Of a DNA stretch of 64,000 nt, positions 1 to 64,000 are shown one piece after another. The notes under the pieces were generated by a model. That model worked only from the letters and a program-made list of their open reading frames with translations. It made no database searches and was not told the DNA's origin. How positions within the stretch are numbered: position 1 is the first letter of the stretch; every line of letters starts with the position of its first letter. Made by a program: the position numbers and the translations under genes. This DNA is from Flavobacterium ovatum (GTDB lineage Bacteria > Bacteroidota > Bacteroidia > Flavobacteriales > Flavobacteriaceae), in assembly GCF_040703125.1 (NCBI RefSeq), contig NZ_CP160035.1, forward strand, positions 930,001-994,000. The letters run 5' to 3'.

Positions 1-549
1 CCAAAATTGAAAGAAATAATTCATAAAAATTTCTTCGATTTTAGTGCTATTAAGGATCAATTGCAAGGGTATGATGCTTCTTTTCATTGCATGGGAGTTT
101 CATCAATTGGAATGAAAGAAGAAGATTATTATCGATTTACTTACGGAATTACCGAAGCTTTGGCTAAAACGCTTTATGCTAGTAATCCACAAATGGTATT
201 CAATTATGTTTCTGGTGAAGGAACCGATAGTACCGAAAAAGGAAAATTGATGTGGGCCCGTGTAAAAGGTAAAACCGAGAATATGATTTTGAATATGGGC
301 TTTAAAGATGCTTATATGTTTCGACTTCAATTAATTATTCCTTTGAAAGGCATAAAGTCAAAAACATCTTGGGTAAATGCATTCTATTTTATTGCTCGCC
401 CGTTTTTTGGACTTTTAGAAAAAAAGAAAAATAACACCACAAGTGTCAACGTTGGTCTCGCTATGATTAATAGCGTTCTTTTTGGAACCGACAACAAACT
501 TTTAGAAAATGAACAGGTTAATAAATTAGCCAAAATTACAAACGTATAA
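1..549 (+). CDS. Partial NAD(P)-binding epimerase-like protein (C-terminal part)
   Basis: The reading frame is already open at base 1, so the Rossmann N-terminus lies outside the window; the TTG at 7 is only an in-frame leucine. What remains resembles the C-terminal two thirds of a small atypical SDR of the nucleoside-diphosphate-sugar-epimerase-like group: VSGEGTDSTEKGK followed by MWARVKGKTE, a stretch typical of that group, which lacks the classical YxxxK. Substrate cannot be read from the sequence. The next gene starts 5 bp after the stop, so the two are probably co-transcribed and head a run of oxidoreductase genes. Confidence 0.75.
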   Translation, partial: PKLKEIIHKNFFDFSAIKDQLQGYDASFHCMGVSSIGMKEEDYYRFTYGITEALAKTLYASNPQMVFNYVSGEGTDSTEKGKLMWARVKGKTENMILNMGFKDAYMFRLQLIIPLKGIKSKTSWVNAFYFIARPFFGLLEKKKNNTTSVNVGLAMINSVLFGTDNKLLENEQVNKLAKITNV

Positions 550-553
550 TAAA

Positions 554-955
554 ATGAAAAATTCAAACAACATGTTTAAAAAATTAGTCCTTATCACAGG
601 TATTTTTAACTTTCCTATTGGTCTTGGAATGTTCTATCAGGCAATGTCAAATAGCACAGCTGATACATTTATTACAGGTGCGGTAACAGGTTCTTTTATC
701 CTTTTTGCTGGAGCAGCACTTGTTTGGGCTTCAAATGATATTCAAAATAGAGCATCTATTATTGTCTGGAATGGTTTCGTTCGACTAATAGGGTTTTCGT
801 TGGTGCAATATGCTTCCGCAAATTTTGAGGGTGTCGCTCCAGAGATGGTGGCCATCTCATTTATGGACTTAGTTTTGGCAATTGTTTATATCGTTGGTAG
901 TGTAAAAGTTACTGGAATACCATTTTCAAAATTAATAGTAGGAAGAACTAATTAA
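554..955 (+). CDS. Small four-helix membrane protein, unknown function
   Basis: A 133-residue (or 127 if ATG 572 is used) hydrophobic protein with about four transmembrane segments separated by short loops; the second helix region contains FILFAGAALVW and the last ends near VYIVGSVKV. No catalytic motif is visible and I do not recognise a named family. It starts 5 bp after the epimerase-like gene and is followed 23 bp later by an SDR, so it probably belongs to the same transcription unit. Inner-membrane location is inferred from hydrophobicity and the absence of a cleavable signal. Confidence 0.7.
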   Translation: MKNSNNMFKKLVLITGIFNFPIGLGMFYQAMSNSTADTFITGAVTGSFILFAGAALVWASNDIQNRASIIVWNGFVRLIGFSLVQYASANFEGVAPEMVAISFMDLVLAIVYIVGSVKVTGIPFSKLIVGRTN

Positions 956-978
956 TAAAATTTTAAAAATCAAATACA

Positions 979-1719
979 ATGAAAAATAATATAGAAGGTA
1001 AAGTAGTAGTAATTACAGGAGGTAGTAGTGGATTAGGAGAAGCTACAGCACGTTTTTTAGCAGAAAAAGGAGCCAAAATAGTTTTAGGTGCTCGTAGACT
1101 AGATAAATTAGAGGTAATTGCTGATGAAATAAGAAAAAGCGGAGGAGCAATTGAAGTACTAAAAACAGACGTTACCAAAGCTAATGATGTAAAGGCATTA
1201 GTTAAAAAGGCAATTGACAGTTTTGGTAAAATAGATGTAATGATAAATAATGCAGGCATTATGCCATTAGCACCATTAGCTGCACTTAAAGTAGACGAAT
1301 GGGACAGCATGATTGACGTAAATATCAAAGGAGTGTTATACGGAATTGCTGCAGCATTACCAGAATTCCAGAAACAAAAATCAGGACATTTTATAAATCT
1401 TGCATCTGTTGCTGGATTAAAAGTGAGTCCAGGTGGAGCCGTATATAGCGGAACTAAATTTGCTGTAAGAGCGATTAGTGAAGGGTTAAGACAAGAAGTA
1501 GGTAAAGACATTAGAACCACCATACTTTCACCAGGTCTAATTGATTCTGAATTGCAATTAGGAAGCTCAGACGAGGCTACATCTCAGTTTGTACAACAAG
1601 TATATAAAGATGCTATTCCTGCTATTTCTATTGCTAAAGCTGTCGCTTATGCTATTGAACAACCAGATGATGTAGATATTAATGAGTTAGTAATTCGTCC
1701 TACAGTACAGGAATTTTAA
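979..1719 (+). CDS. SDR family oxidoreductase
   Basis: A full-length classical short-chain dehydrogenase/reductase of 246 residues. Visible are the cofactor loop TGGSSGLG (about 13-20), NNAG (90-93), the catalytic serine in NLASVAG and YSGTK with the catalytic Tyr and Lys. An arginine pair after the second beta strand (GARR) suggests NADP(H) preference. It resembles YdfG-like reductases of 3-hydroxy acids or small carbonyls, but the substrate is inferred only. Its C-terminus (INELVI followed by a PTVQ-type tail) is echoed by a decayed fragment at 2950-3033, evidence for a lost tandem paralogue. Confidence 0.88.
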   Translation: MKNNIEGKVVVITGGSSGLGEATARFLAEKGAKIVLGARRLDKLEVIADEIRKSGGAIEVLKTDVTKANDVKALVKKAIDSFGKIDVMINNAGIMPLAPLAALKVDEWDSMIDVNIKGVLYGIAAALPEFQKQKSGHFINLASVAGLKVSPGGAVYSGTKFAVRAISEGLRQEVGKDIRTTILSPGLIDSELQLGSSDEATSQFVQQVYKDAIPAISIAKAVAYAIEQPDDVDINELVIRPTVQEF

Positions 1720-1735
1720 TGATATAAAATATATT

Positions 1736-2371
1736 ATGAAAAAAACATTAGTTATAGGAGCAAGTGGGCAAATAGGCAAAATGCTTGTTGAAAAATTGCT
1801 CAAAGAAGAAAAATCTGTAGTTGCCTTGGTTCGTAATGAACAGAAAGGGCTAGAACTTGAAAAACTAGGAGCAGAAATTGTAGTTGGAGACCTTGAAAAC
1901 GATTTTGAACACGCTTTTAAGGATTGCGATAAAGTAGTATTTAGTGCTGGTTCTGGGGGTAATACAGGTTACGATAAAACACTTTTAATAGATTTATGGG
2001 CAGCAAAAAAGGCTGTCGATTATGCTATAAAAAACAATATACAGCATTTTATTATGGTAAGTGGTCTGGGTGCTGGTGATCCTGACGAGTTTGTATCTGA
2101 CTTAAAACCATATTTAGTAGCGAAGTATTTTGCCGATTATTATTTATTAGAAAGTGGTTTAGCGTATACGATTTTACAACCTGGTAGTTTAATCAATGAA
2201 AAAGCAACGGGTTTAATTAGAACTACAAGATCTGAAAATTTTAAAGAGTTAGTCATTCCAAGAGAAGATGTAGCTCATGTAATTGCGTATTGTCTAGAAA
2301 ATAACGACACAAAAGGCAAAACATATGAGCTATTTAGTGGAAAAGAGTCTATTCAAGAATCTTTAAGTTAA
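1736..2371 (+). CDS. Atypical SDR, NAD(P)H-binding protein
   Basis: A 211-residue Rossmann protein with N-terminal VIGASGQIGKMLVE, the glycine-rich loop of atypical SDRs, and VVGDLEND after the third strand. There is no YxxxK motif; instead it has the IMVSGLGAGDPDE region and TILQPGSL typical of the SDR_a5/NmrA-like group (YhfK/YwnB-like). Members bind NAD(P)H and act as reductases or redox sensors; the role here is unknown. It follows the preceding SDR by 16 bp on the same strand and is probably co-transcribed. Confidence 0.83.
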   Translation: MKKTLVIGASGQIGKMLVEKLLKEEKSVVALVRNEQKGLELEKLGAEIVVGDLENDFEHAFKDCDKVVFSAGSGGNTGYDKTLLIDLWAAKKAVDYAIKNNIQHFIMVSGLGAGDPDEFVSDLKPYLVAKYFADYYLLESGLAYTILQPGSLINEKATGLIRTTRSENFKELVIPREDVAHVIAYCLENNDTKGKTYELFSGKESIQESLS

Positions 2372-2439
2372 TGAACTAGTAATTCCATGGGTACAAAACA
2401 AGAGTTTTAGTACCTATGGAATTCCAAAAAAATAAAATA

Positions 2440-2883
2440 ATGGAAAATACATTAGAACAAAGAATTCAAAAATTAGAAGATTTAGAAGCTATAAGAACAC
2501 TACAGGCTACCTACGGTCATTATGTAGATAAAGGTTGGAATGGAAAGGAAATGTATATTGAGAAGCTTACTGACATATTTACCGAAGATGCTTTATGGGA
2601 AGCCCCAGGAGCTGGAGTATTAGCTAATGGGCACAAAGAAATAATGGAATCCTTTACCTCTTTTGATGCAGAAAATAAATTCTTCATTCATAGTTTTACG
2701 AACCCCATTATTGAAATTAATGAAGATAAAGCTACTGCAAAATGGATACTTTTTTCTCCAGCTATTGATGGCGAAAAAGTGATTTGTATGCTTGCTAGTT
2801 ATGATAATGATTATGTTAGAACAAAAAGTGGTTGGCGTATTAAAAGTTTAAGACTTAACATGGCTAATGTACTTGGAGCTTAA
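2440..2883 (+). CDS. SnoaL/NTF2-like protein
   Basis: A 147-residue protein of the NTF2-like cone fold (SnoaL_4 type). The start MENTLEQRIQKLEDLEAI is preferred over the in-frame ATG at 2416 because the family begins with this heptad-rich helix and the extra eight residues are low complexity. Typical signs are the YGHYVDKGW stretch, FTEDALWEAPG and IHSFTNPIIEI. The family includes dehydratases, isomerases and non-enzymatic binders of hydrophobic ligands; activity cannot be assigned. It lies between two SDR genes, which suggests a shared small-molecule pathway. Confidence 0.78.
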   Translation: MENTLEQRIQKLEDLEAIRTLQATYGHYVDKGWNGKEMYIEKLTDIFTEDALWEAPGAGVLANGHKEIMESFTSFDAENKFFIHSFTNPIIEINEDKATAKWILFSPAIDGEKVICMLASYDNDYVRTKSGWRIKSLRLNMANVLGA

Positions 2884-2949
2884 TAATAGGAATTAAAATA
2901 GTGACCTTGGGCACATAGAATTATAGTAAAACAATAGAAGGAAAAGAAG

Positions 2950-3033
2950 TTAGAGCAACTAGATGAAATAGAGATAAATGAATTGGTTATTGGTCCAATA
3001 GTACAAAAAATTAAAACCAACAATTACAAATAA
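2950..3033 (+). pseudogene. 3' remnant of an SDR paralogue
   Basis: An in-frame stretch ending at TAA 3031-3033 reads LEQLDEIEINELVIGPIVQ, close to the C-terminal IEQPDDVDINELVIRPTVQ of the SDR at 979-1719. No start or upstream domain remains. It is best explained as the tail of a deleted tandem SDR copy between the SnoaL-like gene and the next SDR. The match is by eye only. Confidence 0.6.
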
Positions 3034-3042
3034 TAAAAAATT

Positions 3043-4017
3043 ATGACTCAAAATAAAACAATCCACCTTGATAAAGTACTTGAAGAACATGCTCAAGATA
3101 TGACAAATAAGGTGGTTGCCATTACAGGCACAACAAGTGGTACCGGATTTGTATTCGCAAGAGAAGTTGCTAAAAAAGGGGCTACAGTCCTATTGCTTAA
3201 TCGTACAAGTGCAAGATCAGAAAATGCGTATAAGCAGTTAACCGAAGCGGTTCCAAACGGTAAATTTGAAGCTATAGCTTGCGATTTGCAAGATTTAGAA
3301 AGTGTAAAACAAGCAGCAGAAAAAATTAAATCGGAGTATAATGTTCTGGATGTTTTAGTCAATAATGCTGGAATTATGGCTGTAAAAGATGAAGCGACTA
3401 AAGATGGGTATGATGTTCAGATGCAAACAAATGCTATATCACACTTTCTTTTAACCAAAGAATTATACCCTTTGCTTAAAAACAGTAGTGAAGCTAGAGT
3501 CATAAACCAAACGTCGTTATCTAGATTAGGTGGACCATTAGAATCTGCCTATTTTGAGAAAAATGGAGGTAATTTAGGTGGTAATGGAACAGCTGAAGAA
3601 ACCGCAAATTTTCAAGGCGCCAGATGGGAGCGTTATCACCAAACTAAATTGGCAAATGCAACTTTTACTTATGGTTTAAAAAAGAAACTTTCAGAAGCTA
3701 ACGTTAAAAATATTATTTCATTATTAGCGCATCCTGGAGTAGCAATAACCAACCTTCAATCAACTTCATCTAAAACCGGTGGAATGGATGTTAACGGAGG
3801 AGTTATGAGCCAAGCACAGTCTGCAGAAGATGGTGCGGCTGGAATTATTAGAGCGGCTATGGATAAAGAGGCAAAATCTGGTGATTTTTATGGGCCTACT
3901 GAAGGGATAAGTGGTTTTCCTAATTTGTTAGAACCAGAAGAACTACTTTTTGATGAATCTAATGTAGCTATCAATTGGAATGGTTGTGAAAAAGCTGTTG
4001 GTGAATTTAAAATATAA
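3043..4017 (+). CDS. SDR family oxidoreductase (retinol-dehydrogenase-like)
   Basis: A 324-residue SDR, longer than classical members and like the light-dependent protochlorophyllide/retinol dehydrogenase-like group. It shows TGTTSGTG (about 29-36), an NRTS loop suggesting NADP(H), NNAG, the catalytic serine in INQTSLSR and YHQTK. An insertion of about 40 residues between the Ser and Tyr motifs (GGNLGGNG region) is a feature of this subgroup. Substrate unknown. It sits 10 bp after the decayed SDR tail and ahead of the AlkD-like gene on the same strand. Confidence 0.85.
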   Translation: MTQNKTIHLDKVLEEHAQDMTNKVVAITGTTSGTGFVFAREVAKKGATVLLLNRTSARSENAYKQLTEAVPNGKFEAIACDLQDLESVKQAAEKIKSEYNVLDVLVNNAGIMAVKDEATKDGYDVQMQTNAISHFLLTKELYPLLKNSSEARVINQTSLSRLGGPLESAYFEKNGGNLGGNGTAEETANFQGARWERYHQTKLANATFTYGLKKKLSEANVKNIISLLAHPGVAITNLQSTSSKTGGMDVNGGVMSQAQSAEDGAAGIIRAAMDKEAKSGDFYGPTEGISGFPNLLEPEELLFDESNVAINWNGCEKAVGEFKI

Positions 4018-4088
4018 AAACACAAACGGTTGGTGATTTCGGTAAATCTACATTAGCGAAAGAAGCCATTCCTACAAGAATTTTATAA
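4017..4088 (+). pseudogene. Possible small coding remnant before the AlkD-like gene
   Basis: A frame that overlaps the last base of the SDR stop reads TVGDFGKSTLAKEAIPTRIL and ends at TAA 4086-4088, four bases before the next gene. It has a normal protein-like composition and no start codon, so it may be another 3' end left by a deletion. I do not recognise the parent family. This is weak evidence. Confidence 0.25.
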
Positions 4089-4092
4089 TAAT

Positions 4093-4806
4093 ATGCAAAA
4101 CTATCTTCAAGAAATAGAAACAATCACTTCTAAAGCAGGTGAAACCGTTCCTTTACAAAGGAAAGCTTTTAATGCCGGCTTTAGTTTTAGCCTTTTAACT
4201 TTTAGTGAACAACTAGAGATTTGGAATTATATCTGGACGAATACAAAAGTGTATAGAGCAGAAATGTTTTGTTTGTATTTCTTGGAGGAGCATATTACAA
4301 ACCAAGAAGAAATGGGTGCTTCTTGGTCAACGATTAAAGTATGGCAAGACAAAATTAATCGTTGGGAAACAAGTGATAGTATTTCAAAAATATATGCGCA
4401 ATTAGTAGAATATGATGCAGCACTAATTTTGCCAACGTATAAAAAATGGAATACTTCTAAAAACCCATGGCATAGAAGGCAAAGTATAGTAGGTTTACTT
4501 TATTATAGCGCACATAGAAAGCACTATTTACCTTTTCATGTACTTATAGATTTGGTAGCACCTTTAATTTCTGACAACGCTTATTATGTGGAGAAAGGCG
4601 TGGGTTGGACTCTTAGAGAAATAGGAAATATATACCCTAAAGAGCAGGAAGAATTTCTATTTGAAAATGCAACTAAAATTTGTGCTTATGGATATAGTGC
4701 AGGTACGGAAAAATGGGATAAAACAAAACGAGAAAAACTGAAGGAAATTAGAAAAGTGGGAAGAGTTTTAAACCGCAAAAGTTCAATTTCAAAATTTAAT
4801 AAATAA
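4093..4806 (+). CDS. DNA alkylation repair protein (AlkD-like)
   Basis: A 237-residue all-helical HEAT-like-repeat protein of the AlkC/AlkD family, which flips no base but excises alkylated purines (3-methyladenine, 7-methylguanine). The family signature is clear: NPWHRRQSIVGLLYYS in the middle, and DNAYYVEKGVGWTLRE near residue 165-180, containing the aspartate and tryptophan that cluster on the lesion in AlkD. Length equals family norm. It is separated from the haloalkane dehalogenase by only 5 bp, which ties base repair to alkyl-halide handling; that link is inference from position. Confidence 0.85.
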   Translation: MQNYLQEIETITSKAGETVPLQRKAFNAGFSFSLLTFSEQLEIWNYIWTNTKVYRAEMFCLYFLEEHITNQEEMGASWSTIKVWQDKINRWETSDSISKIYAQLVEYDAALILPTYKKWNTSKNPWHRRQSIVGLLYYSAHRKHYLPFHVLIDLVAPLISDNAYYVEKGVGWTLREIGNIYPKEQEEFLFENATKICAYGYSAGTEKWDKTKREKLKEIRKVGRVLNRKSSISKFNK

Positions 4807-4811
4807 AAAAT

Positions 4812-5714
4812 ATGACCAACAAAAAACAAATATCAGCAGCGTTTCCTTTTGAATCTAAATTCCAAGAAGTATTAGATTCTAAAATGCATTATGTAGATGA
4901 AGGAGATAAAAATTCAGAACATACTTTTTTACTAATACACGGTAATCCTACATCAAGTTATTTATGGCGTAATATTATTCCGTATGTAAGTGCCTTAGGT
5001 CGTGTAGTTGTTCCAGATCTTATTGGAATGGGTAAATCTGACAAGCCAGATATAGACTACACATTAAAAGATCATATTGCTTATTTAGATGCATTTGTTG
5101 AAAAGTTAGGGCTAAAAAACGTCATTCTAGTAATACAAGATTGGGGTTCTGGTTTAGGTTTCAATTATGCCAATCAGCATAGAGAAAATGTAAAAGGAAT
5201 TGTGTTTTTTGAAGCTATGGTTCAAGTTTCTTATTGGAAAAATACGACTAAAGAGACCGAAGCACTATTCGAAAAATTTCGTGACCCTGTAGAAGGACAT
5301 AATATGATCGTTAAAAACAACTTCTTTATTGAAGCTATGCTACCCATGATGGCGGGCAGAGAATTAACTCAAGAAGAAATGGACCATTACCGAGCGCCTT
5401 ATTTGGAAGAAAAGAGCCGTAAACCACTGTTTATGTGGCCTAGTCAAATTTCGTTTGATGGTGTTCCAAAATTCACTACAGACATTGTTAATTCATACAA
5501 TGAATACCACAAAAATTCTGACGTTCCTAAGTTGTTATTCTATGCAGAACCAGGTCTCATAATTAATCGAGAATTAGGTGAGCATATAGCTGCAACTTGG
5601 AAAAATATTACTGCAGTAGATTTAGGTGAAGGAAAGCATTATCTACAAGAATCGCATCCACACGAAATTGGAGAAGGTATTGTAGATTGGTATAAAAAAA
5701 CACTAAATAAATAA
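4812..5714 (+). CDS. Haloalkane dehalogenase (HLD-II type alpha/beta hydrolase)
   Basis: A 300-residue alpha/beta hydrolase with all residues expected of HLD-II haloalkane dehalogenases: HGNPTSS with the halide-binding Asn45, nucleophile Asp110 in VIQDWGSG with halide-binding Trp111, catalytic acid Glu134 in FFEAM, and the base His in GEGKHYLQE near 278. The enzyme hydrolyses carbon-halogen bonds of haloalkanes to alcohol plus halide in the cytoplasm. Related hydrolases can lack dehalogenase activity, but the Asn/Trp pair argues for it. It is last in the AlkD-containing run; about 200 non-coding bases follow. Confidence 0.85.
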   Translation: MTNKKQISAAFPFESKFQEVLDSKMHYVDEGDKNSEHTFLLIHGNPTSSYLWRNIIPYVSALGRVVVPDLIGMGKSDKPDIDYTLKDHIAYLDAFVEKLGLKNVILVIQDWGSGLGFNYANQHRENVKGIVFFEAMVQVSYWKNTTKETEALFEKFRDPVEGHNMIVKNNFFIEAMLPMMAGRELTQEEMDHYRAPYLEEKSRKPLFMWPSQISFDGVPKFTTDIVNSYNEYHKNSDVPKLLFYAEPGLIINRELGEHIAATWKNITAVDLGEGKHYLQESHPHEIGEGIVDWYKKTLNK

Positions 5715-5917
5715 AAAGATAAATCTAGATTTTAGTTTAAGCTTTTCTGTTATAATTGAAAATAACAGGTTACAACTACATATGAAAATAGCAGTTTAGA
5801 GCAAGTTTTACAATTTTGTTCTTTTCTTCTATATTTGTTTATAAACCGAGAATCATTAATTGCTGTTAACGCAAATACCTTATAGCCCCAAAGGCTTTAA
5901 CTTTATACAATGTAAAA

Positions 5918-6853
5918 ATGGAAAACAAAAAGGAAGAAAGTAAAAGCACATTTTTTAAGATTAAAACGATTAGTCAATTGCATGATGTTTTAGAATATGA
6001 AAAACCATGTCATCCTTTAATTACTGTTTTAGATTTGTCCAAAGTTGCTTTTACTGATGAAGTGGTGCATAAAAAAGTGAGTGTCCCTTTTTATAATATT
6101 ACTTTAAAGACAAAAACATCGAACGCATTTAAGTACGGTCGAGACTTTTTTGACTTTACCGAAGGAGCACTATTAGGAGTAGGACCAGATCAAGTAATTG
6201 AGATCGATTATATATCCGAGAAAGGCGAACTGGAAGGCTGGTCACTTTATTTTCATCCGGATATAATACGTGGTTCTGGATTAATGGAAAAATTGACAGA
6301 CTATGGTTTTTTTGGCTATGATACCAACGAAGCGCTTCATATTTCGGATAAAGAAAAGCAAACGCTAAATGGTATTGTTCTAAAAATCCAAGAAGAGTAT
6401 AGCGCAAACCTAGATGAGTTTAGTCAAGATGTTTTGGTTTCGAATATCGAACTGTTATTCAATTATATAAAACGTTTTTACAACAGGCAGTTTTTGACTC
6501 GAAAGTCCCAAAATACAACGGTTCTTAGTCAGTTCAATGGTTTACTAAAGAGCTATTTTGAGTCGGAAGACATTCGTTTGAATGGCTTGCCTAAGGTGCA
6601 TTATTTTGCCGAAAAACTGCATCTTTCGGACAGTTATTTGAGTGATTTATTGAAAAAGGAAACCGGTAAAAATACCCAAGATCATATTCATTTTTATATG
6701 ATCGAAAAGGCTAAAAATTTATTGATTAATACGAATAATTCCGTTTCGGAGATAGCATTTAATTTAGGTTTCGAATATCCGCAATACTTTAGCCGATTAT
6801 TCAAAAGCAAAACAGGACAAACTCCTGTGGCGTATCGCAAACAGTTGAATTAA
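5918..6853 (+). CDS. AraC family transcriptional regulator
   Basis: A 311-residue AraC/XylS activator with an N-terminal sensor domain and a C-terminal double helix-turn-helix (about 205-310): LSDSYLSDLLKKETGK for the first HTH, ISEIAFNLGFEYPQYFSRLF-like second HTH and TGQTPVAYRK at the end. A -7 box TATATTTG lies at 5830-5837. It is clearly paralogous to the regulator at 30968 (shared ISxLHD, EKPxHPL and FEYPQYF segments); both stand next to SDR genes. Ligand unknown. Confidence 0.9.
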   Translation: MENKKEESKSTFFKIKTISQLHDVLEYEKPCHPLITVLDLSKVAFTDEVVHKKVSVPFYNITLKTKTSNAFKYGRDFFDFTEGALLGVGPDQVIEIDYISEKGELEGWSLYFHPDIIRGSGLMEKLTDYGFFGYDTNEALHISDKEKQTLNGIVLKIQEEYSANLDEFSQDVLVSNIELLFNYIKRFYNRQFLTRKSQNTTVLSQFNGLLKSYFESEDIRLNGLPKVHYFAEKLHLSDSYLSDLLKKETGKNTQDHIHFYMIEKAKNLLINTNNSVSEIAFNLGFEYPQYFSRLFKSKTGQTPVAYRKQLN

Positions 6854-6876
6854 TCCTAAAATTTAAAATAAACAAA

Positions 6877-6912
6877 AAAAAGGCGTTTGATTAAAATATC
6901 AAACGCCTTTTT
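6877..6912. terminator. Bidirectional intrinsic terminator
   Basis: Stem AAAAAGGCGTTTGAT at 6877-6891 pairs with 6898-6912 across a short AT loop, with A- and T-runs on both sides. It lies between the convergent AraC (+) and SDR (-) genes and can serve both. Confidence 0.85.
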
Positions 6913-6928
6913 CTATTTTCAATATTGA

Positions 6929-7540
6929 TTAATAAGCATCAACAAAAAGTACTTGACCAGTGATGAATCCATCAACAGAACGCTCAAAAGCTTTCCCTAC
7001 TAATCTACCAGGAACGGGTTCAAATCCAGGCATCATTTCACCATATACATCCCAAGCTTCTTCTAAAACCGTTGGATTTATAGAGTTGATACGAATACCG
7101 CGAGGCATTTCAAAAGCCACACATTTAACAAACGTATCTATTGCGCCACTTGTAGTTGCATCTGCAATTGCAAACGGAATTGGTTTTGTGTTTAAAATCC
7201 CTGTAATTAGCGTGAACGAACCTTTATCAGCAATGTATTCTTGACCAATACGTACAAGATTAATTTGCCCCATCATTTTGCTCATAATGGTAGTCATCCA
7301 TTGTTCTTCGGTCATTTCAGTGAAATTAGCATATTCACAAACTCCAACAGTATTTACTACGGCGTCAAAATGCCCTACATCTTTGTATAACTTTCTTAAA
7401 GATTCCTCACTTGTGATGTCTACTTGAAAATCGTAGTCAGCAGCCGAACGTCCTGCAGTGATTACTTTATGTTTTCCTAAGCCGCTTAATGCTGCTTGAC
7501 CCATTTTTCCGTTTGCTCCAATTAAGATTATCGTTTTCAT
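6929..7540 (-). CDS. Short SDR-like protein without the YxxxK motif
   Basis: A 203-residue Rossmann protein of the short-chain dehydrogenase superfamily. The N-terminal LIGANGKMGQAAL loop, AVVNTVG (NNAG equivalent) and the C-terminal GFITGQVLFVDAY are present. The region that should carry YxxxK reads IADATTSGAIDTF, so the catalytic tyrosine is absent; the serine position reads ITGIL. Either it uses another residue or it is a binding protein. It is convergent with the AraC gene at 5918 and has a minus-strand -7 box (TAAATTTG) at 7566-7573. Confidence 0.82.
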   Translation of the reverse strand: MKTIILIGANGKMGQAALSGLGKHKVITAGRSAADYDFQVDITSEESLRKLYKDVGHFDAVVNTVGVCEYANFTEMTEEQWMTTIMSKMMGQINLVRIGQEYIADKGSFTLITGILNTKPIPFAIADATTSGAIDTFVKCVAFEMPRGIRINSINPTVLEEAWDVYGEMMPGFEPVPGRLVGKAFERSVDGFITGQVLFVDAY

Positions 7541-7607
7541 ATATATTTTGTTTTAAAGTTATATGCAAATTTATGAAGGACGTAAAGAGTAGGACTAGGA
7601 CATTTGT

Positions 7608-8171
7608 CTAATAAGTAATATTGGCCCTAATGCGGCTTAGATGCCTTTGGGTAATTCCTAAATAGGAAGCAATGTGTTGCAAAGGTATTTCTTGTATCAG
7701 TTTGGGTTGCTTGTTCAATAAATCTAAGTAACGTTGCTGTGCCTTATCTTTTTGATGGTTGAAAATCCAACTCTCAAGATCAACATACTCTTTTTCTGCA
7801 ATGATTTTTAAAAACTCCAACCATTTGGTATTTGACTTGGCTAACTCTTCCAACTTCTTTTTTGGGATCGAAATAATCTCAGAATCGGAAATAGCTTGCA
7901 AGTTTTCCTGAGATTTGTTTCCAGATATAAATGACGAGTACGCCATTAGTAAACTATTTTGAAAAGTAAAGCAATAGGTAATTTGGTCGTCAGCATTCGA
8001 ATAATAAAAAGACCGAAAAATTCCCGAAACCACATAAGATAGATTGTCGCAAATTTCGTCTTGTTGCAAGAAAAAATCATTCTTTTTTATCGTTTTGTAT
8101 TCACAAAGAGCTAAGAAGTGGGTGATTTCTTGACTGGTAAATAGATTAAATTTTTGTAGATACTCTTCCAT
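7608..8171 (-). CDS. Crp/Fnr family transcriptional regulator
   Basis: A 188-residue cyclic-nucleotide-binding-fold regulator, started at MEEYLQKFNLFTSQEI because the 24 residues upstream in frame are not part of the family. The N-terminal beta-roll (YVVSGIFRSFYY) is followed by a C-terminal winged helix with LQHIASYLGITQRHLSRIR as recognition region. No Fnr-type cysteines are seen, so oxygen sensing through an iron-sulfur cluster is unlikely. It is divergent from the AraC gene at 8436 and upstream of the SDR at 6929 on the same strand, a likely target. Confidence 0.88.
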   Translation of the reverse strand: MEEYLQKFNLFTSQEITHFLALCEYKTIKKNDFFLQQDEICDNLSYVVSGIFRSFYYSNADDQITYCFTFQNSLLMAYSSFISGNKSQENLQAISDSEIISIPKKKLEELAKSNTKWLEFLKIIAEKEYVDLESWIFNHQKDKAQQRYLDLLNKQPKLIQEIPLQHIASYLGITQRHLSRIRANITY

Positions 8172-8435
8172 TTTAAGCCTTGTTTTTATGTTTCTCCCAA
8201 TCGAATGTAACAATGCTGTTAATTCTCTTTTCAATTTGGGCACAATTTAGCAAAATCCATCAAACCATCTCCTTTTAATTCATTTTATGGGATCGAAAAG
8301 GTCCAAAAATCGATTGTTGATATAGGAAGTAGTCAATTATATTTTCGAAAAGCAACTTTCAAAACCTTTTGTTAATCCTTTTTCTACTATTCCTCAATGC
8401 CACAATTTTTAGTAATTTGCACAAAAAAATAGCGG

Positions 8436-9296
8436 TTGAAAAACATTCCCAATATATCATTTCAAAGTGTCGAGAAATCAAAAGATTTTGAGTGTTTGAA
8501 TTTGGCGGACTTATTCGCCAGAATGCCAGACATAGTAGATCACAATCCTACGCAACCGCATCGCATATCTTTTTTTGCTTTATTATTAGTAACCAAAGGA
8601 TTTGGTACCCATCAAATAGATTTAAAAGAATACGATTTAAAAGCAGGAACAGTGCTTAAAATTGCCAAAGGACAAGTACATGCTTTTCAGAAAAACGCAA
8701 AATATGAAGGCTATTTAATCATTTTTACCGAAGATTTTGTAGTGAATCATTTTTCGAAATCTTCGATAAATATGATTTCGCATTTGTACAATTACCATAT
8801 TTCGTCGCCTATATTTAGTAATGAAGCTGGAAATAAAATCTTTTTGGACCAACTAATGGTAGAGGTGAAAAACGAAAATAATTATGCCAAAGAAAACATT
8901 GTTGCTGCTTTACTCAACTTGTATTTATTGCGATTGGAGCGAGAATTCAATGATACTTTAGAAAATAACAATTCGAACCATTACGCTATTTTTATTCAGT
9001 TCAAAAACTTGGTTGAAGCCCATTATACAAGCACTCGCAACGTAAAAGACTACGCCAATAAATTGTTTATTTCGACCAAACATCTCAACCAAGTAGTCAA
9101 AGAATTCACTTTGAACACCGCTAAACATTTCATAGACGATTTTGTGATTCTCGAAACTAAAAGAGCGATGGTGAGTTCGAATAATAGCCTTAAAGAAATT
9201 GCCTTTGCAGTTGGTTTTGACGAGGTAACCAATTTTACCAAATTCTTCAAAAAACATACTGGCACTACGCCAAAACAGTTTAGCGGCGACTTATAA
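8436..9296 (+). CDS. AraC family transcriptional regulator (cupin sensor)
   Basis: A 286-residue regulator with an N-terminal cupin-like ligand-binding part (ALLLVTKGFGTHQI, LKAGTVLKIAKGQVHAF) and a C-terminal AraC domain (about 185-286) with STKHLNQVVKEF and a final GTTPKQF. It starts with TTG: an in-frame TAG sits just upstream at 8430-8432 and the next ATG would remove part of the cupin. It stands directly before a gene whose promoter has a 21-bp-spaced direct repeat, so it is the best local candidate to bind the recurrent TTKACC operator; that is inference. Confidence 0.88.
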   Translation: MKNIPNISFQSVEKSKDFECLNLADLFARMPDIVDHNPTQPHRISFFALLLVTKGFGTHQIDLKEYDLKAGTVLKIAKGQVHAFQKNAKYEGYLIIFTEDFVVNHFSKSSINMISHLYNYHISSPIFSNEAGNKIFLDQLMVEVKNENNYAKENIVAALLNLYLLRLEREFNDTLENNNSNHYAIFIQFKNLVEAHYTSTRNVKDYANKLFISTKHLNQVVKEFTLNTAKHFIDDFVILETKRAMVSSNNSLKEIAFAVGFDEVTNFTKFFKKHTGTTPKQFSGDL

Positions 9297-9313
9297 TCTC
9301 TAGGATTCGCATA

Positions 9314-9371
9314 TTTACCATTAATTGTCTACTATTGACCTACTTAACTGTCATAGGATGAGGTAATTTTG
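9314..9371 (+). promoter_or_regulatory. AraC-type activated promoter, copy 1
   Basis: TTTACC at 9314-9319 and TTGACC at 9335-9340 are 21 bp apart; exactly 23 bp later comes a perfect -7 box TAATTTTG at 9364-9371. No -33 TTG is placed 17-23 bp from the -7 box, as expected for an activator-dependent promoter. The ATG at 9396 follows 24 bp on. The same spacing recurs at 10809, 11470, 15846 and 20555. Confidence 0.65.
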
Positions 9372-9395
9372 TATTTAATCTTAAAGACTATAAAA

Positions 9396-9845
9396 ATGAA
9401 AGCAAAAGTATTTACCCTTATTTGTTTGGTACTATTAGGTACTGGACTTGGTTTTGCACAAAACAAAACAGCCGAAGAAAATAAATTCCAATTTGAGCAA
9501 CCAGAACATTATTTAGATGGTTACTCTTTAAATTTTCAATATCAAAATGGAACTGCTCTACACATGGAGTTTTATGACGGTATGGCAAAATACGAATGGA
9601 TTTCTGGTCCTTCAAAAGGAAACGGAAACAAAGATATTCCCTATCGTTCTAGTAAAATTGGTAACGATCTTTACTTAATCAATTGGCACGAAGTGGATAA
9701 AAAAGATTATCTAACCATCGTTTTTGATTTCGAAAAAATGACCATGCACAGCTCTATTATCGTTGGTTATGAGAATAAACCCGAACGAACTTTGAAAACC
9801 GTTTTTAAAAGAGGAGTTATTGATCATTTAAAAAGAGGTGAATAA
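9396..9845 (+). CDS. Secreted MoaF-like protein
   Basis: A 149-residue protein with a signal peptide (MKAKVFTLICLVLLGTGLGFAQ, cleaved after AQ), hence periplasmic. The start at 9396 is chosen because the peptide begins there. The mature part (YSLNFQYQNGTALHMEFY, YEWISGP, LYLINWHE, LTIVFDFE) looks like the lipocalin-fold MoaF/phenolic-acid-decarboxylase-like family. Function is unknown; despite the name, MoaF is not an established molybdenum cofactor enzyme. It is controlled by the direct-repeat promoter at 9314 just after an AraC gene. Confidence 0.72.
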   Translation: MKAKVFTLICLVLLGTGLGFAQNKTAEENKFQFEQPEHYLDGYSLNFQYQNGTALHMEFYDGMAKYEWISGPSKGNGNKDIPYRSSKIGNDLYLINWHEVDKKDYLTIVFDFEKMTMHSSIIVGYENKPERTLKTVFKRGVIDHLKRGE

Positions 9846-9877
9846 CGGTTATAGATACTAATTAATTAGCAAAATAG

Positions 9878-10041
9878 TTAGTGTAATAATTTTTACTAAG
9901 GCACTTCAATTAGTGATAATTAGTGCAATTCGTGACAAACAACACCTAGAATTTTACTCGATAACTTCATGATGTTAATTAGTGTAATTGTTTTTACTAA
10001 GTCATTTCAATTAGTGAAAATTAGTGCAATTCGTGTCAAAC
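9878..10041 (+). repeat. Two 63-bp direct repeats of the AATTCGTG family
   Basis: Copy 1 (9878-9940) and copy 2 (9979-10041) both begin TTAGTGTAAT and end AATTCGTGnCAAAC, separated by 38 bp. Related AATTCGTG units occur at 15948-16213, 39185-39199 and, inverted, 48940-48967. The gap between the MoaF-like gene and the methyltransferase holds only these repeats and the hairpins at 10081. Confidence 0.75.
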
Positions 10042-10080
10042 ATTAACTTTAGTGTTGCTCTTTTGTATGTAGCACATCAG

Positions 10081-10150
10081 TAGACTCCAGCTTCAGATGG
10101 AGGCAATTCTGAGTAATAAACAGGAATACCAGTAGCAGGTGGTATTCCTT
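10081..10150. repeat. REP-like hairpin pair upstream of the methyltransferase gene
   Basis: Two hairpins: CTCCA 10085-10089 with TGGAG 10098-10102, and AGGAATACCA 10122-10131 with its complement 10140-10149. The first resembles a degenerate form of the CTCCAGCTTTAGCTGG arm in the nested palindrome at 35038. The second ends 19 bp before the ATG at 10169, so it could also act as a leader or terminator hairpin. Confidence 0.5.
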
Positions 10151-10168
10151 CATTTAAAATAAAATGAT

Positions 10169-10795
10169 ATGAACACCACCACAGTAGCACCAATAGATTT
10201 TGTTTTGGAAGCCTTATACAACGATGCTAAAAAAGATCGTTTAAAAATGGCTATAAATTGTTTGAAGTTCGCCTTTAGAGCCATGCAACCTTCCGATTTT
10301 GAAGACTCTTATCTTTCGATAAGTAAAGAACAAGGAGCCGATTTAGTGCAAATGATTATAGAAAACAATCTTAAAAATATAGTTGAATTTGGTACTTCGT
10401 TTGGAATTTCGACTTTGTTTTTGGCAAAAGGGATTTCGCAAACTAACGGTCACATTATCACCACCGAATTGATTGCCTCGAAAGCAAAAACAGCAATGCA
10501 AAATTTTGAAGAAGCAGGAGTTGTAGATCAAATTGAGTTACGAATTGGTGATGCAATGGAAACATTAAAAGATCATAAAAAACCAATCGACTTATTACTT
10601 TTAGACGGCTGGAAAGATTTGTATTTGCCTTTGTTTCAGTTATTGGAACCTAACTTTCACGAAAAAACAATCATTTATGTCGATAATGCCGACATGGCAG
10701 AATCGCAATCTTTCCTGAAAAAAGTTGGTCAAAACGCTAAATATCAGTTTACTAGTCAATACAATGGCAAGGTCGTAATCATCACAATAAAATAG
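10169..10795 (+). CDS. SAM-dependent O-methyltransferase-like protein
   Basis: A 208-residue class I methyltransferase. Motif I is VEFGTSFGIS (about 72-81), followed by IITTELIASKA as the acidic ribose-binding strand, and DLLLLDGWKDLYLPLF as the catalytic-metal region typical of catechol O-methyltransferase-like family 3. Acceptor substrate is unknown. Its last 44 codons plus the downstream promoter region (10665-10877) are duplicated at 11326-11538. The two hairpins before it and the AATTCGTG repeats separate it from the MoaF-like gene. Confidence 0.82.
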   Translation: MNTTTVAPIDFVLEALYNDAKKDRLKMAINCLKFAFRAMQPSDFEDSYLSISKEQGADLVQMIIENNLKNIVEFGTSFGISTLFLAKGISQTNGHIITTELIASKAKTAMQNFEEAGVVDQIELRIGDAMETLKDHKKPIDLLLLDGWKDLYLPLFQLLEPNFHEKTIIYVDNADMAESQSFLKKVGQNAKYQFTSQYNGKVVIITIK

Positions 10796-10877
10796 GTAAA
10801 GGCACACATTTACCATTTTCAACCGAGGATTTACCTTTAGAAAATGGTGGTATAGAAGCAACTTTGTAGAAATTAAA
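10665..10877 (+). repeat. 213-bp duplicated segment, copy A
   Basis: Covers the end of the methyltransferase gene, the intergenic space and the regulated promoter before the gene at 10889. Copy B is 11326-11538, the same length without gaps and roughly 87 percent identical by eye; differences in the coding part are mostly silent. Confidence 0.85.
10809..10866 (+). promoter_or_regulatory. AraC-type activated promoter, copy 2
   Basis: TTTACC at 10809-10814 and 10830-10835 (21-bp spacing), 23 bp, then CAACTTTG at 10859-10866 in the -7 position. ACCATTTTC (10812-10820) and GAAAATGGT (10840-10848) also form an inverted repeat around the second half-site. ATG of the membrane protein gene follows at 10889. 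Confidence 0.65.
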
Positions 10878-10888
10878 CTTTTATAATT

Positions 10889-11317
10889 ATGACAAAATTG
10901 AATACTATTAAAATTCCATTGTGGGTAAACATAATGCAGAGCATATTAGTCTTAATAATGCTTGGGCAAGTATACATGTATTTTTTGAATCACCAAATGA
11001 TGATAGATTCCGGAATTCATACAGAAGGTATTCCGAACCTAAATCTAATTTATGAAATGGGAGCGCGAACCCTAGTAATGGCCTTGATTTCAATTTATGT
11101 AATGGTAACCCAAAATCCACAACAATACCTCGTTGTGCTTATAATGAACATACTAAGAGAAGGATTTGAAACCATTATTGACCCTCTTTATCCTTTATTA
11201 AACGCTCCCGCTTCGCCAATGGTAGATGTAGTAATGCACATAGTAATTGTAGCGGTGGAAGTTCTAGCTTTTGTTACCGTTTTCAAATTAGTAAAAAAGA
11301 ATTCTATAACTGTTTAA
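10889..11317 (+). CDS. Small four-helix membrane protein, unknown function
   Basis: A 142-residue protein with about four transmembrane helices (SILVLIMLGQVYMYFL, TLVMALISIYVMV, a third amphipathic stretch, and IVIVAVEVLAFVTVF) and no signal peptide or catalytic motif. I do not recognise a named family. It is governed by the direct-repeat promoter at 10809 and flanked on both sides by copies of the duplicated 213-bp segment, so its promoter is shared with the small zinc-type gene downstream. Confidence 0.72.
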   Translation: MTKLNTIKIPLWVNIMQSILVLIMLGQVYMYFLNHQMMIDSGIHTEGIPNLNLIYEMGARTLVMALISIYVMVTQNPQQYLVVLIMNILREGFETIIDPLYPLLNAPASPMVDVVMHIVIVAVEVLAFVTVFKLVKKNSITV

Positions 11318-11325
11318 TACCAAAC

Positions 11326-11456
11326 AAACAATAATTTATGTCGGTAATACCGACATGGCGGAATCACAATCTTTTCTGAAAACAGTTGGTCAAAATTCTA
11401 AGTACCAGTTTACTAGCCAGTACAATGGCAAACTAGTAATCATCACAATAAAATAA
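11326..11456 (+). pseudogene. 3' remnant of a second O-methyltransferase gene
   Basis: In frame this reads TIIYVGNTDMAESQSFL and ends VIITIK with TAA 11454-11456, matching the last 42 residues of the methyltransferase at 10169-10795. Most base changes are silent, so the source was a functional paralogue before truncation. No 5' part remains. Confidence 0.8.
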
Positions 11457-11469
11457 GTAAAGGCACACA

Positions 11470-11527
11470 TTTACCATTTTCAACCGAGGATTTACCTTTA
11501 TGAAATGGTAATATAGATGCAATTTTG
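11470..11527 (+). promoter_or_regulatory. AraC-type activated promoter, copy 3
   Basis: TTTACC at 11470-11475 and 11491-11496 (21 bp apart), 23 bp, then CAATTTTG at 11520-11527. It came with duplication copy B and stands 20 bp before the ATG at 11548. Confidence 0.65.
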
Positions 11528-11547
11528 TATAAATTAAATTAAAAAAC

Positions 11548-11745
11548 ATGAGTCAAGTAGCAGTTTGCCCAACCTGTGGCAACAATTCAAAAATAAAAGA
11601 AGTCAACGGAGAGGTAACTTTTCAAGCCATTCAAGATGAAGAATTGATCAAAAAAATTGGTCAGTTAAAAAACGCCATGGAAAAATTCAAGTCAAAAGCA
11701 GAGGCTTTAGAAAAAGAATTAGAAGCTTTTAAATCAAAAAAATAA
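11548..11745 (+). CDS. Small CxxC protein with coiled-coil tail
   Basis: A 65-residue protein: an N-terminal CPTCG half of a zinc ribbon at residues 7-11, then a lysine/glutamate heptad region from about residue 30 (IKKIGQLKNAMEKF, ALEKELEAF) predicted to form a coiled coil. Only one CxxC pair exists, so metal binding would need dimerisation. No family name is recognised. It starts 10 bp after duplication copy B and is followed 4 bp later by the SnoaL-like gene, so both are probably expressed from the duplicated promoter. Confidence 0.7.
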   Translation: MSQVAVCPTCGNNSKIKEVNGEVTFQAIQDEELIKKIGQLKNAMEKFKSKAEALEKELEAFKSKK

Positions 11746-11749
11746 GAGT

Positions 11750-12127
11750 ATGAATTTAGATCAAAATAAACAAAATGCCATTGCTTTTTATAAAATGGCA
11801 TACGAGGGAAACCCGGTTCAGGCGGTCGCAATGTATGTGGGTGAGGATTATATTCAGCACAATCCAATGGTGGGTGATGGGCCTCAGGCGTTTATAGCTT
11901 ATTTTGAGAGAATGCAAAAAGAGTTCCCTGTCAAAACGATTGAATTCGTTCGCACCATAGCCGAAGGTGATTTGGTTGCGCTACACACACATCAAGTTTG
12001 GCCAGATGAGGATGAGTATGTCACAATGGATTTCTTTCGTTTTTCTGACGATGGTAAAATAGTGGAGCACTGGGACAGTATTCAGCAAATTCCCAAAACG
12101 GCATTAAATGCTAATAAAATGTACTAA
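11750..12127 (+). CDS. SnoaL-like / nuclear transport factor 2 family protein
   Basis: A 125-residue NTF2-like protein of the predicted SnoaL-aldol-condensation type. Marks are AIAFYKMAYEGNPVQAV, VGEDYIQHNPMVGDGP with the family's QHNP, LVALHTHQVWP and FFRFSDDGKIVEHWD. Polyketide cyclases and limonene epoxide hydrolases share the fold, but most short members have no known reaction. It lies 4 bp after the CxxC gene; the following membrane gene starts 10 bp after its stop. Confidence 0.82.
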   Translation: MNLDQNKQNAIAFYKMAYEGNPVQAVAMYVGEDYIQHNPMVGDGPQAFIAYFERMQKEFPVKTIEFVRTIAEGDLVALHTHQVWPDEDEYVTMDFFRFSDDGKIVEHWDSIQQIPKTALNANKMY

Positions 12128-12137
12128 GAAGCAGCAA

Positions 12138-12746
12138 ATGAGTTTTATTAAAAAAAATTACGGTTGGATGCTAGTCGCACTAATTGGTGTCTTGCCAATC
12201 ATCCCGCTTTTAAATTTGGTTACCCTAAATTTCTCCAATGGTTTTTCGATTAGTTTGGTAGAAGGAACCGCTGGCGAGGGAAAATCGTCTCTAGAAATGC
12301 TGTACCATATCTCGGGCGAGTTTGCCATAAGGTGGATGACCGCCGTGCTTACTTGTACGCCGTTTTTTATTCTGTTTGGTGTCAACAATTTATTTGTACG
12401 TCAAGCCATGGGTATCACAGCAGCCGTGTGGAGTTTTATTCATTTCATCATTTTTATTTGGGCCGAAGGATTTGCAGAAACCTTTACCGAAGCCAATTAC
12501 ATAGCGGGTTTTATAGCTGTATTGATTTTGATTCCGTTGTTTTTTACTTCGAATAGAAAAGCGATGAAGAAATTAAAGAAGAACTGGAAAAAGATTCAAA
12601 CCTATGCCTACGGAGCTATTATTTTGAGTTTGTTACACGTAATACTTCTCGAAAAAACTTGGCTTATTTACGGAATAATTGTCGGTCTTGGTTTTATCAT
12701 TCGATTGCCATTCGTAAAAAATAAAATTTTCGAATTTCGAAAGTAA
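12138..12746 (+). CDS. MsrQ/YedZ-like ferric-reductase-type membrane protein
   Basis: A 202-residue membrane protein with about six helices. The pattern resembles the heme-binding subunit MsrQ (YedZ): GEFAIRWMTAVLTCTPFF, RQAMGITAAVWSFIHF, LFFTSNRKAMKKLKKNWKKI and LSLLHVILL, giving two helix histidines that could ligate heme. ATG 12138 is preferred because the ten residues upstream in frame overlap the previous gene and are not part of the helix. Its usual partner MsrP (molybdopterin methionine sulfoxide reductase) is not seen nearby, so its electron acceptor is unknown. Confidence 0.68.
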   Translation: MSFIKKNYGWMLVALIGVLPIIPLLNLVTLNFSNGFSISLVEGTAGEGKSSLEMLYHISGEFAIRWMTAVLTCTPFFILFGVNNLFVRQAMGITAAVWSFIHFIIFIWAEGFAETFTEANYIAGFIAVLILIPLFFTSNRKAMKKLKKNWKKIQTYAYGAIILSLLHVILLEKTWLIYGIIVGLGFIIRLPFVKNKIFEFRK

Positions 12747-13014
12747 AAATACATATTTGTTGTCGTAAGTAAGTAGATTTTCAATGATTTAAAAAATTAT
12801 TTCTATATTTAATAAAAGGGACAACATTATAAAAGCTATCCTATTTCGACAGTGTAATTATGAAACATATAATTTAAATGTTGCTATTTTAAAAACATGT
12901 AATTTTATAATTTTGTTAGAAGTGGAATCGTAACACCCTTAAAAATATAGTCAGTTGAAGGCTATTTTGTAAACTAGCTTGGAAAATTAATCTATTTAAA
13001 ATTTTTAGAATCGA

Positions 13015-14163
13015 ATGAATATTACCGATAAATACAAACAAGTACGACAAGATACAATCAACTTTTGTAGTCATTTGCAAGTAGAAGATTATTCGATTCA
13101 AATTGTGCAATTTGCAAGTCCGCCCAAATGGCATTTGGCACACACCACTTGGTTTTTTGAGACTTTTATCCTCAAAGGTCAGTTCGAAAATTATAAAGAA
13201 TTCAGCTCCGATTTCAATTTTCTATTCAACAGTTATTACAACAATGTAGGTACTCGAATTTTGCAAACCAACAGAGGCAATATGTCGCGTCCTAGTACCG
13301 ACGAAATTTTGGAATACCGTACTTATGTTGATGCCAAAATGCTTGAATTATTAGAAAAGGAAAGCGACCCAAAAATACTTGATTTGGTCATTTTGGGACT
13401 AAATCACGAGCAACAACACCAAGAATTATTGATTACCGATGTGAAATACATGTTGGGACACAATCCTATTTTCCCTGTTTTTAACGAAAATTATAATTTG
13501 GTTGCCGATACAAATTCCGAGTCAAATGCGATAAAAATCGAAGCTGGAATTTACGAAATTGGGTATCAAGGAACTGATTTTTGTTATGATAACGAGTTGG
13601 GCGTACACAAGGTGTATGTAGCCGATTTCGAAATCAACAATTTTATGGTCACCAATGGTGATTATATCGATTTTATAGAAAAAGGAGGCTATACCGATTT
13701 TAACCTTTGGCTTGACGAAGGTTGGTCTTGGGTAAACGCAAACCAAATAATTGCGCCACTCTATTGGCACAAAATAGAAGGCGAATGGTACAATTATACA
13801 CTTGCGGGTTTGCAAAAAGTAGATTCGAATGCTATTTTGAGCCATATCAATTATTTTGAAGCGAATGCCTTTGCGGAATGGAAAGGCATGCGATTGCCAA
13901 CCGAATTTGAATGGGAAATTGCCGCAGCAAAACTAGATTGGGGCAAACGCTGGGAATGGACAAATAGTGCCTACTTGGGGTATCCAAATTTCAAAAAAGA
14001 AAATGGTGCTGTTGGCGAGTACAACGGAAAATTTATGAGTAACAAAATGGTATTACGAGGCGCATCGGTGGCAACTTCAAAAGAACACAGCCGACCGACT
14101 TATCGCAATTTTTTTAACCCAACGGAAAGATGGCAATTCACCGGAATCCGATTAGCTAAATAA
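13015..14163 (+). CDS. egtB: Ergothioneine biosynthesis protein EgtB
   Basis: A 382-residue non-heme iron sulfoxide synthase. The N-terminal DinB-like domain (HLAHTTWFFETF) holds the iron-binding HEQQHQE at residues 131-137; the C-terminal formylglycine-generating-enzyme-like domain has MVTNGDYIDFI, GMRLPTEFEWE, WEWTNSAYLGY and a terminal WQFTGIRLA. EgtB joins hercynine to cysteine or gamma-glutamylcysteine using oxygen. The stop is 4 bp before egtD. A -7-like TAATTTTG lies at 12908-12915. The absence of an egtC/egtE here means the last step must be encoded elsewhere. Confidence 0.92.
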   Translation: MNITDKYKQVRQDTINFCSHLQVEDYSIQIVQFASPPKWHLAHTTWFFETFILKGQFENYKEFSSDFNFLFNSYYNNVGTRILQTNRGNMSRPSTDEILEYRTYVDAKMLELLEKESDPKILDLVILGLNHEQQHQELLITDVKYMLGHNPIFPVFNENYNLVADTNSESNAIKIEAGIYEIGYQGTDFCYDNELGVHKVYVADFEINNFMVTNGDYIDFIEKGGYTDFNLWLDEGWSWVNANQIIAPLYWHKIEGEWYNYTLAGLQKVDSNAILSHINYFEANAFAEWKGMRLPTEFEWEIAAAKLDWGKRWEWTNSAYLGYPNFKKENGAVGEYNGKFMSNKMVLRGASVATSKEHSRPTYRNFFNPTERWQFTGIRLAK

Positions 14164-14167
14164 GATC

Positions 14168-15166
14168 ATGCAAACGATAACAGATACAGTACAAACGAAG
14201 CAGTCAACGGAAGAAAATTTCCTTTATACTTTCAAGAAGGATGTTCAAAAAGGCTTGAGTGAAAGTCCAAAAATGCTGTCGTCAAAATATTTTTATGATA
14301 AAATAGGAGACGCACTTTTTGTCGAAATTATGAATTTGCCAGAATATTATTTGACACGTTCGGAACACGATATTTTCAAGAATAAAACACAGGAATTGAT
14401 TGAAGGTTTTGGTATCGACCCAAATTCGTATTTCGAATTAATCGAACTCGGGGCTGGTGATGGATTGAAAACCAAAGAATTACTAAAAATGTTAGATGAT
14501 CAAAACTATACCTTTGATTATTTGCCTATCGATTTTTCGTCGAATGCGTTAACTTTATTAGAACAAAACTTAGCTGTAGAATTGCCTAATGTTAGTGTAC
14601 GAACCCAGCAAGGCGATTATTTTGAGGTTTTAGCCTCGTTGAAAGAAAGCAAACAGCCCAAAGTTATTTTATTTTTGGGTTCGAATATCGGGAACATGAG
14701 TGATGCTATGACGGCCGAATTTGTCTATAATTTGGGAGCTAATCTTCAGCTAGGCGACAAATTATTGATTTGTGTTGATTTAATCAAAGCCAAAGAAATT
14801 GTTTTGCCAGCGTATAATGATAGCAGGGGAGTGACAGCCAATTTTAACCTCAATCTTTTGGACCGAATCAATCATGATTTGGGTGGAGATTTTAATCGAA
14901 ATAATTTTCAACATTTACCTGAGTACGATGAAGATGAAGGTATTGCAAAAAGCGCTATTGTAAGCACCATCAAACAAAAAGTGACGATAAAAGCATTAGC
15001 ACAAAGTTTTGAATTTGAAGCAGGCGAAAAAATCCATACCGAAATTTCGAGAAAATACAACGATGTTCTGATGGCGCAAATTATCTCGAAAACCGATTTT
15101 AGCATTGAAACTAAAATTTTGGACAGTAAAAACTATTTTGCCGACTATATTTTAACCAGAAAGTAA
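14168..15166 (+). CDS. egtD: L-histidine N-alpha-methyltransferase EgtD
   Basis: A 332-residue methyltransferase making hercynine (trimethylhistidine) from histidine and three SAM. Signature parts are SSKYFYDKIGDALF, NLPEYYLTRSE, LIELGAGDGLKTKELL (motif I), YLPIDFSS and ILFLGSNIGNM. Length equals the family norm. It is encoded between egtB and the racemase-fold gene with gaps of 4 and 3 bp, so the three are surely translated from one message. Confidence 0.95.
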   Translation: MQTITDTVQTKQSTEENFLYTFKKDVQKGLSESPKMLSSKYFYDKIGDALFVEIMNLPEYYLTRSEHDIFKNKTQELIEGFGIDPNSYFELIELGAGDGLKTKELLKMLDDQNYTFDYLPIDFSSNALTLLEQNLAVELPNVSVRTQQGDYFEVLASLKESKQPKVILFLGSNIGNMSDAMTAEFVYNLGANLQLGDKLLICVDLIKAKEIVLPAYNDSRGVTANFNLNLLDRINHDLGGDFNRNNFQHLPEYDEDEGIAKSAIVSTIKQKVTIKALAQSFEFEAGEKIHTEISRKYNDVLMAQIISKTDFSIETKILDSKNYFADYILTRK

Positions 15167-15169
15167 AAA

Positions 15170-15835
15170 ATGAGTAAAGCAACCGTTGGACTATTGGGAT
15201 TGGGGAGTCGCTCTACTTTGTACTACATCAAGGAGCTAAACCGATTGTATAATCAAAAAAAAGGTGGATACAGCACTTTTCCGTTTGTGATGCTTAATGC
15301 TGATTTTGATACAATTAATCCGCTTTTGCCTAATACTTCAGAAGCTTTGGATACTGTTGTTCAAACGTATATTGACGAGCTCGAAAAGTTATCCATTACT
15401 ACTATTTTGATTCCGAATATAACACTGCACGAAACCATTGACCGATTAGATGTTCAGAGAAAAATCCTGCATCCGCTAGCTTTAGCGGTCGAAAAAATAA
15501 TAGAGCAGGAGTGGAGCACCATCGTTTTATTTGGTTCGCTCCATTCTATGGAATCGAATTATATTCGTTCGTATTTTAACGCCAAAGGAATAGAAGTTCA
15601 ACTTCCATCACAAGAAGACCGTTTGTTTATAGACGACTTTCGAAAACAAACTTATTCCGAAACCGAAACCCCAAATTTGATAGCGTCCTACCATTCGATA
15701 CTAAACAAATACACCAAAATTTTCCCCGTAGTACTTGCCTGCACAGAGTTGTCCATCTTAAAACCAACCGACAACAACCGCATTATAGACATGGCGCAAC
15801 TTCAAATAGAAAAAGCCGTTTCAGAAACAGTATAA
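15170..15835 (+). CDS. Aspartate/glutamate racemase-fold protein, altered active site
   Basis: A 221-residue Asp/Glu/hydantoin racemase-fold protein. The second catalytic cysteine is present as Cys191 in VVLACTELSIL. The first cysteine motif, usually PCNTxH, reads PNITLH, so Asn83 stands in place of Cys. Two-base racemisation is therefore unlikely; one-base chemistry such as isomerase or decarboxylase is possible. Location directly behind egtB-egtD suggests a role in thiol-histidine metabolism, perhaps replacing a missing step, but this is inference. It starts 3 bp after egtD. Confidence 0.75.
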   Translation: MSKATVGLLGLGSRSTLYYIKELNRLYNQKKGGYSTFPFVMLNADFDTINPLLPNTSEALDTVVQTYIDELEKLSITTILIPNITLHETIDRLDVQRKILHPLALAVEKIIEQEWSTIVLFGSLHSMESNYIRSYFNAKGIEVQLPSQEDRLFIDDFRKQTYSETETPNLIASYHSILNKYTKIFPVVLACTELSILKPTDNNRIIDMAQLQIEKAVSETV

Positions 15836-15845
15836 TAGTCTCAGA

Positions 15846-15903
15846 TTTACCATTATTAGCAAAAGATTGATACAAACAACAAAGCAGAAAATAATCATCT
15901 TTG
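15846..15903 (+). promoter_or_regulatory. AraC-type promoter, copy 4, without adjacent gene
   Basis: TTTACC at 15846-15851, TTGATA at 15867-15872 (21 bp on), 23 bp, then CATCTTTG at 15896-15903. Spacing equals that of the other copies, but the next start codon is 390 bp downstream at 16294 beyond a repeat array. It may serve that gene or be left from a deleted one. Confidence 0.45.
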
Positions 15904-15947
15904 TAATAGAATTTTGAATTCGATTAGTCAAATAAAATCAACTGAAA

Positions 15948-16213
15948 AATTCGTTCAATTAATTTAATCATTGATAATTCGTACTCCCGACGCTTCGGGA
16001 TGTGTAATTCGTGTCCCTTTTTATCAGCACAATCATATTAAAAAGAATTCGTGCAATTAATTTAAGTTCTGAAAATTCGTGGCAATTCGTGCAATTCGTG
16101 TCCCTTTTTTTTAGCACAATCAAACTAAAAAAAAATTCGTGGAATTAATTTAACCCCTGATAATTCGTGCCAATTTGTGTAATTCGTGTCCAACTTTTTC
16201 AGCGCAATCAAAG
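15948..16213 (+). repeat. Three tandem units of the AATTCGTG repeat
   Basis: Units start at 15948, 16046 and 16134 (98, 88 and about 80 bp). Each has AATTCGTnnAATTAATTTAA, a middle part ending AATTCGTGTCC, and a tail like AGCACAATCA. Unit 1 contains an inserted hairpin CCCGA-cgct-TCGGG near 15985-16000. This fills most of the 458-bp gap between the racemase-fold gene and the NmrA-like gene. Confidence 0.8.
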
Positions 16214-16293
16214 TAATAACAATATGTTCAAACTTTTTTCAGCATAATACAATATAAAAATCGTGTCTCTTTTTGACATTAAAAACAAATAAT

Positions 16294-17154
16294 ATGAAAA
16301 TAGCAGTAACATCAGCAAGTGGACATTTAGGTGCTTCCATCGTCAAACACCTATGTAACTTAATCGGAACAGAAAACGTCATTGCCATTGCTCGAACAGT
16401 CGAAAAAGCAACCCATTTAGGCGTCGAAGTTCGAAAAGGAGACTACAACAATCGCTCTGAATTTGATGCAGCCTTGCAAGGCGTAGCTACCGTTTTACTC
16501 GTTTCAGGCATGGACGAACCACAAAAAAGAATCGAGCAACACCGCAATGTCATTGAAGCGGCAAAAAGCGCTGGAGTCAAAAAAATCGTGTACACCAGTA
16601 TCGTAGGTGCCGAAGAAAACAACGCTTTTAGTCCCATTGTTCAAACCAATAGACAAACCGAAAGAGACGTGCAAGAATCTGGATTATCTTGGGTAATTGG
16701 TCGCAACGGAATCTATATCGAACCCGATTTGGAGTATCTTGAAACCTACCTAAAAGACGGCGAAATTCGAAATTGTGCGGGTGAAGGGAAGTGTACGTAT
16801 ACGAGCAGGCAAGAGTTGGGTTACGCTTACGCGAAAATGCTAGTGGAAGACCAACACAACGGACATACTTATAATTTGGTTGGAAACGGCATCACCCAAG
16901 CCCAATTGGCGGCCGACATCAATACGGTTTTTGGAACTGATTTGGTTTACAATTCTGTTTCTGTAGCAGACTACGCAACCGAAAGAAAAGCCGAGTTGGG
17001 TGATTTCATAGGAACCATAATCGCAGGAATCTACGAAGGGATAAAAATGGGTGCCAACGTTGCTCCTTCGGATTATGAGAAAGCGGCAGGAAGACCACAT
17101 ATTTCGGCAGTTGAAATGATGAAGAATTTCCAAGAAAGTCAAAAGGAATCCTAA
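16294..17154 (+). CDS. NmrA/QorB-like NAD(P)H-binding oxidoreductase
   Basis: A 286-residue atypical SDR: MKIAVTSASGHLGASIV at the N-terminus is the dinucleotide loop, followed by KGDYNNRSEF, VSGMDEPQKRIEQHRNVIEAA and VYTSIVGAE, all usual for NmrA-like proteins and NADPH:quinone reductase QorB. ATG 16294 is chosen over the in-frame upstream codon because the Rossmann strand starts there. It lies before a TetR gene that has its own operator, so control by that regulator is not shown. Substrate likely a quinone or none. Confidence 0.85.
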   Translation: MKIAVTSASGHLGASIVKHLCNLIGTENVIAIARTVEKATHLGVEVRKGDYNNRSEFDAALQGVATVLLVSGMDEPQKRIEQHRNVIEAAKSAGVKKIVYTSIVGAEENNAFSPIVQTNRQTERDVQESGLSWVIGRNGIYIEPDLEYLETYLKDGEIRNCAGEGKCTYTSRQELGYAYAKMLVEDQHNGHTYNLVGNGITQAQLAADINTVFGTDLVYNSVSVADYATERKAELGDFIGTIIAGIYEGIKMGANVAPSDYEKAAGRPHISAVEMMKNFQESQKES

Positions 17155-17214
17155 GTGATATAAGTGCCTCGTTTTAATCGAAATCTAAAAAAAAGGTTAA
17201 AACGTTTTTTTATT

Positions 17215-17236
17215 TCTAACCGATTGGTTAGATTTG
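17215..17236 (+). promoter_or_regulatory. TetR operator overlapping its own promoter
   Basis: Palindrome TCTAACC (17215-17221), GATT, GGTTAGA (17226-17232). Its right arm overlaps a perfect -7 box TAGATTTG at 17229-17236, 18 bp before the TetR start codon. This arrangement fits autorepression. Confidence 0.75.
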
Positions 17237-17254
17237 TACCGTATTAGAGAAACA

Positions 17255-17818
17255 ATGGCTAGAAAGAAAGAATATAACGAAGTAGAAGTAGTCGAAAAAG
17301 CAATGAACCTTTTTTGGAAGAACGGCTTTGAGATGACCTCTATGCAGATGCTCGAAAAAGAAATGGGCATCAATAAGTTTTCTATTTATTCTAGTTTTGG
17401 CAGCAAGCAAGGTTTGTTTCTAGAGAGTTTAAAATGTTACAAAGGAAAAATTAGCAGTATGTTCGCTGATTTAATTCAAGGAACAAATGGTATCGAAGAT
17501 ATCAAACAATTTTTCTACAATTCGGTTACACATAAGCTAGAGGCAGGAAACCAAAAAGGGTGCCTTTTGACTAATACGTACAATGAATTTTCAGAAAGCG
17601 ATGATGAAGTGATAAAAGAACAAATGGCATCTTTTATGAACGATTTGAAAATGATTTTTATCGAAAAGCTTAAGATGGATTCGATGAAAGATGAAGAAAC
17701 TGTGCTAAAGCAAGCTAATTATTTAGTATTAGCAAAACATGGTTTGGCAGCAGCCACAAGAGTAAACAGCAAACAAGAAATAGAAGACTATATCGAAATG
17801 ACTTTCAAAAATCTATAG
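17255..17818 (+). CDS. TetR/AcrR family transcriptional regulator
   Basis: A 187-residue repressor with an N-terminal HTH: VEKAMNLFWKNGFEMTSMQM, then MGINKFSIYSSFGSKQGLFL, as in the TetR_C_16/AcrR-type YxxFxSKxxL pattern. The C-terminal ligand domain has GCLLTNTYNEFS, common in regulators sensing electrophiles. ATG 17255 is used because the seven upstream residues lie in the promoter. Two similar 16-bp palindromes, one on its own promoter and one before the AhpD-like gene, suggest it represses both. Confidence 0.9.
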   Translation: MARKKEYNEVEVVEKAMNLFWKNGFEMTSMQMLEKEMGINKFSIYSSFGSKQGLFLESLKCYKGKISSMFADLIQGTNGIEDIKQFFYNSVTHKLEAGNQKGCLLTNTYNEFSESDDEVIKEQMASFMNDLKMIFIEKLKMDSMKDEETVLKQANYLVLAKHGLAAATRVNSKQEIEDYIEMTFKNL

Positions 17819-17838
17819 CCCTTTTTTTTATAATAAAA

Positions 17839-17854
17839 CTAAACGAACGTTTAG
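17839..17854 (+). promoter_or_regulatory. Second TetR-type palindrome
   Basis: CTAAACG-AA-CGTTTAG, a perfect palindrome 35 bp before the AhpD-like start codon. It matches the core of the 17215 site at 12 of 16 positions with equal length (CTAA...TTAG outer arms). Confidence 0.6.
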
Positions 17855-17889
17855 AAATAATTAACAATAATAAATTAAATACAAACAAT

Positions 17890-18447
17890 ATGACAACTTT
17901 AAAAATTCACAACAACGAAACAGCACCAGAAGCTAGTAAACCATTATTAGAAAATTCACAAAAAGCATACGGAATGATTCCAGGATTGCACGGTGTTTTG
18001 GCTGGAGCTCCAAAAATATTTGAAGCCTACCAAAAATTACACGAATTGTTTACTGAAACCTCTTTTAACGAAGAAGAACTAACAGTAGTTTGGCAAACCA
18101 TTAATGTAGCGCATGCTTGTCACTATTGTGTACCAGCGCACACCGGAATCGCAAAAATGATGAAAGTAGATGATGCCATCACTGATGCATTGCGTAATGA
18201 AACACCTTTGGAAAGCTCAAAATTAGAAGCTTTACGCACCTTGACATTGTCAATTACAAGAAATCGTGGTAATGTATCACAAGAAGAATTAGAAGCTTTT
18301 TACGCAGCTGGTTATGGAGAGCAACAAGTACTAGAAATCATCTTAGGATTGTCTCAAAAAGTAATTAGTAATTACACCAATCATATTGCCAATACACCTG
18401 TAGATGCTCCTTTTCAAAAATTTGCTTGGGAACCTGCAACAGTTTAA
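17890..18447 (+). CDS. Carboxymuconolactone decarboxylase / AhpD-like protein
   Basis: A 185-residue all-helical protein of the CMD/AhpD family. The redox motif is CHYCVPAHTG with CxxC and a histidine three residues on, the arrangement of the AhpD peroxidase active site. Residues before (FNEEELTVVWQTINVAHAC) and after (ESSKLEALRTLTLSITRN) fit the duplicated helix pattern. Likely a peroxide- or electrophile-protective thiol protein. A palindrome at 17839 suggests control by the TetR encoded upstream. The next region is a nested repeat. Confidence 0.88.
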   Translation: MTTLKIHNNETAPEASKPLLENSQKAYGMIPGLHGVLAGAPKIFEAYQKLHELFTETSFNEEELTVVWQTINVAHACHYCVPAHTGIAKMMKVDDAITDALRNETPLESSKLEALRTLTLSITRNRGNVSQEELEAFYAAGYGEQQVLEIILGLSQKVISNYTNHIANTPVDAPFQKFAWEPATV

Positions 18448-18493
18448 ATCTTATTAATAACTCACGTTCGATTAATAATTTTGCAAAAAAAAA

Positions 18494-18625
18494 ATCAATA
18501 GGAATGGGCTTCAGCCCATTTATTAAATATGATTTTGATTGGCTTTAGCCACAATATAAATAATTTTGGCTAAAGCCAATTCGCTGTTTCCTTTATAAAA
18601 TAGGCTAAAGCCTATTCCTATTGAT
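18494..18625. repeat. Nested palindromic repeat, GGCTTTAGCC family
   Basis: Outer arms ATCAATAGGAAT (18494-18505) and ATTCCTATTGAT (18614-18625) enclose GGGCTTCAGCCC, GGCTTTAGCC, GGCTAAAGCC and AGGCTAAAGCCT. The whole can fold into one cruciform with side hairpins. A related element is at 35038-35166. With the terminator it occupies the gap 18448-18729. Confidence 0.8.
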
Positions 18626-18637
18626 TTCCATAAAAGT

Positions 18638-18670
18638 AAAAGTTCAAATCTAAGGTTTGAACTTTTCTTT
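18638..18670 (+). terminator. Intrinsic terminator
   Basis: AAAAGTTCAAA at 18638-18648 pairs with TTTGAACTTTT at 18656-18666, followed by CTTTTTT. It closes the AhpD-like transcript ahead of the haloacid dehalogenase gene. Confidence 0.8.
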
Positions 18671-18729
18671 TTTAAAGAGAATAGCTAAATTTACGGTACA
18701 ATAGTGTACTGCCCTAAAAAATAAAACAG

Positions 18730-19416
18730 ATGACAATCCATAAACCCAAAGTACTATTTTTTGACGTAAACGAAACCCTTTTGGACCTAACCGTAATGAA
18801 ACAGCAAATCGGAGCTGCTTTAGGGGGAAAAGAAGAGTTGCTGTCGCTGTGGTTCACAACCTTGTTACAATACTCCTTAGTCCTTTCGGCAAGCGGGCAA
18901 TACAAACCGTTTGGGCAAATTGGTGCTGCTGCTTTGCAAATGGTTGCGGCAAATAATGGCATTACACTATCTGAAGATAAAGCACGAGAAATTGTCATAA
19001 ATGCCATGCAGAATTTACCGCCTCATCCAGAAGTTAAACAAGCCTTAACCTTATTGAAAAAGGAAGGATACACCTTGGTCGCTTTAACAAATTCATCTGA
19101 GGAAAGTTTAAAAAATAATTTCGAAAACATTGGTTTGACTCCTTATTTTGACCAATTATTAAGCATTGAAACCGTAGGTAAGTTCAAGCCATTTACGGAT
19201 GTTTACAACTGGGCAGCAAACAAAATGCAAGTTCAACCCAAAGATTGTATGCTTATCGCCGCACATGGTTGGGATGTAGCTGGCGCAATGTGGGCTGGTT
19301 GGAGAGCCGCTTTTGTTGGTCGTCCGGGACAGCAACCGTTCCCTTTGGCTCCTGAAACGGAAATTAACGAAACGGATTTGCAAAAGATTGCAGGTATTTT
19401 GATTATCTATAGATAG
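18730..19416 (+). CDS. Haloacid dehalogenase type II
   Basis: A 228-residue HAD hydrolase of the L-2-haloacid dehalogenase group. Nucleophile Asp12 lies in FFDVNETLLD; the type II family is marked by VALTNSSEESL, KPFTDVYNWAA and MLIAAHGWDVAGA, with WRAAFVGRPGQ after motif IV. The second aspartate usual in phosphatases is replaced by asparagine (DVNET), as in dehalogenases. It would convert 2-haloacids to 2-hydroxyacids. A haloalkane dehalogenase is encoded at 4812, so both ends of a haloalkane route are in the window. Confidence 0.88.
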   Translation: MTIHKPKVLFFDVNETLLDLTVMKQQIGAALGGKEELLSLWFTTLLQYSLVLSASGQYKPFGQIGAAALQMVAANNGITLSEDKAREIVINAMQNLPPHPEVKQALTLLKKEGYTLVALTNSSEESLKNNFENIGLTPYFDQLLSIETVGKFKPFTDVYNWAANKMQVQPKDCMLIAAHGWDVAGAMWAGWRAAFVGRPGQQPFPLAPETEINETDLQKIAGILIIYR

Positions 19417-19571
19417 TTGAATTAGAATTAGATAACTACACTACAAAATAGAAATTGGCTAGTAAAAAATAATCTAAGAGTAACAGTTATAAAATGATTG
19501 ATTTTTCGATAAAAATAAATCTACAGATAAATATATTATCTTTGTAAGTATATAAAAAAACAGAATACAAA

Positions 19572-20471
19572 TTGGAAATTTCTTTAATAAAACACCATTC
19601 AACCAATGATATTGTTGGACTTTTTGGGGACTTACCTCAAGAATCTGAAGGGCTGCATGTGTATATTTCGAAAAACGAATTCAACGAAATTCCGGTTAGT
19701 TATCCCTTTCGAACAGACAATCATACCTTCATGTTAATCCTTAAAGGCGAAGTTCACATTCAGCTGAATCTGATTCACTATGTGTTGGGTCCGAATGAAA
19801 TGGTGGTTATAAAACCGCACACTGTAATGCATATCTTAAAAATGAGCACCGACTTAAAGTTGGTAGGCTTTTGTTTTTCGAATGAATTCATTCTTCAAAA
19901 TAACTTTAAAAAGACAGATTATGATGCTTTGAATTTCTTCACAGCAAGCAACATTCCGAAATTAAAATTATCTAAGGAAGAAAGAGTGGCTACCCTTTCG
20001 TTGGCTAAACTATTGGCAAAAAATAACCAAACAACAGAGATTGCTATGCCTTTTCGAAAAGAAATAATTCGACATGGATTTATTACCTTAATGTATCATT
20101 TAGCAGCAATATTCAGAACCACTCATCCTAATCTTGAAGCCGAATTTTCTCGACAAGAAGATCTTACACTACGTTTTCTATCTATTTTGAATCTTAATTT
20201 CAAAAAAGAACGCACCGTGCAATTTTATGCCGATGAACTTGCGGTGACTACTGGTCATTTATCCAAAGTGTTGAAAGATGTTTCTGGAAAAACAGCAAGC
20301 CAATTAATTGAGGATTCCGTAATCATGGAAGCCAGACTTTTGTTAAAAAACTCTTCTTTAACAATTGCTCAAGTCGCAGACGAATTGAAGTTTAGCGATC
20401 AGTCGTTTTTTGGAAAATATTTCAAAAAGCAAACCGGTTTTTCTCCTTCTAAATATAAAAACATCTCGTAA
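19572..20471 (+). CDS. AraC family transcriptional regulator
   Basis: A 299-residue regulator with a cupin-type N-terminus (FMLILKGEVHIQL, VLGPNEMVVIKPHTVM) and a C-terminal AraC domain (about 200-299: TTGHLSKVLKDVSGKT, SQFFGKYF-like SDQSFFGKYF, TGFSPSKYK). It begins with TTG; a -7 box TATCTTTG at 19537-19544 is 27 bp upstream, consistent with that start. The gene stands directly before the RND operon, whose promoter has 21-bp-spaced half-sites, so it probably controls the pump; proof is lacking. Confidence 0.88.
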   Translation: MEISLIKHHSTNDIVGLFGDLPQESEGLHVYISKNEFNEIPVSYPFRTDNHTFMLILKGEVHIQLNLIHYVLGPNEMVVIKPHTVMHILKMSTDLKLVGFCFSNEFILQNNFKKTDYDALNFFTASNIPKLKLSKEERVATLSLAKLLAKNNQTTEIAMPFRKEIIRHGFITLMYHLAAIFRTTHPNLEAEFSRQEDLTLRFLSILNLNFKKERTVQFYADELAVTTGHLSKVLKDVSGKTASQLIEDSVIMEARLLLKNSSLTIAQVADELKFSDQSFFGKYFKKQTGFSPSKYKNIS

Positions 20472-20554
20472 CACGGTATTTAGACCAATAAACTAAGTAT
20501 AGAAACCTATTTATGGTAAATAAGTTACTATCATGATTTTTTAAATAATCGATA

Positions 20555-20612
20555 TTGACCAAAACTCCCCTTTTTTAGACCTTTTGTAACAGCTAGTATT
20601 GTAGCAATTTTG
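20555..20612 (+). promoter_or_regulatory. AraC-type activated promoter, copy 5 (RND operon)
   Basis: TTGACC at 20555-20560 and TAGACC at 20576-20581 (21 bp apart), 23 bp, then CAATTTTG at 20605-20612. The adaptor gene starts at 20656. The half-sites diverge more than in copies 1-3 but keep ACC and all spacings. Confidence 0.6.
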
Positions 20613-20655
20613 CAGAGTAAATTTTTTTAAAATAAATACTCACATAATTGCCACT

Positions 20656-21669
20656 ATGAAACAATTAGCTCTCTTAGCCACTTTTATTTTTTTACTAAAT
20701 AGTTGTGCCGATAAAAAAGAAACAAAACATGAAGAAATCGCTGCCAAGGTTAGCGTAAAAGAAATCACCACTACATCTGAAAATGAAACGCTTAACTACA
20801 GCGGAACAATCGAAGCAGACAATACTGTTTCGATAGGCTTTGCCGTTGCAGGACGAATCTCAAGCGTAGTTGTCGATGAAGGACAAAGAGTTCAAAAAGG
20901 ACAGTTACTAGCATCAATCGATGCAACTACTTACCAAAATGCCTTTTATATCGCCAAAGCAAGCGCAGAACAAGATAATGATAATTATAAAAGATTGAAC
21001 GGTTTGTACCAAAAAGGAAGCTTACCAGAACGTGATTTTATTGCTGTAAAAGTGGCTGTTGCTCAAGCAAATGCTAACAAAAGTATGGCTGCCAAAAATC
21101 TTTCTGACACCAAATTGTACGCTCCTTTCACAGGAATCATCACAACAAAATCAGCTGAAGTTGGTGCCACTGCTGCACCAAGTATTCCTGCATTTACCAT
21201 CATGAAAACGGATAAAGTGTATGCAAAAGCTTCGATAACCGAGTCAGAAATCGCGAAATTAAAAATTGGTAAAGCAGCAACAGTAAGCATTGCTTCACTA
21301 GACAAAACTTTCAATGGTAAAGTAGATATTTTAAATCCAAGCGCTGACGAATTAACGAGAACCTTTAATGTAAAAGTGCGTTTGAACAACAGCGAAAACC
21401 AACTTTTGCCTGGTATGATTAGTAGCATAAAAATCGAAACAGGAAATGTTGTCGATGTGATTAGCATTCCTTCTGTAGCTATCGTTAGAAATGCAGACAA
21501 TATCCTATTTGTTTATGTAGCAGAAAACGGAAAAGCGATTAAAAAAAGAGTCACTGTTGGTGATTTTAAAAACAATGATATCATCATTACTTCCGGATTA
21601 AAAATAGGCGATAAAGTGCTAATTGAAGGCCAAAAGAATGTAAAAGAAGGTCAGGCCATTAGCCTTTAA
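20656..21669 (+). CDS. RND efflux periplasmic adaptor (membrane fusion lipoprotein)
   Basis: A 337-residue HlyD/AcrA-family adaptor. The lipobox LLNSC gives a lipid-anchored Cys after a 16-residue signal. Order: N-terminal beta strand, biotinyl-lipoyl half motif GFAVAGRISSVVVDEGQ with RVQKGQLLASID, helical hairpin (AKASAEQDNDNY, AKNLSDTKLYAPF), beta-barrel and the membrane-proximal part ending KVLIEGQKNVKEGQ. It links the inner-membrane pump and the TolC-like channel encoded next. First gene of the operon, 24 bp before the pump. Confidence 0.92.
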   Translation: MKQLALLATFIFLLNSCADKKETKHEEIAAKVSVKEITTTSENETLNYSGTIEADNTVSIGFAVAGRISSVVVDEGQRVQKGQLLASIDATTYQNAFYIAKASAEQDNDNYKRLNGLYQKGSLPERDFIAVKVAVAQANANKSMAAKNLSDTKLYAPFTGIITTKSAEVGATAAPSIPAFTIMKTDKVYAKASITESEIAKLKIGKAATVSIASLDKTFNGKVDILNPSADELTRTFNVKVRLNNSENQLLPGMISSIKIETGNVVDVISIPSVAIVRNADNILFVYVAENGKAIKKRVTVGDFKNNDIIITSGLKIGDKVLIEGQKNVKEGQAISL

Positions 21670-21692
21670 TTTAACTGAAAGATAAGATAAAA

Positions 21693-24600
21693 ATGAAAAA
21701 AGTAAAAATAAATTTCATAGAAGCCTCTATGAAATACCATCAGGTAACGCTTGTAATTACGGCACTTCTTATGATTTTGGGAATTTATTCACTAGCCACA
21801 ATGGCTCGTAGTGAAGATCCTCAAATTACAGTACGTAAAGGGTTGGTTATCGCTGCTTTTCCTGGTGCAGACGAGGAACAAGTAGAAAAACAGTTAACCG
21901 ATCAATTAGAACAATACTTATTTAGTTTTGAAGAAATTAGAAAAGAAAAAACATTTTCTGACACCAAAGAAGGTCAGGTTGTTGTTACTGTAGAATTAAA
22001 CGAAAACGTAAAAGATACTGATCGATTTTGGTCTACTTTACAACGCGGATTAAGTACTACTTTTCCACAAAATTTCCCAACACCACCGGGGATGATTGGG
22101 CCGATGGTGAATAGTGATTTTGGAGATGTTGTTTCTCAAATGATTACGGTTTCTGCTCCTGGAAGAAGTTATGCAGAATTAGAAACGTATTTAGACCAGC
22201 TAGAAGACGGACTAAAAACCATTCCGGAAACGTCTAAAATTAAACGATATGGCGGACAAAAAGAACAAATATATGTTACTGTAAAAGATGAGAAATTAAG
22301 GCAGTATGGATTTGATTTTTCTACGATTGCACAGGTTATTCAAAGTCAAAATAACACTGGGTTTGCTGGTGGAATCACATTAAAAAACTCGGAAGTTTCA
22401 GTATTTGCAAAAAATCATTATAAAAATGCAGCTGATTTAAGCAATCAAATTGTTTACAGCACAGCGGGAGGAAAAGTAGTGCGTTTAAAAGATGTTGCCA
22501 CTATAGAACGCCGTTATGAAGAAACAGCCAGCTATATAAAAGTAGGTGACGATAAAGTGACCATGATTGCGATAGAAATGCAACCAGGAAACAATATTGT
22601 ACAATTTGGTGAAAAGGTAGAACTAGCTTTAGACAAAATAAAAAAAGAGTTACCTCCAGATGTACAAGTGCAAACGATTGTAAATCAGCCAGAGGTCGTG
22701 AAAGAAAGTATAAGTCACTTTATGCTAGAATTTGCCATTGCCATTTTAGCGGTAATTTCAGTAGTAATCCTATTGCTTCCGTTTCGATTTGCAATAGTAT
22801 CGGCAGTTGCGGCTCCGGTATCTATTTTTATCACTTTTGGAATACTTAATATGATGGGAATCGAAATCCATCAAGTAACGCTAGCGGCCTTAATTATTGT
22901 ATTAGGAATGGTGGTTGATGATGCCATTGTTGTAGTTGATAATTATATCGAAAAATTAGACGAAGGCGAAGATCCTTGGACGGCAGGATGGCAAAGTGCG
23001 ACACAATTAATGGTGCCTGTTTTTACAGCAACTATGGCTATTATTTGTTCGTTTTTACCTTTGGCTTTTTTCTTAAACGGGATTTCGAAAGAATTTATTC
23101 AAGCCTTACCTATTGCGGTGGCTGTCGCTTTATTTGCTTCCTTATTAGTAGCACTTTTATTAACACCTTATTTGTGTTACATCTTCATTAAAAAAGGATT
23201 AAAGGACAAAGAAAAAGACCCTAATAAGAAAGAAAGCATGTTGGATCGCTTGCAAAATGTATTCAACCGCATATTAGATATTTGTTTCGAAAGACCAAAT
23301 GTAACCATGCTAATGGGGCTTTTGTCTATTTTCTTAGGATTTGGAGTCGCTTCACAATTAGAACAAGAATTATTCCCTATAGCGGAGAGAAACCAATTTA
23401 ACATAGAGGTTTGGTTGCCAAATGGAGGAACTTTAGAACAAACAGAAGCCGTTGTTAAACGTGTGGAAGAAAAAATTAAGGGAGACGACAGAGTGGTAAA
23501 TGTAGCCAGTTTTGTAGGGACAAGTTCTCCTCGTTTTCACTCCACATATGCACCAGAATTTCCACGAAAAAACTTTGCTCAAATATTCATTACCACAACA
23601 GGTAAAGATGCTACGACTGAACTAGCCGCAGAATATATGGATAAGTTTAAAAACTTTGTACCAGATGGCTACATAAGAGTGCGTCAATTATCTTTGAACG
23701 AAGCGCCTTCACCAATTGAAGTGAGAATCGTTGGCGATGACATGAATAAACAAAAAGAGGTAGCAGCACAAATAGAAGAAATTCTTGCCGGTACCAAAGG
23801 GCTTAATTGGATTAGAACTACTTATCAAGACGATTATTTGGGTGCCAAAGTAGCATTAAAAGATGACGTTGCCAATAGATTAGGAGTTACCAATACTGCT
23901 GTTTCTCAAACTTTAGGAGCAGGATTAAAAGGATATCCGGTGAGCACTATTTATGAAGGTGATAAACCGATTGATATTGTAATGCGTTATGATGAAAATG
24001 ATCGAAAAAATGTTGGCGAACTTGGCGCTTTAAATATTTCAACCGCTTTGGGGACCAAAGTTCCGCTTAGAGAAGTTGCTACTATTACTCCAGAATGGCA
24101 TACGGGAGTTATTGCGCACAGAAACGGTTTACGTACACTAGCAGTACGAGCAGAAGCGCAATTGGGTGTGAAAGCAGCAACTATTCAAGCTGAAATTATG
24201 CCGAAAATAGAGGCCCTTAAATTACCTGACGGAATCAGTATTAATTACGGTGGTGAATTTGAAAACATCAATGAAACGGGTCCTGGAATGGCTTCTTCAA
24301 TGGGAATAAGTTTGATCCTTATTTTCTTAGTGCTCTTATTTCAATTCAAAAACTTTACAAAGGTATTAATCGTTCTTGCTACATTTCCTTTGAGTTTGCT
24401 AGGTGCCTTTTTAGGGTTGTATCTTACAGGAAACCCTTTTGGATTCACAGCATTTATGGGAGTGATTAGTTTGATTGGTATTGTGGTTCGTAACGGAATC
24501 ATACTAGTCGATTATGCCGATGAACTAATCTTAGAACATGGCTATTCCAAATTTGAAGCCGCCAAAGCAGCCGGAAAAAGACGTATGCGTCCTATTTTCT

Positions 24601-24893
24601 TGACTTCTGTTGCAGCAGCGATAGGTGTTGTGCCTATGATTGCCGGAAAATCACCGCTATGGGCACCTTTGGGTAGTGTTTTAGCTGTTGGATTACTAGT
24701 TTCTATGGTAATGACCTTGTTTATTGTTCCTGTACTTTATTACAAATATGTAGACATTGAGGTGTCACCAGAAAAACATCCGCATCCTAATGCTGAAACT
24801 TTTGTACCCATTCTATACAAACCAAAACCTAAGAAAAACTATTTAGTACGTAGAATAAACGTCTTTAAATACAAATTAAAAAAAAGGAAATAA
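21693..24893 (+). CDS. RND efflux permease (HAE-1 type)
   Basis: A 1066-residue resistance-nodulation-division transporter, normal length, with 12 helices and two periplasmic porter loops. The proton-relay pair Asp409-Asp410 is seen in GMVVDDAIVVVDNY; other marks are AFPGADEEQVE, FGDVVSQMITV, FPLSLLGAF and RMRPIFLTSVAA. A lysine-rich C-terminal tail of about 40 residues is present. It likely exports drugs or hydrophobic toxins with proton antiport. Middle gene of the operon; 2 bp separate it from the tolC-like gene. Confidence 0.95.
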   Translation: MKKVKINFIEASMKYHQVTLVITALLMILGIYSLATMARSEDPQITVRKGLVIAAFPGADEEQVEKQLTDQLEQYLFSFEEIRKEKTFSDTKEGQVVVTVELNENVKDTDRFWSTLQRGLSTTFPQNFPTPPGMIGPMVNSDFGDVVSQMITVSAPGRSYAELETYLDQLEDGLKTIPETSKIKRYGGQKEQIYVTVKDEKLRQYGFDFSTIAQVIQSQNNTGFAGGITLKNSEVSVFAKNHYKNAADLSNQIVYSTAGGKVVRLKDVATIERRYEETASYIKVGDDKVTMIAIEMQPGNNIVQFGEKVELALDKIKKELPPDVQVQTIVNQPEVVKESISHFMLEFAIAILAVISVVILLLPFRFAIVSAVAAPVSIFITFGILNMMGIEIHQVTLAALIIVLGMVVDDAIVVVDNYIEKLDEGEDPWTAGWQSATQLMVPVFTATMAIICSFLPLAFFLNGISKEFIQALPIAVAVALFASLLVALLLTPYLCYIFIKKGLKDKEKDPNKKESMLDRLQNVFNRILDICFERPNVTMLMGLLSIFLGFGVASQLEQELFPIAERNQFNIEVWLPNGGTLEQTEAVVKRVEEKIKGDDRVVNVASFVGTSSPRFHSTYAPEFPRKNFAQIFITTTGKDATTELAAEYMDKFKNFVPDGYIRVRQLSLNEAPSPIEVRIVGDDMNKQKEVAAQIEEILAGTKGLNWIRTTYQDDYLGAKVALKDDVANRLGVTNTAVSQTLGAGLKGYPVSTIYEGDKPIDIVMRYDENDRKNVGELGALNISTALGTKVPLREVATITPEWHTGVIAHRNGLRTLAVRAEAQLGVKAATIQAEIMPKIEALKLPDGISINYGGEFENINETGPGMASSMGISLILIFLVLLFQFKNFTKVLIVLATFPLSLLGAFLGLYLTGNPFGFTAFMGVISLIGIVVRNGIILVDYADELILEHGYSKFEAAKAAGKRRMRPIFLTSVAAAIGVVPMIAGKSPLWAPLGSVLAVGLLVSMVMTLFIVPVLYYKYVDIEVSPEKHPHPNAETFVPILYKPKPKKNYLVRRINVFKYKLKKRK

Positions 24894-24895
24894 TC

Positions 24896-26182
24896 ATGTC
24901 TGCAAAAAATATAAAGATGGCAATAGTAGCTTTCACGCTATTGGCTGCCAGCCTTACCACCAACAGCTTTGCTCAGGGGAGAAATCTCTCCCTTGACACT
25001 GCTAAAAAAGAGGCTTTATCGAACAATAAAAAAATCAAAAAAGCTAATTCTTCAATCGATGCAGCCACTGCCGCTGAAGTAGGTGCTTTTACAGCTAACA
25101 AACCAAGTGTAGAAGCGAGCGCAACTGGCCTAAATGTGGGCAAACCTTTGAGCGCTTTGTTACCAGAGTACAATGCTAGTGTAACCTTGGGTGTAACACA
25201 GGTGATTTACGCAGGTGGTAAAATTAATACCGCCAAACAAATTAGTACTGCCGCAGTGGCGCTTTATACGTCACAAAAAACATTGACCAATAACGAAGTG
25301 CTTCTTGATGTAGAGACCACTTATTGGCAAATTATCAACGTCAAAGGTAAAATTGATTTGGCCACCAAGTCCAATGCGATGTTGAGTCAATTATTAAAGG
25401 ATTTAAACAACTCGTACAATGCCGGAATCATCTACAAAAATGATGTTTTGCGTGTGCAAGTACAACTCAATCAAGCGCAATTAAATTTATTGAAAGCGAA
25501 AGATGCTTTGACCATTTTAAATTTAAAAATGGCGCAATTAATTGGTTCGAAAGAAACTGAATTTACCATCAAAGATGCTGATATCGAGATTAATGCTATC
25601 GAAAGTCAGCTTTCGCAGGAGAACGCGATCGCAAATCGTCCTGAAATTAAAATAATTGAAAAAGCGGTTTCTATCGAAGAATTAAAATCAAAACTACTTG
25701 AAGCAGACAGAAAACCTACAGTAGCAATGAACGTAAGCGGATTATACGGTCTGGGCAAAGGAATTAATTTTGCTACGGGTGACAATAATTTTAGTTCGTA
25801 CTATGCCATGTTGAGCGTGAAAGTTCCCGTTTTTGATTGGGGAGGTCGCAAACAAAAAGTAAAAGAACAGGATTTTAAAGTAGAAGCACAAAAATTTGAA
25901 TTGGAGCAAACTCAAGAATTAGTAGCTATCGAAATTGCAAATGCAAAACTTGACATGCTTCGTGCCAAAGAGCGTATAGAAATCACTCAAAAATCATTGG
26001 CACAAGCAGATGAAAACTTACGCTTAAACAACGACCGTTTTGATGCCGGAACGGTGATAGGAAAAGATGTTCTAGAAGCACAAGTGATGTGGCAAACCGC
26101 TTTCTCTGATGTAATTGATGCCAAAGCAGTATTCAAAATTAGCGAAGCCAATTACCAAAAAGCGACTTCAAGTTTAGAATAA
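24896..26182 (+). CDS. TolC family outer membrane efflux protein
   Basis: A 428-residue OEP/TolC-family channel with a Sec signal peptide (ends NSFAQG). Two long coiled-coil halves are evident: LSLDTAKKEALSNNKKIKK, TYWQIINVKGKIDLA, and the second with VPVFDWGGRKQKVKEQD and NLRLNNDRFDAGTVIGKDVL. It would trimerise in the outer membrane and complete the tripartite pump. The TetR gene starts 16 bp after the stop and is likely co-transcribed. Confidence 0.92.
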   Translation: MSAKNIKMAIVAFTLLAASLTTNSFAQGRNLSLDTAKKEALSNNKKIKKANSSIDAATAAEVGAFTANKPSVEASATGLNVGKPLSALLPEYNASVTLGVTQVIYAGGKINTAKQISTAAVALYTSQKTLTNNEVLLDVETTYWQIINVKGKIDLATKSNAMLSQLLKDLNNSYNAGIIYKNDVLRVQVQLNQAQLNLLKAKDALTILNLKMAQLIGSKETEFTIKDADIEINAIESQLSQENAIANRPEIKIIEKAVSIEELKSKLLEADRKPTVAMNVSGLYGLGKGINFATGDNNFSSYYAMLSVKVPVFDWGGRKQKVKEQDFKVEAQKFELEQTQELVAIEIANAKLDMLRAKERIEITQKSLAQADENLRLNNDRFDAGTVIGKDVLEAQVMWQTAFSDVIDAKAVFKISEANYQKATSSLE

Positions 26183-26198
26183 CATAAAAATAATTGGA

Positions 26199-26798
26199 AT
26201 GAAAAACCAAACCAAAAACCTAATATTGAAAAACGCTGCTGTACTTTTTTACAGCAGCGCAATCAACCATGTAACCCTAGATGATATTGCTTCAAAATGT
26301 GGGATTTCGAAAAAAACAATCTATAAGTATTTCGAAAACAAAGAAGATTTAGTCATTAAAACGATCCAAAAACAAGCCAAAATACTCAAGAAAAACATCA
26401 GTAGAATTCAGCAGAAAGGGCACAATGCCTTAGAGGAATTGATGCATTTTATTACCTACATCAACAAAAAAATGCATCGAGTTTATCCAATGGTCAAAAA
26501 CGAAATTAAAAAAGGGCCTGCCAATAGCTTTTTTAATGCCATAAATTATAGTGACACTATCATTTTGCAGTTTATTGTCGAAAATATCGAAAACGGCAAA
26601 CAACAAGGATTATACAAAGAACAAATTGATGCCCAAGAATTTTGTGAGTCTTATGATGTACTTTCAAAAAGCATCTACTTCAACTACTATTTCACGGACC
26701 TAAACGTAAAAAAGAAATCATTTGAGTTTGTAAGTTCCTTATTTCTATATGGTTTGGTAACACAATTGGGATTGGATTATTTGCAGCTGACTTTATAA
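26199..26798 (+). CDS. TetR/AcrR family transcriptional regulator
   Basis: A 199-residue TetR-type regulator: N-terminal HTH with INHVTLDDIASKCGISKKTIYKYF and NKEDLV, then a helical ligand-binding domain. It is unusual in being last in the RND operon rather than divergent from it, giving feedback on the pump messages in addition to the AraC gene upstream. No clear palindrome was found in the 43 bp between -7 box and adaptor start. Function as pump repressor is inferred from position. Confidence 0.88.
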   Translation: MKNQTKNLILKNAAVLFYSSAINHVTLDDIASKCGISKKTIYKYFENKEDLVIKTIQKQAKILKKNISRIQQKGHNALEELMHFITYINKKMHRVYPMVKNEIKKGPANSFFNAINYSDTIILQFIVENIENGKQQGLYKEQIDAQEFCESYDVLSKSIYFNYYFTDLNVKKKSFEFVSSLFLYGLVTQLGLDYLQLTL

Positions 26799-26799
26799 A

Positions 26800-27048
26800 A
26801 TGAAAAAATCAAAACTATTAATAACCGGAACTATAGCAGTATTAATGTTGCTTTTGGGGTTGTTAACGCTTACGGAGCCTTTACAAACTACAATTAAAAA
26901 GCAATTGGAAGTAGCGAAATTACCTTACCCAGATCTAACCTTATTTATGGCACAATCTAGTTTAATTTTGACGGCAGTGTTAACTCTGGCATTCCTTATT
27001 TTATGGAATAAAATTTCCAAAGCAGTTACCTATACACTGTTTTATTAA
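26800..27048 (+). CDS. Small two-helix membrane protein
   Basis: An 82-residue protein with two transmembrane helices (LLITGTIAVLMLLLGLLTL and LILTAVLTLAFLILW) and no recognisable motif. It starts one base after the TetR stop, so it is translated with the RND operon; a role near the pump is possible but unsupported by homology. The 286 bp that follow hold only a weak terminator. Confidence 0.6.
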   Translation: MKKSKLLITGTIAVLMLLLGLLTLTEPLQTTIKKQLEVAKLPYPDLTLFMAQSSLILTAVLTLAFLILWNKISKAVTYTLFY

Positions 27049-27256
27049 GCAAACGAAGCTGTTATTCCTGTACTGTTGACTATTTCAGAATTGCAATTCG
27101 GGTGCATTCTAATTGTTGAAGGCACAAAAATAATTCCAACCTATAATTTCTTGCAAATCTGCGCGATAGAGTTGTTAATGTTCAATTTTATTTACTATAT
27201 AATTGTTTAAGAGCGAATTAAACTATCATAATTTCTCATGCTATGAGAATTCAAGC

Positions 27257-27286
27257 CAAAGTTTATTTCAACTTTGTTTCTTTTTT
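27257..27286 (+). terminator. Possible intrinsic terminator after the RND operon
   Basis: CAAAGTT 27257-27263 pairs with AACTTTG 27270-27276, followed by TTTCTTTTTT. A further hairpin TTCTCAT-gct-ATGAGAA is at 27233-27249. Both are over 180 bp from the last operon gene. Confidence 0.4.
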
Positions 27287-27334
27287 AGACAGGTAAAATC
27301 CATGTAAGCGAAGTTATTTTTGCGATCAACTCCT

Positions 27335-27865
27335 TTATTTCAATTCTATGCGGTCAATGATGAGTTTAAACTGTTCCATCTTCTTGTTGCCAATCAAAAA
27401 AGCAATTTCTTCAAAATGCGCATCCGAAAAATTAGGCTGTTCCAGTGTTCTACCTCTAAAGGCAGGATACATATCTTGAAGCGAAATTTCGATTTCTTCC
27501 CACTCTCCCGAAGTCGAAAAAGGAGCAATGAACGAATGTGAATCCCCCGAATTAGTTTTTATCCTAAATTGATATTTTTTGCCATCACCTTTCAGTTTGA
27601 TAACTATTTTGCTGTATCCTTCTGTTTCTACCTTTGGAAATCGATAGCGAACAGACGAAAAACCACCATTGTTCTCCAGTGAAATGGCACCTTCAAACAC
27701 ACCGAATCCATCCGAATCTAATGTAAAACTACCCGCCGAAACGCCTCCCATCACCACATCATCGACAACGCGCCAATCTTGAATGTTTGATTTTTTTGTA
27801 AAATCAAAAAGTAGCTGTGGAGGCATAGAAGAAAATAGTGTCATCATACAAAGAAAGCTTTTCAT
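27335..27865 (-). CDS. CIA30 family protein
   Basis: A 176-residue protein matching the complex I intermediate-associated protein 30 (CIA30) domain, a galactose-binding-like beta sandwich: WRVVDDVVMGGVSAGSF, FEGAISLENNGGFSSVRYRF, YQFRIKT and a C-terminal FLIGNKK region. Bacterial members have no confirmed role; in eukaryotes the family aids complex I assembly. A short hydrophobic N-terminus (MKSFLCMMTLFSSM) may be a poor signal peptide. It is convergent with the RND operon and not linked to a neighbour. Confidence 0.85.
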   Translation of the reverse strand: MKSFLCMMTLFSSMPPQLLFDFTKKSNIQDWRVVDDVVMGGVSAGSFTLDSDGFGVFEGAISLENNGGFSSVRYRFPKVETEGYSKIVIKLKGDGKKYQFRIKTNSGDSHSFIAPFSTSGEWEEIEISLQDMYPAFRGRTLEQPNFSDAHFEEIAFLIGNKKMEQFKLIIDRIELK

Positions 27866-27992
27866 AGTAATTAGGCTTTTAGTTAGTTAGAATGTTTTGT
27901 GAAGGAAGTTTTGAACACGGAAAAATTTCTGCCCTATCGTTGCTAGTAAATCTGAAGTGACGAGTTTAATTTTTTTTCAAAAGTAAACAGTT

Positions 27993-28787
27993 TTAAATTC
28001 TACTAATTATTTTCTCATTTATTGTTTTAAAAGCCAAATCATTATCATAGACTACATCTGGTTTTAAAATGGTATAAATATCATTTCGGAATTCATCATC
28101 TTGCATTTTTTCGTTCATGTTGGCTAGCATCATTTTACTAGTTGGGTTCATACCATCCGAAAAATTGATGTATTCTTTGTAGCATTGAATAAGTTTTTCG
28201 ATATCAATTTCTAATTTTGATAGAGCTAAATCTAAATCGAATAAATCTCTTCCTTTTCTACGTTGGTATAATGCTCTTAATTTCGTTCCTAAAAGTTCTT
28301 CTATCGGATAAGTGTTTATCATGCATTTGCCTGAAAACCAACCGTTTTTTACTTCAAATGGAATTTGCTGTAATCCTAGAACTGTAAAATGTTCCCTGCA
28401 ATTGATTTCAATTTTCAATCGCATAGGTATTATTGGTGCTATTTCGGTTTCAAATCGGTAAGTCGCTGTGTTGTTATGAATACTGGATTCTATTTTACGT
28501 TTAGTGCCTAGAAATGAAGCTAAACAATTTCTAATGGCTACTAGAATAGGTTTTATCGGGCCTGCTTTTATTTGCACTAAATCAATATCTTCTGAATATC
28601 TTGCTTGTGGTTTTAGAAATAATTTATGTAAAGCGGTTCCGCCTCGAAATGCTAGATTTTCATTTAAAAACGGGTCGGAAAAGATAGCGACGATTGCTCT
28701 TTCAATAATTAAGTCTTGTTCTACTTGTCCGTTTTCAGGCCATGGAGCAAATTCTCTCCATTCTTCGATGTATCGTCTTGGAATCAT
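27993..28787 (-). CDS. abiEii: AbiEii-type toxin, nucleotidyltransferase
   Basis: A 264-residue protein of the AbiEii/AbiGii/MenT nucleotidyltransferase family, toxin of a type IV toxin-antitoxin system. Present are the N-terminal AFRGGTALHKLF (G[S/G]-T loop) and RYSEDIDLVQ with the metal-binding DxD, then YPIEELLGTKLRALYQRRKGRDLFDLD, a family signature with lysine and arginine of the active site. Relatives block growth by modifying tRNA acceptor ends or GTP chemistry. Its start overlaps the antitoxin stop by 4 bp (ATGA type), so they are translationally coupled. Confidence 0.9.
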   Translation of the reverse strand: MIPRRYIEEWREFAPWPENGQVEQDLIIERAIVAIFSDPFLNENLAFRGGTALHKLFLKPQARYSEDIDLVQIKAGPIKPILVAIRNCLASFLGTKRKIESSIHNNTATYRFETEIAPIIPMRLKIEINCREHFTVLGLQQIPFEVKNGWFSGKCMINTYPIEELLGTKLRALYQRRKGRDLFDLDLALSKLEIDIEKLIQCYKEYINFSDGMNPTSKMMLANMNEKMQDDEFRNDIYTILKPDVVYDNDLAFKTINEKIISRI

Positions 28788-29593
28788 AAATCGTTTTCTA
28801 TATCTATATTGTTAACAATACGCCACTTTGTATTGACTATTCCTGATTTATTTTTCCCAGGCATTAACAGAATGTTTGTTCCTTTTTTACCAGCTATTAA
28901 TTTATAAATGACTTGACTTAATTTTTCGTTTTTTAAATCATGCTCCAATAAATAGCCTAATCGTCGAACAGTTGCGGTTTGTGGAAAGTTTTTGGCTGTT
29001 TTCGCTAGATTAGCTGGTTTGATTTCTTCCACCAATTCTTTTAGAACTGTAATCACTCTATTCATCCCTAACTTTTCGACATAATACAACAAATCTAAGG
29101 CTGTTAATTCTGGACTAGAAACATTGATATAACCGGCATCTGTTTTTATTTGTTTGATATCTTCATGGTTCCATTCGTTTTTTACGAAAAAATTTATTTT
29201 TAGCTTTTTATTTTTGATATTTCTTAACGCTGGTTTTTCAGTTATCACAAAGGTTTCCATGGATTGCTGATGTGATGCGCCATGAATTGCGGCTGCTGAT
29301 AGTAATCCTAGATAGTATTTTCTGTTTAAGGATAGCATCATGTCGTCTAAGTACATGTTGCTGGGAATTACACCATATTTTGAATATTCGGCTGGTAGTA
29401 GGGTATAAAAACCTTTTCGAATTTGAACAATTTTATTTTTAGTTTTTAGGCGGTATAAATTTTGAAGAATTGCTTTATCAGTTGTGTCAAAGTTATCCTT
29501 TAATTCCTCTAACGTAAATGCATATCTCCCTTTAGCTCTAACACTTTCTATATATTCCTCTAAATAATTATATGTTTGAACTCCTTTTTTCAC
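28784..29593 (-). CDS. abiEi: AbiEi family antitoxin
   Basis: A 269-residue antitoxin with an N-terminal winged helix (RYAFTLEELKDNFDTTDKAI, then LYRLKTKNKIVQIRKGFYTLL) and a C-terminal antitoxin part containing ALDLLYYVEKLG. AbiEi proteins bind inverted repeats in their own promoter and silence the operon; a palindrome is placed just downstream of a -7 box at 29616-29646. The pair probably gives phage defence by abortive infection or stabilises the locus. Confidence 0.88.
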   Translation of the reverse strand: MKKGVQTYNYLEEYIESVRAKGRYAFTLEELKDNFDTTDKAILQNLYRLKTKNKIVQIRKGFYTLLPAEYSKYGVIPSNMYLDDMMLSLNRKYYLGLLSAAAIHGASHQQSMETFVITEKPALRNIKNKKLKINFFVKNEWNHEDIKQIKTDAGYINVSSPELTALDLLYYVEKLGMNRVITVLKELVEEIKPANLAKTAKNFPQTATVRRLGYLLEHDLKNEKLSQVIYKLIAGKKGTNILLMPGKNKSGIVNTKWRIVNNIDIENDL

Positions 29594-29615
29594 TATATTA
29601 TTTCATTTGCTATTT

Positions 29616-29646
29616 ACTACACAATGTGTAGTGTTACGCAAATATA
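29616..29646 (-). promoter_or_regulatory. abiE promoter with operator palindrome
   Basis: On the minus strand a perfect -7 box TATATTTG (29646-29639) is followed by ACTACAC-ATT-GTGTAGT (29632-29616), 23 bp before the antitoxin start. Position over the initiation region fits AbiEi autorepression. Confidence 0.7.
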
Positions 29647-29821
29647 ATATATCTTATTTTAAATCATTTATTTCTTTATTAAAAGTTTTATCTTTTTAAT
29701 TTCCTTAAGCATTGAACCATAAAACCACCAATTTCAGCAATAAGCATACAACGAAAAGTAATTAGTATACAGCTACAAGCCATAATTCGTCTAATTTTGT
29801 CTTATAATAATTGAGAACAAA

Positions 29822-30952
29822 ATGTTGAAACGAATTATAAAAAGAATTATGATACTAACGCTCCTAATAATTAGCCTTTTGGTAGTTGTATATTTGGCTT
29901 TTACCAACTTCTATCCCAATTTTGGAGGAGATGTTTCGAAAGAAAAACAGCTCGTGTACCAAAAATCGGCACAGTACAAAAACGGAAAATTCAATAATAC
30001 CAAGGCCGTTCCCAAAGAACTTAGCTTTTCGGAAAAGTTGGATATTGCCTATTATTTTTTTACTACCAAAGTAAAAAATGGCCGACCAAAAGAAGATTTG
30101 AAAGTCCAAAAAATCGATTCGATTGACGTAGCCGATTACAAAGGCAAAGCACGATTGGTATGGTTTGGACATTCAGCTTTCTTGTTACAAATAGAAGGCA
30201 AAACGATTTTGCTAGACCCTATGTTTGGCAAAGTCGCAGCACCGCACCCAATGCTTGGTGCCGACCGTTTTAATGCCGACCGGCCTATTGCTATCGAAAA
30301 ACTACCGCACATAGACGCCGTGATTTTCTCGCACGACCATTACGACCATTTGGATTATGAAACGGTCATGAAAATAAAAGACAAAACGAAACACTTTTAT
30401 ACACCGCTAGGAGTAGGAGAACACCTAAAAGCCTGGGGAATTGAAACTTCCAAAATATCTGAATTGGATTGGTGGCAAGAAATCCAATTTGATAGCTTAA
30501 CTTTGGTATGTACGCCAGCGCAACATTTTTCGGGTCGAAAGTTAAACAATGGGCAAAGTACGTTATGGAGTTCGTGGGTAATTCAGTCCAAAAATGAGTC
30601 AATATATTTTAGTGGTGACAGTGGTTATGCATCGCATTTCAAAGAAATCGGCGATAAATACGGCCCTTTCGATTTGGCTCTAATGGAATGTGGGCAATAC
30701 AACGACAAATGGTCCGACATACACATGATGCCCGAAGAAACAGCTCAAGCAGGAGTTGATGTTCAAGCCAAAAAGATAATGCCAATACATTGGGGAGGTT
30801 TCAAACTGGCAATGCACGATTGGAAAGACCCAATCAACCGAGTACAAGCCAAAGCCATAGAACTAAATCTAGAGGTAATCACGCCCAAAATCGGCCAAGA
30901 AATTCTAGTACAAGGAAACAGTACGTACAGCGATTGGTGGCAAAATTTATAA
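29822..30952 (+). CDS. MBL-fold metallo-hydrolase (NAPE-PLD/UlaG-like)
   Basis: A 376-residue protein with an N-terminal membrane anchor (ILTLLIISLLVVVYLAF) and a metallo-beta-lactamase domain. Metal ligands are in SHDHYDHLD (HxHxDH), TPAQHFS, FSGDSGY and IMPIHWGGF; HMMPEE is typical of the N-acyl-phosphatidylethanolamine phospholipase D-like group. Probably membrane-bound on the periplasmic side and acting on a phosphodiester or lactone; the true substrate is unknown. A -7 box TAATTTTG is at 29792-29799. An AraC gene begins 15 bp after. Confidence 0.85.
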   Translation: MLKRIIKRIMILTLLIISLLVVVYLAFTNFYPNFGGDVSKEKQLVYQKSAQYKNGKFNNTKAVPKELSFSEKLDIAYYFFTTKVKNGRPKEDLKVQKIDSIDVADYKGKARLVWFGHSAFLLQIEGKTILLDPMFGKVAAPHPMLGADRFNADRPIAIEKLPHIDAVIFSHDHYDHLDYETVMKIKDKTKHFYTPLGVGEHLKAWGIETSKISELDWWQEIQFDSLTLVCTPAQHFSGRKLNNGQSTLWSSWVIQSKNESIYFSGDSGYASHFKEIGDKYGPFDLALMECGQYNDKWSDIHMMPEETAQAGVDVQAKKIMPIHWGGFKLAMHDWKDPINRVQAKAIELNLEVITPKIGQEILVQGNSTYSDWWQNL

Positions 30953-30967
30953 TTTTATTCGAAAGCT

Positions 30968-31882
30968 ATGAAGGAAATCATCACTATAAATACCATCTCT
31001 GAACTGCATGACTTTTTTGGTTTGGAAAAGCCAAAGCATCCACTCGTTTCGGTGGTTCGCTTGGCCAAAGAGTTGAAAGATTTAGAAATTGAAAAATTCA
31101 AATATTCTGTAGGATTGTACCAAATTAGTTTAAAAGACAATTGCCCTTTTACCATCACCAATTACGGCAGGAATTCCTATGATTACCAAGAAGGTTCGAT
31201 GATTTTTATGGGGCCGAATCAAGTTTTGGAAGTCGAAAAACAAAATGTAAACCGCGAAGATACTGGCTGGAGTATTGTTTTTCACCCGGATTTAATTCGA
31301 AAATCAACTTTAGGAAAGCAAATCGATAAGTATTCTTTTTTTGAGTATTCATCGAATGAAGCATTACATCTTTCAGACGAAGAGCGCAAAACGGTGACTG
31401 AAATTGCCTTGAAAATTGAACGCGAATACAACAGTAATATCGATGCGCACAGTCAGACTTTAATCATTTCGAATATAGAACTGTTACTCAATTACTGTTT
31501 ACGATTCTACGACCGTCAGTTTTTTACCCGTACCAATCTGAATCAGGATTTTGTGAGTCAATTTGAGCAAGTAATAAAGGAATATTACAAAGCCAATAAA
31601 CAAATCGAATTGGGAATTCCAACAGTCCAATATTGCGGAGAAGCGATGAACATGTCACCCAAATATTTAAGTGATTTGTTGCGAAAAGAAACGGGTCAAA
31701 GTACACAAGACCATATCCATCAATTCATTATTGAAAAGGCCAAAAACCAATTGCTCAATTCAAAAGAAAGCGCTAGCGAAATCGCCTATGCCTTGGGATT
31801 TGAATATCCGCAGTACTTTAGTAAAATGTTCAAAAAGAAAACGGCTATGAGCCCGAACGAGTATAGGCAAAGCTTGAATTAA
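30968..31882 (+). CDS. AraC family transcriptional regulator (paralogue of 5918 gene)
   Basis: A 304-residue AraC regulator sharing the layout and many segments with the one at 5918-6853: TISELHDFFGLEKPKHPL, YGRNSYDYQEGSM, LLNYCLRFYDRQFFTR and ALGFEYPQYFSKMF. DNA-binding domain spans about 200-304. Unlike the first, it follows a metallo-hydrolase by 15 bp and precedes an SDR by 154 bp, again pairing this type of regulator with an SDR. Ligand unknown. Confidence 0.9.
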   Translation: MKEIITINTISELHDFFGLEKPKHPLVSVVRLAKELKDLEIEKFKYSVGLYQISLKDNCPFTITNYGRNSYDYQEGSMIFMGPNQVLEVEKQNVNREDTGWSIVFHPDLIRKSTLGKQIDKYSFFEYSSNEALHLSDEERKTVTEIALKIEREYNSNIDAHSQTLIISNIELLLNYCLRFYDRQFFTRTNLNQDFVSQFEQVIKEYYKANKQIELGIPTVQYCGEAMNMSPKYLSDLLRKETGQSTQDHIHQFIIEKAKNQLLNSKESASEIAYALGFEYPQYFSKMFKKKTAMSPNEYRQSLN

Positions 31883-32035
31883 ATAGCTCTGTATCTGAAT
31901 ATAAATAGTCCCCTTTTTTACCTTAACTACTTGTTGCTTTTGCCTGTTACACATGGTTATAAGTACAGATGACTATTGCAGCATTTCAACTGCTAAACAT
32001 TAGAAGAAAAAACTAAAATTTAAAACAATACTATT

Positions 32036-32848
32036 ATGAAAAAAACAATTTTTATAACCGGAGCTTCCTCTGGTTTAGGAAAAGCAGCGGCTTTGCTTTT
32101 TGCGAAAAATAACTGGAATGTTATCGCCACCATGAGAACACCAGAGAACGAAACAGAACTCGCTGAAGTAGCAAACATAACGCTTTTGCCATTGGATGTT
32201 ACCGACAACGAGCAAATTCAAGAGACTGTAAAAAACGCCTTAGCAATTGGCAAAATAGATGTGGTTTTTAACAATGCAGGCTACGGACTAGCAGGCCCAT
32301 TTGAAGGAGCTACAGATGACCAATTAACAAACCAATTGAACACCAATCTTTTGGGAGTGATGCGCGTAACACAGCAATTTTTGCCACATTTTAGAGAAAA
32401 CAAAGCAGGTACATTGATAACCACAACCTCCATAGGTGGTTTGATAACCTTTCCGTTTTTTTCGGTATATCACGCTACAAAATGGGCGTTAGAAGGCTGG
32501 AGCGAAAGTCTAGCGTTTGAACTAAAAGAGTTTGGAATAACAGTGAAAACCGTTTCACCAGGCGGAATTGCTACTGATTTTGCGAGCCGTTCCTTGGTTA
32601 TGACACAAAACGAAGCTTATGACGAACAATTGAATAATGTACTGTCGGTTTTTATGGATCCAGAAAAAGCCAAAGATTATTCTACAGCTGAACAAATTGC
32701 AGCTGTCGTTTATGAAGCCGCTACCGATGGAAAATCAACTTTAAGATATGTTGCTGGAACAGATGCCAAGCAAATGTACGCACAACGAATTGCCGTTGGC
32801 GAAGAAGCATTTAGACAAGGAATTGAGCAAGTGTTTTATAAAAAGTAA
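32036..32848 (+). CDS. SDR family oxidoreductase
   Basis: A 270-residue classical SDR: TGASSGLGKAAALLF (cofactor loop), NNAGYGLAGPFE, the serine in TTTSIGGL and YHATKWALEGWSE. The C-terminal part with DPEKAKDYSTAEQIA is usual in the retinol/oxidoreductase-like subgroup. Specificity unknown; probably regulated by the AraC product just upstream. A terminator stem follows at 32861. Confidence 0.88.
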   Translation: MKKTIFITGASSGLGKAAALLFAKNNWNVIATMRTPENETELAEVANITLLPLDVTDNEQIQETVKNALAIGKIDVVFNNAGYGLAGPFEGATDDQLTNQLNTNLLGVMRVTQQFLPHFRENKAGTLITTTSIGGLITFPFFSVYHATKWALEGWSESLAFELKEFGITVKTVSPGGIATDFASRSLVMTQNEAYDEQLNNVLSVFMDPEKAKDYSTAEQIAAVVYEAATDGKSTLRYVAGTDAKQMYAQRIAVGEEAFRQGIEQVFYKK

Positions 32849-32860
32849 ATAATTAGAAAT

Positions 32861-32897
32861 TCCTCCAAAAAATAATAATGCTTTTTGGGGGATTTTT
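32861..32897 (+). terminator. Intrinsic terminator
   Basis: TCCTCCAAAAA (32861-32871) pairs with TTTTTGGGGGA (32882-32892), one G-T pair, followed by TTTTTC. It ends the SDR transcript. Confidence 0.7.
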
Positions 32898-33082
32898 CTA
32901 AAAAGTAAGTATTCGAATTGCAAATGTTTAGAATTTTTGCTTTTAAGCGAGGTAATTGATTTGTTTAAAATTACCTTTCGATAAATGAAAATTATCCATC
33001 TGTTCCTTGTTGAAAGCAATGGCTTAGTTTTTGAGTTATTTATTTTACAATAAAAAACAACCATTCAAACGGCATAAACATT

Positions 33083-33496
33083 ATGAAAAATTACATTTTA
33101 GGATTAGCAGTTCTAGCCTTTATCAGTTTTAGTTTTACAGCTCCAACCGAATATATCGACATCAAGGCAAAACCTGAACAAGATATAAACAACGGGAAAT
33201 CGATTTACAACAAAGTATGTATGTCCTGCCATCAAATGACGGGTGCAGGAATTCCGGGTGCGTTTCCACCTTTGGCAAAATCGGATTACCTCAATGCAGA
33301 TGTAAACCGAGCAATCAAGCAAGTGATCAATGGTTCTAATGGTCCAATGACGGTAAACGGAAAAAAATATAATATTCCGATGCCAAAACAAGATTTAACA
33401 GATCAACAGATAGCAGACGTTTTGACGTATGTGTACGCTAGTTGGGGAAATAACAAATCGGTGGTGACACCAGAAATGGTGAAGAAATTAAGATAA
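33083..33496 (+). CDS. Secreted c-type cytochrome
   Basis: A 137-residue mono-heme cytochrome c with a Sec signal (ILGLAVLAFISFSFTAP). The heme motif is CMSCH (Cys46, Cys49, His50) with GAGIPGAFPPLAKSDYL and an axial methionine in NIPMPKQDLTDQQIADVL. Such cytochromes commonly take electrons from periplasmic molybdenum hydroxylases; one (35258-37902) is encoded nearby on the other strand, so it is a likely partner. It is convergent with the MobA-like gene (1 bp gap). Confidence 0.9.
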   Translation: MKNYILGLAVLAFISFSFTAPTEYIDIKAKPEQDINNGKSIYNKVCMSCHQMTGAGIPGAFPPLAKSDYLNADVNRAIKQVINGSNGPMTVNGKKYNIPMPKQDLTDQQIADVLTYVYASWGNNKSVVTPEMVKKLR

Positions 33497-33497
33497 A

Positions 33498-34142
33498 TTA
33501 TCGAATAGTTACTTCTGCTGATTGAGTATAATTTTCCCAATCTTCAGGCGTATTGAGATTAAAAACTACAGAAGAATCCTGAACTGCAATCACACTGCAA
33601 TGTTTAGGGTTCTTTTTTTTGATTTGAAGGTCCAATCTTGAGGTTTCGTCCATTAGATCCAATTTCAATAAAGGATTCCAAAACTTGGGTAATAACTGAA
33701 TCGGATGGCCATTTTTACCCTCAAATTGTGGTTGTACAATGGCGTTGGAGGTTGCAATGATGTTTTCCAACTCGGCTGTGTTCAAAAGTGGCACGTCAAT
33801 CGGTTGAATCAAAACCGCTTGTTTCTTTGGGATCTGCGCCAAAACGGCTTGTAAAGTGGAGAAGGATCCATTTTCGGGCGTGCTGTTAATTACTACTTTA
33901 ATTTTTAAATCATTGTACGTTATATAACGATCTTGGGCGTCTTTGAACCAAGGTACTACACAAAAATAATCTTCATAGCAATGTCCTAGTCCAATATAAA
34001 CTGTTTTGATAGTTGAATTGGCAATTCGATTGAGTTGCTCCAATATCCAAACCGTTTGATTGTGTACCAATAATCCTTTAGGGAAGCCCATTCTCTCTGA
34101 TTTTCCCCCTGCCAATAGCACAAAAACTGCTTTATCTTTCAT
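33498..34142 (-). CDS. MobA/MocA-like nucleotidyltransferase
   Basis: A 214-residue NTP-transferase with the N-terminal LAGGKSERMGFPKGLL signature of MobA/MocA, the enzymes that attach GMP or CMP to molybdopterin. QPIDVPLL carries the metal-binding aspartate region and FEGKNGHPIQLL is usual for MocA (cytosine dinucleotide). It overlaps the XdhC gene by 11 bp. With XdhC it forms a maturation module for the hydroxylase encoded upstream on the strand. Confidence 0.83.
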   Translation of the reverse strand: MKDKAVFVLLAGGKSERMGFPKGLLVHNQTVWILEQLNRIANSTIKTVYIGLGHCYEDYFCVVPWFKDAQDRYITYNDLKIKVVINSTPENGSFSTLQAVLAQIPKKQAVLIQPIDVPLLNTAELENIIATSNAIVQPQFEGKNGHPIQLLPKFWNPLLKLDLMDETSRLDLQIKKKNPKHCSVIAVQDSSVVFNLNTPEDWENYTQSAEVTIR

Positions 34143-34893
34143 AATATACTTTCAATAATTCAGAGGCAACGCTGATGGCAATTTCTTTGGGAGTATTTCC
34201 TCCCAAGTCTAGCCCAATTGGGCAATGTACAGGCGCAATACCCTCTTTCATTCCTAATTCTTTAATAAGCATCGAATTGAATCTGCTTTTTTTGGTTTTG
34301 CTGCCAATCAATCCAATGTATTTGGTTTGGGATACCAATGCCAAAGCAGTTATTTCAAAATCCAATTTGTGGTCGTGGGTCATGATAACGGCATAGCAAT
34401 TTTCGCCCCAACCCACCGTTTGTTTGTAAAGGTCAAACGGTTCATTATGGTAGGTTATTGTCTTGTCTACCGTTAAATTTTCTTGCCAATTTTCTCTAGT
34501 GTCGTACAAATGAACCTCAAAAGGAGTATCCTTCATAATGTCGCAAAGGGCAACGCCAATGTGGCCTGCGCCAAATAAATGCAATTCGGGAGACTGATTC
34601 ATAGGTTCTATTAATAAAGCTACTTTTCCGCCACAACATTGTTCAAATTCGGGCCCCAAAGTATAGCTAAAATGTTTTGTTTTATTCTCTTCAATGGCCT
34701 TTACCGCTTCGTCAATAACTTGAAATTCGAGTTTTCCGCCGCCAATGGTGCCATAAAATTCTTTTTGATTGACTACAATCATTTTTGCGCCCAGTCGGCA
34801 TGGGGCAGAACCTATAATGTGGGTCACCGTTACCAAAGCCACCGGAGTATTTTTGGTTTTAAAATTGTGTAATAAGGCAAGCCAATTGTTCAT
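34132..34893 (-). CDS. xdhC: XdhC family protein
   Basis: A 253-residue XdhC/CoxI protein, a chaperone that inserts sulfurated molybdenum cofactor into hydroxylases of the xanthine oxidase family. The N-terminal XdhC domain has VTHIIGSAPCRLGAKM and EFEQCCGGKVALLIEP; the C-terminal NAD-binding fold has LFGAGHIGVAL and MTHDHKLD, GLIGSKTKKSRF. Overlap with the MobA-like gene shows co-translation. A REP-like element separates it from the hydroxylase genes. Confidence 0.88.
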   Translation of the reverse strand: MNNWLALLHNFKTKNTPVALVTVTHIIGSAPCRLGAKMIVVNQKEFYGTIGGGKLEFQVIDEAVKAIEENKTKHFSYTLGPEFEQCCGGKVALLIEPMNQSPELHLFGAGHIGVALCDIMKDTPFEVHLYDTRENWQENLTVDKTITYHNEPFDLYKQTVGWGENCYAVIMTHDHKLDFEITALALVSQTKYIGLIGSKTKKSRFNSMLIKELGMKEGIAPVHCPIGLDLGGNTPKEIAISVASELLKVYYER

Positions 34894-35037
34894 TTAAGGA
34901 TTGTTTGGTATAAATTATTTTTTTAACCTTCAAGAAATTAGAGAATTCAGGCTTAATGAATCTTAATTTCTTAATGGTTTGAATTTTCAAAGCCTTAAAA
35001 TTGTGTAATTACTTAGTACTGCTATTTTTTATAATTA

Positions 35038-35166
35038 ATTGCCTCCAGCTTTAGCTGGGGGTGAAATTGGCATTATTTAAAATGGGCTTTAGCCAAATAA
35101 AACAATGATTTTGGCTAAAGCCTTTTTATATTCCTCACTTTTTCTCCAGCTAAAGCTGGAGCCAAT
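35038..35166. repeat. Nested palindromic repeat, GGCTTTAGCC family
   Basis: Outer arms ATTGCCTCCAGCTTTAGCTGG and CCAGCTAAAGCTGGAGCCAAT enclose GGGCTTTAGCC and TTGGCTAAAGCC. Same design as 18494-18625. It fills the gap 34894-35257 between xdhC and the large hydroxylase subunit; no gene is seen there. Confidence 0.78.
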
Positions 35167-35257
35167 TGATAAATAGTATACAGTTTAATAACTACAAAAT
35201 TGCCAATAGTGTTTAGCTTTGATGTAGGACAACTAAATTAAGAAAAGGTTTAAAAGA

Positions 35258-37441
35258 TTAAACCAATTCATAATCTGTCAACGGTAGATTGCGGTAGCGT
35301 TTACCGGTCAGTTTGAAAATTGCGTTTACAATAGCAGGAGCAATCACTGGAACTCCAGGTTCTCCTACACCGGTTGGAAGTTCGTTACTGTCCACTATTT
35401 CGACCTCAATTTTTGGTCCTTCATTCATTCGAACCATACGGTAATCACCAAAATTACTTTGCTCAATAGCTCCGTCTTTGGCGGTTATTTTTCCGTAAAA
35501 TGCGAGTGACATTCCAAATATTGCCGCACCTTCCATTTGTGCGGTAACCGTATTTTTGTTGATTACAGTTCCACAATCAATCACGGTAGTTATTTTATTA
35601 ATTTTAATCAAACCATCTACCATCGAAACTTCGACAACAGAAGCTACATAGGATAAAAAACTGTATTGAACGGCCAATCCTTGTGCGTGACCTTTAGGAA
35701 GTGGTTTTCCCCAGCCTGCATTTTCGGCTGCTTTTTTCAATACATTTTTCAATCGTGCAGTGCTGAATTTGATGCCATTTTTAGCGCCAGAAACGCGGTC
35801 TTCACCTATAAGTTTTAAATTAAAAGCCAATGGGTCTTGGTTTGCAGCATGAGCCAATTCGTCCTTAAAAACATTGATGGCATACCCATGCGGAATATTT
35901 ATGACAGAACGCAACCACCCAATGCGAACCTTTGCAGGAGCTTGTCCAATTTCGACTTGGAAATTTTTAATATCGAAAGGCGCTTCGGTAGCAGAGGATA
36001 ATTCGCCACCATTAGGATAATCTGAGGTAGGGTCAAAAGTCGATTTGATAGGAGGGAATGCAAATCGGTGCAACCATCCTGTTACATTTCCATCCTTGTC
36101 CAAAGATGCTTTCATATATTGTGCACTCACGGTATGGTAATAACCGTGTTGTGTTTCGTCTTCTCTGGTCCAAACCACTTGAACGGGTCCTTTGATGGTT
36201 TTAGAAATCATAGCTGCCTCAAGGACATAATCGGGTTTTGATTTTCGACCAAAACCACCCCCTAGTAAAGTGATGTTGATGATGACTTTTTCATCGTCAA
36301 ATCCCAAATAATTTTTAACTTCTGCGTGAGCGGCTTGTGGATTTTGCGTAGGACACCAAACTTCGCAACTGTCCTCCTTGACCCAAGCAACTGCATTAGG
36401 CACTTCCATAGGAGCATGTGATAAATGCGGTAATTGGTAGGTGCTTTCGATTACTTTTGCGGAAGCGTTAAAAGCGGCTTCGATATCACCTCTGGTTTTG
36501 CTTACCACTCCCGGTTTATGAACGTTTTCGGTCAACATTTCCATGTATTTTTCCGAGTCGTAATCGGCATTTTTACCGTTGTCCCATTCGATAATCAAAG
36601 CTTCTTTTCCTTTGAAAGCAGCCCAAGTATTGGAAGCAATGACAACCACTCCGCCCAAGGCACCAAAAGGTGTTTTAACTCGAGCTATTTCAAATACTGC
36701 TTCGACACCCTGAATTTTCATGGCTTCGGTTTTGTCGAATGATTTGACCGTTCCAAAAGTGACGGGACAACGAGCTACAGCGGCAAATTTCATATTGGGT
36801 AAACGGAAATCAAGTCCGAAAACGGCACTTCCGTTAGCGTATTTTTCGACATCAACGCTTCTTAGGTTTTTACCTATGAATTTGAAATTTTTAGGATCTT
36901 TTAGGACACTATCTTTTGGTGCTTCGATAGTTTTGGCAATTTCGACCAAATCTCCAAAGCCTATTTTTTTACCACTGGTATGTACTATAAAATGATTTGC
37001 AGCATGACAGTCAGATTCGGGCACATTCCATTTTTTGGCTGCAGCCGAAATCAAAATCATCTTAGTCGTCGCTCCCATTTTTCGCATGGTTTCGTATAAA
37101 TAGCGTACCGAACGAGAACCGTCGGTATTTTGATCGCCGTATTTTTTGTGTCCAATGGCTTGTTTTACGCTCACTCTATTCCAGTCGGCTTCCATTTCGT
37201 CTGCAATGACAGAAGTTAGCGAAGTGCGAACACCATTTCCCATTTCAGAACGAGAAGCGATTAAAACCAAACTGCCGTCGGGATGTAATTCGACAAATAA
37301 ATTGGGTTGAAAAGCACCTGCCAGAACGTTTTCGGTTTCATTGGCAAACAAAGACAAATGAGAACCAATGATCAATGCGCCTGATGTTAATCCTATATTT
37401 TTTATAAATGATCTCCTGCTGAGGTTTTGAATATCGCCCAT
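35258..37441 (-). CDS. Molybdenum hydroxylase large subunit (IorB-like)
   Basis: A 727-residue molybdopterin-binding subunit of the isoquinoline 1-oxidoreductase / aldehyde oxidoreductase type. A Tat signal with RRSF at residues 9-12 sends it to the periplasm. Visible: MGNGVRTSLTSVIADEME, GGGFGRKSKPDYV and GVGEPGVPVIAPAI near the C-terminus with the conserved active-site Glu (GEPG). It oxidises an aldehyde or N-heterocycle by water-derived hydroxylation. The start abuts the small-subunit stop (1-bp overlap). Named substrate is not derivable. Confidence 0.9.
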   Translation of the reverse strand: MGDIQNLSRRSFIKNIGLTSGALIIGSHLSLFANETENVLAGAFQPNLFVELHPDGSLVLIASRSEMGNGVRTSLTSVIADEMEADWNRVSVKQAIGHKKYGDQNTDGSRSVRYLYETMRKMGATTKMILISAAAKKWNVPESDCHAANHFIVHTSGKKIGFGDLVEIAKTIEAPKDSVLKDPKNFKFIGKNLRSVDVEKYANGSAVFGLDFRLPNMKFAAVARCPVTFGTVKSFDKTEAMKIQGVEAVFEIARVKTPFGALGGVVVIASNTWAAFKGKEALIIEWDNGKNADYDSEKYMEMLTENVHKPGVVSKTRGDIEAAFNASAKVIESTYQLPHLSHAPMEVPNAVAWVKEDSCEVWCPTQNPQAAHAEVKNYLGFDDEKVIINITLLGGGFGRKSKPDYVLEAAMISKTIKGPVQVVWTREDETQHGYYHTVSAQYMKASLDKDGNVTGWLHRFAFPPIKSTFDPTSDYPNGGELSSATEAPFDIKNFQVEIGQAPAKVRIGWLRSVINIPHGYAINVFKDELAHAANQDPLAFNLKLIGEDRVSGAKNGIKFSTARLKNVLKKAAENAGWGKPLPKGHAQGLAVQYSFLSYVASVVEVSMVDGLIKINKITTVIDCGTVINKNTVTAQMEGAAIFGMSLAFYGKITAKDGAIEQSNFGDYRMVRMNEGPKIEVEIVDSNELPTGVGEPGVPVIAPAIVNAIFKLTGKRYRNLPLTDYELV

Positions 37442-37902
37442 TATTTCTGTTGTTTTTTAAGTTCAACGGTATGATGAATAGCTTTTTTGATGCGTTGGTA
37501 GGTACCACAACGGCAAATATTTCCGCTCATGGCATCATCGATATCTTGGTCAGTAGGATTGTTATTTGAATTTAATAGGGAAGTAGCAGCGATTAACTGT
37601 CCGGGTTGGCAAAATCCGCATTGCGGCACATTGAATTCGGCCCACGATTTTTGGAGTAATTGCAAGTTAGGAGTAGTACCTTCAATAGTGGTAATTTCTT
37701 TGCCAATGGCTTCAGAAATAGGTGTCAAACAAGAATAAGTAACTTGGTCATCAATGAATATTTTGCAAGCTCCACAAGCGCCTATACCACAACCATATTT
37801 AGTCCCGGTAAGTCCTAAATTATCTCGTAAAGCCCATAATAAAGGCATATCTGGAGAAGCCTCAAGGGTGTGTTTCTTTTTGTTAACAACTAATGTAATC
37901 AT
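37441..37902 (-). CDS. Molybdenum hydroxylase [2Fe-2S] subunit (IorA-like)
   Basis: A 153-residue subunit with two [2Fe-2S] clusters: N-terminal plant-type CGIGACGACKIFIDD...CL and C-terminal CGFCQPGQL with CRCGTYQRI. Electrons move from the molybdenum site through it to an outside acceptor, likely a cytochrome c. No signal peptide: it would travel with the Tat-exported large subunit. First gene of the operon; an inverted-orientation direct repeat of TTTACC is 67 bp upstream. Confidence 0.92.
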   Translation of the reverse strand: MITLVVNKKKHTLEASPDMPLLWALRDNLGLTGTKYGCGIGACGACKIFIDDQVTYSCLTPISEAIGKEITTIEGTTPNLQLLQKSWAEFNVPQCGFCQPGQLIAATSLLNSNNNPTDQDIDDAMSGNICRCGTYQRIKKAIHHTVELKKQQK

Positions 37903-37969
37903 ACCTAACTCGTTTAAATTTTAAGAAAGGTACAATTTAATCTTTTTTTGAAGTTTTAAATAGGAGAAT

Positions 37970-37996
37970 TTTACCTTGTTTTAAGAGTAATTTACC
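37970..37996. promoter_or_regulatory. TTTACC direct repeat near the hydroxylase operon
   Basis: TTTACC at 37970-37975 and 37991-37996, again exactly 21 bp apart. No fitting -7 box is found 23 bp to the right; on the minus strand the pair (GGTAAA) lies 67 bp upstream of the IorA-like start. It may be a site for the same regulator acting in the other orientation. Confidence 0.4.
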
Positions 37997-38192
37997 ATTT
38001 AAGACTATAATTTTAAATTATTGCCCTAGATTTAAAGGGGGGTTATACCGTAAAGCATAGTAAGTCTTAAACAAAACTCATTTTTGAATAATGGGGATTT
38101 TAATTTTAAAACATAAAAAAGTCTGGTATAATTGAAAAGTTTATCTTTGACTTGATAGAAAATTTTGATCATGCATCTATAAACTATTTGAA

Positions 38193-38645
38193 ATGAAAAA
38201 TATATTTGACCAAACTGTTGTTGCAGAATTAGAAAAGCGTATCAATCAATTACAATCTACTACGAGTCCAATTTGGGGGAAAATGAATGTTGCTCAAATG
38301 TTGGCACATTGCAATGTAACTTATGAATTAGTTTATGAAGATAAACATGAAAAACCAAAAGGGTTTAAAAAGTGGTTACTCAAAACTTTCGTAAAAAAAA
38401 TCGTGGTTAGTGAAAAACCATATTCTAAAAATAGTCGTACAGCGCCTGTTTTTATTGTAGCAACGGATAAGGATTTTGAATCGGAAAAAACTAGATTGTT
38501 ACAGTATATCCATAAATCGCTAGAATTAGGAGAAATACACTTTGAAGGTAATGAATCCCATTCCTTTGGCGCATTGAATCAAGATGAATGGAATAATATG
38601 TTCTACAAACACTTAGATCATCACTTAACGCAATTTGGTGTGTAA
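38193..38645 (+). CDS. DUF1569 (DinB-like) protein
   Basis: A 150-residue protein of DUF1569, a relative of the DinB/YfiT four-helix metal-binding fold; SPIWGKMNVAQMLAHCNVTYEL carries the typical histidine, and the final KHLDHHLTQF gives two more. Possible thiol-transferase or metal enzyme, not proven. A TATCTTTG -7 box lies at 38142-38149. It precedes the ogt gene by 38 bp on the same strand. Confidence 0.85.
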   Translation: MKNIFDQTVVAELEKRINQLQSTTSPIWGKMNVAQMLAHCNVTYELVYEDKHEKPKGFKKWLLKTFVKKIVVSEKPYSKNSRTAPVFIVATDKDFESEKTRLLQYIHKSLELGEIHFEGNESHSFGALNQDEWNNMFYKHLDHHLTQFGV

Positions 38646-38683
38646 CTAGAACATGTTTATACTAGTAAATATTTTAGAGTCAA

Positions 38684-39157
38684 ATGATGGAAATAGTATA
38701 TATAAAAACTCCTATGGGAATTGCCAAAATTACAGGAGACGAAAGTGGAGTTGCTTCCATTTCTATTTCTGATGAAGGAGTTATTTCTAATGATATTCCG
38801 TCTGTATTACAAGAAGCTGTTCAACAATTAACCGACTATTTTGAAGGCAAAAGAACCAATTTCGATTTAAAACTCAATCCAAAAGGAACCGATTTTCAAC
38901 AGAAAGTGTGGCGAGTATTACAAAATATTCCGTTTGGAAAAACAATGTCCTATCTCGAGTTATCTCAAAAACTAGGCGATGTCAAAGCCGTTCGAGCCGT
39001 AGCGGCTGCCAATGGGAAAAATCCTTTGTGGATTGTGGTTCCTTGCCATCGAGTGATCGGCTCTGATGGTTCACTCACTGGTTATGCGGGTGGATTAGGT
39101 CGAAAAATGTGGTTGTTGGAGCATGAAAATCCTTCCTCACAACAAAGTTTGTTTTGA
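38684..39157 (+). CDS. ogt: Methylated-DNA-[protein]-cysteine S-methyltransferase
   Basis: A 157-residue O6-alkylguanine-DNA alkyltransferase. The acceptor cysteine is Cys121 in VVPCHRVIG; helix-turn-helix residues are in FGKTMSYLELSQKLGD and ARAVAAANGKNP-like AVRAVAAANGKNP, and YAGGLGRKMWLLEHE closes the active site. It directly removes alkyl groups from guanine in a suicide reaction. Two ATGs are adjacent (38684, 38687); the first is used. A single AATTCGTG repeat (39185-39199) precedes the next gene. Confidence 0.95.
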   Translation: MMEIVYIKTPMGIAKITGDESGVASISISDEGVISNDIPSVLQEAVQQLTDYFEGKRTNFDLKLNPKGTDFQQKVWRVLQNIPFGKTMSYLELSQKLGDVKAVRAVAAANGKNPLWIVVPCHRVIGSDGSLTGYAGGLGRKMWLLEHENPSSQQSLF

Positions 39158-39184
39158 ATTTAATCAAATCATTATTTTTTCGCT

Positions 39185-39199
39185 AAATTCGTGTCAAAC
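39185..39199 (+). repeat. Single AATTCGTG repeat unit
   Basis: AAATTCGTGTCAAAC, identical in core to the ends of the repeats at 9878 and 9979. It lies 18 bp before the serine hydrolase start. Confidence 0.55.
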
Positions 39200-39216
39200 C
39201 TACAATCTTTGCAATT

Positions 39217-40389
39217 ATGAATGGGCTTAAAAAATTCCTCCTGCGTTTCTTTGGATTGCTGTTTATAATCGTCTTATTACTTTATATTTTCAAAGTAGAT
39301 TATTTGTTAAAAGCGGTGCAAACAATCTACCTCAATGGCCATAAAACAGCTTTTTTGGAAGATTATAAATACTTCGACAATACCATAATCGAAAAAAGTG
39401 CCGTGGCTCAGCCTTGGAATATTGCCAAAGATTGCAATCAAGTCAAAGCTACTGAAACCTTAGAGAAACTGCATCAAAAAATAGGTACAGTTGCTTTTCT
39501 TATTATCAAAAAAGATAGTATTTGGCACGAAAGCTATTATGATAATTACAATAAAGATAGTCAGTCGAATTCTTTTTCGATGGCAAAGAGCATTGTTTCG
39601 GCCGCTCTGGGAAAGGCAATTATGGAAGGTGAAATCCAAAGTTTAGATCAAAAAGTATCCGACTTTTTTCCTGTTTTCAAAGAAGGAAAGTCCGCCAATA
39701 TGACGGTGGGTGATTTGTCTTCTATGGCGTCTGGTCTCAATTGGCACGAATCGTATTATGATCCTTTCTCGATTACTACTCAAGCCTATTTTGACCCCAA
39801 TTTGTATGATTTGACTTTGGGTTTAAAGGGAATTGACGAGCCTGGAAAAAGCTATAAATACCTAAGTGGAAACACCCAACTCTTGGCCATGTGTATCGAA
39901 AAAGCCACTGGTCAAAAATTGACCGATTTTGTTTCGCAATCTTTTTGGAAACCAATGGGAGCAGAAAGTGAAGCACTTTGGCAAACCGATTCACCCAACG
40001 GATTAGTAAAAGCCTATTGCTGTATCGCTAGCAATGCCAGAGATTTTGCCCGTTTTGGAAAATTATATTTGCAACATGGAAAATGGAATGGAGAACAGAT
40101 TCTAGACAGTGATTTTGTCGAAAAATCAGTAACTCCAAGATTCAAAGAATCGCCTCAATACGGTTATGGTTGGTGGTTGAGTAGTTTCAACAACAAAAAA
40201 ATATTTTACATGCGAGGTCATTTGGGGCAATATGTGATTGTGATTCCAGAGGACGATTTGATTATTGTGCGTTTAGGACATCACGATATTAAAAGCACAA
40301 AAGGTTTACCGCAGACAGATGATTTTACGGTTTACCTAGAAGAATCCTATAAAATGCTCGAACAAGAAAAAGTACCATCCAAAAACTAA
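39217..40389 (+). CDS. Serine hydrolase (beta-lactamase class C family)
   Basis: A 390-residue membrane-anchored protein (N-terminal FFGLLFIIVLLLYIF) with a penicillin-binding-like transpeptidase fold. The SxxK motif is SMAK, the tyrosine motif YLSGN replaces YxN, and MRGHLGQ is the third motif. The family comprises esterases, D-aminopeptidases and EstB-like hydrolases more often than true beta-lactamases. The exonuclease gene begins 4 bp after the stop. Confidence 0.86.
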   Translation: MNGLKKFLLRFFGLLFIIVLLLYIFKVDYLLKAVQTIYLNGHKTAFLEDYKYFDNTIIEKSAVAQPWNIAKDCNQVKATETLEKLHQKIGTVAFLIIKKDSIWHESYYDNYNKDSQSNSFSMAKSIVSAALGKAIMEGEIQSLDQKVSDFFPVFKEGKSANMTVGDLSSMASGLNWHESYYDPFSITTQAYFDPNLYDLTLGLKGIDEPGKSYKYLSGNTQLLAMCIEKATGQKLTDFVSQSFWKPMGAESEALWQTDSPNGLVKAYCCIASNARDFARFGKLYLQHGKWNGEQILDSDFVEKSVTPRFKESPQYGYGWWLSSFNNKKIFYMRGHLGQYVIVIPEDDLIIVRLGHHDIKSTKGLPQTDDFTVYLEESYKMLEQEKVPSKN

Positions 40390-40393
40390 GGTT

Positions 40394-41107
40394 ATGATTG
40401 AAAAAATAAATCTAAATAATATTCTATTTCTGGATATTGAAACCGTTCCAGAAAATGCCGATTTCAATGAGTTGGATGGCGATATGCAAGCCTTGTACGA
40501 GCAAAAAACGCAATACCAACGCAAAGACGATTTCACGCCAGAAGAATATTACGATCGTGCCGGAATTTGGGCTGAGTTCGGAAAAATTGTTTGTATCTCG
40601 GTTGGTTTTTTTGTGATTAAGGGAGATATCCGCAATTTTAGAGTGACCTCTTTTTTTGGAGACGAAAAGAAGCTTTTAAACGATTTCAATAATCTACTTA
40701 ACAATTACTTCAACGGGCCACAACACGTCATTTGTGGACATAATGCCAAGGAATTTGATATTCCTTTTTTAGCAAGACGTATGATTATTAATTCTATTTC
40801 GATACCAAACAAACTGAATTTATTTGGCAAAAAACCATGGGAGATTCCGCATCTTGATACTTTGGAGTTGTGGAAGTTTGGCGATTACAAGCATTATACG
40901 TCTCTGAAATTATTGTGTAAAATCCTCGGGATTCCATCTCCAAAAGGAGATATAGATGGCAGTCAAGTGGGTCATGTTTTTTATGTGGATAAGGATATCG
41001 ACCGCATCGTAACCTATTGCGAAAAAGATACCATTGCCGTAGCGCAGATCTTTCTTCGATTACGACGAGAGGATTTGTTGATCGAGGAGGAGATTATCCA
41101 TGTGTAA
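40394..41107 (+). CDS. 3'-5' exonuclease, PolB-exonuclease-like
   Basis: A 237-residue DEDDy-type exonuclease of the predicted PolB-like group. Catalytic motifs: FLDIETVPE (Exo I), CGHNAKEFDIPFL (Exo II) and YCEKDTIAV (Exo III, tyrosine form). It would remove 3' nucleotides from single-stranded DNA and probably has a repair role. Nearby Ogt suggests a repair grouping but the serine hydrolase lies between them. Confidence 0.88.
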   Translation: MIEKINLNNILFLDIETVPENADFNELDGDMQALYEQKTQYQRKDDFTPEEYYDRAGIWAEFGKIVCISVGFFVIKGDIRNFRVTSFFGDEKKLLNDFNNLLNNYFNGPQHVICGHNAKEFDIPFLARRMIINSISIPNKLNLFGKKPWEIPHLDTLELWKFGDYKHYTSLKLLCKILGIPSPKGDIDGSQVGHVFYVDKDIDRIVTYCEKDTIAVAQIFLRLRREDLLIEEEIIHV

Positions 41108-41200
41108 ATTTGCCACAAAGGCGCGAAGTCTCAAAGTTTTGTTGGTATTCCTTTTGAATAGTTAGATCGTGTAGTCGTTAAATAGTAAAGTATATTTTTT

Positions 41201-41239
41201 CTTTGTGTACTTTGCGGAAACCCTTTGTGTACTTTGCGG
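41201..41239 (+). repeat. Tandem CTTTGTGTACTTTGCGG repeat
   Basis: Copies at 41201-41217 and 41223-41239 (22-bp period). Related CTTTGCG/CCGCGAAGG strings occur at 45698-45740, 60920 and 61115-61135, all intergenic. Confidence 0.6.
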
Positions 41240-41272
41240 TTAAATATTTACATTTACAAAAAATAAAAAAAT

Positions 41273-42712
41273 ATGGTTTTAAGTAGATTTTGGTTAGCTA
41301 TTTTTATTTCGTCGATTGCTTTTATTGTGGTGAGTTTATTTACTGCCAATACTTATACTATTGATTTTGTTTTGAATGGTCAAAAGGGAGAGCCTGTTTT
41401 GGTTTCTGAAAAGTATCTCGAAGACCTTCCTGTTTTCCTAAAAGACAGTATCATGGCTTCTCCAGAAAGCACTTTTATAGTCAACCGTGATCTTTCAAAC
41501 CCTGATACGACTTATGTTTACAAAAATAAAACCGTAAAAATTTTTAGTGGGACTCAAAAATCAGATGGATTATTGCCAACTTGTAAAAGTACTTTGGTAG
41601 ATATTGTCTTGCCTTTAATCGCTTATTTAGCTTTTTTCTGCGGCTTGATGGAACTTTTAATTATTTCTGGAGCTTCAGGCAAACTGGCTACGGTATTAAG
41701 TCCGGTGTTTGTAAAAGTGTTTCCATCTATTCCAAAAAACCATCCTTCTATTTCGTATATGACTTTGAATTTTGCTGCCAATTTCTTGGGATTAGATTCG
41801 GCTGCAACGCCTTTTGGATTGAAAGCCATGGAGAGTTTACAAGAACTCAACCCCGATAAAGACCGAGCCAGTGATGCGCAAATTATGTTTATGTGTTTAC
41901 ATGCTTCGGGACTGACATTGATAGCGACTTCAATCATTGGGTACCGTGCTGCTGCAGGTGCTGCAAACCCAGCCGATGTGATGCTGCCTTGTATTATTAC
42001 CTCTTTTATTGGTACTATTGCTGCTTTCTTAATTGTGGGTATTAAGCAAAAAATTAATTTTAAAAGTGCTTCTTTAGTGGGCGCTTTGATGGCTTTAATT
42101 GGTGCTATAGTAGGTTTGTTGATGTATGTAAACCAATTGGACTTAATCGGAAAAAACTATTTTACCAATAATCTTTCTGGTCTAATCTTAGTCGGAATTA
42201 TTGCTTTTACCTTGATTTTTTCATTCAAACATGAGAAGAAATTTACTGCTGCTAGCACGACGGTTTTTGATTCTTTTGTAGTTGGAGCTAATAATGGAGT
42301 AAAAACAGGAGTTGTTATCTTTCCATATGTTTTGGGGATGTTGGTAGCGATCTCTTTGTTTAGAAATAGTGGTTTATTCGAAATTATTAGCAACGGTCTA
42401 GGTTTTGTATTTTCAAATCTAGGGGTAAACAAAGGCATTGTTGATGCGTTGCCAGTGGCGTTGCTAAGACCGTTTAGTTCTGCGGGTTCAAGAGGGTTTT
42501 TACTGGATTCGATGAGTACTTTTGGAGCGGATTCTTTGACAGGACGTTTGAGTAGTATTTTTCAATGTAGTGCCGAAAGTACATTTTATGTAATTGCGGT
42601 TTACTTTGGTTCGGTAAACATCAAAAACACACGTTATGCGCTAGGAACTATGCTTTTGGTAGATGTGATTTGTGTGATAACGGCTATATTTGTAGCAAGC
42701 TGGTTCTTTTAA
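41273..42712 (+). CDS. Nucleoside recognition / spore maturation protein SpmA-SpmB fusion
   Basis: A 479-residue membrane protein made of two Gate domains, equal to fused SpmA and SpmB. N-terminal half holds NFAANFLGLDSAATPFGLKAM and the C-terminal half a parallel PVALLRPFSSAGSRGFLLD with FQCSAESTFYVIAVYFGS. About nine helices. Non-sporulating Bacteroidota keep it as an uncharacterised transporter. It stands alone between a terminator-like repeat and a tiny ORF. Confidence 0.88.
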   Translation: MVLSRFWLAIFISSIAFIVVSLFTANTYTIDFVLNGQKGEPVLVSEKYLEDLPVFLKDSIMASPESTFIVNRDLSNPDTTYVYKNKTVKIFSGTQKSDGLLPTCKSTLVDIVLPLIAYLAFFCGLMELLIISGASGKLATVLSPVFVKVFPSIPKNHPSISYMTLNFAANFLGLDSAATPFGLKAMESLQELNPDKDRASDAQIMFMCLHASGLTLIATSIIGYRAAAGAANPADVMLPCIITSFIGTIAAFLIVGIKQKINFKSASLVGALMALIGAIVGLLMYVNQLDLIGKNYFTNNLSGLILVGIIAFTLIFSFKHEKKFTAASTTVFDSFVVGANNGVKTGVVIFPYVLGMLVAISLFRNSGLFEIISNGLGFVFSNLGVNKGIVDALPVALLRPFSSAGSRGFLLDSMSTFGADSLTGRLSSIFQCSAESTFYVIAVYFGSVNIKNTRYALGTMLLVDVICVITAIFVASWFF

Positions 42713-42814
42713 ATAGTAAAACGGTAGGCTTACAAGCTTAAAATATGCTGTAAAATTAGGTTGTTTACTAGATTTTTACTTCATTTGAGTTACTAATCAC
42801 ATAAACTTAACAAA

Positions 42815-42886
42815 ATGTCAAAATACACCAAATACATTGCTATAGCTTTAGTTATTTTATTTTTGCTTACGAGCGTTCTGCTTTAA
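42815..42886 (+). CDS. Possible 23-residue membrane peptide
   Basis: ATG 42815 to TAA 42886 encodes a single hydrophobic helix (YIAIALVILFLLTSVLL) after a short basic start MSKYTK. The composition is protein-like and an AT-rich leader precedes it, but no homologue can be claimed. The rest of the 352-bp gap between 42712 and 43065 shows only the hairpin at 42960. Confidence 0.35.
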   Translation: MSKYTKYIAIALVILFLLTSVLL

Positions 42887-42959
42887 CGTTTATCAATTGC
42901 AGAGGATATTTGTCTCTAAGCGAGTTGAGCTAAAGTAGAAAATTTATCGAGGAATATTA

Positions 42960-42995
42960 AAAGCTACCAATTTTAAATAATTTGTAGCTTTTTTT
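42960..42995 (+). terminator. Intrinsic terminator
   Basis: AAAGCTAC (42960-42967) pairs with GTAGCTTT (42984-42991) followed by TTTT. It insulates the FKBP gene. Confidence 0.65.
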
Positions 42996-43064
42996 GTGAA
43001 ATCGAATTAATCTTTATCATTTCAAAAAACTATATTTGCTACCCCTAATTCTTAAAATTTATAT

Positions 43065-43904
43065 ATGAAATATTCTTTATTAGCTATTGTTGCCTTGCTA
43101 TTTATGTCTTGTTCTAAAGACGATGTGTCTCCTCCTTATGATTATTCTATAGAAAACGAAGCTGAAATAAAAGCGTATGTTGAAGCAAACAATCTTAATG
43201 CTACAAGAACAGCTTCTGGTTTGTATTATGTCATTAATGTAGAGGGAACAGGGAAACAACCCACCGTGACTTCAAATGTGACGGTATCCTACAAGGGGTA
43301 TTATACAGATAAAAAGGTGTTCGGAGAAAGTATAGACAAAGGTTTTTCGGCCAATTTACAAGGACTAATCCAAGGATTTGCTGAGGGAATTCCATTTTTT
43401 AAAGAAGGAGGAGAAGGAATCCTTTTAATACCTGCACATCTCGCCTACGGTAGTTATGACAATCAGGGTACTCCAGCCGGATCTGTTTTGATTTTTGAAA
43501 TCAAACTAATTTCGGTTGAATATAGCGCAGAAAATGATGCTGCAATTGTAAAATACCTTGCGGATAATCAACTTACTGCTGCCAAAACGGCTTCTGGTTT
43601 ATATTATATAATTAGTGACGAAGGAACCGGAGCTCAACCTACAGCGACTTCAAATGTGACAGTGGAATACAAAGGATATTATACTGATAAAACTGTTTTT
43701 GGGCAAAGCAGTAGTGGTGGTGCTACTTTTGGGTTGCAGAATGTTATAAAAGGTTGGACTGAAGGAATTCCGTATTTTAAAGCTGGTGGAAGCGGTATTT
43801 TATTAATCCCTGCGACTTTAGGCTACGGAAGTGCTGATTATAATGGCATTCCAGCGGGTTCTGTTTTAATTTTTGATATCAAGTTAATTAAGGTGAATAA
43901 TTGA
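43065..43904 (+). CDS. Lipoprotein with two tandem FKBP domains
   Basis: A 279-residue lipoprotein (lipobox LFMSC, Cys16) containing two similar FKBP-type peptidyl-prolyl isomerase domains: residues about 28-150 and 153-279. Both repeat ASGLYYxI, TSNVTVxYKGYYTD, GxxxGxPxF and GILLIPAxLxYGS, PAGSVLIFxIKLI. It likely folds or holds secreted and outer-membrane proteins in the periplasm. A -7 box TATATTTG is at 43031-43038, and a strong terminator follows. Confidence 0.92.
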   Translation: MKYSLLAIVALLFMSCSKDDVSPPYDYSIENEAEIKAYVEANNLNATRTASGLYYVINVEGTGKQPTVTSNVTVSYKGYYTDKKVFGESIDKGFSANLQGLIQGFAEGIPFFKEGGEGILLIPAHLAYGSYDNQGTPAGSVLIFEIKLISVEYSAENDAAIVKYLADNQLTAAKTASGLYYIISDEGTGAQPTATSNVTVEYKGYYTDKTVFGQSSSGGATFGLQNVIKGWTEGIPYFKAGGSGILLIPATLGYGSADYNGIPAGSVLIFDIKLIKVNN

Positions 43905-43924
43905 TTTACGTTTAAAATAAAATT

Positions 43925-43962
43925 AAAAAAGCTACAGAAAATGATATCTGTAGCTTTTTTAG
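43925..43962 (+). terminator. Intrinsic terminator
   Basis: AAAAAAGCTACAGA (43925-43938) pairs with TCTGTAGCTTTTTT (43947-43960). It ends the FKBP transcript. Confidence 0.88.
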
Positions 43963-44095
43963 TTTTCAGTTGTTTCCTAATCAACACCCATGTTCAGGGT
44001 ACATCATTTAACATTTTTTAAAAATTCCTTGAAATAAATCGACCTCAATTCTTAGATGTAATTGGTATCTTTACGGCTCAATAAAAACGCAAACA

Positions 44096-45697
44096 ATGGA
44101 TTTTATATATCAAGATTCGTATCCCATCTTAAAAGACGATACACAATACCGCAAAATCTCCTCGGATTTTGTAAAAGTAGAAAAACTAGGCGACCGTGAA
44201 ATTCTAACAGTTGACCCAAAAGGATTAGAGTTATTGTCGCAAGAAGCTATGAAAGATGTTTCTTTTATGCTTAGAACGGCACATTTAGAAAAATTAAGAG
44301 CCATTCTTGACGACCCAGAAGCGACAGATAACGACCGTTTTGTAGCCTACAATTTGTTGCAAAATGCAGCGGTTGCCATTCAAGGAGAATTGCCTTCTTG
44401 TCAAGATACGGGAACAGCGATTGTCATGGCCAAAAAAGGGGAGAATGTTTATACAGGAGTTGATGATGCCGAATGGTTGTCGAAAGGAATTTTCAATACC
44501 TACCAAGAGCGCAATCTACGTTACTCTCAAATCGTACCCATTAGTATGTTCGAAGAGAAGAACTCGGGTTCGAATCTTCCTGCTCAGATTGATATTTATG
44601 CTAAAAAAGGAAATTCGTATGAGTTTTTGTTTTTAGCAAAAGGTGGTGGTTCTGCCAACAAAACCTATTTGTACCAACAAACTAAATCATTGTTGAATGA
44701 AAAATCAATGGATGCTTTCATTCGTGCCAAAATCAAGGATTTAGGAACTTCGGCTTGTCCACCGTACCACTTGGCTTTTGTGGTAGGAGGAACTTCTGCC
44801 GAGGCGAATTTATCTGCTGTCAAAAAAGCTTCTGCAGGTTATTTTGACCATTTGCCAACTACGGGAAACATGGCTGGTCAAGCTTTTCGTGATTTAGAAT
44901 GGGAGAAAAGAGTGCAGTTGATTTGCCAAGAAAGTGCCATTGGAGCACAGTTTGGTGGGAAATATTTCACTCATGATGTGCGTGTGATTCGTTTGCCACG
45001 TCACGCCGCATCTTGTCCAGTTGGATTGGGAGTTTCTTGTTCTGCTGATAGAAATATCAAAGGGAAAATTACCAAAGACGGAATCTTCGTTGAGCAATTA
45101 GAAGTGAATCCTGCACGTTTGTTACCAGAGACTGCACCACATTTGGAACCAGCAGTAGAAATTGATTTGGACAGACCTATGGCTGAAGTTTTAGCTGAAT
45201 TGACTAAATACCCTATCAAAACTCGTTTAAAATTAAACGGAACTTTGATTGTGGCTCGTGACGCTGCTCACGCTAGAATCAAAGAAATGCTTGATGCTGG
45301 TGAGCCAATGCCAGAGTATTTCAAAAATCACCCTGTGTATTACGCAGGCCCTGCAAAAACGCCAGACGGAATGGCCTCAGGAAGTTTTGGACCTACAACC
45401 GCCGGTCGTATGGATGTGTACGTAGAGGAGTTCCAAAAACATGGCGGAAGCATGATTATGCTTGCCAAAGGTAATCGTACCAAAGACGTGACCAACGCTT
45501 GTAACACTTACGGTGGTTTTTACTTAGGTTCAATTGGTGGTCCAGCTGCAATTCTAGCGCAAGACAACATCTTGAAAGTTGAGGTAGTGGATTTTGAAGA
45601 ATTAGGAATGGAAGCCGTTCGTAAAATAACCATCAAAGATTTCCCTGCTTTTATAATTACCGATGATAAAGGAAACGATTTCTTCGAGAACTTATAG
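44096..45697 (+). CDS. fumA: Fumarate hydratase, class I
   Basis: A 533-residue oxygen-sensitive [4Fe-4S] fumarase that interconverts fumarate and malate in the TCA cycle. Cluster cysteines appear in [27 protein letters not shown] and the [11 protein letters not shown] region, and the C-terminal beta domain contains [13 protein letters not shown] and [21 protein letters not shown]. Full length. A -7-like TATCTTTA lies at about 44066. A clear terminator follows. Confidence 0.95.
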
Positions 45698-45756
45698 TGT
45701 TTAACCGCGAAGGACGCTAAGTTTTACGCTAGGTTCGCAAAGATTTTTATATAAGG

Positions 45757-45783
45757 AAGACCGCTATTTGGCGGTCTTTTTGT
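45757..45783 (+). terminator. Intrinsic terminator
   Basis: AAGACCGC (45757-45764) pairs with GCGGTCTT (45771-45778), then T-run. It ends the fumarase message. Confidence 0.88.
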
Positions 45784-45961
45784 GTTTTATGTTTAACGGT
45801 AAAGAAGCAAAGTTCGCAAATATTTTTTACTTTGATTTTCTTTGGATATTTTCTGCTGAAAAATTGTGCGAAAATATTTTAATTTAGTTAGATTTGTTTT
45901 GTAATCCCCGAGTTTTGTTTAAATAAAACTTAGTATTTTAATAAATTTAAATATAAAATTC

Positions 45962-46114
45962 ATGTCTTTTATCACTCCTGTTTTAATGATTATAATTGGA
46001 TTAGTAATCAAATATTCCAGCCACCCAAAAGCATTAGAAGTCAAAAAATATTGGAAAGTTCTATTTATAATTGGTATTGCGAATTTGGTTTTAAAACTAT
46101 TTCTTGTAAGGTAA
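45962..46114 (+). CDS. Small two-helix membrane protein (50 residues)
   Basis: ATG 45962 to TAA 46114 encodes 50 residues: helix ITPVLMIIIGLVIKY, a short loop with SSHPKALEVKKYW, and helix KVLFIIGIANLVLKLFLV. Similar helix-basic loop-helix small proteins are common in Flavobacteria. No start motif is seen beyond AT-rich leader, and no function known. It occupies the 582-bp gap between fumarase and the ATPase gene together with AT-rich sequence. Confidence 0.65.
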   Translation: MSFITPVLMIIIGLVIKYSSHPKALEVKKYWKVLFIIGIANLVLKLFLVR

Positions 46115-46279
46115 CATTTCAATTAATTTGATTTGTAGTCTTCTTTTTTTATTTAAAATATAAAGAATTTAAGTCGATATAATGCCAAACAAAAATATAT
46201 TTTAGTCCAACAACGTACTGGCATAATTATTTATAGGGACTTTATCAATCTTAATATATTACCTTCAAAAATTAATTCA

Positions 46280-47392
46280 CTAAAGGTATTCCCAAAAGTT
46301 ATCGCTATTAACTACATGAGTGTTTTTAGGTTGGTATTTCTCTGTAAAGGATTTAGTGAAATGAACTTTTTTATTGGGGTTGTATTTTATTTCGAAAGCA
46401 GAAATTTCGCCTTCGTTAATTTCGATAAAATCTATTTCTGCTTGTTGCGTGTTACGCCAATAATGTGTTTTCCCATAAAAGCCTGAATAACTCAGTTGTT
46501 TCATTTTTTCGCTTATAAAGAAGTTTTCAAATAAAGCGCCTATATCCTGCCTATTTTGCAGGGGATTAAATTGCCCAATAATAGCATTTCGTATCCCATT
46601 ATCGTAAAAATAGATTTTAGGTTTGGATGTTATTTCGTTTCGTTGATTTGTAGAATAGGGATGAAGTCTGAATATCACAAATACTTTTTCAAGTAAATCT
46701 ATATAGTTGATTACGGTCATTCTGTCAACGCCAAGTATTTTTGATAATTCATTATAGGAAACCTCACTTCCAAGCTGTAATGCGAGAGCGTTTAATAATT
46801 TCATTAACAAGTCAGGTTTTTTGATGTTGACCAATTCTAGGATATCTTGGTATAAATAACTGCTTGAAAGTTGTAATAACACTTTTTGTTTTTTGGTTTC
46901 GGTTACTACTTCTGGATACATGCCATAAATTAAAAACTCTTCTAATCGTGCATAAGCGGTTGCAAAGGAATAATGGTTTTTAATTTCATTCCAACTCAAT
47001 GGATATAGTTGATGTTCCCATTTTCTGCCTGTCAAAGGTTCGTTTATTTGATTTCCTAAATCTAATGATGAAGAACCGGTAAGTATAAATTGCTTGTTTA
47101 ATTTGGCATCAACTAGCATTTTTACGGTTAAGCCGATGTTCTCAATGCGTTGTGCTTCATCAATAACAATTACTTCATAATCTGAAACTACTTGCAGTAG
47201 AAATTGAAAACTAGAATTAGCAAATTGTATTCTAGTTTGGGGGTCGTCTCCGTTTAAGAACAACACTTTTTTTCCTTCTACTAAATTATGAATCAAAGTT
47301 GTTTTCCCTACTTGTCTAGGACCAAGTAGAACAATTGCTTTTTTATTGTCATAATCGGCTAATAAACGGGGGGTTATGCTGCGTGCTATCAT
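46280..47392 (-). CDS. AAA ATPase with DUF4143
   Basis: A 370-residue ATPase of the AAA_14/DUF4143 type. Walker A LLGPRQVGKTTLI and Walker B VIVIDEAQRI, sensor FILTGSSSL, then a DUF4143 C-terminus with VNYIDLLEKVFVIFRL, a DNG region and AEIDFIEI, like a degenerate PD-(D/E)XK metal site. The family occurs in mobile regions and its purpose is uncertain (possibly partnering with restriction or toxin systems). It is more AT-rich than neighbours and flanked upstream by a 17-bp direct repeat. Confidence 0.85.
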   Translation of the reverse strand: MIARSITPRLLADYDNKKAIVLLGPRQVGKTTLIHNLVEGKKVLFLNGDDPQTRIQFANSSFQFLLQVVSDYEVIVIDEAQRIENIGLTVKMLVDAKLNKQFILTGSSSLDLGNQINEPLTGRKWEHQLYPLSWNEIKNHYSFATAYARLEEFLIYGMYPEVVTETKKQKVLLQLSSSYLYQDILELVNIKKPDLLMKLLNALALQLGSEVSYNELSKILGVDRMTVINYIDLLEKVFVIFRLHPYSTNQRNEITSKPKIYFYDNGIRNAIIGQFNPLQNRQDIGALFENFFISEKMKQLSYSGFYGKTHYWRNTQQAEIDFIEINEGEISAFEIKYNPNKKVHFTKSFTEKYQPKNTHVVNSDNFWEYL

Positions 47393-47419
47393 ACTACAAA
47401 TATAATAAAATAGGGTTAC

Positions 47420-47468
47420 AACCCCAAAATATTATAATATATTATGATTTGAACCCCAAAATATTATA
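47420..47468. repeat. 17-bp direct repeat, two copies
   Basis: AACCCCAAAATATTATA at 47420-47436 and 47452-47468, 32 bp apart, located between the ATPase start and the scoB stop. Confidence 0.75.
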
Positions 47469-47471
47469 CTT

Positions 47472-48131
47472 TTAGTCAATTACCATCTCTGGAATAGCTC
47501 CATCAATGATAAGTTCCGCTTGGGTAGAAGCGATGATGTGTTCGACAGAAACTCCAGGAGCACGTTCTAGTAATTTAATTCCGTTGGGAGTGATTTCCAT
47601 TACGGCGAGTTCGGTCACTATTTTTTTGACACAATTGACACCTGTCAAGGGCAAAGTACATTTTTTTAGAATTTTGGATTCTCCAGCTTTGTTGACGTGC
47701 ATCATGGCTACGATGATGTTTTCGGCAGAAGCAACCAAATCCATCGCACCACCCATGCCTTTTACCATTTTGCCTGGGATTTTCCAGTTGGCTATATCGC
47801 CATTTTCGGCAACTTCCATAGCGCCCAATATAGTCAAGTCGACGTGTTTGCCACGAATCATGGCAAAACTCATAGCCGAATCAAAGAAGGATGCCCCTGC
47901 TAAAGTAGTTATCGTTTGTTTTCCCGCATTGATGAGATCAGCATCTTCTTCTCCTTCAAAAGGGAACGGACCCATGCCTAGAACGCCGTTTTCGCTTTGT
48001 ATTTCGACGTTTATTCCTTTAGGGATATAGTTTGCTACAAGAGTAGGTATTCCGATTCCTAGGTTTACAAAATAACCGTCTTGGAGTTCTTGTGCGATGC
48101 GTTTTGCTATTCCGATTTTGTCAAGTGCCAT
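47472..48131 (-). CDS. scoB: 3-oxoacid CoA-transferase subunit B
   Basis: A 219-residue beta subunit of succinyl-CoA:3-ketoacid CoA-transferase. The catalytic glutamate lies in IQSENGVLGMGPFP; GIGIPTLVANYIP and GMGGAMDLVASAENI are family marks. It moves CoA from succinyl-CoA to acetoacetate, for ketone-body or leucine breakdown. Start is 2 bp after the subunit A stop. Confidence 0.95.
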   Translation of the reverse strand: MALDKIGIAKRIAQELQDGYFVNLGIGIPTLVANYIPKGINVEIQSENGVLGMGPFPFEGEEDADLINAGKQTITTLAGASFFDSAMSFAMIRGKHVDLTILGAMEVAENGDIANWKIPGKMVKGMGGAMDLVASAENIIVAMMHVNKAGESKILKKCTLPLTGVNCVKKIVTELAVMEITPNGIKLLERAPGVSVEHIIASTQAELIIDGAIPEMVID

Positions 48132-48133
48132 AA

Positions 48134-48835
48134 CTAATCTTTTTTACGGGTGGTTCTTTGTTCAATTCTTTTTTCATATTTAGTACCTTGAAAAATCCGT
48201 TGTACAAATATCCCTGGAATGTGAATTTGATTGGGGTCTAAAGTTCCTGCTTCAACTAGTTCTTCAACTTCGGCAATGGTGATTTTCGCAGCTCCTGCCA
48301 TCACAGGATTAAAGTTGCGAGCGGTTCCTTTGAAGATGAGGTTGCCAGCGGTATCACCTTTCCATGCTTTTACAATGGCAAAATCGGCTTTGAAGGCGTG
48401 TTCTAAAACGTGCATTTTTCCGTTGAAATCTCGGGTTTCTTTGCCTTCGGCTACTTCGGTACCGTAACCTGCGGGGGTGTAAAATGCGGGTATTCCGGCT
48501 TGCGCTGCGCGACAACGTTCGGCCAATGTTCCTTGCGGAATGAGTTCTACTTCGAGTTCGCCCGAAAGCATTTGACGTTCAAATTCGGCATTCTCGCCTA
48601 CGTAGGACGAAATCATTTTTTTGATTTGTTTTTTTTGCAAAAGTAAGCCGAGGCCAAAGTCGTCTACTCCAGCATTGTTGGAGATGCAAGTGAGTTGGGT
48701 GGTTTCTTTTTGGACCAATTCGGCAATTGAATTTTCGGGAATTCCGCAGAGACCAAAACCTCCTAAGAGTAGGGTCATTCCGTTTTCGATTCCGATTAAT
48801 GCTTCTTGAACGTTATTTACTTTTTTGTTAATCAT
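48134..48835 (-). CDS. scoA: 3-oxoacid CoA-transferase subunit A
   Basis: A 233-residue alpha subunit. ATG 48835 ([19 protein letters not shown]) is used since the 40 residues further upstream in frame show no family sequence. [16 protein letters not shown] is the CoA-binding loop region and [16 protein letters not shown] is typical. Active as a heterodimer or tetramer with ScoB encoded directly after. Confidence 0.92.
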
Positions 48836-48939
48836 AACAGATGAATTTCTTTGACTTCTTAAAATTAAGGCTTTATTCTCAGAAAGTGAAACAAAAGCTG
48901 TTTTCTTAGGTAAAAACAGTTTTAAGTAAAAAATAAGTT

Positions 48940-48967
48940 GACACGAATTACACAAATTGGCACGAAT
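48940..48967 (-). repeat. Inverted copy of the AATTCGTG repeat
   Basis: On the minus strand ATTCGTGCCAATTTGTGTAA is followed by TTCGTGTC; it matches unit 3 of the array at 15948-16213. A further CCACGAATTTA part lies at 48990-49000. It occupies the first part of the 562-bp gap 48836-49397. Confidence 0.65.
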
Positions 48968-49224
48968 ATAAAGAGAGAAAAGTCTAATTCCACGAATTTA
49001 TGGAGGTTTTGGAAATGTATAAAACAGTAAAATGATACTATTTTGCCTATGAATTCATTGAAAAAATAATAATTTCCATTCAACCAACCATTTGGAACTA
49101 TTAAACCTTAACAACTTAATGGTGAAGAAAAATCTATTGAAAAACGGTAAATTTTAAAGTGAATAATATCTAATTGTAAAGTGAATTTTATTGGTTGAAA
49201 TGGTTTTTTCGATTGCATTTTTAG

Positions 49225-49340
49225 CGTGAGGGATGGCAGTGGAGCTCTTTTTTATCTTGCTTTTTTTGCAAGATAAAAAAAGCGGGAATGTACAGCCCGA
49301 CCCGGAGTTTTTACGGAGTCCCGATAGCTATCGGGAGCCC
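49225..49340 (+). ncRNA. Structured intergenic element, possible flavobacterial RNA motif
   Basis: AGGGATGGCAGTGGAG, then a perfect long hairpin (49248-49260 with 49268-49280), then GCGGGAATGTACAGCCCGAC, and finally the perfect palindrome CCCGATAGCTATCGGG (49320-49335). From memory this resembles an element very common between Flavobacterium genes, perhaps the Flavo-1 RNA; I could not verify this. A related, diverged copy is on the minus strand at 59481-59562. Confidence 0.5.
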
Positions 49341-49350
49341 CAAAAAAAAA

Positions 49351-49375
49351 TAGCCTCCTGTGAATTAGGAGGCTA
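49351..49375 (-). terminator. Intrinsic terminator of the PBP operon
   Basis: TAGCCTCCT (49351-49359) and AGGAGGCTA (49367-49375) form a stem; on the minus strand the T-run at 49350-49342 follows. It lies 22 bp after the PBP1A stop. Confidence 0.9.
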
Positions 49376-49397
49376 TTGAATTATTTATTGAATTTTG

Positions 49398-51692
49398 TTA
49401 AAACGAAAACTCTTCATTATTTTGTATCGCAGTGGAGTCTTTAGCTTTTGGTGCCGTATAACAATCCACTTTGATTGATAAATTTGGCGGACGGTCAAAA
49501 GCTTCTTTAGAAACTTTTAATTCGGGATCATTATAACACAATTTCATAAAATAACCCCAAACTGGTAAGGCTGCAGTAGCCCCTTGTCCGTAAGTGATGC
49601 TTTTGAAACGTGCAGAACGGTCTTCACAACCTACCCAAACTCCGGTTACTAAGTTTGGAACCATTCCCATAAACCAACCATCGGACTGGTTTTGCGTTGT
49701 TCCTGTTTTACCTGCAATAGGATTGGTGAAGGAATAAGGATATCCTGTCCAGCGGTTGGATCCACCACCACCGTATGTAGTACGTAAACGAGAACCAGAA
49801 CCGCCTTCAGTAACTCCTTCGAGTAATTTAATAATAGCAAAGGCTATGTCTTTGTTTAATACATCATGGGATTCTGGGATAGGTTCGTAGATTACGACTC
49901 CGCTTTTATCTTCAATTCGGCTTAAAAATTGCGGTTTGTTATAAACTCCTTGATTGGCGAATGTGCTGTAGGCCGCAACCATATCTTCAACCGTAATGTC
50001 AACTGCTCCCAAAGCAATCGACGGTTGTAATGGAATTTGTGATTTTACACCTAATTTATGAGTTAACTCTACTACCGCTTCAGGGCCCACTTTGTCCATT
50101 AATTTGGCCGAAATGGTATTGATCGAGTTGGCTAATGCTTTTTTCAAGGTAATCATTCCTCGGTACTTATTATCGGAGTTTCTAGGAGTCCAAGATGCAG
50201 TTACATGATGGCGGCCTACCGGAATGGTAAATGGTGCATCAATAATTGAATCACAAGGAGACATATTTAATTGTTCAATAGCAGTAGCGTAAACAAAAGG
50301 TTTGAAGGTAGATCCTACTTGTCGAGCTCCTTGGGCTACGTGATCATATTGAAAATATTTGTAATTGATTCCGCCTACCCAAGCTTTGATATTTCCTGTT
50401 TGTGGCTCCATGGCCATCAATCCGGATTGTAAAAAGTGTTTGTAGTATCGGATAGAGTCAATTGGTTTCATGATAGTGTCCTTTTCACCTTTCCAGGTAA
50501 AAACGGTCATTTTTACTTCTTGGTGAAAAGAAGCCTCTATCTCTTCGTCGGTTTTATCCATCCCTTTCATTACATTCCAACGATTAGAAGATTTCATGGC
50601 TTGTTTTAAGATACGTTTGGTTTCGGCATCTGTAATATTGACGAATGGAGCGTTCTTGTTATTTTTAGATTGAAGAAAAAATTCTTCCTGCAAATTTGCC
50701 ATATGGGCTTCTACGGCTTTCTCAGCATGTAATTGCATTCTCGAATCGATGGTTGTATAGATTTTTAATCCGTCTTTATAGATGTCATAATCTGAGCCAT
50801 CTGCTTTTTTGTTTTCACTCACCCATTTTTTCATATAATCACGAAGATATTCTCTGAAATAGGTAGCAGTACCTTCACGATGACTCTCTAATTTGAAATT
50901 CAAGGTAATGGGTAAAGCTTGGTATTTTAATTTTTGTTCATTGGTAATCATTTTGGATTTTTCCATCTGTGCCAAAACTACATTACGACGGTTTTTTACA
51001 CCTTGTGCATTGCGTACTGGATTGTATAAGCCAGAGTTTTTGAACATTCCCACTAAAATCGCTGATTCGTCGATGGTTAATTCTTTTGGAGATTTGGAAA
51101 AATATGTTTGTGCCGCGGAACTTACACCAACTGAATAATTTCCGAAATCATAGACATTACAATACATGGCTAGGATTTCATTCTTAGTATATTGCCTTTC
51201 TAATCGAATGGCGATAATCCATTCTTTGGCTTTTTGGACTATCCTAAACGGAAGAAATTTAGAACCTTCTCCGTGAAATAATTGTTTAGCTAATTGTTGC
51301 GTTAAAGTACTCGCGCCACCACTTGTTCCTAGACTTGCAATAGCTCTTAGCGTTCCTCTTCCGTCAATTCCTGAATGCTCGTAAAAACGCTCATCTTCAG
51401 TTGCAACTAAAGCATCTACAAGGTTTTTAGGAAGGTCAGAATATTTTAATTGAGACCTGTTTTTTTGAAAGTACTTTCCAAGTACGACTCCATCTGATGA
51501 GATGATTTCTGTAGCCAAATTGGAATCTGGATTTTCTAAGTCTTCAAAGGAAGGCATAGAACCAAAAATCCCCCATGAAGCAAATAGGAAAAAGACAGCG
51601 ATACTGCCTAATCCATAAAAGAAAAATTTCCAAAAAGCTCGGGTGTACTTTTTAAAATCTGAATTGTCTTGATTCTTTTTATTTGTAGCCAT
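49398..51692 (-). CDS. mrcA: Penicillin-binding protein 1A family
   Basis: A 764-residue bifunctional class A PBP, making and cross-linking peptidoglycan. Single N-terminal anchor (FWKFFFYGLGSIAVFFLFASW); GT51 glycosyltransferase with EDERFYEHSGIDGRG and GASTLTQQLAKQLF; transpeptidase with SxxK in VGSTFKPFVY, SxN in ANSINTIS and KTGTTQNQSDGW. Full length. It is the third gene of ricT-gldH-PBP1A, 12 bp after gldH, linking wall growth with gliding-apparatus genes. Confidence 0.95.
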   Translation of the reverse strand: MATNKKNQDNSDFKKYTRAFWKFFFYGLGSIAVFFLFASWGIFGSMPSFEDLENPDSNLATEIISSDGVVLGKYFQKNRSQLKYSDLPKNLVDALVATEDERFYEHSGIDGRGTLRAIASLGTSGGASTLTQQLAKQLFHGEGSKFLPFRIVQKAKEWIIAIRLERQYTKNEILAMYCNVYDFGNYSVGVSSAAQTYFSKSPKELTIDESAILVGMFKNSGLYNPVRNAQGVKNRRNVVLAQMEKSKMITNEQKLKYQALPITLNFKLESHREGTATYFREYLRDYMKKWVSENKKADGSDYDIYKDGLKIYTTIDSRMQLHAEKAVEAHMANLQEEFFLQSKNNKNAPFVNITDAETKRILKQAMKSSNRWNVMKGMDKTDEEIEASFHQEVKMTVFTWKGEKDTIMKPIDSIRYYKHFLQSGLMAMEPQTGNIKAWVGGINYKYFQYDHVAQGARQVGSTFKPFVYATAIEQLNMSPCDSIIDAPFTIPVGRHHVTASWTPRNSDNKYRGMITLKKALANSINTISAKLMDKVGPEAVVELTHKLGVKSQIPLQPSIALGAVDITVEDMVAAYSTFANQGVYNKPQFLSRIEDKSGVVIYEPIPESHDVLNKDIAFAIIKLLEGVTEGGSGSRLRTTYGGGGSNRWTGYPYSFTNPIAGKTGTTQNQSDGWFMGMVPNLVTGVWVGCEDRSARFKSITYGQGATAALPVWGYFMKLCYNDPELKVSKEAFDRPPNLSIKVDCYTAPKAKDSTAIQNNEEFSF

Positions 51693-51704
51693 AAACGTTA
51701 CTAT

Positions 51705-52184
51705 CTATTCTTTTTTTTCTATTCTTAATCCTATGTCTGTGATGCCTTCAAGTTGTGTGACACCAGGGACTTTTCCTGATTCTCTCACCGCTTGTTTGAT
51801 ATTCACTTTGTATTTTCCTCTAAATCGAACTCCTTCTTTGTAGAATAATTTACTTTCTTTAATATCTGTAAATCCTTCGCCAAGTAATGTTCCATCTGGA
51901 GCTGCCATTTCATACTCTAATGTGTCTACTTTAGTGTAGCCGTTGGGTTTTTCTAAAGTTACAATCAAAAAGAGATTGTTGTACGCATAATTGTTGTTGT
52001 CCCTCAGATTGATAAATAAATCATATCTTTTTGTAGAGTCCAATATGGGTAAATCAAAGGAAATAATGCTGTCTTTATGCCATGCACTTCCAACCGATTT
52101 ATATTCGTCAAAAACTCTTTTTTTGTCACAGGAACAAAAAGCAATAGCAATAAGAAGAATTAAAAAACTATTTTTTATTCTCAT
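51705..52184 (-). CDS. gldH: Gliding motility lipoprotein GldH
   Basis: A 159-residue lipoprotein (lipobox FCSC) unique to Bacteroidota gliding. RVFDEYKSVGSAWHKDSI, YDLFINLRDNNNYAYNNLFL and VTQLEGITDIGLRIEK are characteristic. It is needed for the type IX secretion-linked gliding motor. Its start overlaps the 3' end of ricT by 17 bp, so translation is probably coupled. Confidence 0.94.
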   Translation of the reverse strand: MRIKNSFLILLIAIAFCSCDKKRVFDEYKSVGSAWHKDSIISFDLPILDSTKRYDLFINLRDNNNYAYNNLFLIVTLEKPNGYTKVDTLEYEMAAPDGTLLGEGFTDIKESKLFYKEGVRFRGKYKVNIKQAVRESGKVPGVTQLEGITDIGLRIEKKE

Positions 52185-53496
52185 TTTTGGTAATGATTAT
52201 AGGTTTTCTAGGTTGTGGATTAGGTGTGTTCTCACCTTTAGGAACGTTTTTGTTATTAGATGGTTTTTTATTAGCCTGTTTAGGCTTGTTGCCAGCTGGC
52301 CTAGGATTGTTTGATTTGTTTTCGCTAGCCGGTTGATCTTGGTTTTCAGTAGTGACTTTTTCTCCTGCTGGCTTAATTTTTCTGGTTGGTTTTTTCTTCT
52401 TCTTAGGTTGGTCAAAACGAGTTAAACTCTCTTGTCCCATCGCATTGTTAAAGTCTTTTTCTATTTCTTGAATGATTTCAATTGCGTAATCTTCCAGTGC
52501 AGAAACTTTCTTTTTTTGCTTATTTTCGGCAATAATTTCTTGTACTTTGTCAATTTTTAAGACATGCCAATTAGCAAAATTATTAGTGTAAGCAAACCAC
52601 ATCAGTCCTTTGAAAATATCTTGTTTTTGACAAACAGCATCTCCTTTTTCGGTTACTAATTTGGTGTCAAAATCAGGAAACCCTTTTAAGGCATCCATGT
52701 AAGTATCTAGTTCGTAGTTCAAACAACATTTTAATTTACCACATTGTCCTGCCAGTTTTTGCGGATTCAAAGAAAGTTGTTGGTAACGAGCTGCAGAAGT
52801 ATTCACGCTTCTAAAATCAGTCAGCCAAGTCGAACAACACAATTCTCTACCACAAGAACCTATTCCACCTAAACGAGCTGCTTCTTGACGGAAACCTACT
52901 TGTTTCATCTCAACTCTAGTGCTGAATTCTTTGGCGAAATCTTTAATTAAAAGCCTAAAATCGACGCGATCGTTGGCGGTGTAATAAAAAGTAGCCTTAG
53001 ATCCATCACCTTGAAATTCAATATCAGATATTTTCATTTCTAATTTGTGTGCAATTGCTAGTTCACGTGCACGAACCTTCATAGGCTCTTCTTTATCTCT
53101 AGCAGTTGACCAAATGTCGATATCTTTTTGAGATGCCTTTCTATAGATTTTCGGAACTTCATTACTGGTAGGACTTACTCCTTTTTTCTTCATCTGAACA
53201 CGAACTAATTCGCCTGTCAAAGTCACAATTCCAATATCATGTCCTGGTGAAGCCACCGTTGCAATGATATCTCCAATGCTTAAAGTAAGTTTTTCGGTGT
53301 TGCGATAAAATTCTTTTCTTCCGTTCTTGAAACGTACTTCAACACAGTCAAATGGAGCTTCACCAGAAGGTAAAGTCATATTCGATAGCCAATCAAAGAC
53401 CGTTAATTTATTGCAGCTATCGGTGCCGCAAGTCCCATTATTTTTACAACCCTTTGGTGCGCCACCATCAGAAGTTGAACAACTTGTACATGCCAT
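52168..53496 (-). CDS. ricT: PSP1/RicT family protein
   Basis: A 442-residue RicT (YaaT) homologue, subunit of an iron-sulfur complex that affects RNA processing and differentiation in Bacillus. The PSP1 domain spans about 40-290, with cysteine pairs in GSCGRELCCSTWL and CGKLKCCLNYEL; a cysteine-rich N-terminus CTSCST...CKNNGTC may also bind metal. A lysine/asparagine/proline tail of about 90 residues follows, disordered. First gene of the operon with gldH and PBP1A. Confidence 0.9.
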   Translation of the reverse strand: MACTSCSTSDGGAPKGCKNNGTCGTDSCNKLTVFDWLSNMTLPSGEAPFDCVEVRFKNGRKEFYRNTEKLTLSIGDIIATVASPGHDIGIVTLTGELVRVQMKKKGVSPTSNEVPKIYRKASQKDIDIWSTARDKEEPMKVRARELAIAHKLEMKISDIEFQGDGSKATFYYTANDRVDFRLLIKDFAKEFSTRVEMKQVGFRQEAARLGGIGSCGRELCCSTWLTDFRSVNTSAARYQQLSLNPQKLAGQCGKLKCCLNYELDTYMDALKGFPDFDTKLVTEKGDAVCQKQDIFKGLMWFAYTNNFANWHVLKIDKVQEIIAENKQKKKVSALEDYAIEIIQEIEKDFNNAMGQESLTRFDQPKKKKKPTRKIKPAGEKVTTENQDQPASENKSNNPRPAGNKPKQANKKPSNNKNVPKGENTPNPQPRKPIIITKNENKK

Positions 53497-53553
53497 AATT
53501 TTATATGTAGTGTTGCGAAAGACACAACTTAAGTTCGTAAAACGTTTAATTCG

Positions 53554-53585
53554 TAAAGATAGTATTTTTTAACTGTAAGTTGCAA
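53554..53585 (-). promoter_or_regulatory. Probable promoter of ricT-gldH-PBP1A
   Basis: On the minus strand TTG (53585-53583), 21 bp, then TATCTTTA (53561-53554), one base from the TAnnTTTG consensus. The ricT start codon follows at 53496. Confidence 0.5.
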
Positions 53586-53620
53586 TTGTTGGAAAAGGCT
53601 TTAGTTCTTAAATTTTACAT

Positions 53621-53651
53621 AAAAAAAAGGCTATCCGTTATAGATAGCCTT
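53621..53651 (-). terminator. Intrinsic terminator
   Basis: AAGGCTATC (53627-53635) pairs with GATAGCCTT (53643-53651); the minus-strand T-run (53628-53621) follows the stem. It ends the truncated sorting-domain gene. Confidence 0.8.
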
Positions 53652-53684
53652 AATGTTATTCTTTTAGTAAAAAAAAACGCTTTT

Positions 53685-53852
53685 TTATTTAGCAAATTTC
53701 AAACTACCTTTTTTAGTTGTTAAAATATAAAGTCCTGATGGCAAAGAGGAAACATTAATTTGATTTGATGCTTTTCCAGTTGATACTGCTTTACCACTTA
53801 AATCATAAATAGAATAGTCTCCTTCAATTTCATCCATTATAACAACTGATTT
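53685..53852 (-). pseudogene. 3' fragment with type IX secretion sorting domain
   Basis: The frame reads KSVVIMDEIEGDYSIYDLSG, then SLPSGLYILTTKKGS and LKFAK before the stop at 53685-53687: the last 55 or so residues of a T9SS type A C-terminal sorting domain. The 5' part is missing: the frame is cut at 53852, where an IS982-type element begins. A parent secreted protein cannot be named. Confidence 0.75.
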
Positions 53853-54804
53853 AATGCGAATCAAGGGTTAAAACGTTAAATTTATATAAGTTGCTGCAAT
53901 TTTTCCAAAAAGGTGCACTAGTAATCCTTTAGTTGACCTTACCTTACTAGCTCTTTGAATATCAGTTTTCTGAATTAACCAATTAAAAAAAGACTCTATT
54001 GGTTGCCTAACTCTTGATACTGCTGTAGAGAATAAATCGTTAGCGGCTTTATCTCTATTTTTATTTTCTTGACATTCACCTTTAACGCCTTTTATTGGAG
54101 TCATCATTATTGAGTTTTTTTCATTCTCAAGATCCCCAAAAAAATCTTTGTTAACATAGATTTTATCTCCAAAAAAGCATCTGTTCTCTTTATTTGCCCA
54201 AGCTTCTTTGAATACTGTCAAGTCGTTTACAGATGCTGGAGCTATTTGAATTTCTTCTGGAAATGGAATTTTATTATTTCTTCTAAATGCTAATGCATGT
54301 AGCTTAACTCCATAATAATAGAGGCTTTTTGTCGAACAATACCCTTTGTCAGTTATATCAGTGGCCACTTTTTCTTTTCGTTTCCCCGAGCAAACTATTA
54401 TTGGCATTGAATCTAATAAACTTTGATTAACGTAACAGTCTTTTGGAAAGTAATCTTCAAGAAGTGAAGCAGTAAGATTCCTAAAGGCTTCTGATAGTCG
54501 ATTTAATCTATTAGAAAAACCTGCATAAGATCCAAGATTAGGAAACCAAGATAGCAAATAATCACAAGCAAATTGATGAATTTGTTTAACTGTAAAACGT
54601 TGCTCTTCTGCCACAGAAAATAAATAAATGGTCATAATTTCTTGATCTGTTAAATCCTGTTTAGTATTGTTGCTAAATCGTTCACAGCTGTATTTTAAAT
54701 CTTTTTCAAATTTGTCACAGATTGTTGAATAGATTTTTATTAATTTTAGTGCTTTAGTCTGAATAATCATATGTTTAAATGTGCGTCGAATACACTTTAA
54801 ATAT
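53853..54804 (-). mobile_element. IS982-family insertion sequence (about 952 bp)
   Basis: The boundaries are set by ACTGATTT found at both sides (53845-53852 and 54805-54812), an 8-bp candidate target duplication of the size usual in IS982. The length fits the family. I could not find a clean terminal inverted repeat; the left end reads AATGCGAATCAAGGG and the right, inward, ATATTTAAAGTGTATTCG, so exact ends are tentative. It holds one complete transposase gene. Confidence 0.6.
53868..54770 (-). CDS. IS982 family transposase
   Basis: A 300-residue DDE transposase that appears intact. Visible parts: N-terminal ERFTVKQIHQFACDYL, LLDSMPIIVC with the first Asp, GYCSTKSLYYYGVKLHAL, FFGDKIYVNKDF with the second Asp, and RQPIESFFNWLIQKTDIQ with the Glu. 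Its stop lies 16 bp from the left end of the element. Codon use is like neighbours. Insertion cut or joined decayed secreted-protein genes. Confidence 0.9.
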   Translation of the reverse strand: MIIQTKALKLIKIYSTICDKFEKDLKYSCERFSNNTKQDLTDQEIMTIYLFSVAEEQRFTVKQIHQFACDYLLSWFPNLGSYAGFSNRLNRLSEAFRNLTASLLEDYFPKDCYVNQSLLDSMPIIVCSGKRKEKVATDITDKGYCSTKSLYYYGVKLHALAFRRNNKIPFPEEIQIAPASVNDLTVFKEAWANKENRCFFGDKIYVNKDFFGDLENEKNSIMMTPIKGVKGECQENKNRDKAANDLFSTAVSRVRQPIESFFNWLIQKTDIQRASKVRSTKGLLVHLFGKIAATYINLTF

Positions 54805-54829
54805 ACTGATTTTCAGACTATTAATCTAA

Positions 54830-55432
54830 TTATCCGAAAGGTATTTCTTTCTTTTTGTATTCTTTTTTCAACTCTTGATTCGCATATTTAATAGCAGCGT
54901 TGTAATAAGCAGCTAATTTAGTTGTACTAAAATCTTTTGTAGATAAAGTTCCAGAAGAATTTAATACTTCAATTGCTACAAATGTAGATAGTCCATTTAT
55001 TGCCCCATAACCCCATTGAAATCTTGTGTCATATCCATAAGCAGGGTTGGTAGCTTTTCTAGTCGCTGTTGTGGGTAATGCAGCATCTTGTGGCATAACT
55101 ATGTCTGTAGAATATCTTCCAGTCCATAATCCAGTAACTAATTGTTGAGCTACAACATAATCTTTAAATGCTTGTAAAGGGATAGATTAATCTGTATTAG
55201 CAAAAGCTGGATCTTTTACTTCTGTGGCTGTAATAGGTCTTATTCTAATTGTAGTGTAAGTAATTGTGTTCAAATCAGTAGCACCAGTAAAAGTGTAATC
55301 AAATGCAACGTTATAAGTATTGGTTCCCTCAGTTGCGTTTGTTTTAACTTGGGTAGGTAATACTACATTTGTAAATTGTGCAGAAGCATTTAGGCTTAAG
55401 GCTAAAATAAATAGTAAGGTAATTTTTTTCAT
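54830..55432 (-). pseudogene. Secreted protein gene with an in-frame stop
   Basis: ATG 55432 begins a signal peptide (ITLLFILALSLNASAQ). The frame is stopped by TAA at 55189-55187 within an otherwise continuous frame that goes on to 54830 with VVAQQLVTGLWTGRYSTD, RFQWGYGAINGLS and FVAIEVLNSSGTLSTKDF. In total 200 codons. The second half has protein-like composition and needs no shift, so a single nonsense change is likely. Function unknown; adjacent to the IS. Confidence 0.65.
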
Positions 55433-55749
55433 GATAATTTGTTTTTTGTTGTTAATGATAAATTTATTTATTGCTTGAATTGTAACCCCTTGCAATCACT
55501 TCGCCTTTAGTAACTCTTTAATTGTTAAGTTAATTTTTTACGAATAACCTACTGGTTTAAAGATTGCTTGATGTTATTGTCAAAAGTAGAATGTTGAAAG
55601 GCTTTGATGATTTTTTCGAACTAGATATAAACTAGACGAATTGAGTAAAGAGGGTGTGGCTTCATTTATACAACTAGATATTTTATAACAAAATGGATTT
55701 ATGATTCAGATATGGCTGTAAATCAATTTGTTTTTTCCGTTTTTAAAAC

Positions 55750-55792
55750 AAAAAAAAACCTCTAGTTTACTATAAAGCAAACTAGAGGTTTT
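55750..55792 (-). terminator. Intrinsic terminator
   Basis: AAAACCTCTAGTTT (55755-55768) pairs with AAACTAGAGGTTTT (55779-55792); the minus-strand T-run follows. About 190 bp beyond the S41 peptidase stop. The gap 55433-55983 holds this and the TrhO remnant. Confidence 0.85.
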
Positions 55793-55817
55793 GTAAAAAG
55801 TTGGATTAAATGGTTTT

Positions 55818-55890
55818 TAAAACTCCAAAACCATATATAATTTTTTTAATAATCGAATTCTAAATGGAAGTTGAAAAATGCAAATTTCGC
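55818..55890 (-). pseudogene. 3' remnant of a trhO paralogue
   Basis: The DNA aligns with the last 70 bp of trhO (58003-58075): both contain CGAATTCTAAA followed by GG-AA-TTGAAAA and the final CTCCAA part, with frameshifting gaps and stops in the copy. Only the 3' tail is left, placed between the S41 gene and its terminator. Confidence 0.65.
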
Positions 55891-55983
55891 TAGTAAACGA
55901 AGCCTTGATTCGCTTAAAATGTCAATTTTATAAACCTTTCATTATAATTAGTGAATTTTGAATCATTGTGTATAAATTGATTT

Positions 55984-57489
55984 TTATTCTTTTCGACTTT
56001 TAAAATCTTCAATATACAATCCTTTGGCAGCATTTGTAGGATTGAATGCAGCAAGATTCTCGTTTCTAAAAGACAATTTTGTGTCGGTGTTTTGACCTTT
56101 ATTCTGGAGGGTTTGCCCAGTAATCAGTTCGACAGCCTTTTTTAAACAAGGGTCTTTTACGTTTCCGAATTCAACCCGATTTAAGAAAGCATAGTAAGGA
56201 TTGATTTCGTAATCAGGCGTAATTTTTGTTGGATTTACGTCTTTATCTTTGTTGTAATATGCAAAAGTAATGGGTTGCATTTGCCATTTGTGTTTGGTAC
56301 TTCTATTGGTGTATGAAATGTAATTGTTAGCAGGTGAGTCATATAAGGTATTCGATCCTACAAATTTACCTACGGTTTCTTCTCCTATAGTGGTCACGCT
56401 AATGTATTTTTTAAAACATTGAATAGTTAGTTCGCTCGCAGAAGCCGTTTGAAAACTTACTAAGACATATATTTTTGTCAAAGCAAGGCTATTTATGTTT
56501 TCCTCTCTCTGAAAAGTGGGTTCGTTATCAACCAAGTTAAAAACTCTAACTTTGTCTGAAAGGTATTCAAAGCCATCTTCGTTATTGTGTTTGTCATTGA
56601 AATCTAAGTAAGCATAAGGTTTGCTGGTAAAACTTCCGTTAATCATTTGTGCCAAAGCAATTGCAGTTTCTAATGATCCGCCTCCGTTGTACCTTAAATC
56701 CAAAACCAATTCGTTTATTCCGTCCGATTTCATTGTGGCGAAAGCTGCATTAAGTTCGTCGTTATAATCTGACTTGAAACCATTATAAACCAAATAACCA
56801 ATGTTTTTGCCATTATATACTTTCTTTTCGTAATAAGCAACGGGGTTTTCGTCAATGTCTGTTTGGGCTACAGTAACAGTTGTGGCTTTGTCAGTAGTCA
56901 CCAAACCAGTGTTTGTAATTCCCACGGTTGCTGCCAACGTAATTGTTATTTGCGTATTGGTTAGTTCATTATAATTGCTTGTAGTAAGTGGATTGTCATT
57001 TAGTTTTGTGATCACGTCTCCTCTTTTCAATCCCGCCAAATCTGCTGGTGAACTTGGTACAATATAATTTATCAAGGCTACCAAATTGACATTACCGGTG
57101 TCTTTAGGGTAAACACCATAACTAAAACCACGACTTTTTTTGACTTCGGCAGTATTTGAAATATTCACCACTTCATTACTGTTTTCAATCCAAGAAAACC
57201 GATCAACAGTTCCTCTTTGATATAGGAGCGAATAAAAAAGAGCATCGGGAGTTTTTCCGTTAATAAAATCAGCGTAGGTATTGCTAGAAGCAATTTTGCT
57301 ATCGGCTAAATCGGGAACATTCGGTTGCCAATAATACCAGGAATTCATTGCTTTCCAAACAAAGTTGTTAATCTCGTCAGGTACAACAGCTTTGATTGGA
57401 ACAGGTTCTGGGTCCGAACCCGAATCCTTGCTGCAAGAAGTAAAAATCGATCCAACAAGCAATATCAAAATTAGATTTTTTAGTTTCAT
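55984..57489 (-). CDS. S41 family peptidase, lipoprotein
   Basis: A 501-residue tail-specific-protease-like enzyme. Lipobox IFTSC; an N-terminal helical part with FVWKAMNSWYYW, a PDZ domain (about 110-200: VPSSPADLAGLKRGDVITKLN), then the S41 domain with LVLDLRYNGGGSLETA, catalytic Ser in FQTASASELTIQ and Lys in GEETVGKFVG. Periplasmic or outer-membrane-anchored protease. Separated from the next plus-strand lipoprotein by a shared intergenic region. Confidence 0.92.
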   Translation of the reverse strand: MKLKNLILILLVGSIFTSCSKDSGSDPEPVPIKAVVPDEINNFVWKAMNSWYYWQPNVPDLADSKIASSNTYADFINGKTPDALFYSLLYQRGTVDRFSWIENSNEVVNISNTAEVKKSRGFSYGVYPKDTGNVNLVALINYIVPSSPADLAGLKRGDVITKLNDNPLTTSNYNELTNTQITITLAATVGITNTGLVTTDKATTVTVAQTDIDENPVAYYEKKVYNGKNIGYLVYNGFKSDYNDELNAAFATMKSDGINELVLDLRYNGGGSLETAIALAQMINGSFTSKPYAYLDFNDKHNNEDGFEYLSDKVRVFNLVDNEPTFQREENINSLALTKIYVLVSFQTASASELTIQCFKKYISVTTIGEETVGKFVGSNTLYDSPANNYISYTNRSTKHKWQMQPITFAYYNKDKDVNPTKITPDYEINPYYAFLNRVEFGNVKDPCLKKAVELITGQTLQNKGQNTDTKLSFRNENLAAFNPTNAAKGLYIEDFKSRKE

Positions 57490-57537
57490 TAATATTCAAT
57501 AGTTTCATTTAAATTTGTACGAATAAAACTCAAAATT

Positions 57538-57918
57538 ATGAAATATAGTATACCAAAAAACATCGTTATCATACTTTATTTAGGATCGTTCTTTATTTCT
57601 TCCTGTTCCAAGCAATTATTAGGCATTAAAAACCAAACCTATAAGAGCTATAACAGAGATAGCGAAAAAGGATATATAGTTAGTTTTGAGTTGATTAATG
57701 CTTCAATTGTTCCAAAATCGATTGTGATTAATGGTATCGTTCAAAATGTTTCAACAGCAGACAAAACTAGTGAAAATTACCAAGTAAATGTGATTGCACA
57801 GACCACTATAATTCATAACTACCAAGTAAAATTAGAGAAAAAAGAAAACGGAATATATTTTGAGAAAGGTTCCATACTGTTTTTTCAACCGGTGAAATTC
57901 AGATTAATAACGGATTAA
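57538..57918 (+). CDS. Short lipoprotein, unknown function
   Basis: A 126-residue protein with a signal peptide and lipobox (FFISSCSKQL), then an all-beta part (YIVSFELINAS, KSIVINGIVQNVS, YQVNVIAQTTI). No family is recognised. A -7 box TAAATTTG is at 57510-57517. It is divergent from the S41 peptidase and convergent with trhO, with a shared terminator. Confidence 0.72.
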   Translation: MKYSIPKNIVIILYLGSFFISSCSKQLLGIKNQTYKSYNRDSEKGYIVSFELINASIVPKSIVINGIVQNVSTADKTSENYQVNVIAQTTIIHNYQVKLEKKENGIYFEKGSILFFQPVKFRLITD

Positions 57919-57931
57919 TTTTCGTTACTCT

Positions 57932-57978
57932 AAAAAAAAAAGAAGTTCTTTCCACAGTATAAAGGAAAGAACTTCTTT
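57932..57978 (-). terminator. Intrinsic terminator of trhO
   Basis: AAAGAAGTTCTTTCC (57939-57953) pairs with 57964-57978; the minus-strand T-run lies at 57940-57932. It may also work for the plus-strand lipoprotein gene. Confidence 0.85.
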
Positions 57979-58002
57979 GATGAAGAGGTTGTTAAGAAGC
58001 TT

Positions 58003-59382
58003 TTACGCCTCCAATACCTTATACAATTTATCAGACAATCGAATTCTAAACGGCAATTGAAAAGTACAAATATCTCCCGCAACCGCTTTGTCCGCTTTCA
58101 CATCGTTTACTTGCATTTCGGTAATAACTAGTTGTTGTTCACCAGTAGTCATTCCTTTAATTAAAATAGTATCGCCCACTTTGATTTCGTTTTCTTCGAT
58201 AGAAAACTGTCCAATACTTGGTTTTGGATAAAAATGCGTTCCGTTCCCGATGTATTGTTTTTTGATTTTTGGTTGTTTTTTGGCCAAAGCTTTCGATTTT
58301 GTTAAATCAGCCAAATTCGGAACTGCAGCCAAAGGATCGTGATTTGCTTCTCTATTTTTGAAAGTCAACACATCCGATTTTCCTTTTTTGAAAATCTTAT
58401 TACCGTTTTTAACTCCACGACGAATCGCTTTTTGCTCCTCTTCTGGCAAATGAATCACATCTACACAATCTTGTGAGCAACAACCTTGCATGGCTTGGGC
58501 ACATTCTTCGCACTGAATAAACAACAAATGACAACCTTCGTTGATGCAATTGGTGTGCACATCACAAGGTTTTCCGCATTGGTGGCATTGGGACACAATA
58601 TCATCCGTAATTCTTTCACCTAAGCGGTGGTCAAACACAAAGTTTTTTCCAATGAACTTGCTTTCTAGGTTTTCTTCCTTGATCTGCTTGGCGTAATTGA
58701 TAATTCCACCTTCAAGCTGGTATACATTTTTAAAACCTTGGTGCTTAAAGTAAGCCGAAGCCTTCTCGCAACGAATTCCTCCGGTGCAATACATTACCAA
58801 GTTTTTGTCTTCCTTAAAATCTTGTAATTGCTCGTTGATAATCGGCAACGATTCGCGAAAAGTATCCACATCTGGCGTAATTGCTCCTTTAAAATAGCCA
58901 ATTTCGCTCTCGTAATGATTTCGAAAATCAACTACAATCGTATTTGGATTATCCAATATTTCGTTGAATTCCTTCGCTTTCAAATGCACCCCAATGTTGG
59001 TCACATCAAAAGTTTCATCATTCAAACCGTCGGCAACAATTTTGTCACGCACTTTTACTGTCAATTTCAAGAACGAGTGATCGTCCTGTTCCACTGCAAC
59101 ATTCAAACGCATTCCTTGCATAAAATCATACTCGTCAAGTGTGTCTTTGAAAGCATAAAAATTATCTGCAGGAAGTGATAACTGGGCATTTATTCCTTCT
59201 TTGGCCACATAAATACGACCAAGAACCACTAGCGGGTCCCAAGCACGGAATAAATCGTTACGAAATTGTGTTGGATCTTGAATTTGCGCATAAGCATAGA
59301 AAGACAAAGTAAGTCTTTGTTTTCCGGCATCATCAATCATGATGGCTCTTTCTTCTGCGCTTAAAGTGTTATACAGTTGCAT
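58003..59382 (-). CDS. trhO: tRNA uridine(34) hydroxylase TrhO (rhodanese-type)
   Basis: A 459-residue member of the YceA/TrhO family, longer than the E. coli form because of a Flavobacteria-type extension. N-terminal acylphosphatase-like domain (FYAYAQI, AKEGINAQLS), rhodanese domain with NHYESEIGYFKGA and active cysteine in CTGGIRCEKASA, then a zinc-type cysteine cluster (CHQCGKPC, CEECAQAM, CCSQDC) and a basic tail. It makes 5-hydroxyuridine at tRNA position 34. A good promoter is at 59418-59447; a 3' copy remnant is at 55818. Confidence 0.92.
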   Translation of the reverse strand: MQLYNTLSAEERAIMIDDAGKQRLTLSFYAYAQIQDPTQFRNDLFRAWDPLVVLGRIYVAKEGINAQLSLPADNFYAFKDTLDEYDFMQGMRLNVAVEQDDHSFLKLTVKVRDKIVADGLNDETFDVTNIGVHLKAKEFNEILDNPNTIVVDFRNHYESEIGYFKGAITPDVDTFRESLPIINEQLQDFKEDKNLVMYCTGGIRCEKASAYFKHQGFKNVYQLEGGIINYAKQIKEENLESKFIGKNFVFDHRLGERITDDIVSQCHQCGKPCDVHTNCINEGCHLLFIQCEECAQAMQGCCSQDCVDVIHLPEEEQKAIRRGVKNGNKIFKKGKSDVLTFKNREANHDPLAAVPNLADLTKSKALAKKQPKIKKQYIGNGTHFYPKPSIGQFSIEENEIKVGDTILIKGMTTGEQQLVITEMQVNDVKADKAVAGDICTFQLPFRIRLSDKLYKVLEA

Positions 59383-59417
59383 GCTATAAACGGTTTAAGT
59401 GTGAAAAATTATTTTTG

Positions 59418-59447
59418 CAAAAATACGGAAAAGGGACTAAGTTGCAA
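59418..59447 (-). promoter_or_regulatory. Promoter of trhO
   Basis: On the minus strand TTG (59447-59445), 19 bp, TATTTTTG (59425-59418): a full match to the Bacteroidota TTG-N17-23-TAnnTTTG form, 35 bp before the start codon. Confidence 0.75.
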
Positions 59448-59480
59448 AGTTTCTAAGGGACTAAGTTTCTGAGTTTTTTG

Positions 59481-59562
59481 GAGCTATTTCCAGCTATTCG
59501 CTATATCTCTTGTGTCCGCTATCGCTACCACAAGAGGATGCCACTTCTATCTGGGCTAGGGG
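59481..59562 (-). ncRNA. Structured intergenic element, second copy
   Basis: Minus-strand order: CCAGATAGAAGTGGCATC, hairpin CTCTTGTG/CACAAGAG (59536-59529 with 59514-59507), then ATAGCGAATAGCTGG. The GAT-AGAAGTGG head and AGCGAATAGC tail match the design of the element at 49225. It lies 3' of the DUF6503 lipoprotein gene and 5' of trhO on the same strand. Confidence 0.5.
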
Positions 59563-59649
59563 ATTTGGGGTCAATTGAAAATTTGTTTTAAAATACAAAA
59601 GCCCAGGATATACTTCTGAGCTCTTGATAGAATCTATAATTTAATCTGC

Positions 59650-60432
59650 TTATTTATGATTGTTTACCACATGCTCTGTCAGTATTTTAGAGAGTTCTTT
59701 TAGTTTTCCTTCTTCATATAATTTAGGTAAATCTTTTAAATCAGTTCCTACAGGAGCTTCATAGTTTATGTAATCCTGAAAAGTGATTCCGTCAATTACT
59801 CGGCTGTTAAAAGCGGCTCTAAAACGAACTCCACCCTCATTGACGTGGTAGTTGTACGCCAAGTAATCAATTTTATGGATGTCTTTATTGATCCAGTAGC
59901 TATATTCATCATCAAAATCTTTTCCACCACCGTCTTGACTAAAGGTAACTTTTATTAAATCGTATTTCTTTCCTTTGATGGCTGTTTCTTCAATGAATTT
60001 CTTATTTACCGCAGCATCTTGAAGTTTGTACGGCAGCGTAGTAAAGTAAATAACAGAATTTAGACTTTCAGAATACTTTGCCGAATCGTCTTTGTTTAAA
60101 TTTTGTGATTTTCCGTTGATCGTTCGTTCAAAATGGTCAGCAGTCATGACATCCAGAATCAATGAATCTCCTTTTTGAATTTCAGATGAATAGGTATTGC
60201 TACTGTTGTTGTTTTTAAAACGATATTTTTTGTCTCTAAAAATAAAAGAATAGTCGGCTTGCTCATACAATTTCCCGCCATGTGCTTCAATGGCTTGATT
60301 AACTATGGAATCTGCTTTTGAGAGCGGCTTTTCGGTTTTATTTGTGGTAGTTTCTGTTACAGTCTCATTTTTATTTTTACAAGAGAAGAAGAGTGCCGCA
60401 CTAACACATAGTATTATTAATTTTTTTTCCAT
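59650..60432 (-). CDS. DUF6503 family lipoprotein
   Basis: A 260-residue lipoprotein (LFFSCKNKN) of a Bacteroidota family I take to be DUF6503. The linker is Thr/Glu rich; the domain begins ADSIVNQAIEAHGGKLYEQ, and includes SVIYFTTLPYKLQD, WINKDIHKIDYLAYNY and RVIDGITFQDYINY. It likely has a LolA-like or outer-membrane-lipoprotein-sorting fold; role unknown. The following noncoding element lies just downstream. Confidence 0.8.
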   Translation of the reverse strand: MEKKLIILCVSAALFFSCKNKNETVTETTTNKTEKPLSKADSIVNQAIEAHGGKLYEQADYSFIFRDKKYRFKNNNSSNTYSSEIQKGDSLILDVMTADHFERTINGKSQNLNKDDSAKYSESLNSVIYFTTLPYKLQDAAVNKKFIEETAIKGKKYDLIKVTFSQDGGGKDFDDEYSYWINKDIHKIDYLAYNYHVNEGGVRFRAAFNSRVIDGITFQDYINYEAPVGTDLKDLPKLYEEGKLKELSKILTEHVVNNHK

Positions 60433-60543
60433 TCTTTAAAAATATCACATTTTATAAAGAAGGAAGTAAGTAAGCAACGTTTTATAAAAAATTTAACTTA
60501 GCGAAAACTCTTTTTGGTGAGTAATTAAATGGTTCTCGGTAAT

Positions 60544-60876
60544 TTAATTTTCTGTAATTGTGATTTCTGCTCCTTCCAAATCTTCTGTAATGTAGAGCTG
60601 ACACGAAAGCCGAATAGTTTCCTCGGTAAATCCCAGTAGTTCTAGTGTATTGGGTTCGTTTCTTTCTTTTATAGCAGATTTTCCTTTCACGCCAATTGCT
60701 TGTACTACACAAGTAGCACATCGACCCACACCGCCACATTCGCCAAAAGAATCCAAACTCAGCTCTTCTTTCAACAAAAACATTAAATTGGGGTAACTGC
60801 CGTGCTTGACTTTGATGGGGAATCGTTGTTCGTTTTCAATTACAGTAAACGAAATTAAAGGAAGTTGATTTTTCAA
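60544..60876 (-). CDS. 2Fe-2S ferredoxin-like protein
   Basis: A plant-type ferredoxin of about 110 residues. Cluster cysteines: ECGGVGRCATC (C-x5-C-x2-C) and LSCQ near the end. The frame is open to a GTG at 60924, but that codon is inside a CCACAAAGGC-type repeat; TTG 60876 just before LISFTVIENEQRF gives the usual family N-terminus and is favoured. It transfers electrons; partner unknown. Confidence 0.8.
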   Translation of the reverse strand: MKNQLPLISFTVIENEQRFPIKVKHGSYPNLMFLLKEELSLDSFGECGGVGRCATCVVQAIGVKGKSAIKERNEPNTLELLGFTEETIRLSCQLYITEDLEGAEITITEN

Positions 60877-61155
60877 AATAATTAATTTTTGAAGTTTTGT
60901 ATGAGTAGAGTATTTTTTTGCCACAAAGGCTCAAAGACACAAATTTTAAAATAAACAGGCTCTACTGTATTTTATATGAAAGCTCTAATCTCTAATTTTT
61001 TTAATCCTAAAGGAATTAAGCAAGTAAATGACTTAATGAAACTTAATGACTTAATGGTAAATCTTAAATTTCAATGTTTGATACATTTTTTTTAACAACA
61101 ATAAAAGACTCTTAGAGCCTTTGCGCCTTTGTGGCCAAGTCACAAACGAGTGTAA

Positions 61156-61185
61156 ACAAAAACGTACCGCCAAGGCAGTACGTTT
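61156..61185 (-). terminator. Intrinsic terminator of the bacilliredoxin gene
   Basis: AAACGTACCGCC (61160-61171) pairs with GGCAGTACGTTT (61174-61185), with one mismatch; T-run on the minus strand. The gap 60925-61204 otherwise contains a CTTTGCG-type repeat. Confidence 0.7.
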
Positions 61186-61204
61186 CGTTAATTAATCTGT
61201 ATGA

Positions 61205-61615
61205 TTAACAGTGCTCGTTGTAAGCATCTTGCAAGTTTTCAGCAATCATTTCAGCTGGACGACCTTCAATATGGTGACGCTCTAACATGTGAACCAATTC
61301 TCCGTTTTTGAACAAAGCCATTGCTGGCGATGATGGAGGAAAAGGAAACATATGTTCTCTAACTGCATCAACCGCATCTTTATCAACTCCTGCAAAAACA
61401 GTGATTAAGTGATCTGGTTTTTTAGCACCGTCTAAACTCATTTTTGCTCCTGGACGAGCATTTCTTGCTGCACATCCACAAACTGAGTTTACAACTACTA
61501 ACGTTGTTCCTTCTGCTTTGATAGCATCATTTACAGCTGATGCACTATGTAAATCTTGAAAACCTGCAGTTGTTAATTCAGCTTGCATTGGTTTTACCAT
61601 TTCTTCTGGATACAT
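61205..61615 (-). CDS. BrxA/BrxB family bacilliredoxin
   Basis: A 136-residue DUF1094/YphP-type protein. The active site CGC is in [16 protein letters not shown]. Such enzymes remove bacillithiol or other low-molecular thiols from protein cysteines. [19 protein letters not shown] at the start is typical. A -7 box TAACTTTG is on the minus strand at 61650-61657. Ergothioneine genes in the window suggest an oxidative-stress background, but no direct link. Confidence 0.93.
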
Positions 61616-61877
61616 ATCTATATATTTTAATATTAATTGTTTGAATAGGCAAAGTTACGAAGTTTAAAAATAACTCTATGATTTGCGTTATAAAGTTTTG
61701 TTATAGTTTAATAGTTCTTTGAAATCTAATGTATGTTGAGCTCTTGTCGGTAATTTGACTTCTTGTGTCAGTAAAAGGGGACTTCATGACATTTTTTTAT
61801 TTTTCTCATGTTTTATTTTAGAATTTTGAGATCATTTACTTTTTTGTATAAATGTAAAACCCCTAAAAATAAATACC

Positions 61878-62360
61878 ATGAATCAATATCCTAACTATTA
61901 TTATCAGATATATTCCGTTATAGGGAATCATAAAATGGTTTTAGATATTTTTAATCGCGGAAGATATAGTTTTATGCCTCATTTGGTTTCAAAGAAGAAC
62001 TTTTCTGGACATTATTGGCAAATGGAAATTATTGAAAACGAAAAAGCTTTTAAATTAACTACGACAGTTTTAGGTGTAGAAATGTGGTTAGATACAATTG
62101 ACGGTGGAATATTTGATGGTTTATTAATTGCAGTTCCAAAAGATAAGTACTCCAACAGACTTTGGAAAATTGAAAAGAATAATCTTCAAAAACATTCGTT
62201 TAAAATTAGTACTTTCTTAAGAGGGGAGCTAAAGTATATTGATTTGTATCAAGGAGGTGATTTTAATAATATGCCTTATCTTTCTAGTGAGTCAAGTTAT
62301 TCGAATCAATATTGGGGGGTTGAAAGAACTAATGACGAAATTTTTGAATATACTTTTTAA
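61878..62360 (+). CDS. Ricin-type beta-trefoil-like protein
   Basis: A 160-residue protein without signal peptide. Three similar subdomains each end with a tryptophan motif: GHYWQMEI, NRLWKIEK and NQYWGVER, with LDIFNRG, LDTIDGG and IDLYQGG as repeated Asp-turn-Gly parts, the mark of a ricin-B-like trefoil. It may bind carbohydrate. It ends overlapping by 4 bp the end of the convergent thioredoxin gene. Confidence 0.7.
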   Translation: MNQYPNYYYQIYSVIGNHKMVLDIFNRGRYSFMPHLVSKKNFSGHYWQMEIIENEKAFKLTTTVLGVEMWLDTIDGGIFDGLLIAVPKDKYSNRLWKIEKNNLQKHSFKISTFLRGELKYIDLYQGGDFNNMPYLSSESSYSNQYWGVERTNDEIFEYTF

Positions 62361-62839
62361 TGTATCGGAGTTTCTTTTTGACAACTGTTTAATATTGAAA
62401 GCATCATTTTTGACCCCATAAAGGAATGTTTTTGAAAAAAAATAGTGTCGCTAGCCTTCAAAATAGTCAAGGTTGGGTAGGCCACTTGACCGTTTATTGT
62501 CGCTAAAGCTGTGGCTAATTCATGAATTCCGGTGTTTTTTCCGGTAGGAACGAATTTGAAACGATGGTTATTGTAAACAATATCATTTTTGGTTTCAGCA
62601 TCGAAGCTAATAAAATAGAAATTGTTATTAAGTTCACTTATGGTTTCTTCATTTTTGAAAGTGGAGTTTTCCATCATTTTGCAATACTTACACCAAGAAG
62701 TGTGGATGAAAACAACAATTGGTTTGGGTTTTACCTTCGATAACTGAGCTACTTCTTCAAAACTATACACTCTCAATTGGGCAAAACCTGATGGAATTAC
62801 CCAAAATAGAATCAATAATATAAATATTTTTTTCTTCAT
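62357..62839 (-). CDS. Periplasmic thioredoxin-family protein
   Basis: A 160-residue thioredoxin fold protein with a signal peptide (IFILLILFWVIPSGFAQ). Redox motif WCKYCK; VAYPTLTIL contains the cis-proline. Probably maintains disulfides in the periplasm. Its start overlaps the TonB-receptor stop by one base (TAATG), so it is translationally coupled to that gene. Confidence 0.9.
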   Translation of the reverse strand: MKKKIFILLILFWVIPSGFAQLRVYSFEEVAQLSKVKPKPIVVFIHTSWCKYCKMMENSTFKNEETISELNNNFYFISFDAETKNDIVYNNHRFKFVPTGKNTGIHELATALATINGQVAYPTLTILKASDTIFFQKHSFMGSKMMLSILNSCQKETPIH

Positions 62840-64000
62840 TATTTCATAGTATAGCGCAAACCAAAAAAGCTTCGAATTCCTTGATTAGGACCATACACAT
62901 AACTTGGATCAAAGGTTAAAGCGTAAGGATTGTTAGCAGTAGCTTGCACATTTCCTGCATTATCATATTCTACATTTTTATCAAAAGGATCGTTGGCTCT
63001 CGCAATTATAAACGGATTTCCTTTGTTGGGTGTCCAATTCAGTAAGTTCTTTATTCCAGCATAAATTTCGAGGTTCTTGAATTTGTTAAAAGTGAATTGA
63101 ATATTTTGAATGCTCCAAGTAGGGGCGTATTCCTTGCGCGGATCTAAAGGTCCCAAACGCGGCAAACGCATCGGACCATAGATATTTCCAGTGTAATCAA
63201 TATCTAAAAACAGTTTATTAATTCGGTAGGAGATAGCCCAGGTTCCTGAGAATTTTTCGGTTAATATTTGTTGTGTTCTTACCTCTTTTTCTTTTTTAGA
63301 GACATCCATATAAGTTGCTCCTAAAATAAATTTCAATCCATTTCCAAAAACCATATCCACATTAGTACTAATTCCTGTGGTGACTGCGTAGCCATCTAGA
63401 TTTTTATAAATAATTTGGTTGGGATTGGTGTCGTAATCTGGAATAATTGAGTTGGTAAAATAAGTGTACCATGCCGAGGTTTCAATCCCTATGAAAGTTC
63501 CGTTATTCGTATATATTTTTTTTAAGTAATTTAAGTTGGCATTGTAAGAACGCTCTGGTTTTAAGGCTTCTAAAACAATAACGTCACGGGAACCCGTAAG
63601 TGCGGCATGTTCTTCGGTAAAAAGATTGACTATTCTAAAACCAGTTCCAGTGTTGAAACGGACAATGTTGTTGTCATTCACTTTCCATTTGTAAGCAAAT
63701 CTTGGTGTAAAGATATTGCCATGGTTGCTGTTGTAATCGTATCGTGCTCCCAAAAGAATTTTGTGATTGTCATTGAAAGCAATTTCGTCCTGAACAAACA
63801 AACTTGGAATCCAGTTGATATCTGCATCGATTGTTGCAGGTGTGTTATCATTGTAATATTGATAACGGATTGCCGTTCCAAAAAGCAAATCGTGTTGGTT
63901 GATTTTTTTATCCCAAGTAAGTTGGCCAAAACCAATCCGTTGTTGTGCTAGGTAGGGAATGTCTCCATAAACCGAATTCTGATTGTGATCGGTGTAGGAA
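62839..64000 (-). CDS. TonB-dependent receptor, C-terminal part
   Basis: The frame is open from base 64000, so the N-terminus with plug lies outside. The visible 386 residues are beta-barrel strands of an outer membrane receptor: FVQDEIAFNDNHKILLGARYDY, FTPRFAYKWKV, GTGFRIVNLFTEEHAALTG, and a final aromatic FFGLRYTMK strand. It would take up a siderophore, metal or vitamin by TonB. The thioredoxin after it suggests metal-related cargo, but this is inference. Confidence 0.88.
   Translation of the reverse strand, partial: SYTDHNQNSVYGDIPYLAQQRIGFGQLTWDKKINQHDLLFGTAIRYQYYNDNTPATIDADINWIPSLFVQDEIAFNDNHKILLGARYDYNSNHGNIFTPRFAYKWKVNDNNIVRFNTGTGFRIVNLFTEEHAALTGSRDVIVLEALKPERSYNANLNYLKKIYTNNGTFIGIETSAWYTYFTNSIIPDYDTNPNQIIYKNLDGYAVTTGISTNVDMVFGNGLKFILGATYMDVSKKEKEVRTQQILTEKFSGTWAISYRINKLFLDIDYTGNIYGPMRLPRLGPLDPRKEYAPTWSIQNIQFTFNKFKNLEIYAGIKNLLNWTPNKGNPFIIARANDPFDKNVEYDNAGNVQATANNPYALTFDPSYVYGPNQGIRSFFGLRYTMK

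Follow-up and report, generated by a model that had tools for sequence, protein, structure and literature searches.

The control sequence that recurs through one gene cluster of Flavobacterium ovatum very probably marks a real regulon, because in many related bacteria it directly follows one AraC-family gene and precedes the same genes, apparently for detoxification. In the window – the whole 64,000-nucleotide stretch of DNA analysed – it occurs at four strong sites, while a fifth, related promoter probably belongs to a neighbouring regulator and its efflux pump. Our best explanation, which we hold with high confidence, is that AraC-8436 activates from the four strong sites and that AraC-19572 acts at the sister site. 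This explanation is grounded in the sequence of the sites, their spacing, their conservation and their co-occurrence with the regulator.

Five sites share one layout

The initial annotation described five promoters with half-sites 21 bp apart followed after 23 bp by a -7 box. A pattern check of the window reproduced this plan exactly at four of the five sites; at the remaining one, operator 4, the box CATCTTTG stands at 15896 as described and the half-site pair departs from the proposed consensus. The regulator gene and the sites are:

8436..9296, + strand: AraC-8436, 286 aa, N-terminal cupin and C-terminal HTH_18 domain, proposed activator
9314..9371, + strand: operator 1, half-sites TTTACC (9314-9319) and TTGACC (9335-9340), -7 box 9364-9371; precedes the MoaF-like gene
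10809..10866, + strand: operator 2 (duplicate), half-sites TTTACC (10809-10814) and TTTACC (10830-10835), -7 box 10859-10866; precedes the membrane-protein gene
11470..11527, + strand: operator 3, half-sites TTTACC (11470-11475) and TTTACC (11491-11496), -7 box 11520-11527; precedes the CxxC gene and the genes after it
15846..15903, + strand: operator 4, half-sites TTTACC (15846-15851) and TTGATA (15867-15872), -7 box 15896-15903
20555..20612, + strand: operator 5 (sister type), half-sites TTGACC (20555-20560) and TAGACC (20576-20581), -7 box 20605-20612; precedes the RND efflux genes
10662..10877, + strand: duplication copy 1, 3' end of the methyltransferase gene plus operator
11323..11538, + strand: duplication copy 2, aligned with copy 1

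Consistent with the earlier view that two of the sites are copies, operators 2 and 3 lie within two direct repeats of 216 nt that are 88% identical, which leaves four independent sites. These two operators also hold inverted ACCATTT elements. The left half-site of operator 1 begins 17 bp after the AraC-8436 stop codon, a position matched in L013 and most close AraC loci. A single operator precedes the CxxC gene in L013-L017, and an operator also lies between the racemase and NmrA genes in L013, L014, L016, L024, L030, L033, L058, L062, L065 and L281.

The operator is confined to the cluster in its own genome

We found that the pattern TTKACC-N15-TWKACC-N23-YANNTTTG matches four times in the 4,249,485-base genome, always in the window and on the + strand, with no match on the other strand and none for a reversed-pattern control. 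Operator patterns in this 4.25 Mb genome matched only within the window. The TTKACC pattern first proposed fared poorly across the genus: among 249 Flavobacterium genomes (own included) it gave 7 matches in 5 genomes, against 25 for the reversed control, and so showed no enrichment in the genus as a whole. At E 1e-60, the AraC-8436 regulator was detected in 4 of 398 Flavobacterium genomes.

Because the pattern was drawn up from the sites themselves, more weight falls on an independent matrix, built from 42 dereplicated elements (of 53) behind AraC-8436 orthologs outside Flavobacterium. This matrix scored the five sites at 54.1, 53.6, 44.5, 32.2 (15846) and 14.6 (20555), and found no sixth site of at least 6 on either strand of the window; 150 simulated windows (9.6 Mb, both strands) reached at most 9.6. 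An earlier matrix that included Flavobacterium gave 53.6, 53.2, 47.7, 33.3 (15846) and 15.6 (20555), with a background best of 11.7 in 40 simulated windows.

The operator is conserved behind AraC-8436 orthologs

We examined the best 80 of 131 related loci, from which 63 close orthologs (L013-L073, L079 and L084) entered matrix construction; 56 of these have the element, and 45 elements remained after removal of near-copies. Within the best 80 of 131 loci, the element lies no more than 45 bp after the AraC stop (at 6-20 bp) in 56 of the 63 close orthologs, that of L015 being degenerate. None was found in this interval in the other 7 close loci, all of which have a matrix score of at least 42 further down.

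The usual plan in the orthologs sets the half-sites 21 bp apart and puts the -7 box 50 bp beyond the left half-site. AnnTTTG stands at +52 in 48 of the 56 elements (4 counts elsewhere in the range 44-57), and an exact TTNACC at +22 in 37 of them (4 elsewhere in the range 14-33). The ungapped column profile of all 56 shows the arrangement of an AraC/XylS-type operator, as initially proposed: direct half-sites spaced by two turns of the helix next to the promoter, whose flavobacterial -7 box keeps a constant distance from them. The half-site itself extends beyond TTTACC and reads approximately CCCAYATTTACCATT in its left copy and ATTNACCT in its right.

Across the best 80 of 131 loci, the matrix gives 105 matches of at least 14 in the direction of the AraC gene, of which 50 did not belong to the training set, and no match of at least 8 on the opposite strand. 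Among the distant AraC loci in this sample, only 8 of 17 have a match of at least 10 near the stop. A scan of 25 of the genomes behind the same loci gave 48 pattern matches, spread over 23 genomes: 44 lie inside AraC loci and the 4 outside carry 3 mismatches each. Control matches numbered 2, both in one 9.5 Mb genome.

A scan of 299 family genomes (own included) returned 27 operator matches in 19 genomes, versus 1 control match. All but one (26) sit in the same cluster as an AraC gene of the 8436 kind; the exception, in G623, precedes an unlinked MoaF gene at a long distance from the AraC gene and speaks for action in trans. AraC was detected at E 1e-70 in 14 of the 299 genomes, 11 of them shared with the operator set. 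The 8 operator genomes without such a hit have a 31-37%-identical relative in the cluster (7) or a frame-disrupted relative (1). In the 3 genomes that have the AraC but no pattern match, the matrix scores 20, 52 and 45 behind the gene. AraC and operator co-occur in all 22 family genomes found to have one of the two.

Predicted target genes

We annotated the following genes downstream of the four strong sites. Functional readings of these putative targets come from homology that is in part weak or under curated cut-offs.

9396..9845, + strand: MoaF-like protein (PF22036, 36.7 bits; PF10703, 23.8 bits), apparent signal peptide from reading of the translation
10169..10795, + strand: class I O-methyltransferase, family 3 (PF01596, 44.6 bits)
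10889..11317, + strand: small membrane protein, from reading of the translation, between the duplication copies
11548..11745, + strand: 65-aa CxxC protein, CPTCG plus probable coiled coil
11750..12127, + strand: SnoaL-like protein (PF12680, 55.7 bits)
12138..12746, + strand: ferric-reductase-like or MsrQ-like membrane protein (PF01794, 30.4 bits; NCBIfam MsrQ, 44.4 bits, cut-off 130)
13015..14163, + strand: EgtB, ergothioneine biosynthesis (TIGR03440, 518.9 bits, above the cut-off of 360)
14168..15166, + strand: EgtD-like histidine N-methyltransferase (TIGR03438, 272.8 bits, cut-off 290.9)
15170..15835, + strand: amino-acid racemase family protein (TIGR00035, 46.1 bits, cut-off 93.1)
16294..17154, + strand: NmrA-family NAD(P)H oxidoreductase (phmmer against PDB)

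The MoaF-like protein weakly matches phenolic acid decarboxylase 8a85 (phmmer, E 5e-4), and solved relatives of the O-methyltransferase include family-3 and catechol O-methyltransferases. The best PDB relative of the NmrA protein is E. coli YtfG (QorB; 2zcu, E 2e-36), followed by triphenylmethane reductase (2vrb, 3e-35).

Genes at related loci were labelled by BLAST against the proteins of the window, with ORFs called for this analysis; some of the SnoaL labels stand for matches of ~30% identity, and two metallo-beta-lactamase-fold groups have matches below curated cut-offs. The CxxC gene comes first after the operator more often than any other gene, at 26 of 110 matrix sites, and the protein is conserved in 46 of 81 sources when the window is counted. 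NmrA relatives occur in 58 of the best 80 of 131 loci. The small membrane protein has no Pfam match, and no relative at E 1e-6 in those 80.

In its own genome the regulon would be local, comprising the MoaF-like gene, probably the methyltransferase gene (presumably read from operator 1), the membrane-protein gene, the CxxC operon and the NmrA gene. The CxxC unit would run through the CxxC, SnoaL, ferric-reductase-like, EgtB, EgtD and racemase genes. Two features count against this assignment in the sequence: the right half-site varies (TTGATA in operator 4), and operator 4 is distant from its predicted target, with 391 bp containing a stretch of repeats between the end of its box and the NmrA ORF.

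A probable sister operator precedes the RND efflux genes

The fifth site lies between a second AraC gene and an efflux cluster:

19572..20471, + strand: AraC-19572 (HTH_18, 65.4 bits, cut-off 33.6), proposed RND pump regulator
20481..20486, + strand: TAGACC, a possible additional half-site, 9 bp past the AraC-19572 stop and 74 bp upstream of operator 5
20656..26182, + strand: RND adaptor (20656-21669), RND pump (21693-24893) and outer-membrane factor (24896-26182)

The adaptor matches TIGR01730 (220 bits); pump and outer-membrane factor are named from reading of their translations. The extra TAGACC occurs at this place only in L127 (the window itself) and L128. AraC-19572 is 24% identical to AraC-8436, and its N-terminal part has no match in Pfam.

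The initial annotation had placed all five promoters in one AraC regulon. We consider it unlikely that a single AraC protein, whichever of the two, controls all of them. The common layout and ACC core would fit such a regulator, as would a matrix score for the RND site above all simulated background. However, that score (14.6-15.6) falls far from the 32-54 of the other four sites, the left half TTGACCAAA is unlike TTTACCATT, and RND-adaptor sites make up only 3 of 110 matrix sites (window, L015 and L016). Moreover, 5 of 11 other AraC-19572 orthologs carry a left half of TAGACCAA, TTGACCAA or TTTACCAA with a box at 50 bp; no such element was seen behind the gene in the other 6. Because of the low RND score and the half-sites kept by AraC-19572 orthologs, two regulators with sister operators appear likelier than one. 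The AraC regulon thus stands for the four sites associated with AraC-8436 and not for the RND site, where AraC-19572 would bind a sister operator before the efflux genes.

Promoter architecture suggests activation

Flavobacterial sigma-A promoters are described as carrying a -7 box TAnnTTTG at -12 to -5 (PMC9723704). The sites resemble this description in the fixed place of AnnTTTG and in a purine at the predicted start (46 of 56 elements). They differ from it in a variable first box base and in lacking a -33 TTG, which at any spacing of 17-25 before the box never exceeds 4 of 56 elements. Because of these two departures, the promoters look weak without help.

We infer binding, activation, the start site and operon extents. 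AraC-8436, encoded directly upstream of operator 1, would bind the four strong sites, two subunits contacting the two direct half-sites on the same DNA face 21 bp apart. Counted from the predicted start, the right half-site would span roughly -41 to -36, replacing the -33 element, next to a weak AnnTTTG box whose first base follows that of the left half-site by 50 bp. With the right half-site in the -33 place and a weak box beside it, bound AraC-8436 would most likely make contact with RNA polymerase and switch the promoter on once it carries a small molecule. The same overlap with the -33 place is where a repressor might also act, and AraC-8436 could conceivably block the promoter until a ligand frees it; the apparent weakness of the unaided promoters makes this rather improbable.

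AraC-8436 is the candidate regulator

Consistent with an AraC/XylS protein bearing a cupin sensor, AraC-8436 matches HTH_18 (66.4 bits, cut-off 33.6) and AraC_binding PF02311 (30.4 bits, cut-off 21.1) in Pfam. HpaA, the regulator of 4-hydroxyphenylacetate catabolism, is the top NCBIfam model for both AraC proteins, but scores of 97.1 bits (AraC-8436) and 81.9 bits (AraC-19572) lie far below its cut-off of 274.65, and AraC-8436 does not qualify as an HpaA by this model. In an alignment of 62 loci plus the window (L051 left out), the sole cysteine column of AraC-8436 holds C in only 22% of 63 sequences; the sensor domain thus has no conserved cysteine, which makes direct thiol sensing unlikely.

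The neighbourhood also encodes a TetR-type protein (17255; weak TetR-family matches) and, from reading of the translation, a Crp/Fnr-type protein (7608), either of which might bind the sites with AraC-8436 a mere neighbour. We regard this as very improbable: their relatives are rare among the best 80 of 131 loci (TetR 2 of 80, Crp/Fnr 10 of 80), AraC and operator travel together in the family, and palindrome-binding dimers do not suit a direct repeat at two helical turns. Chance plus duplication deserves practically no credence, even though the pattern was derived from its own sites, two of the five are copies and its genus-wide frequency is no higher than the control's, given the independent matrix, the 150 simulated windows, the whole-genome scans and the recurrence in other genera.

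Relation to known systems and possible role

E. coli AraC binds araBAD at a pair of directly repeated half-sites with a spacing of 21 bp, of which the inner one extends into the -35 region; the spacing is like that of the AraC-8436 plan, whereas half-site sequence, sigma factor and ligand differ. To our knowledge, activator and operator have been identified for few Flavobacteriia promoters. AraC regulators with 21-bp direct repeats are already known in Bacteroides. The AraC-type hybrid two-component systems of Bacteroides are described with direct repeats such as 16+5, 12+9 and 14+6 bp, giving a period of 20-21 bp (PMC3878776). These share with AraC-8436 an AraC-type DNA-binding domain and a similar period, but are described there as membrane sensor kinases for polysaccharides, whereas AraC-8436 is a 286-aa cupin protein. 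RhaR of Bacteroides, Bacillales and Enterococcus is likewise of the AraC family, with motifs called unique (PMC3870299), and is set apart by its role in rhamnose catabolism. Judged by targets, we rejected a sugar or glycan regulon of the RhaR or hybrid-system type, as the genes here are redox, ergothioneine, methyltransferase and unnamed genes. Among the open-licence papers listed by our searches, no title or abstract beginning described the AraC-8436 regulator or regulon.

Our guess for the ligand and physiological role is a response to phenol- or quinone-type (electrophile) stress. Targets resembling QorB and triphenylmethane reductase, family-3 O-methyltransferases, EgtB and, weakly, phenolic acid decarboxylase were counted in its favour. 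More tentatively, AraC-8436 and its diverged relatives may form a Bacteroidota-wide sensor of phenolics or quinones, for example algal compounds. In this possible though doubtful joint scenario, they would switch on a detoxification set of QorB-like reductase, catechol-type methyltransferase, ergothioneine enzymes and a new 65-aa CxxC protein. Operator sequence would have changed little even as the identity of the regulators fell to 31-37%, and the 216-nt duplication would have given an extra membrane-protein gene its own copy here. On an algal link, passages of PMC9296495 and PMC5613140 mention oxidative-stress genes in connection with fresh algae, as well as the induction of AraC-family regulators by polysaccharides from algae; these passages do not name the AraC-8436 cluster.

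The AraC-8436 assignment would place ergothioneine genes and a widely conserved 65-aa protein under a named regulator. The sequences of many genera show the 58-bp plan together with the regulator and its likely targets, so the regulon is directly testable.

We also tested whether the plan might hold for every AraC gene in the family, and found no support for this: the combination of 21 bp and 50 bp gave no peak among the 79 AraC genes among matches listed, from 11 genomes (long hybrid sensors left out; L233 and L239 kept despite an odd stop position). A TAnnTTTG box follows the stop by 45-260 bp in 21 of these 79 listed genes. Summed over positions, repeat matches in the same 79 were somewhat commoner at spacings of 18 and 20-22 bp.

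The same element follows AraC-8436 and most of its close orthologs

We examined the surroundings of two AraC-family regulator genes in the window and of five operators, given here by left half-site start:

8436..9296 (+), AraC-8436
9314, operator 1, before a MoaF-like gene
10809, operator 2, before a membrane-protein gene
11470, operator 3, before a CxxC protein gene
15846, operator 4, before an NmrA gene
19572..20471 (+), AraC-19572
20555, operator 5 (the RND site), before the RND adaptor/pump genes

Searching with AraC-8436, we identified 131 related loci and kept the best 80, whose record titles start with Flavobacterium and reach as far as Flexithrix, Algoriphagus, and Saprospiraceae. In most close loci, the DNA directly 3' of the AraC stop codon contains the same element. 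It lies within 45 bp of the stop, at 6–20 bp, in 56 of 63 close orthologs, and each of the other seven has a better match further downstream – as does one of the 56 (L015), where the element is degenerate. One Arenibacter algicola genome contains three AraC paralogs, each at a locus that has an operator (L037, L046, and L050), and the AraC of L051 has an early stop in the reading frame counted from the match start.

The profile of the 56 elements consists of a left half (CCCAYATTTACCATT..TTA), a right half 21 bp on (ATTNACCT), and an AnnTTTG box at positions 52–58. TTNACC occurs at +22 in 37 of the 56 elements and at +21 or +28 in 4, while AnnTTTG occurs at +52 in 48, with 4 counts elsewhere. 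A TTG upstream of the box is never present in more than 4 of the 56 at any spacing from 17 to 25. A purine occupies the predicted start in 46 elements, the start being placed from the F. psychrophilum -7 box, which PMC9723704 locates at -12 to -5.

Operators in the window

The initial annotation described five sites sharing one plan (half-site, 21 bp, half-site, 23 bp, -7 box). Four are exactly as described; re-reading the sequence at 15846 gave a right half of TTGATA. The strict pattern (TTKACC-N15-TWKACC-N23-YANNTTTG) has four matches in the 4,249,485-base genome, all within the window (operators 1, 2, 3, and 5), and a longer pattern with up to three mismatches recovers operators 1–4 only; control matches were zero for both.

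A matrix of 45 dereplicated elements scored the five sites 53.6, 53.2, 47.7, 33.3, and 15.6, with nothing else in the window reaching 8 and a top score of 11.7 over 40 simulated windows. With all Flavobacterium sequence excluded, a 42-element matrix gave 54.1, 53.6, 44.5, 32.2, and 14.6, nothing else reaching 6 and a top score of 9.6 over 150 simulated windows.

Operators 2 and 3, already noted as duplicates, belong to a 216-nt direct duplication with copies 88% identical (10662–11538 spans both), which includes a methyltransferase gene end along with the operator. The membrane-protein gene lies between the copies and has no relative among the 80 loci (best 80 of 131), so it seems to have been brought under AraC-8436 control through operator duplication.

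Related noncoding repeats with AATTCGTG-type units occur after the MoaF gene (9875–10060) and between operator 4 and NmrA (15945–16231). The box-to-NmrA distance is 391 bp in the window, 393 bp in L013, 206 bp in L016, and 24–51 bp in L014, L020, L024, L030, L033, L058, L062, and L065.

Gene content of the probable regulon

Across the best 80 of 131 loci and the window, 110 sites score at least 14. All are on the AraC strand, with no such site on the opposite strand; 105 fall in the 80 loci, and 50 of these lie outside the training set.

Table. First genes after the 110 sites, and relatives of window genes (E 1e-6) in the best 80 of 131 loci, each extending at most 8 kb per side and some shorter (–, no entry)
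Gene; first after site; relatives
CxxC; 26; 45
MoaF; 24; 24
NmrA; 17; 58
SnoaL; 11; 23
Metallo-beta-lactamase-fold (two groups); 9 + 7; –
Methyltransferase; 5; 24
RND adaptor; 3; –
Ferric-reductase-like; 3; 34
Membrane protein; 1; –
EgtB; 1; 18
EgtD; –; 18
Racemase; –; 13
Unnamed; 1; –
No gene; 2; –

The CxxC protein (11548–11745) is present in 46 of 81 sources, the window included. It has 65 amino acids, a single conserved CPTCG, a probable coiled coil, and no Pfam match.

Co-occurrence of operator and regulator

For 25 of the source genomes of the 80 loci, a search allowing up to three mismatches in the pattern gave 48 matches in 23 genomes (reversed control, 2). Forty-four fall within AraC locus ranges, and the other four each have three mismatches.

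Allowing up to two mismatches in 299 family genomes, including this one, yielded 27 matches in 19 genomes (control, 1). AraC-8436 is found at E 1e-70 in 14 of the 299, 11 of which belong to the 19; the three without a pattern match score 20, 52, and 45 with the matrix behind AraC. Seven of the eight other operator genomes encode an AraC of 31–37% identity inside the cluster. The eighth (G433) has an AraC-8436 relative split over several frames (L277, 1280–1934; 54–74% identity), either a decayed gene or a sequencing error, which adjoins the operator and target genes. Thus, 26 of the 27 matches sit in a cluster with an AraC-8436-type gene. The last (G623) precedes a MoaF gene remote from AraC, at 4,897,405 versus 125,370 on a contig of 5,066,785 bases.

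Scanning the genus for the annotation's pattern revealed no enrichment (7 matches in 249 Flavobacterium genomes versus 25 for the reversed control). AraC-8436 is present in just 4 of 398 genus genomes, and the three genus AraC loci besides the window have matrix scores of 54, 45, and 39 (L010, L011, and L012). A broader rule for every AraC gene of the family is not supported.

A probable second regulator at the RND site

All five sites had been tentatively assigned to one AraC regulon. The AraC-19572 loci point to a common layout, but the RND site probably has its own regulator rather than AraC-8436. The two AraCs share 24% identity. A cut-off of E 1e-60 finds AraC-19572 at 12 loci, spread over 11 of the 249 genus genomes. 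A left half of TAGACCAA, TTGACCAA, or TTTACCAA follows the stop in 5 of the 11 other loci (L128, L129, L132, L133, and L137), with.AnnTTTG exactly 50 bp past it; the other six (L130, L131, L134, L135, L136, and L138) have no such left half and box behind the stop. Of the 41 such half-sites on both strands of the 12 loci, six are followed by the box at +50: the five just listed and the one in the window. A complete right half, TAGACC, is preserved in only L128 and L129 of the 11.

The RND operator is preceded, at a distance of about seven turns (74 bp), by an additional TAGACC half-site at 20481–20486; L128 shares this half-site, which is a possible looping site.

Mechanism and candidate ligand

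From the operator anatomy and known AraC proteins, with E. coli AraC as the comparison, AraC-8436 is most likely an activator. The direct repeat would be occupied by two subunits, its right half (about -41 to -36) standing in for a -33 element, and the regulator would touch RNA polymerase at the weak -7 box, with ligand binding leading to activation.

Our guess is that the system responds to phenol, quinone, or other electrophile stress, because of the targets' kinships and because HpaA is the top NCBIfam model for both AraCs, though far below cut-off. The nearest solved structures to the NmrA protein are YtfG (QorB) and triphenylmethane reductase. The methyltransferase is nearest to family 3, catechol O-methyltransferases included, and its best solved match is a tRNA 5-hydroxyuridine methyltransferase. 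The MoaF-like protein weakly matches phenolic acid decarboxylase; EgtB is above cut-off and EgtD slightly below.

We found no description of this regulator, operator, or gene set in open-licence literature. Direct repeats of ~21 bp, like the 21 bp of the AraC-8436 operator, are reported for Bacteroides AraC-type regulators (PMC3870299 and PMC3878776).

Elsewhere in the window, an inverted repeat at 18492–18627 (36-nt arms, 86% complementary, 64 nt apart) lies between a peroxidase-related (AhpD-like) gene and a HAD gene and is perhaps a small mobile palindrome.
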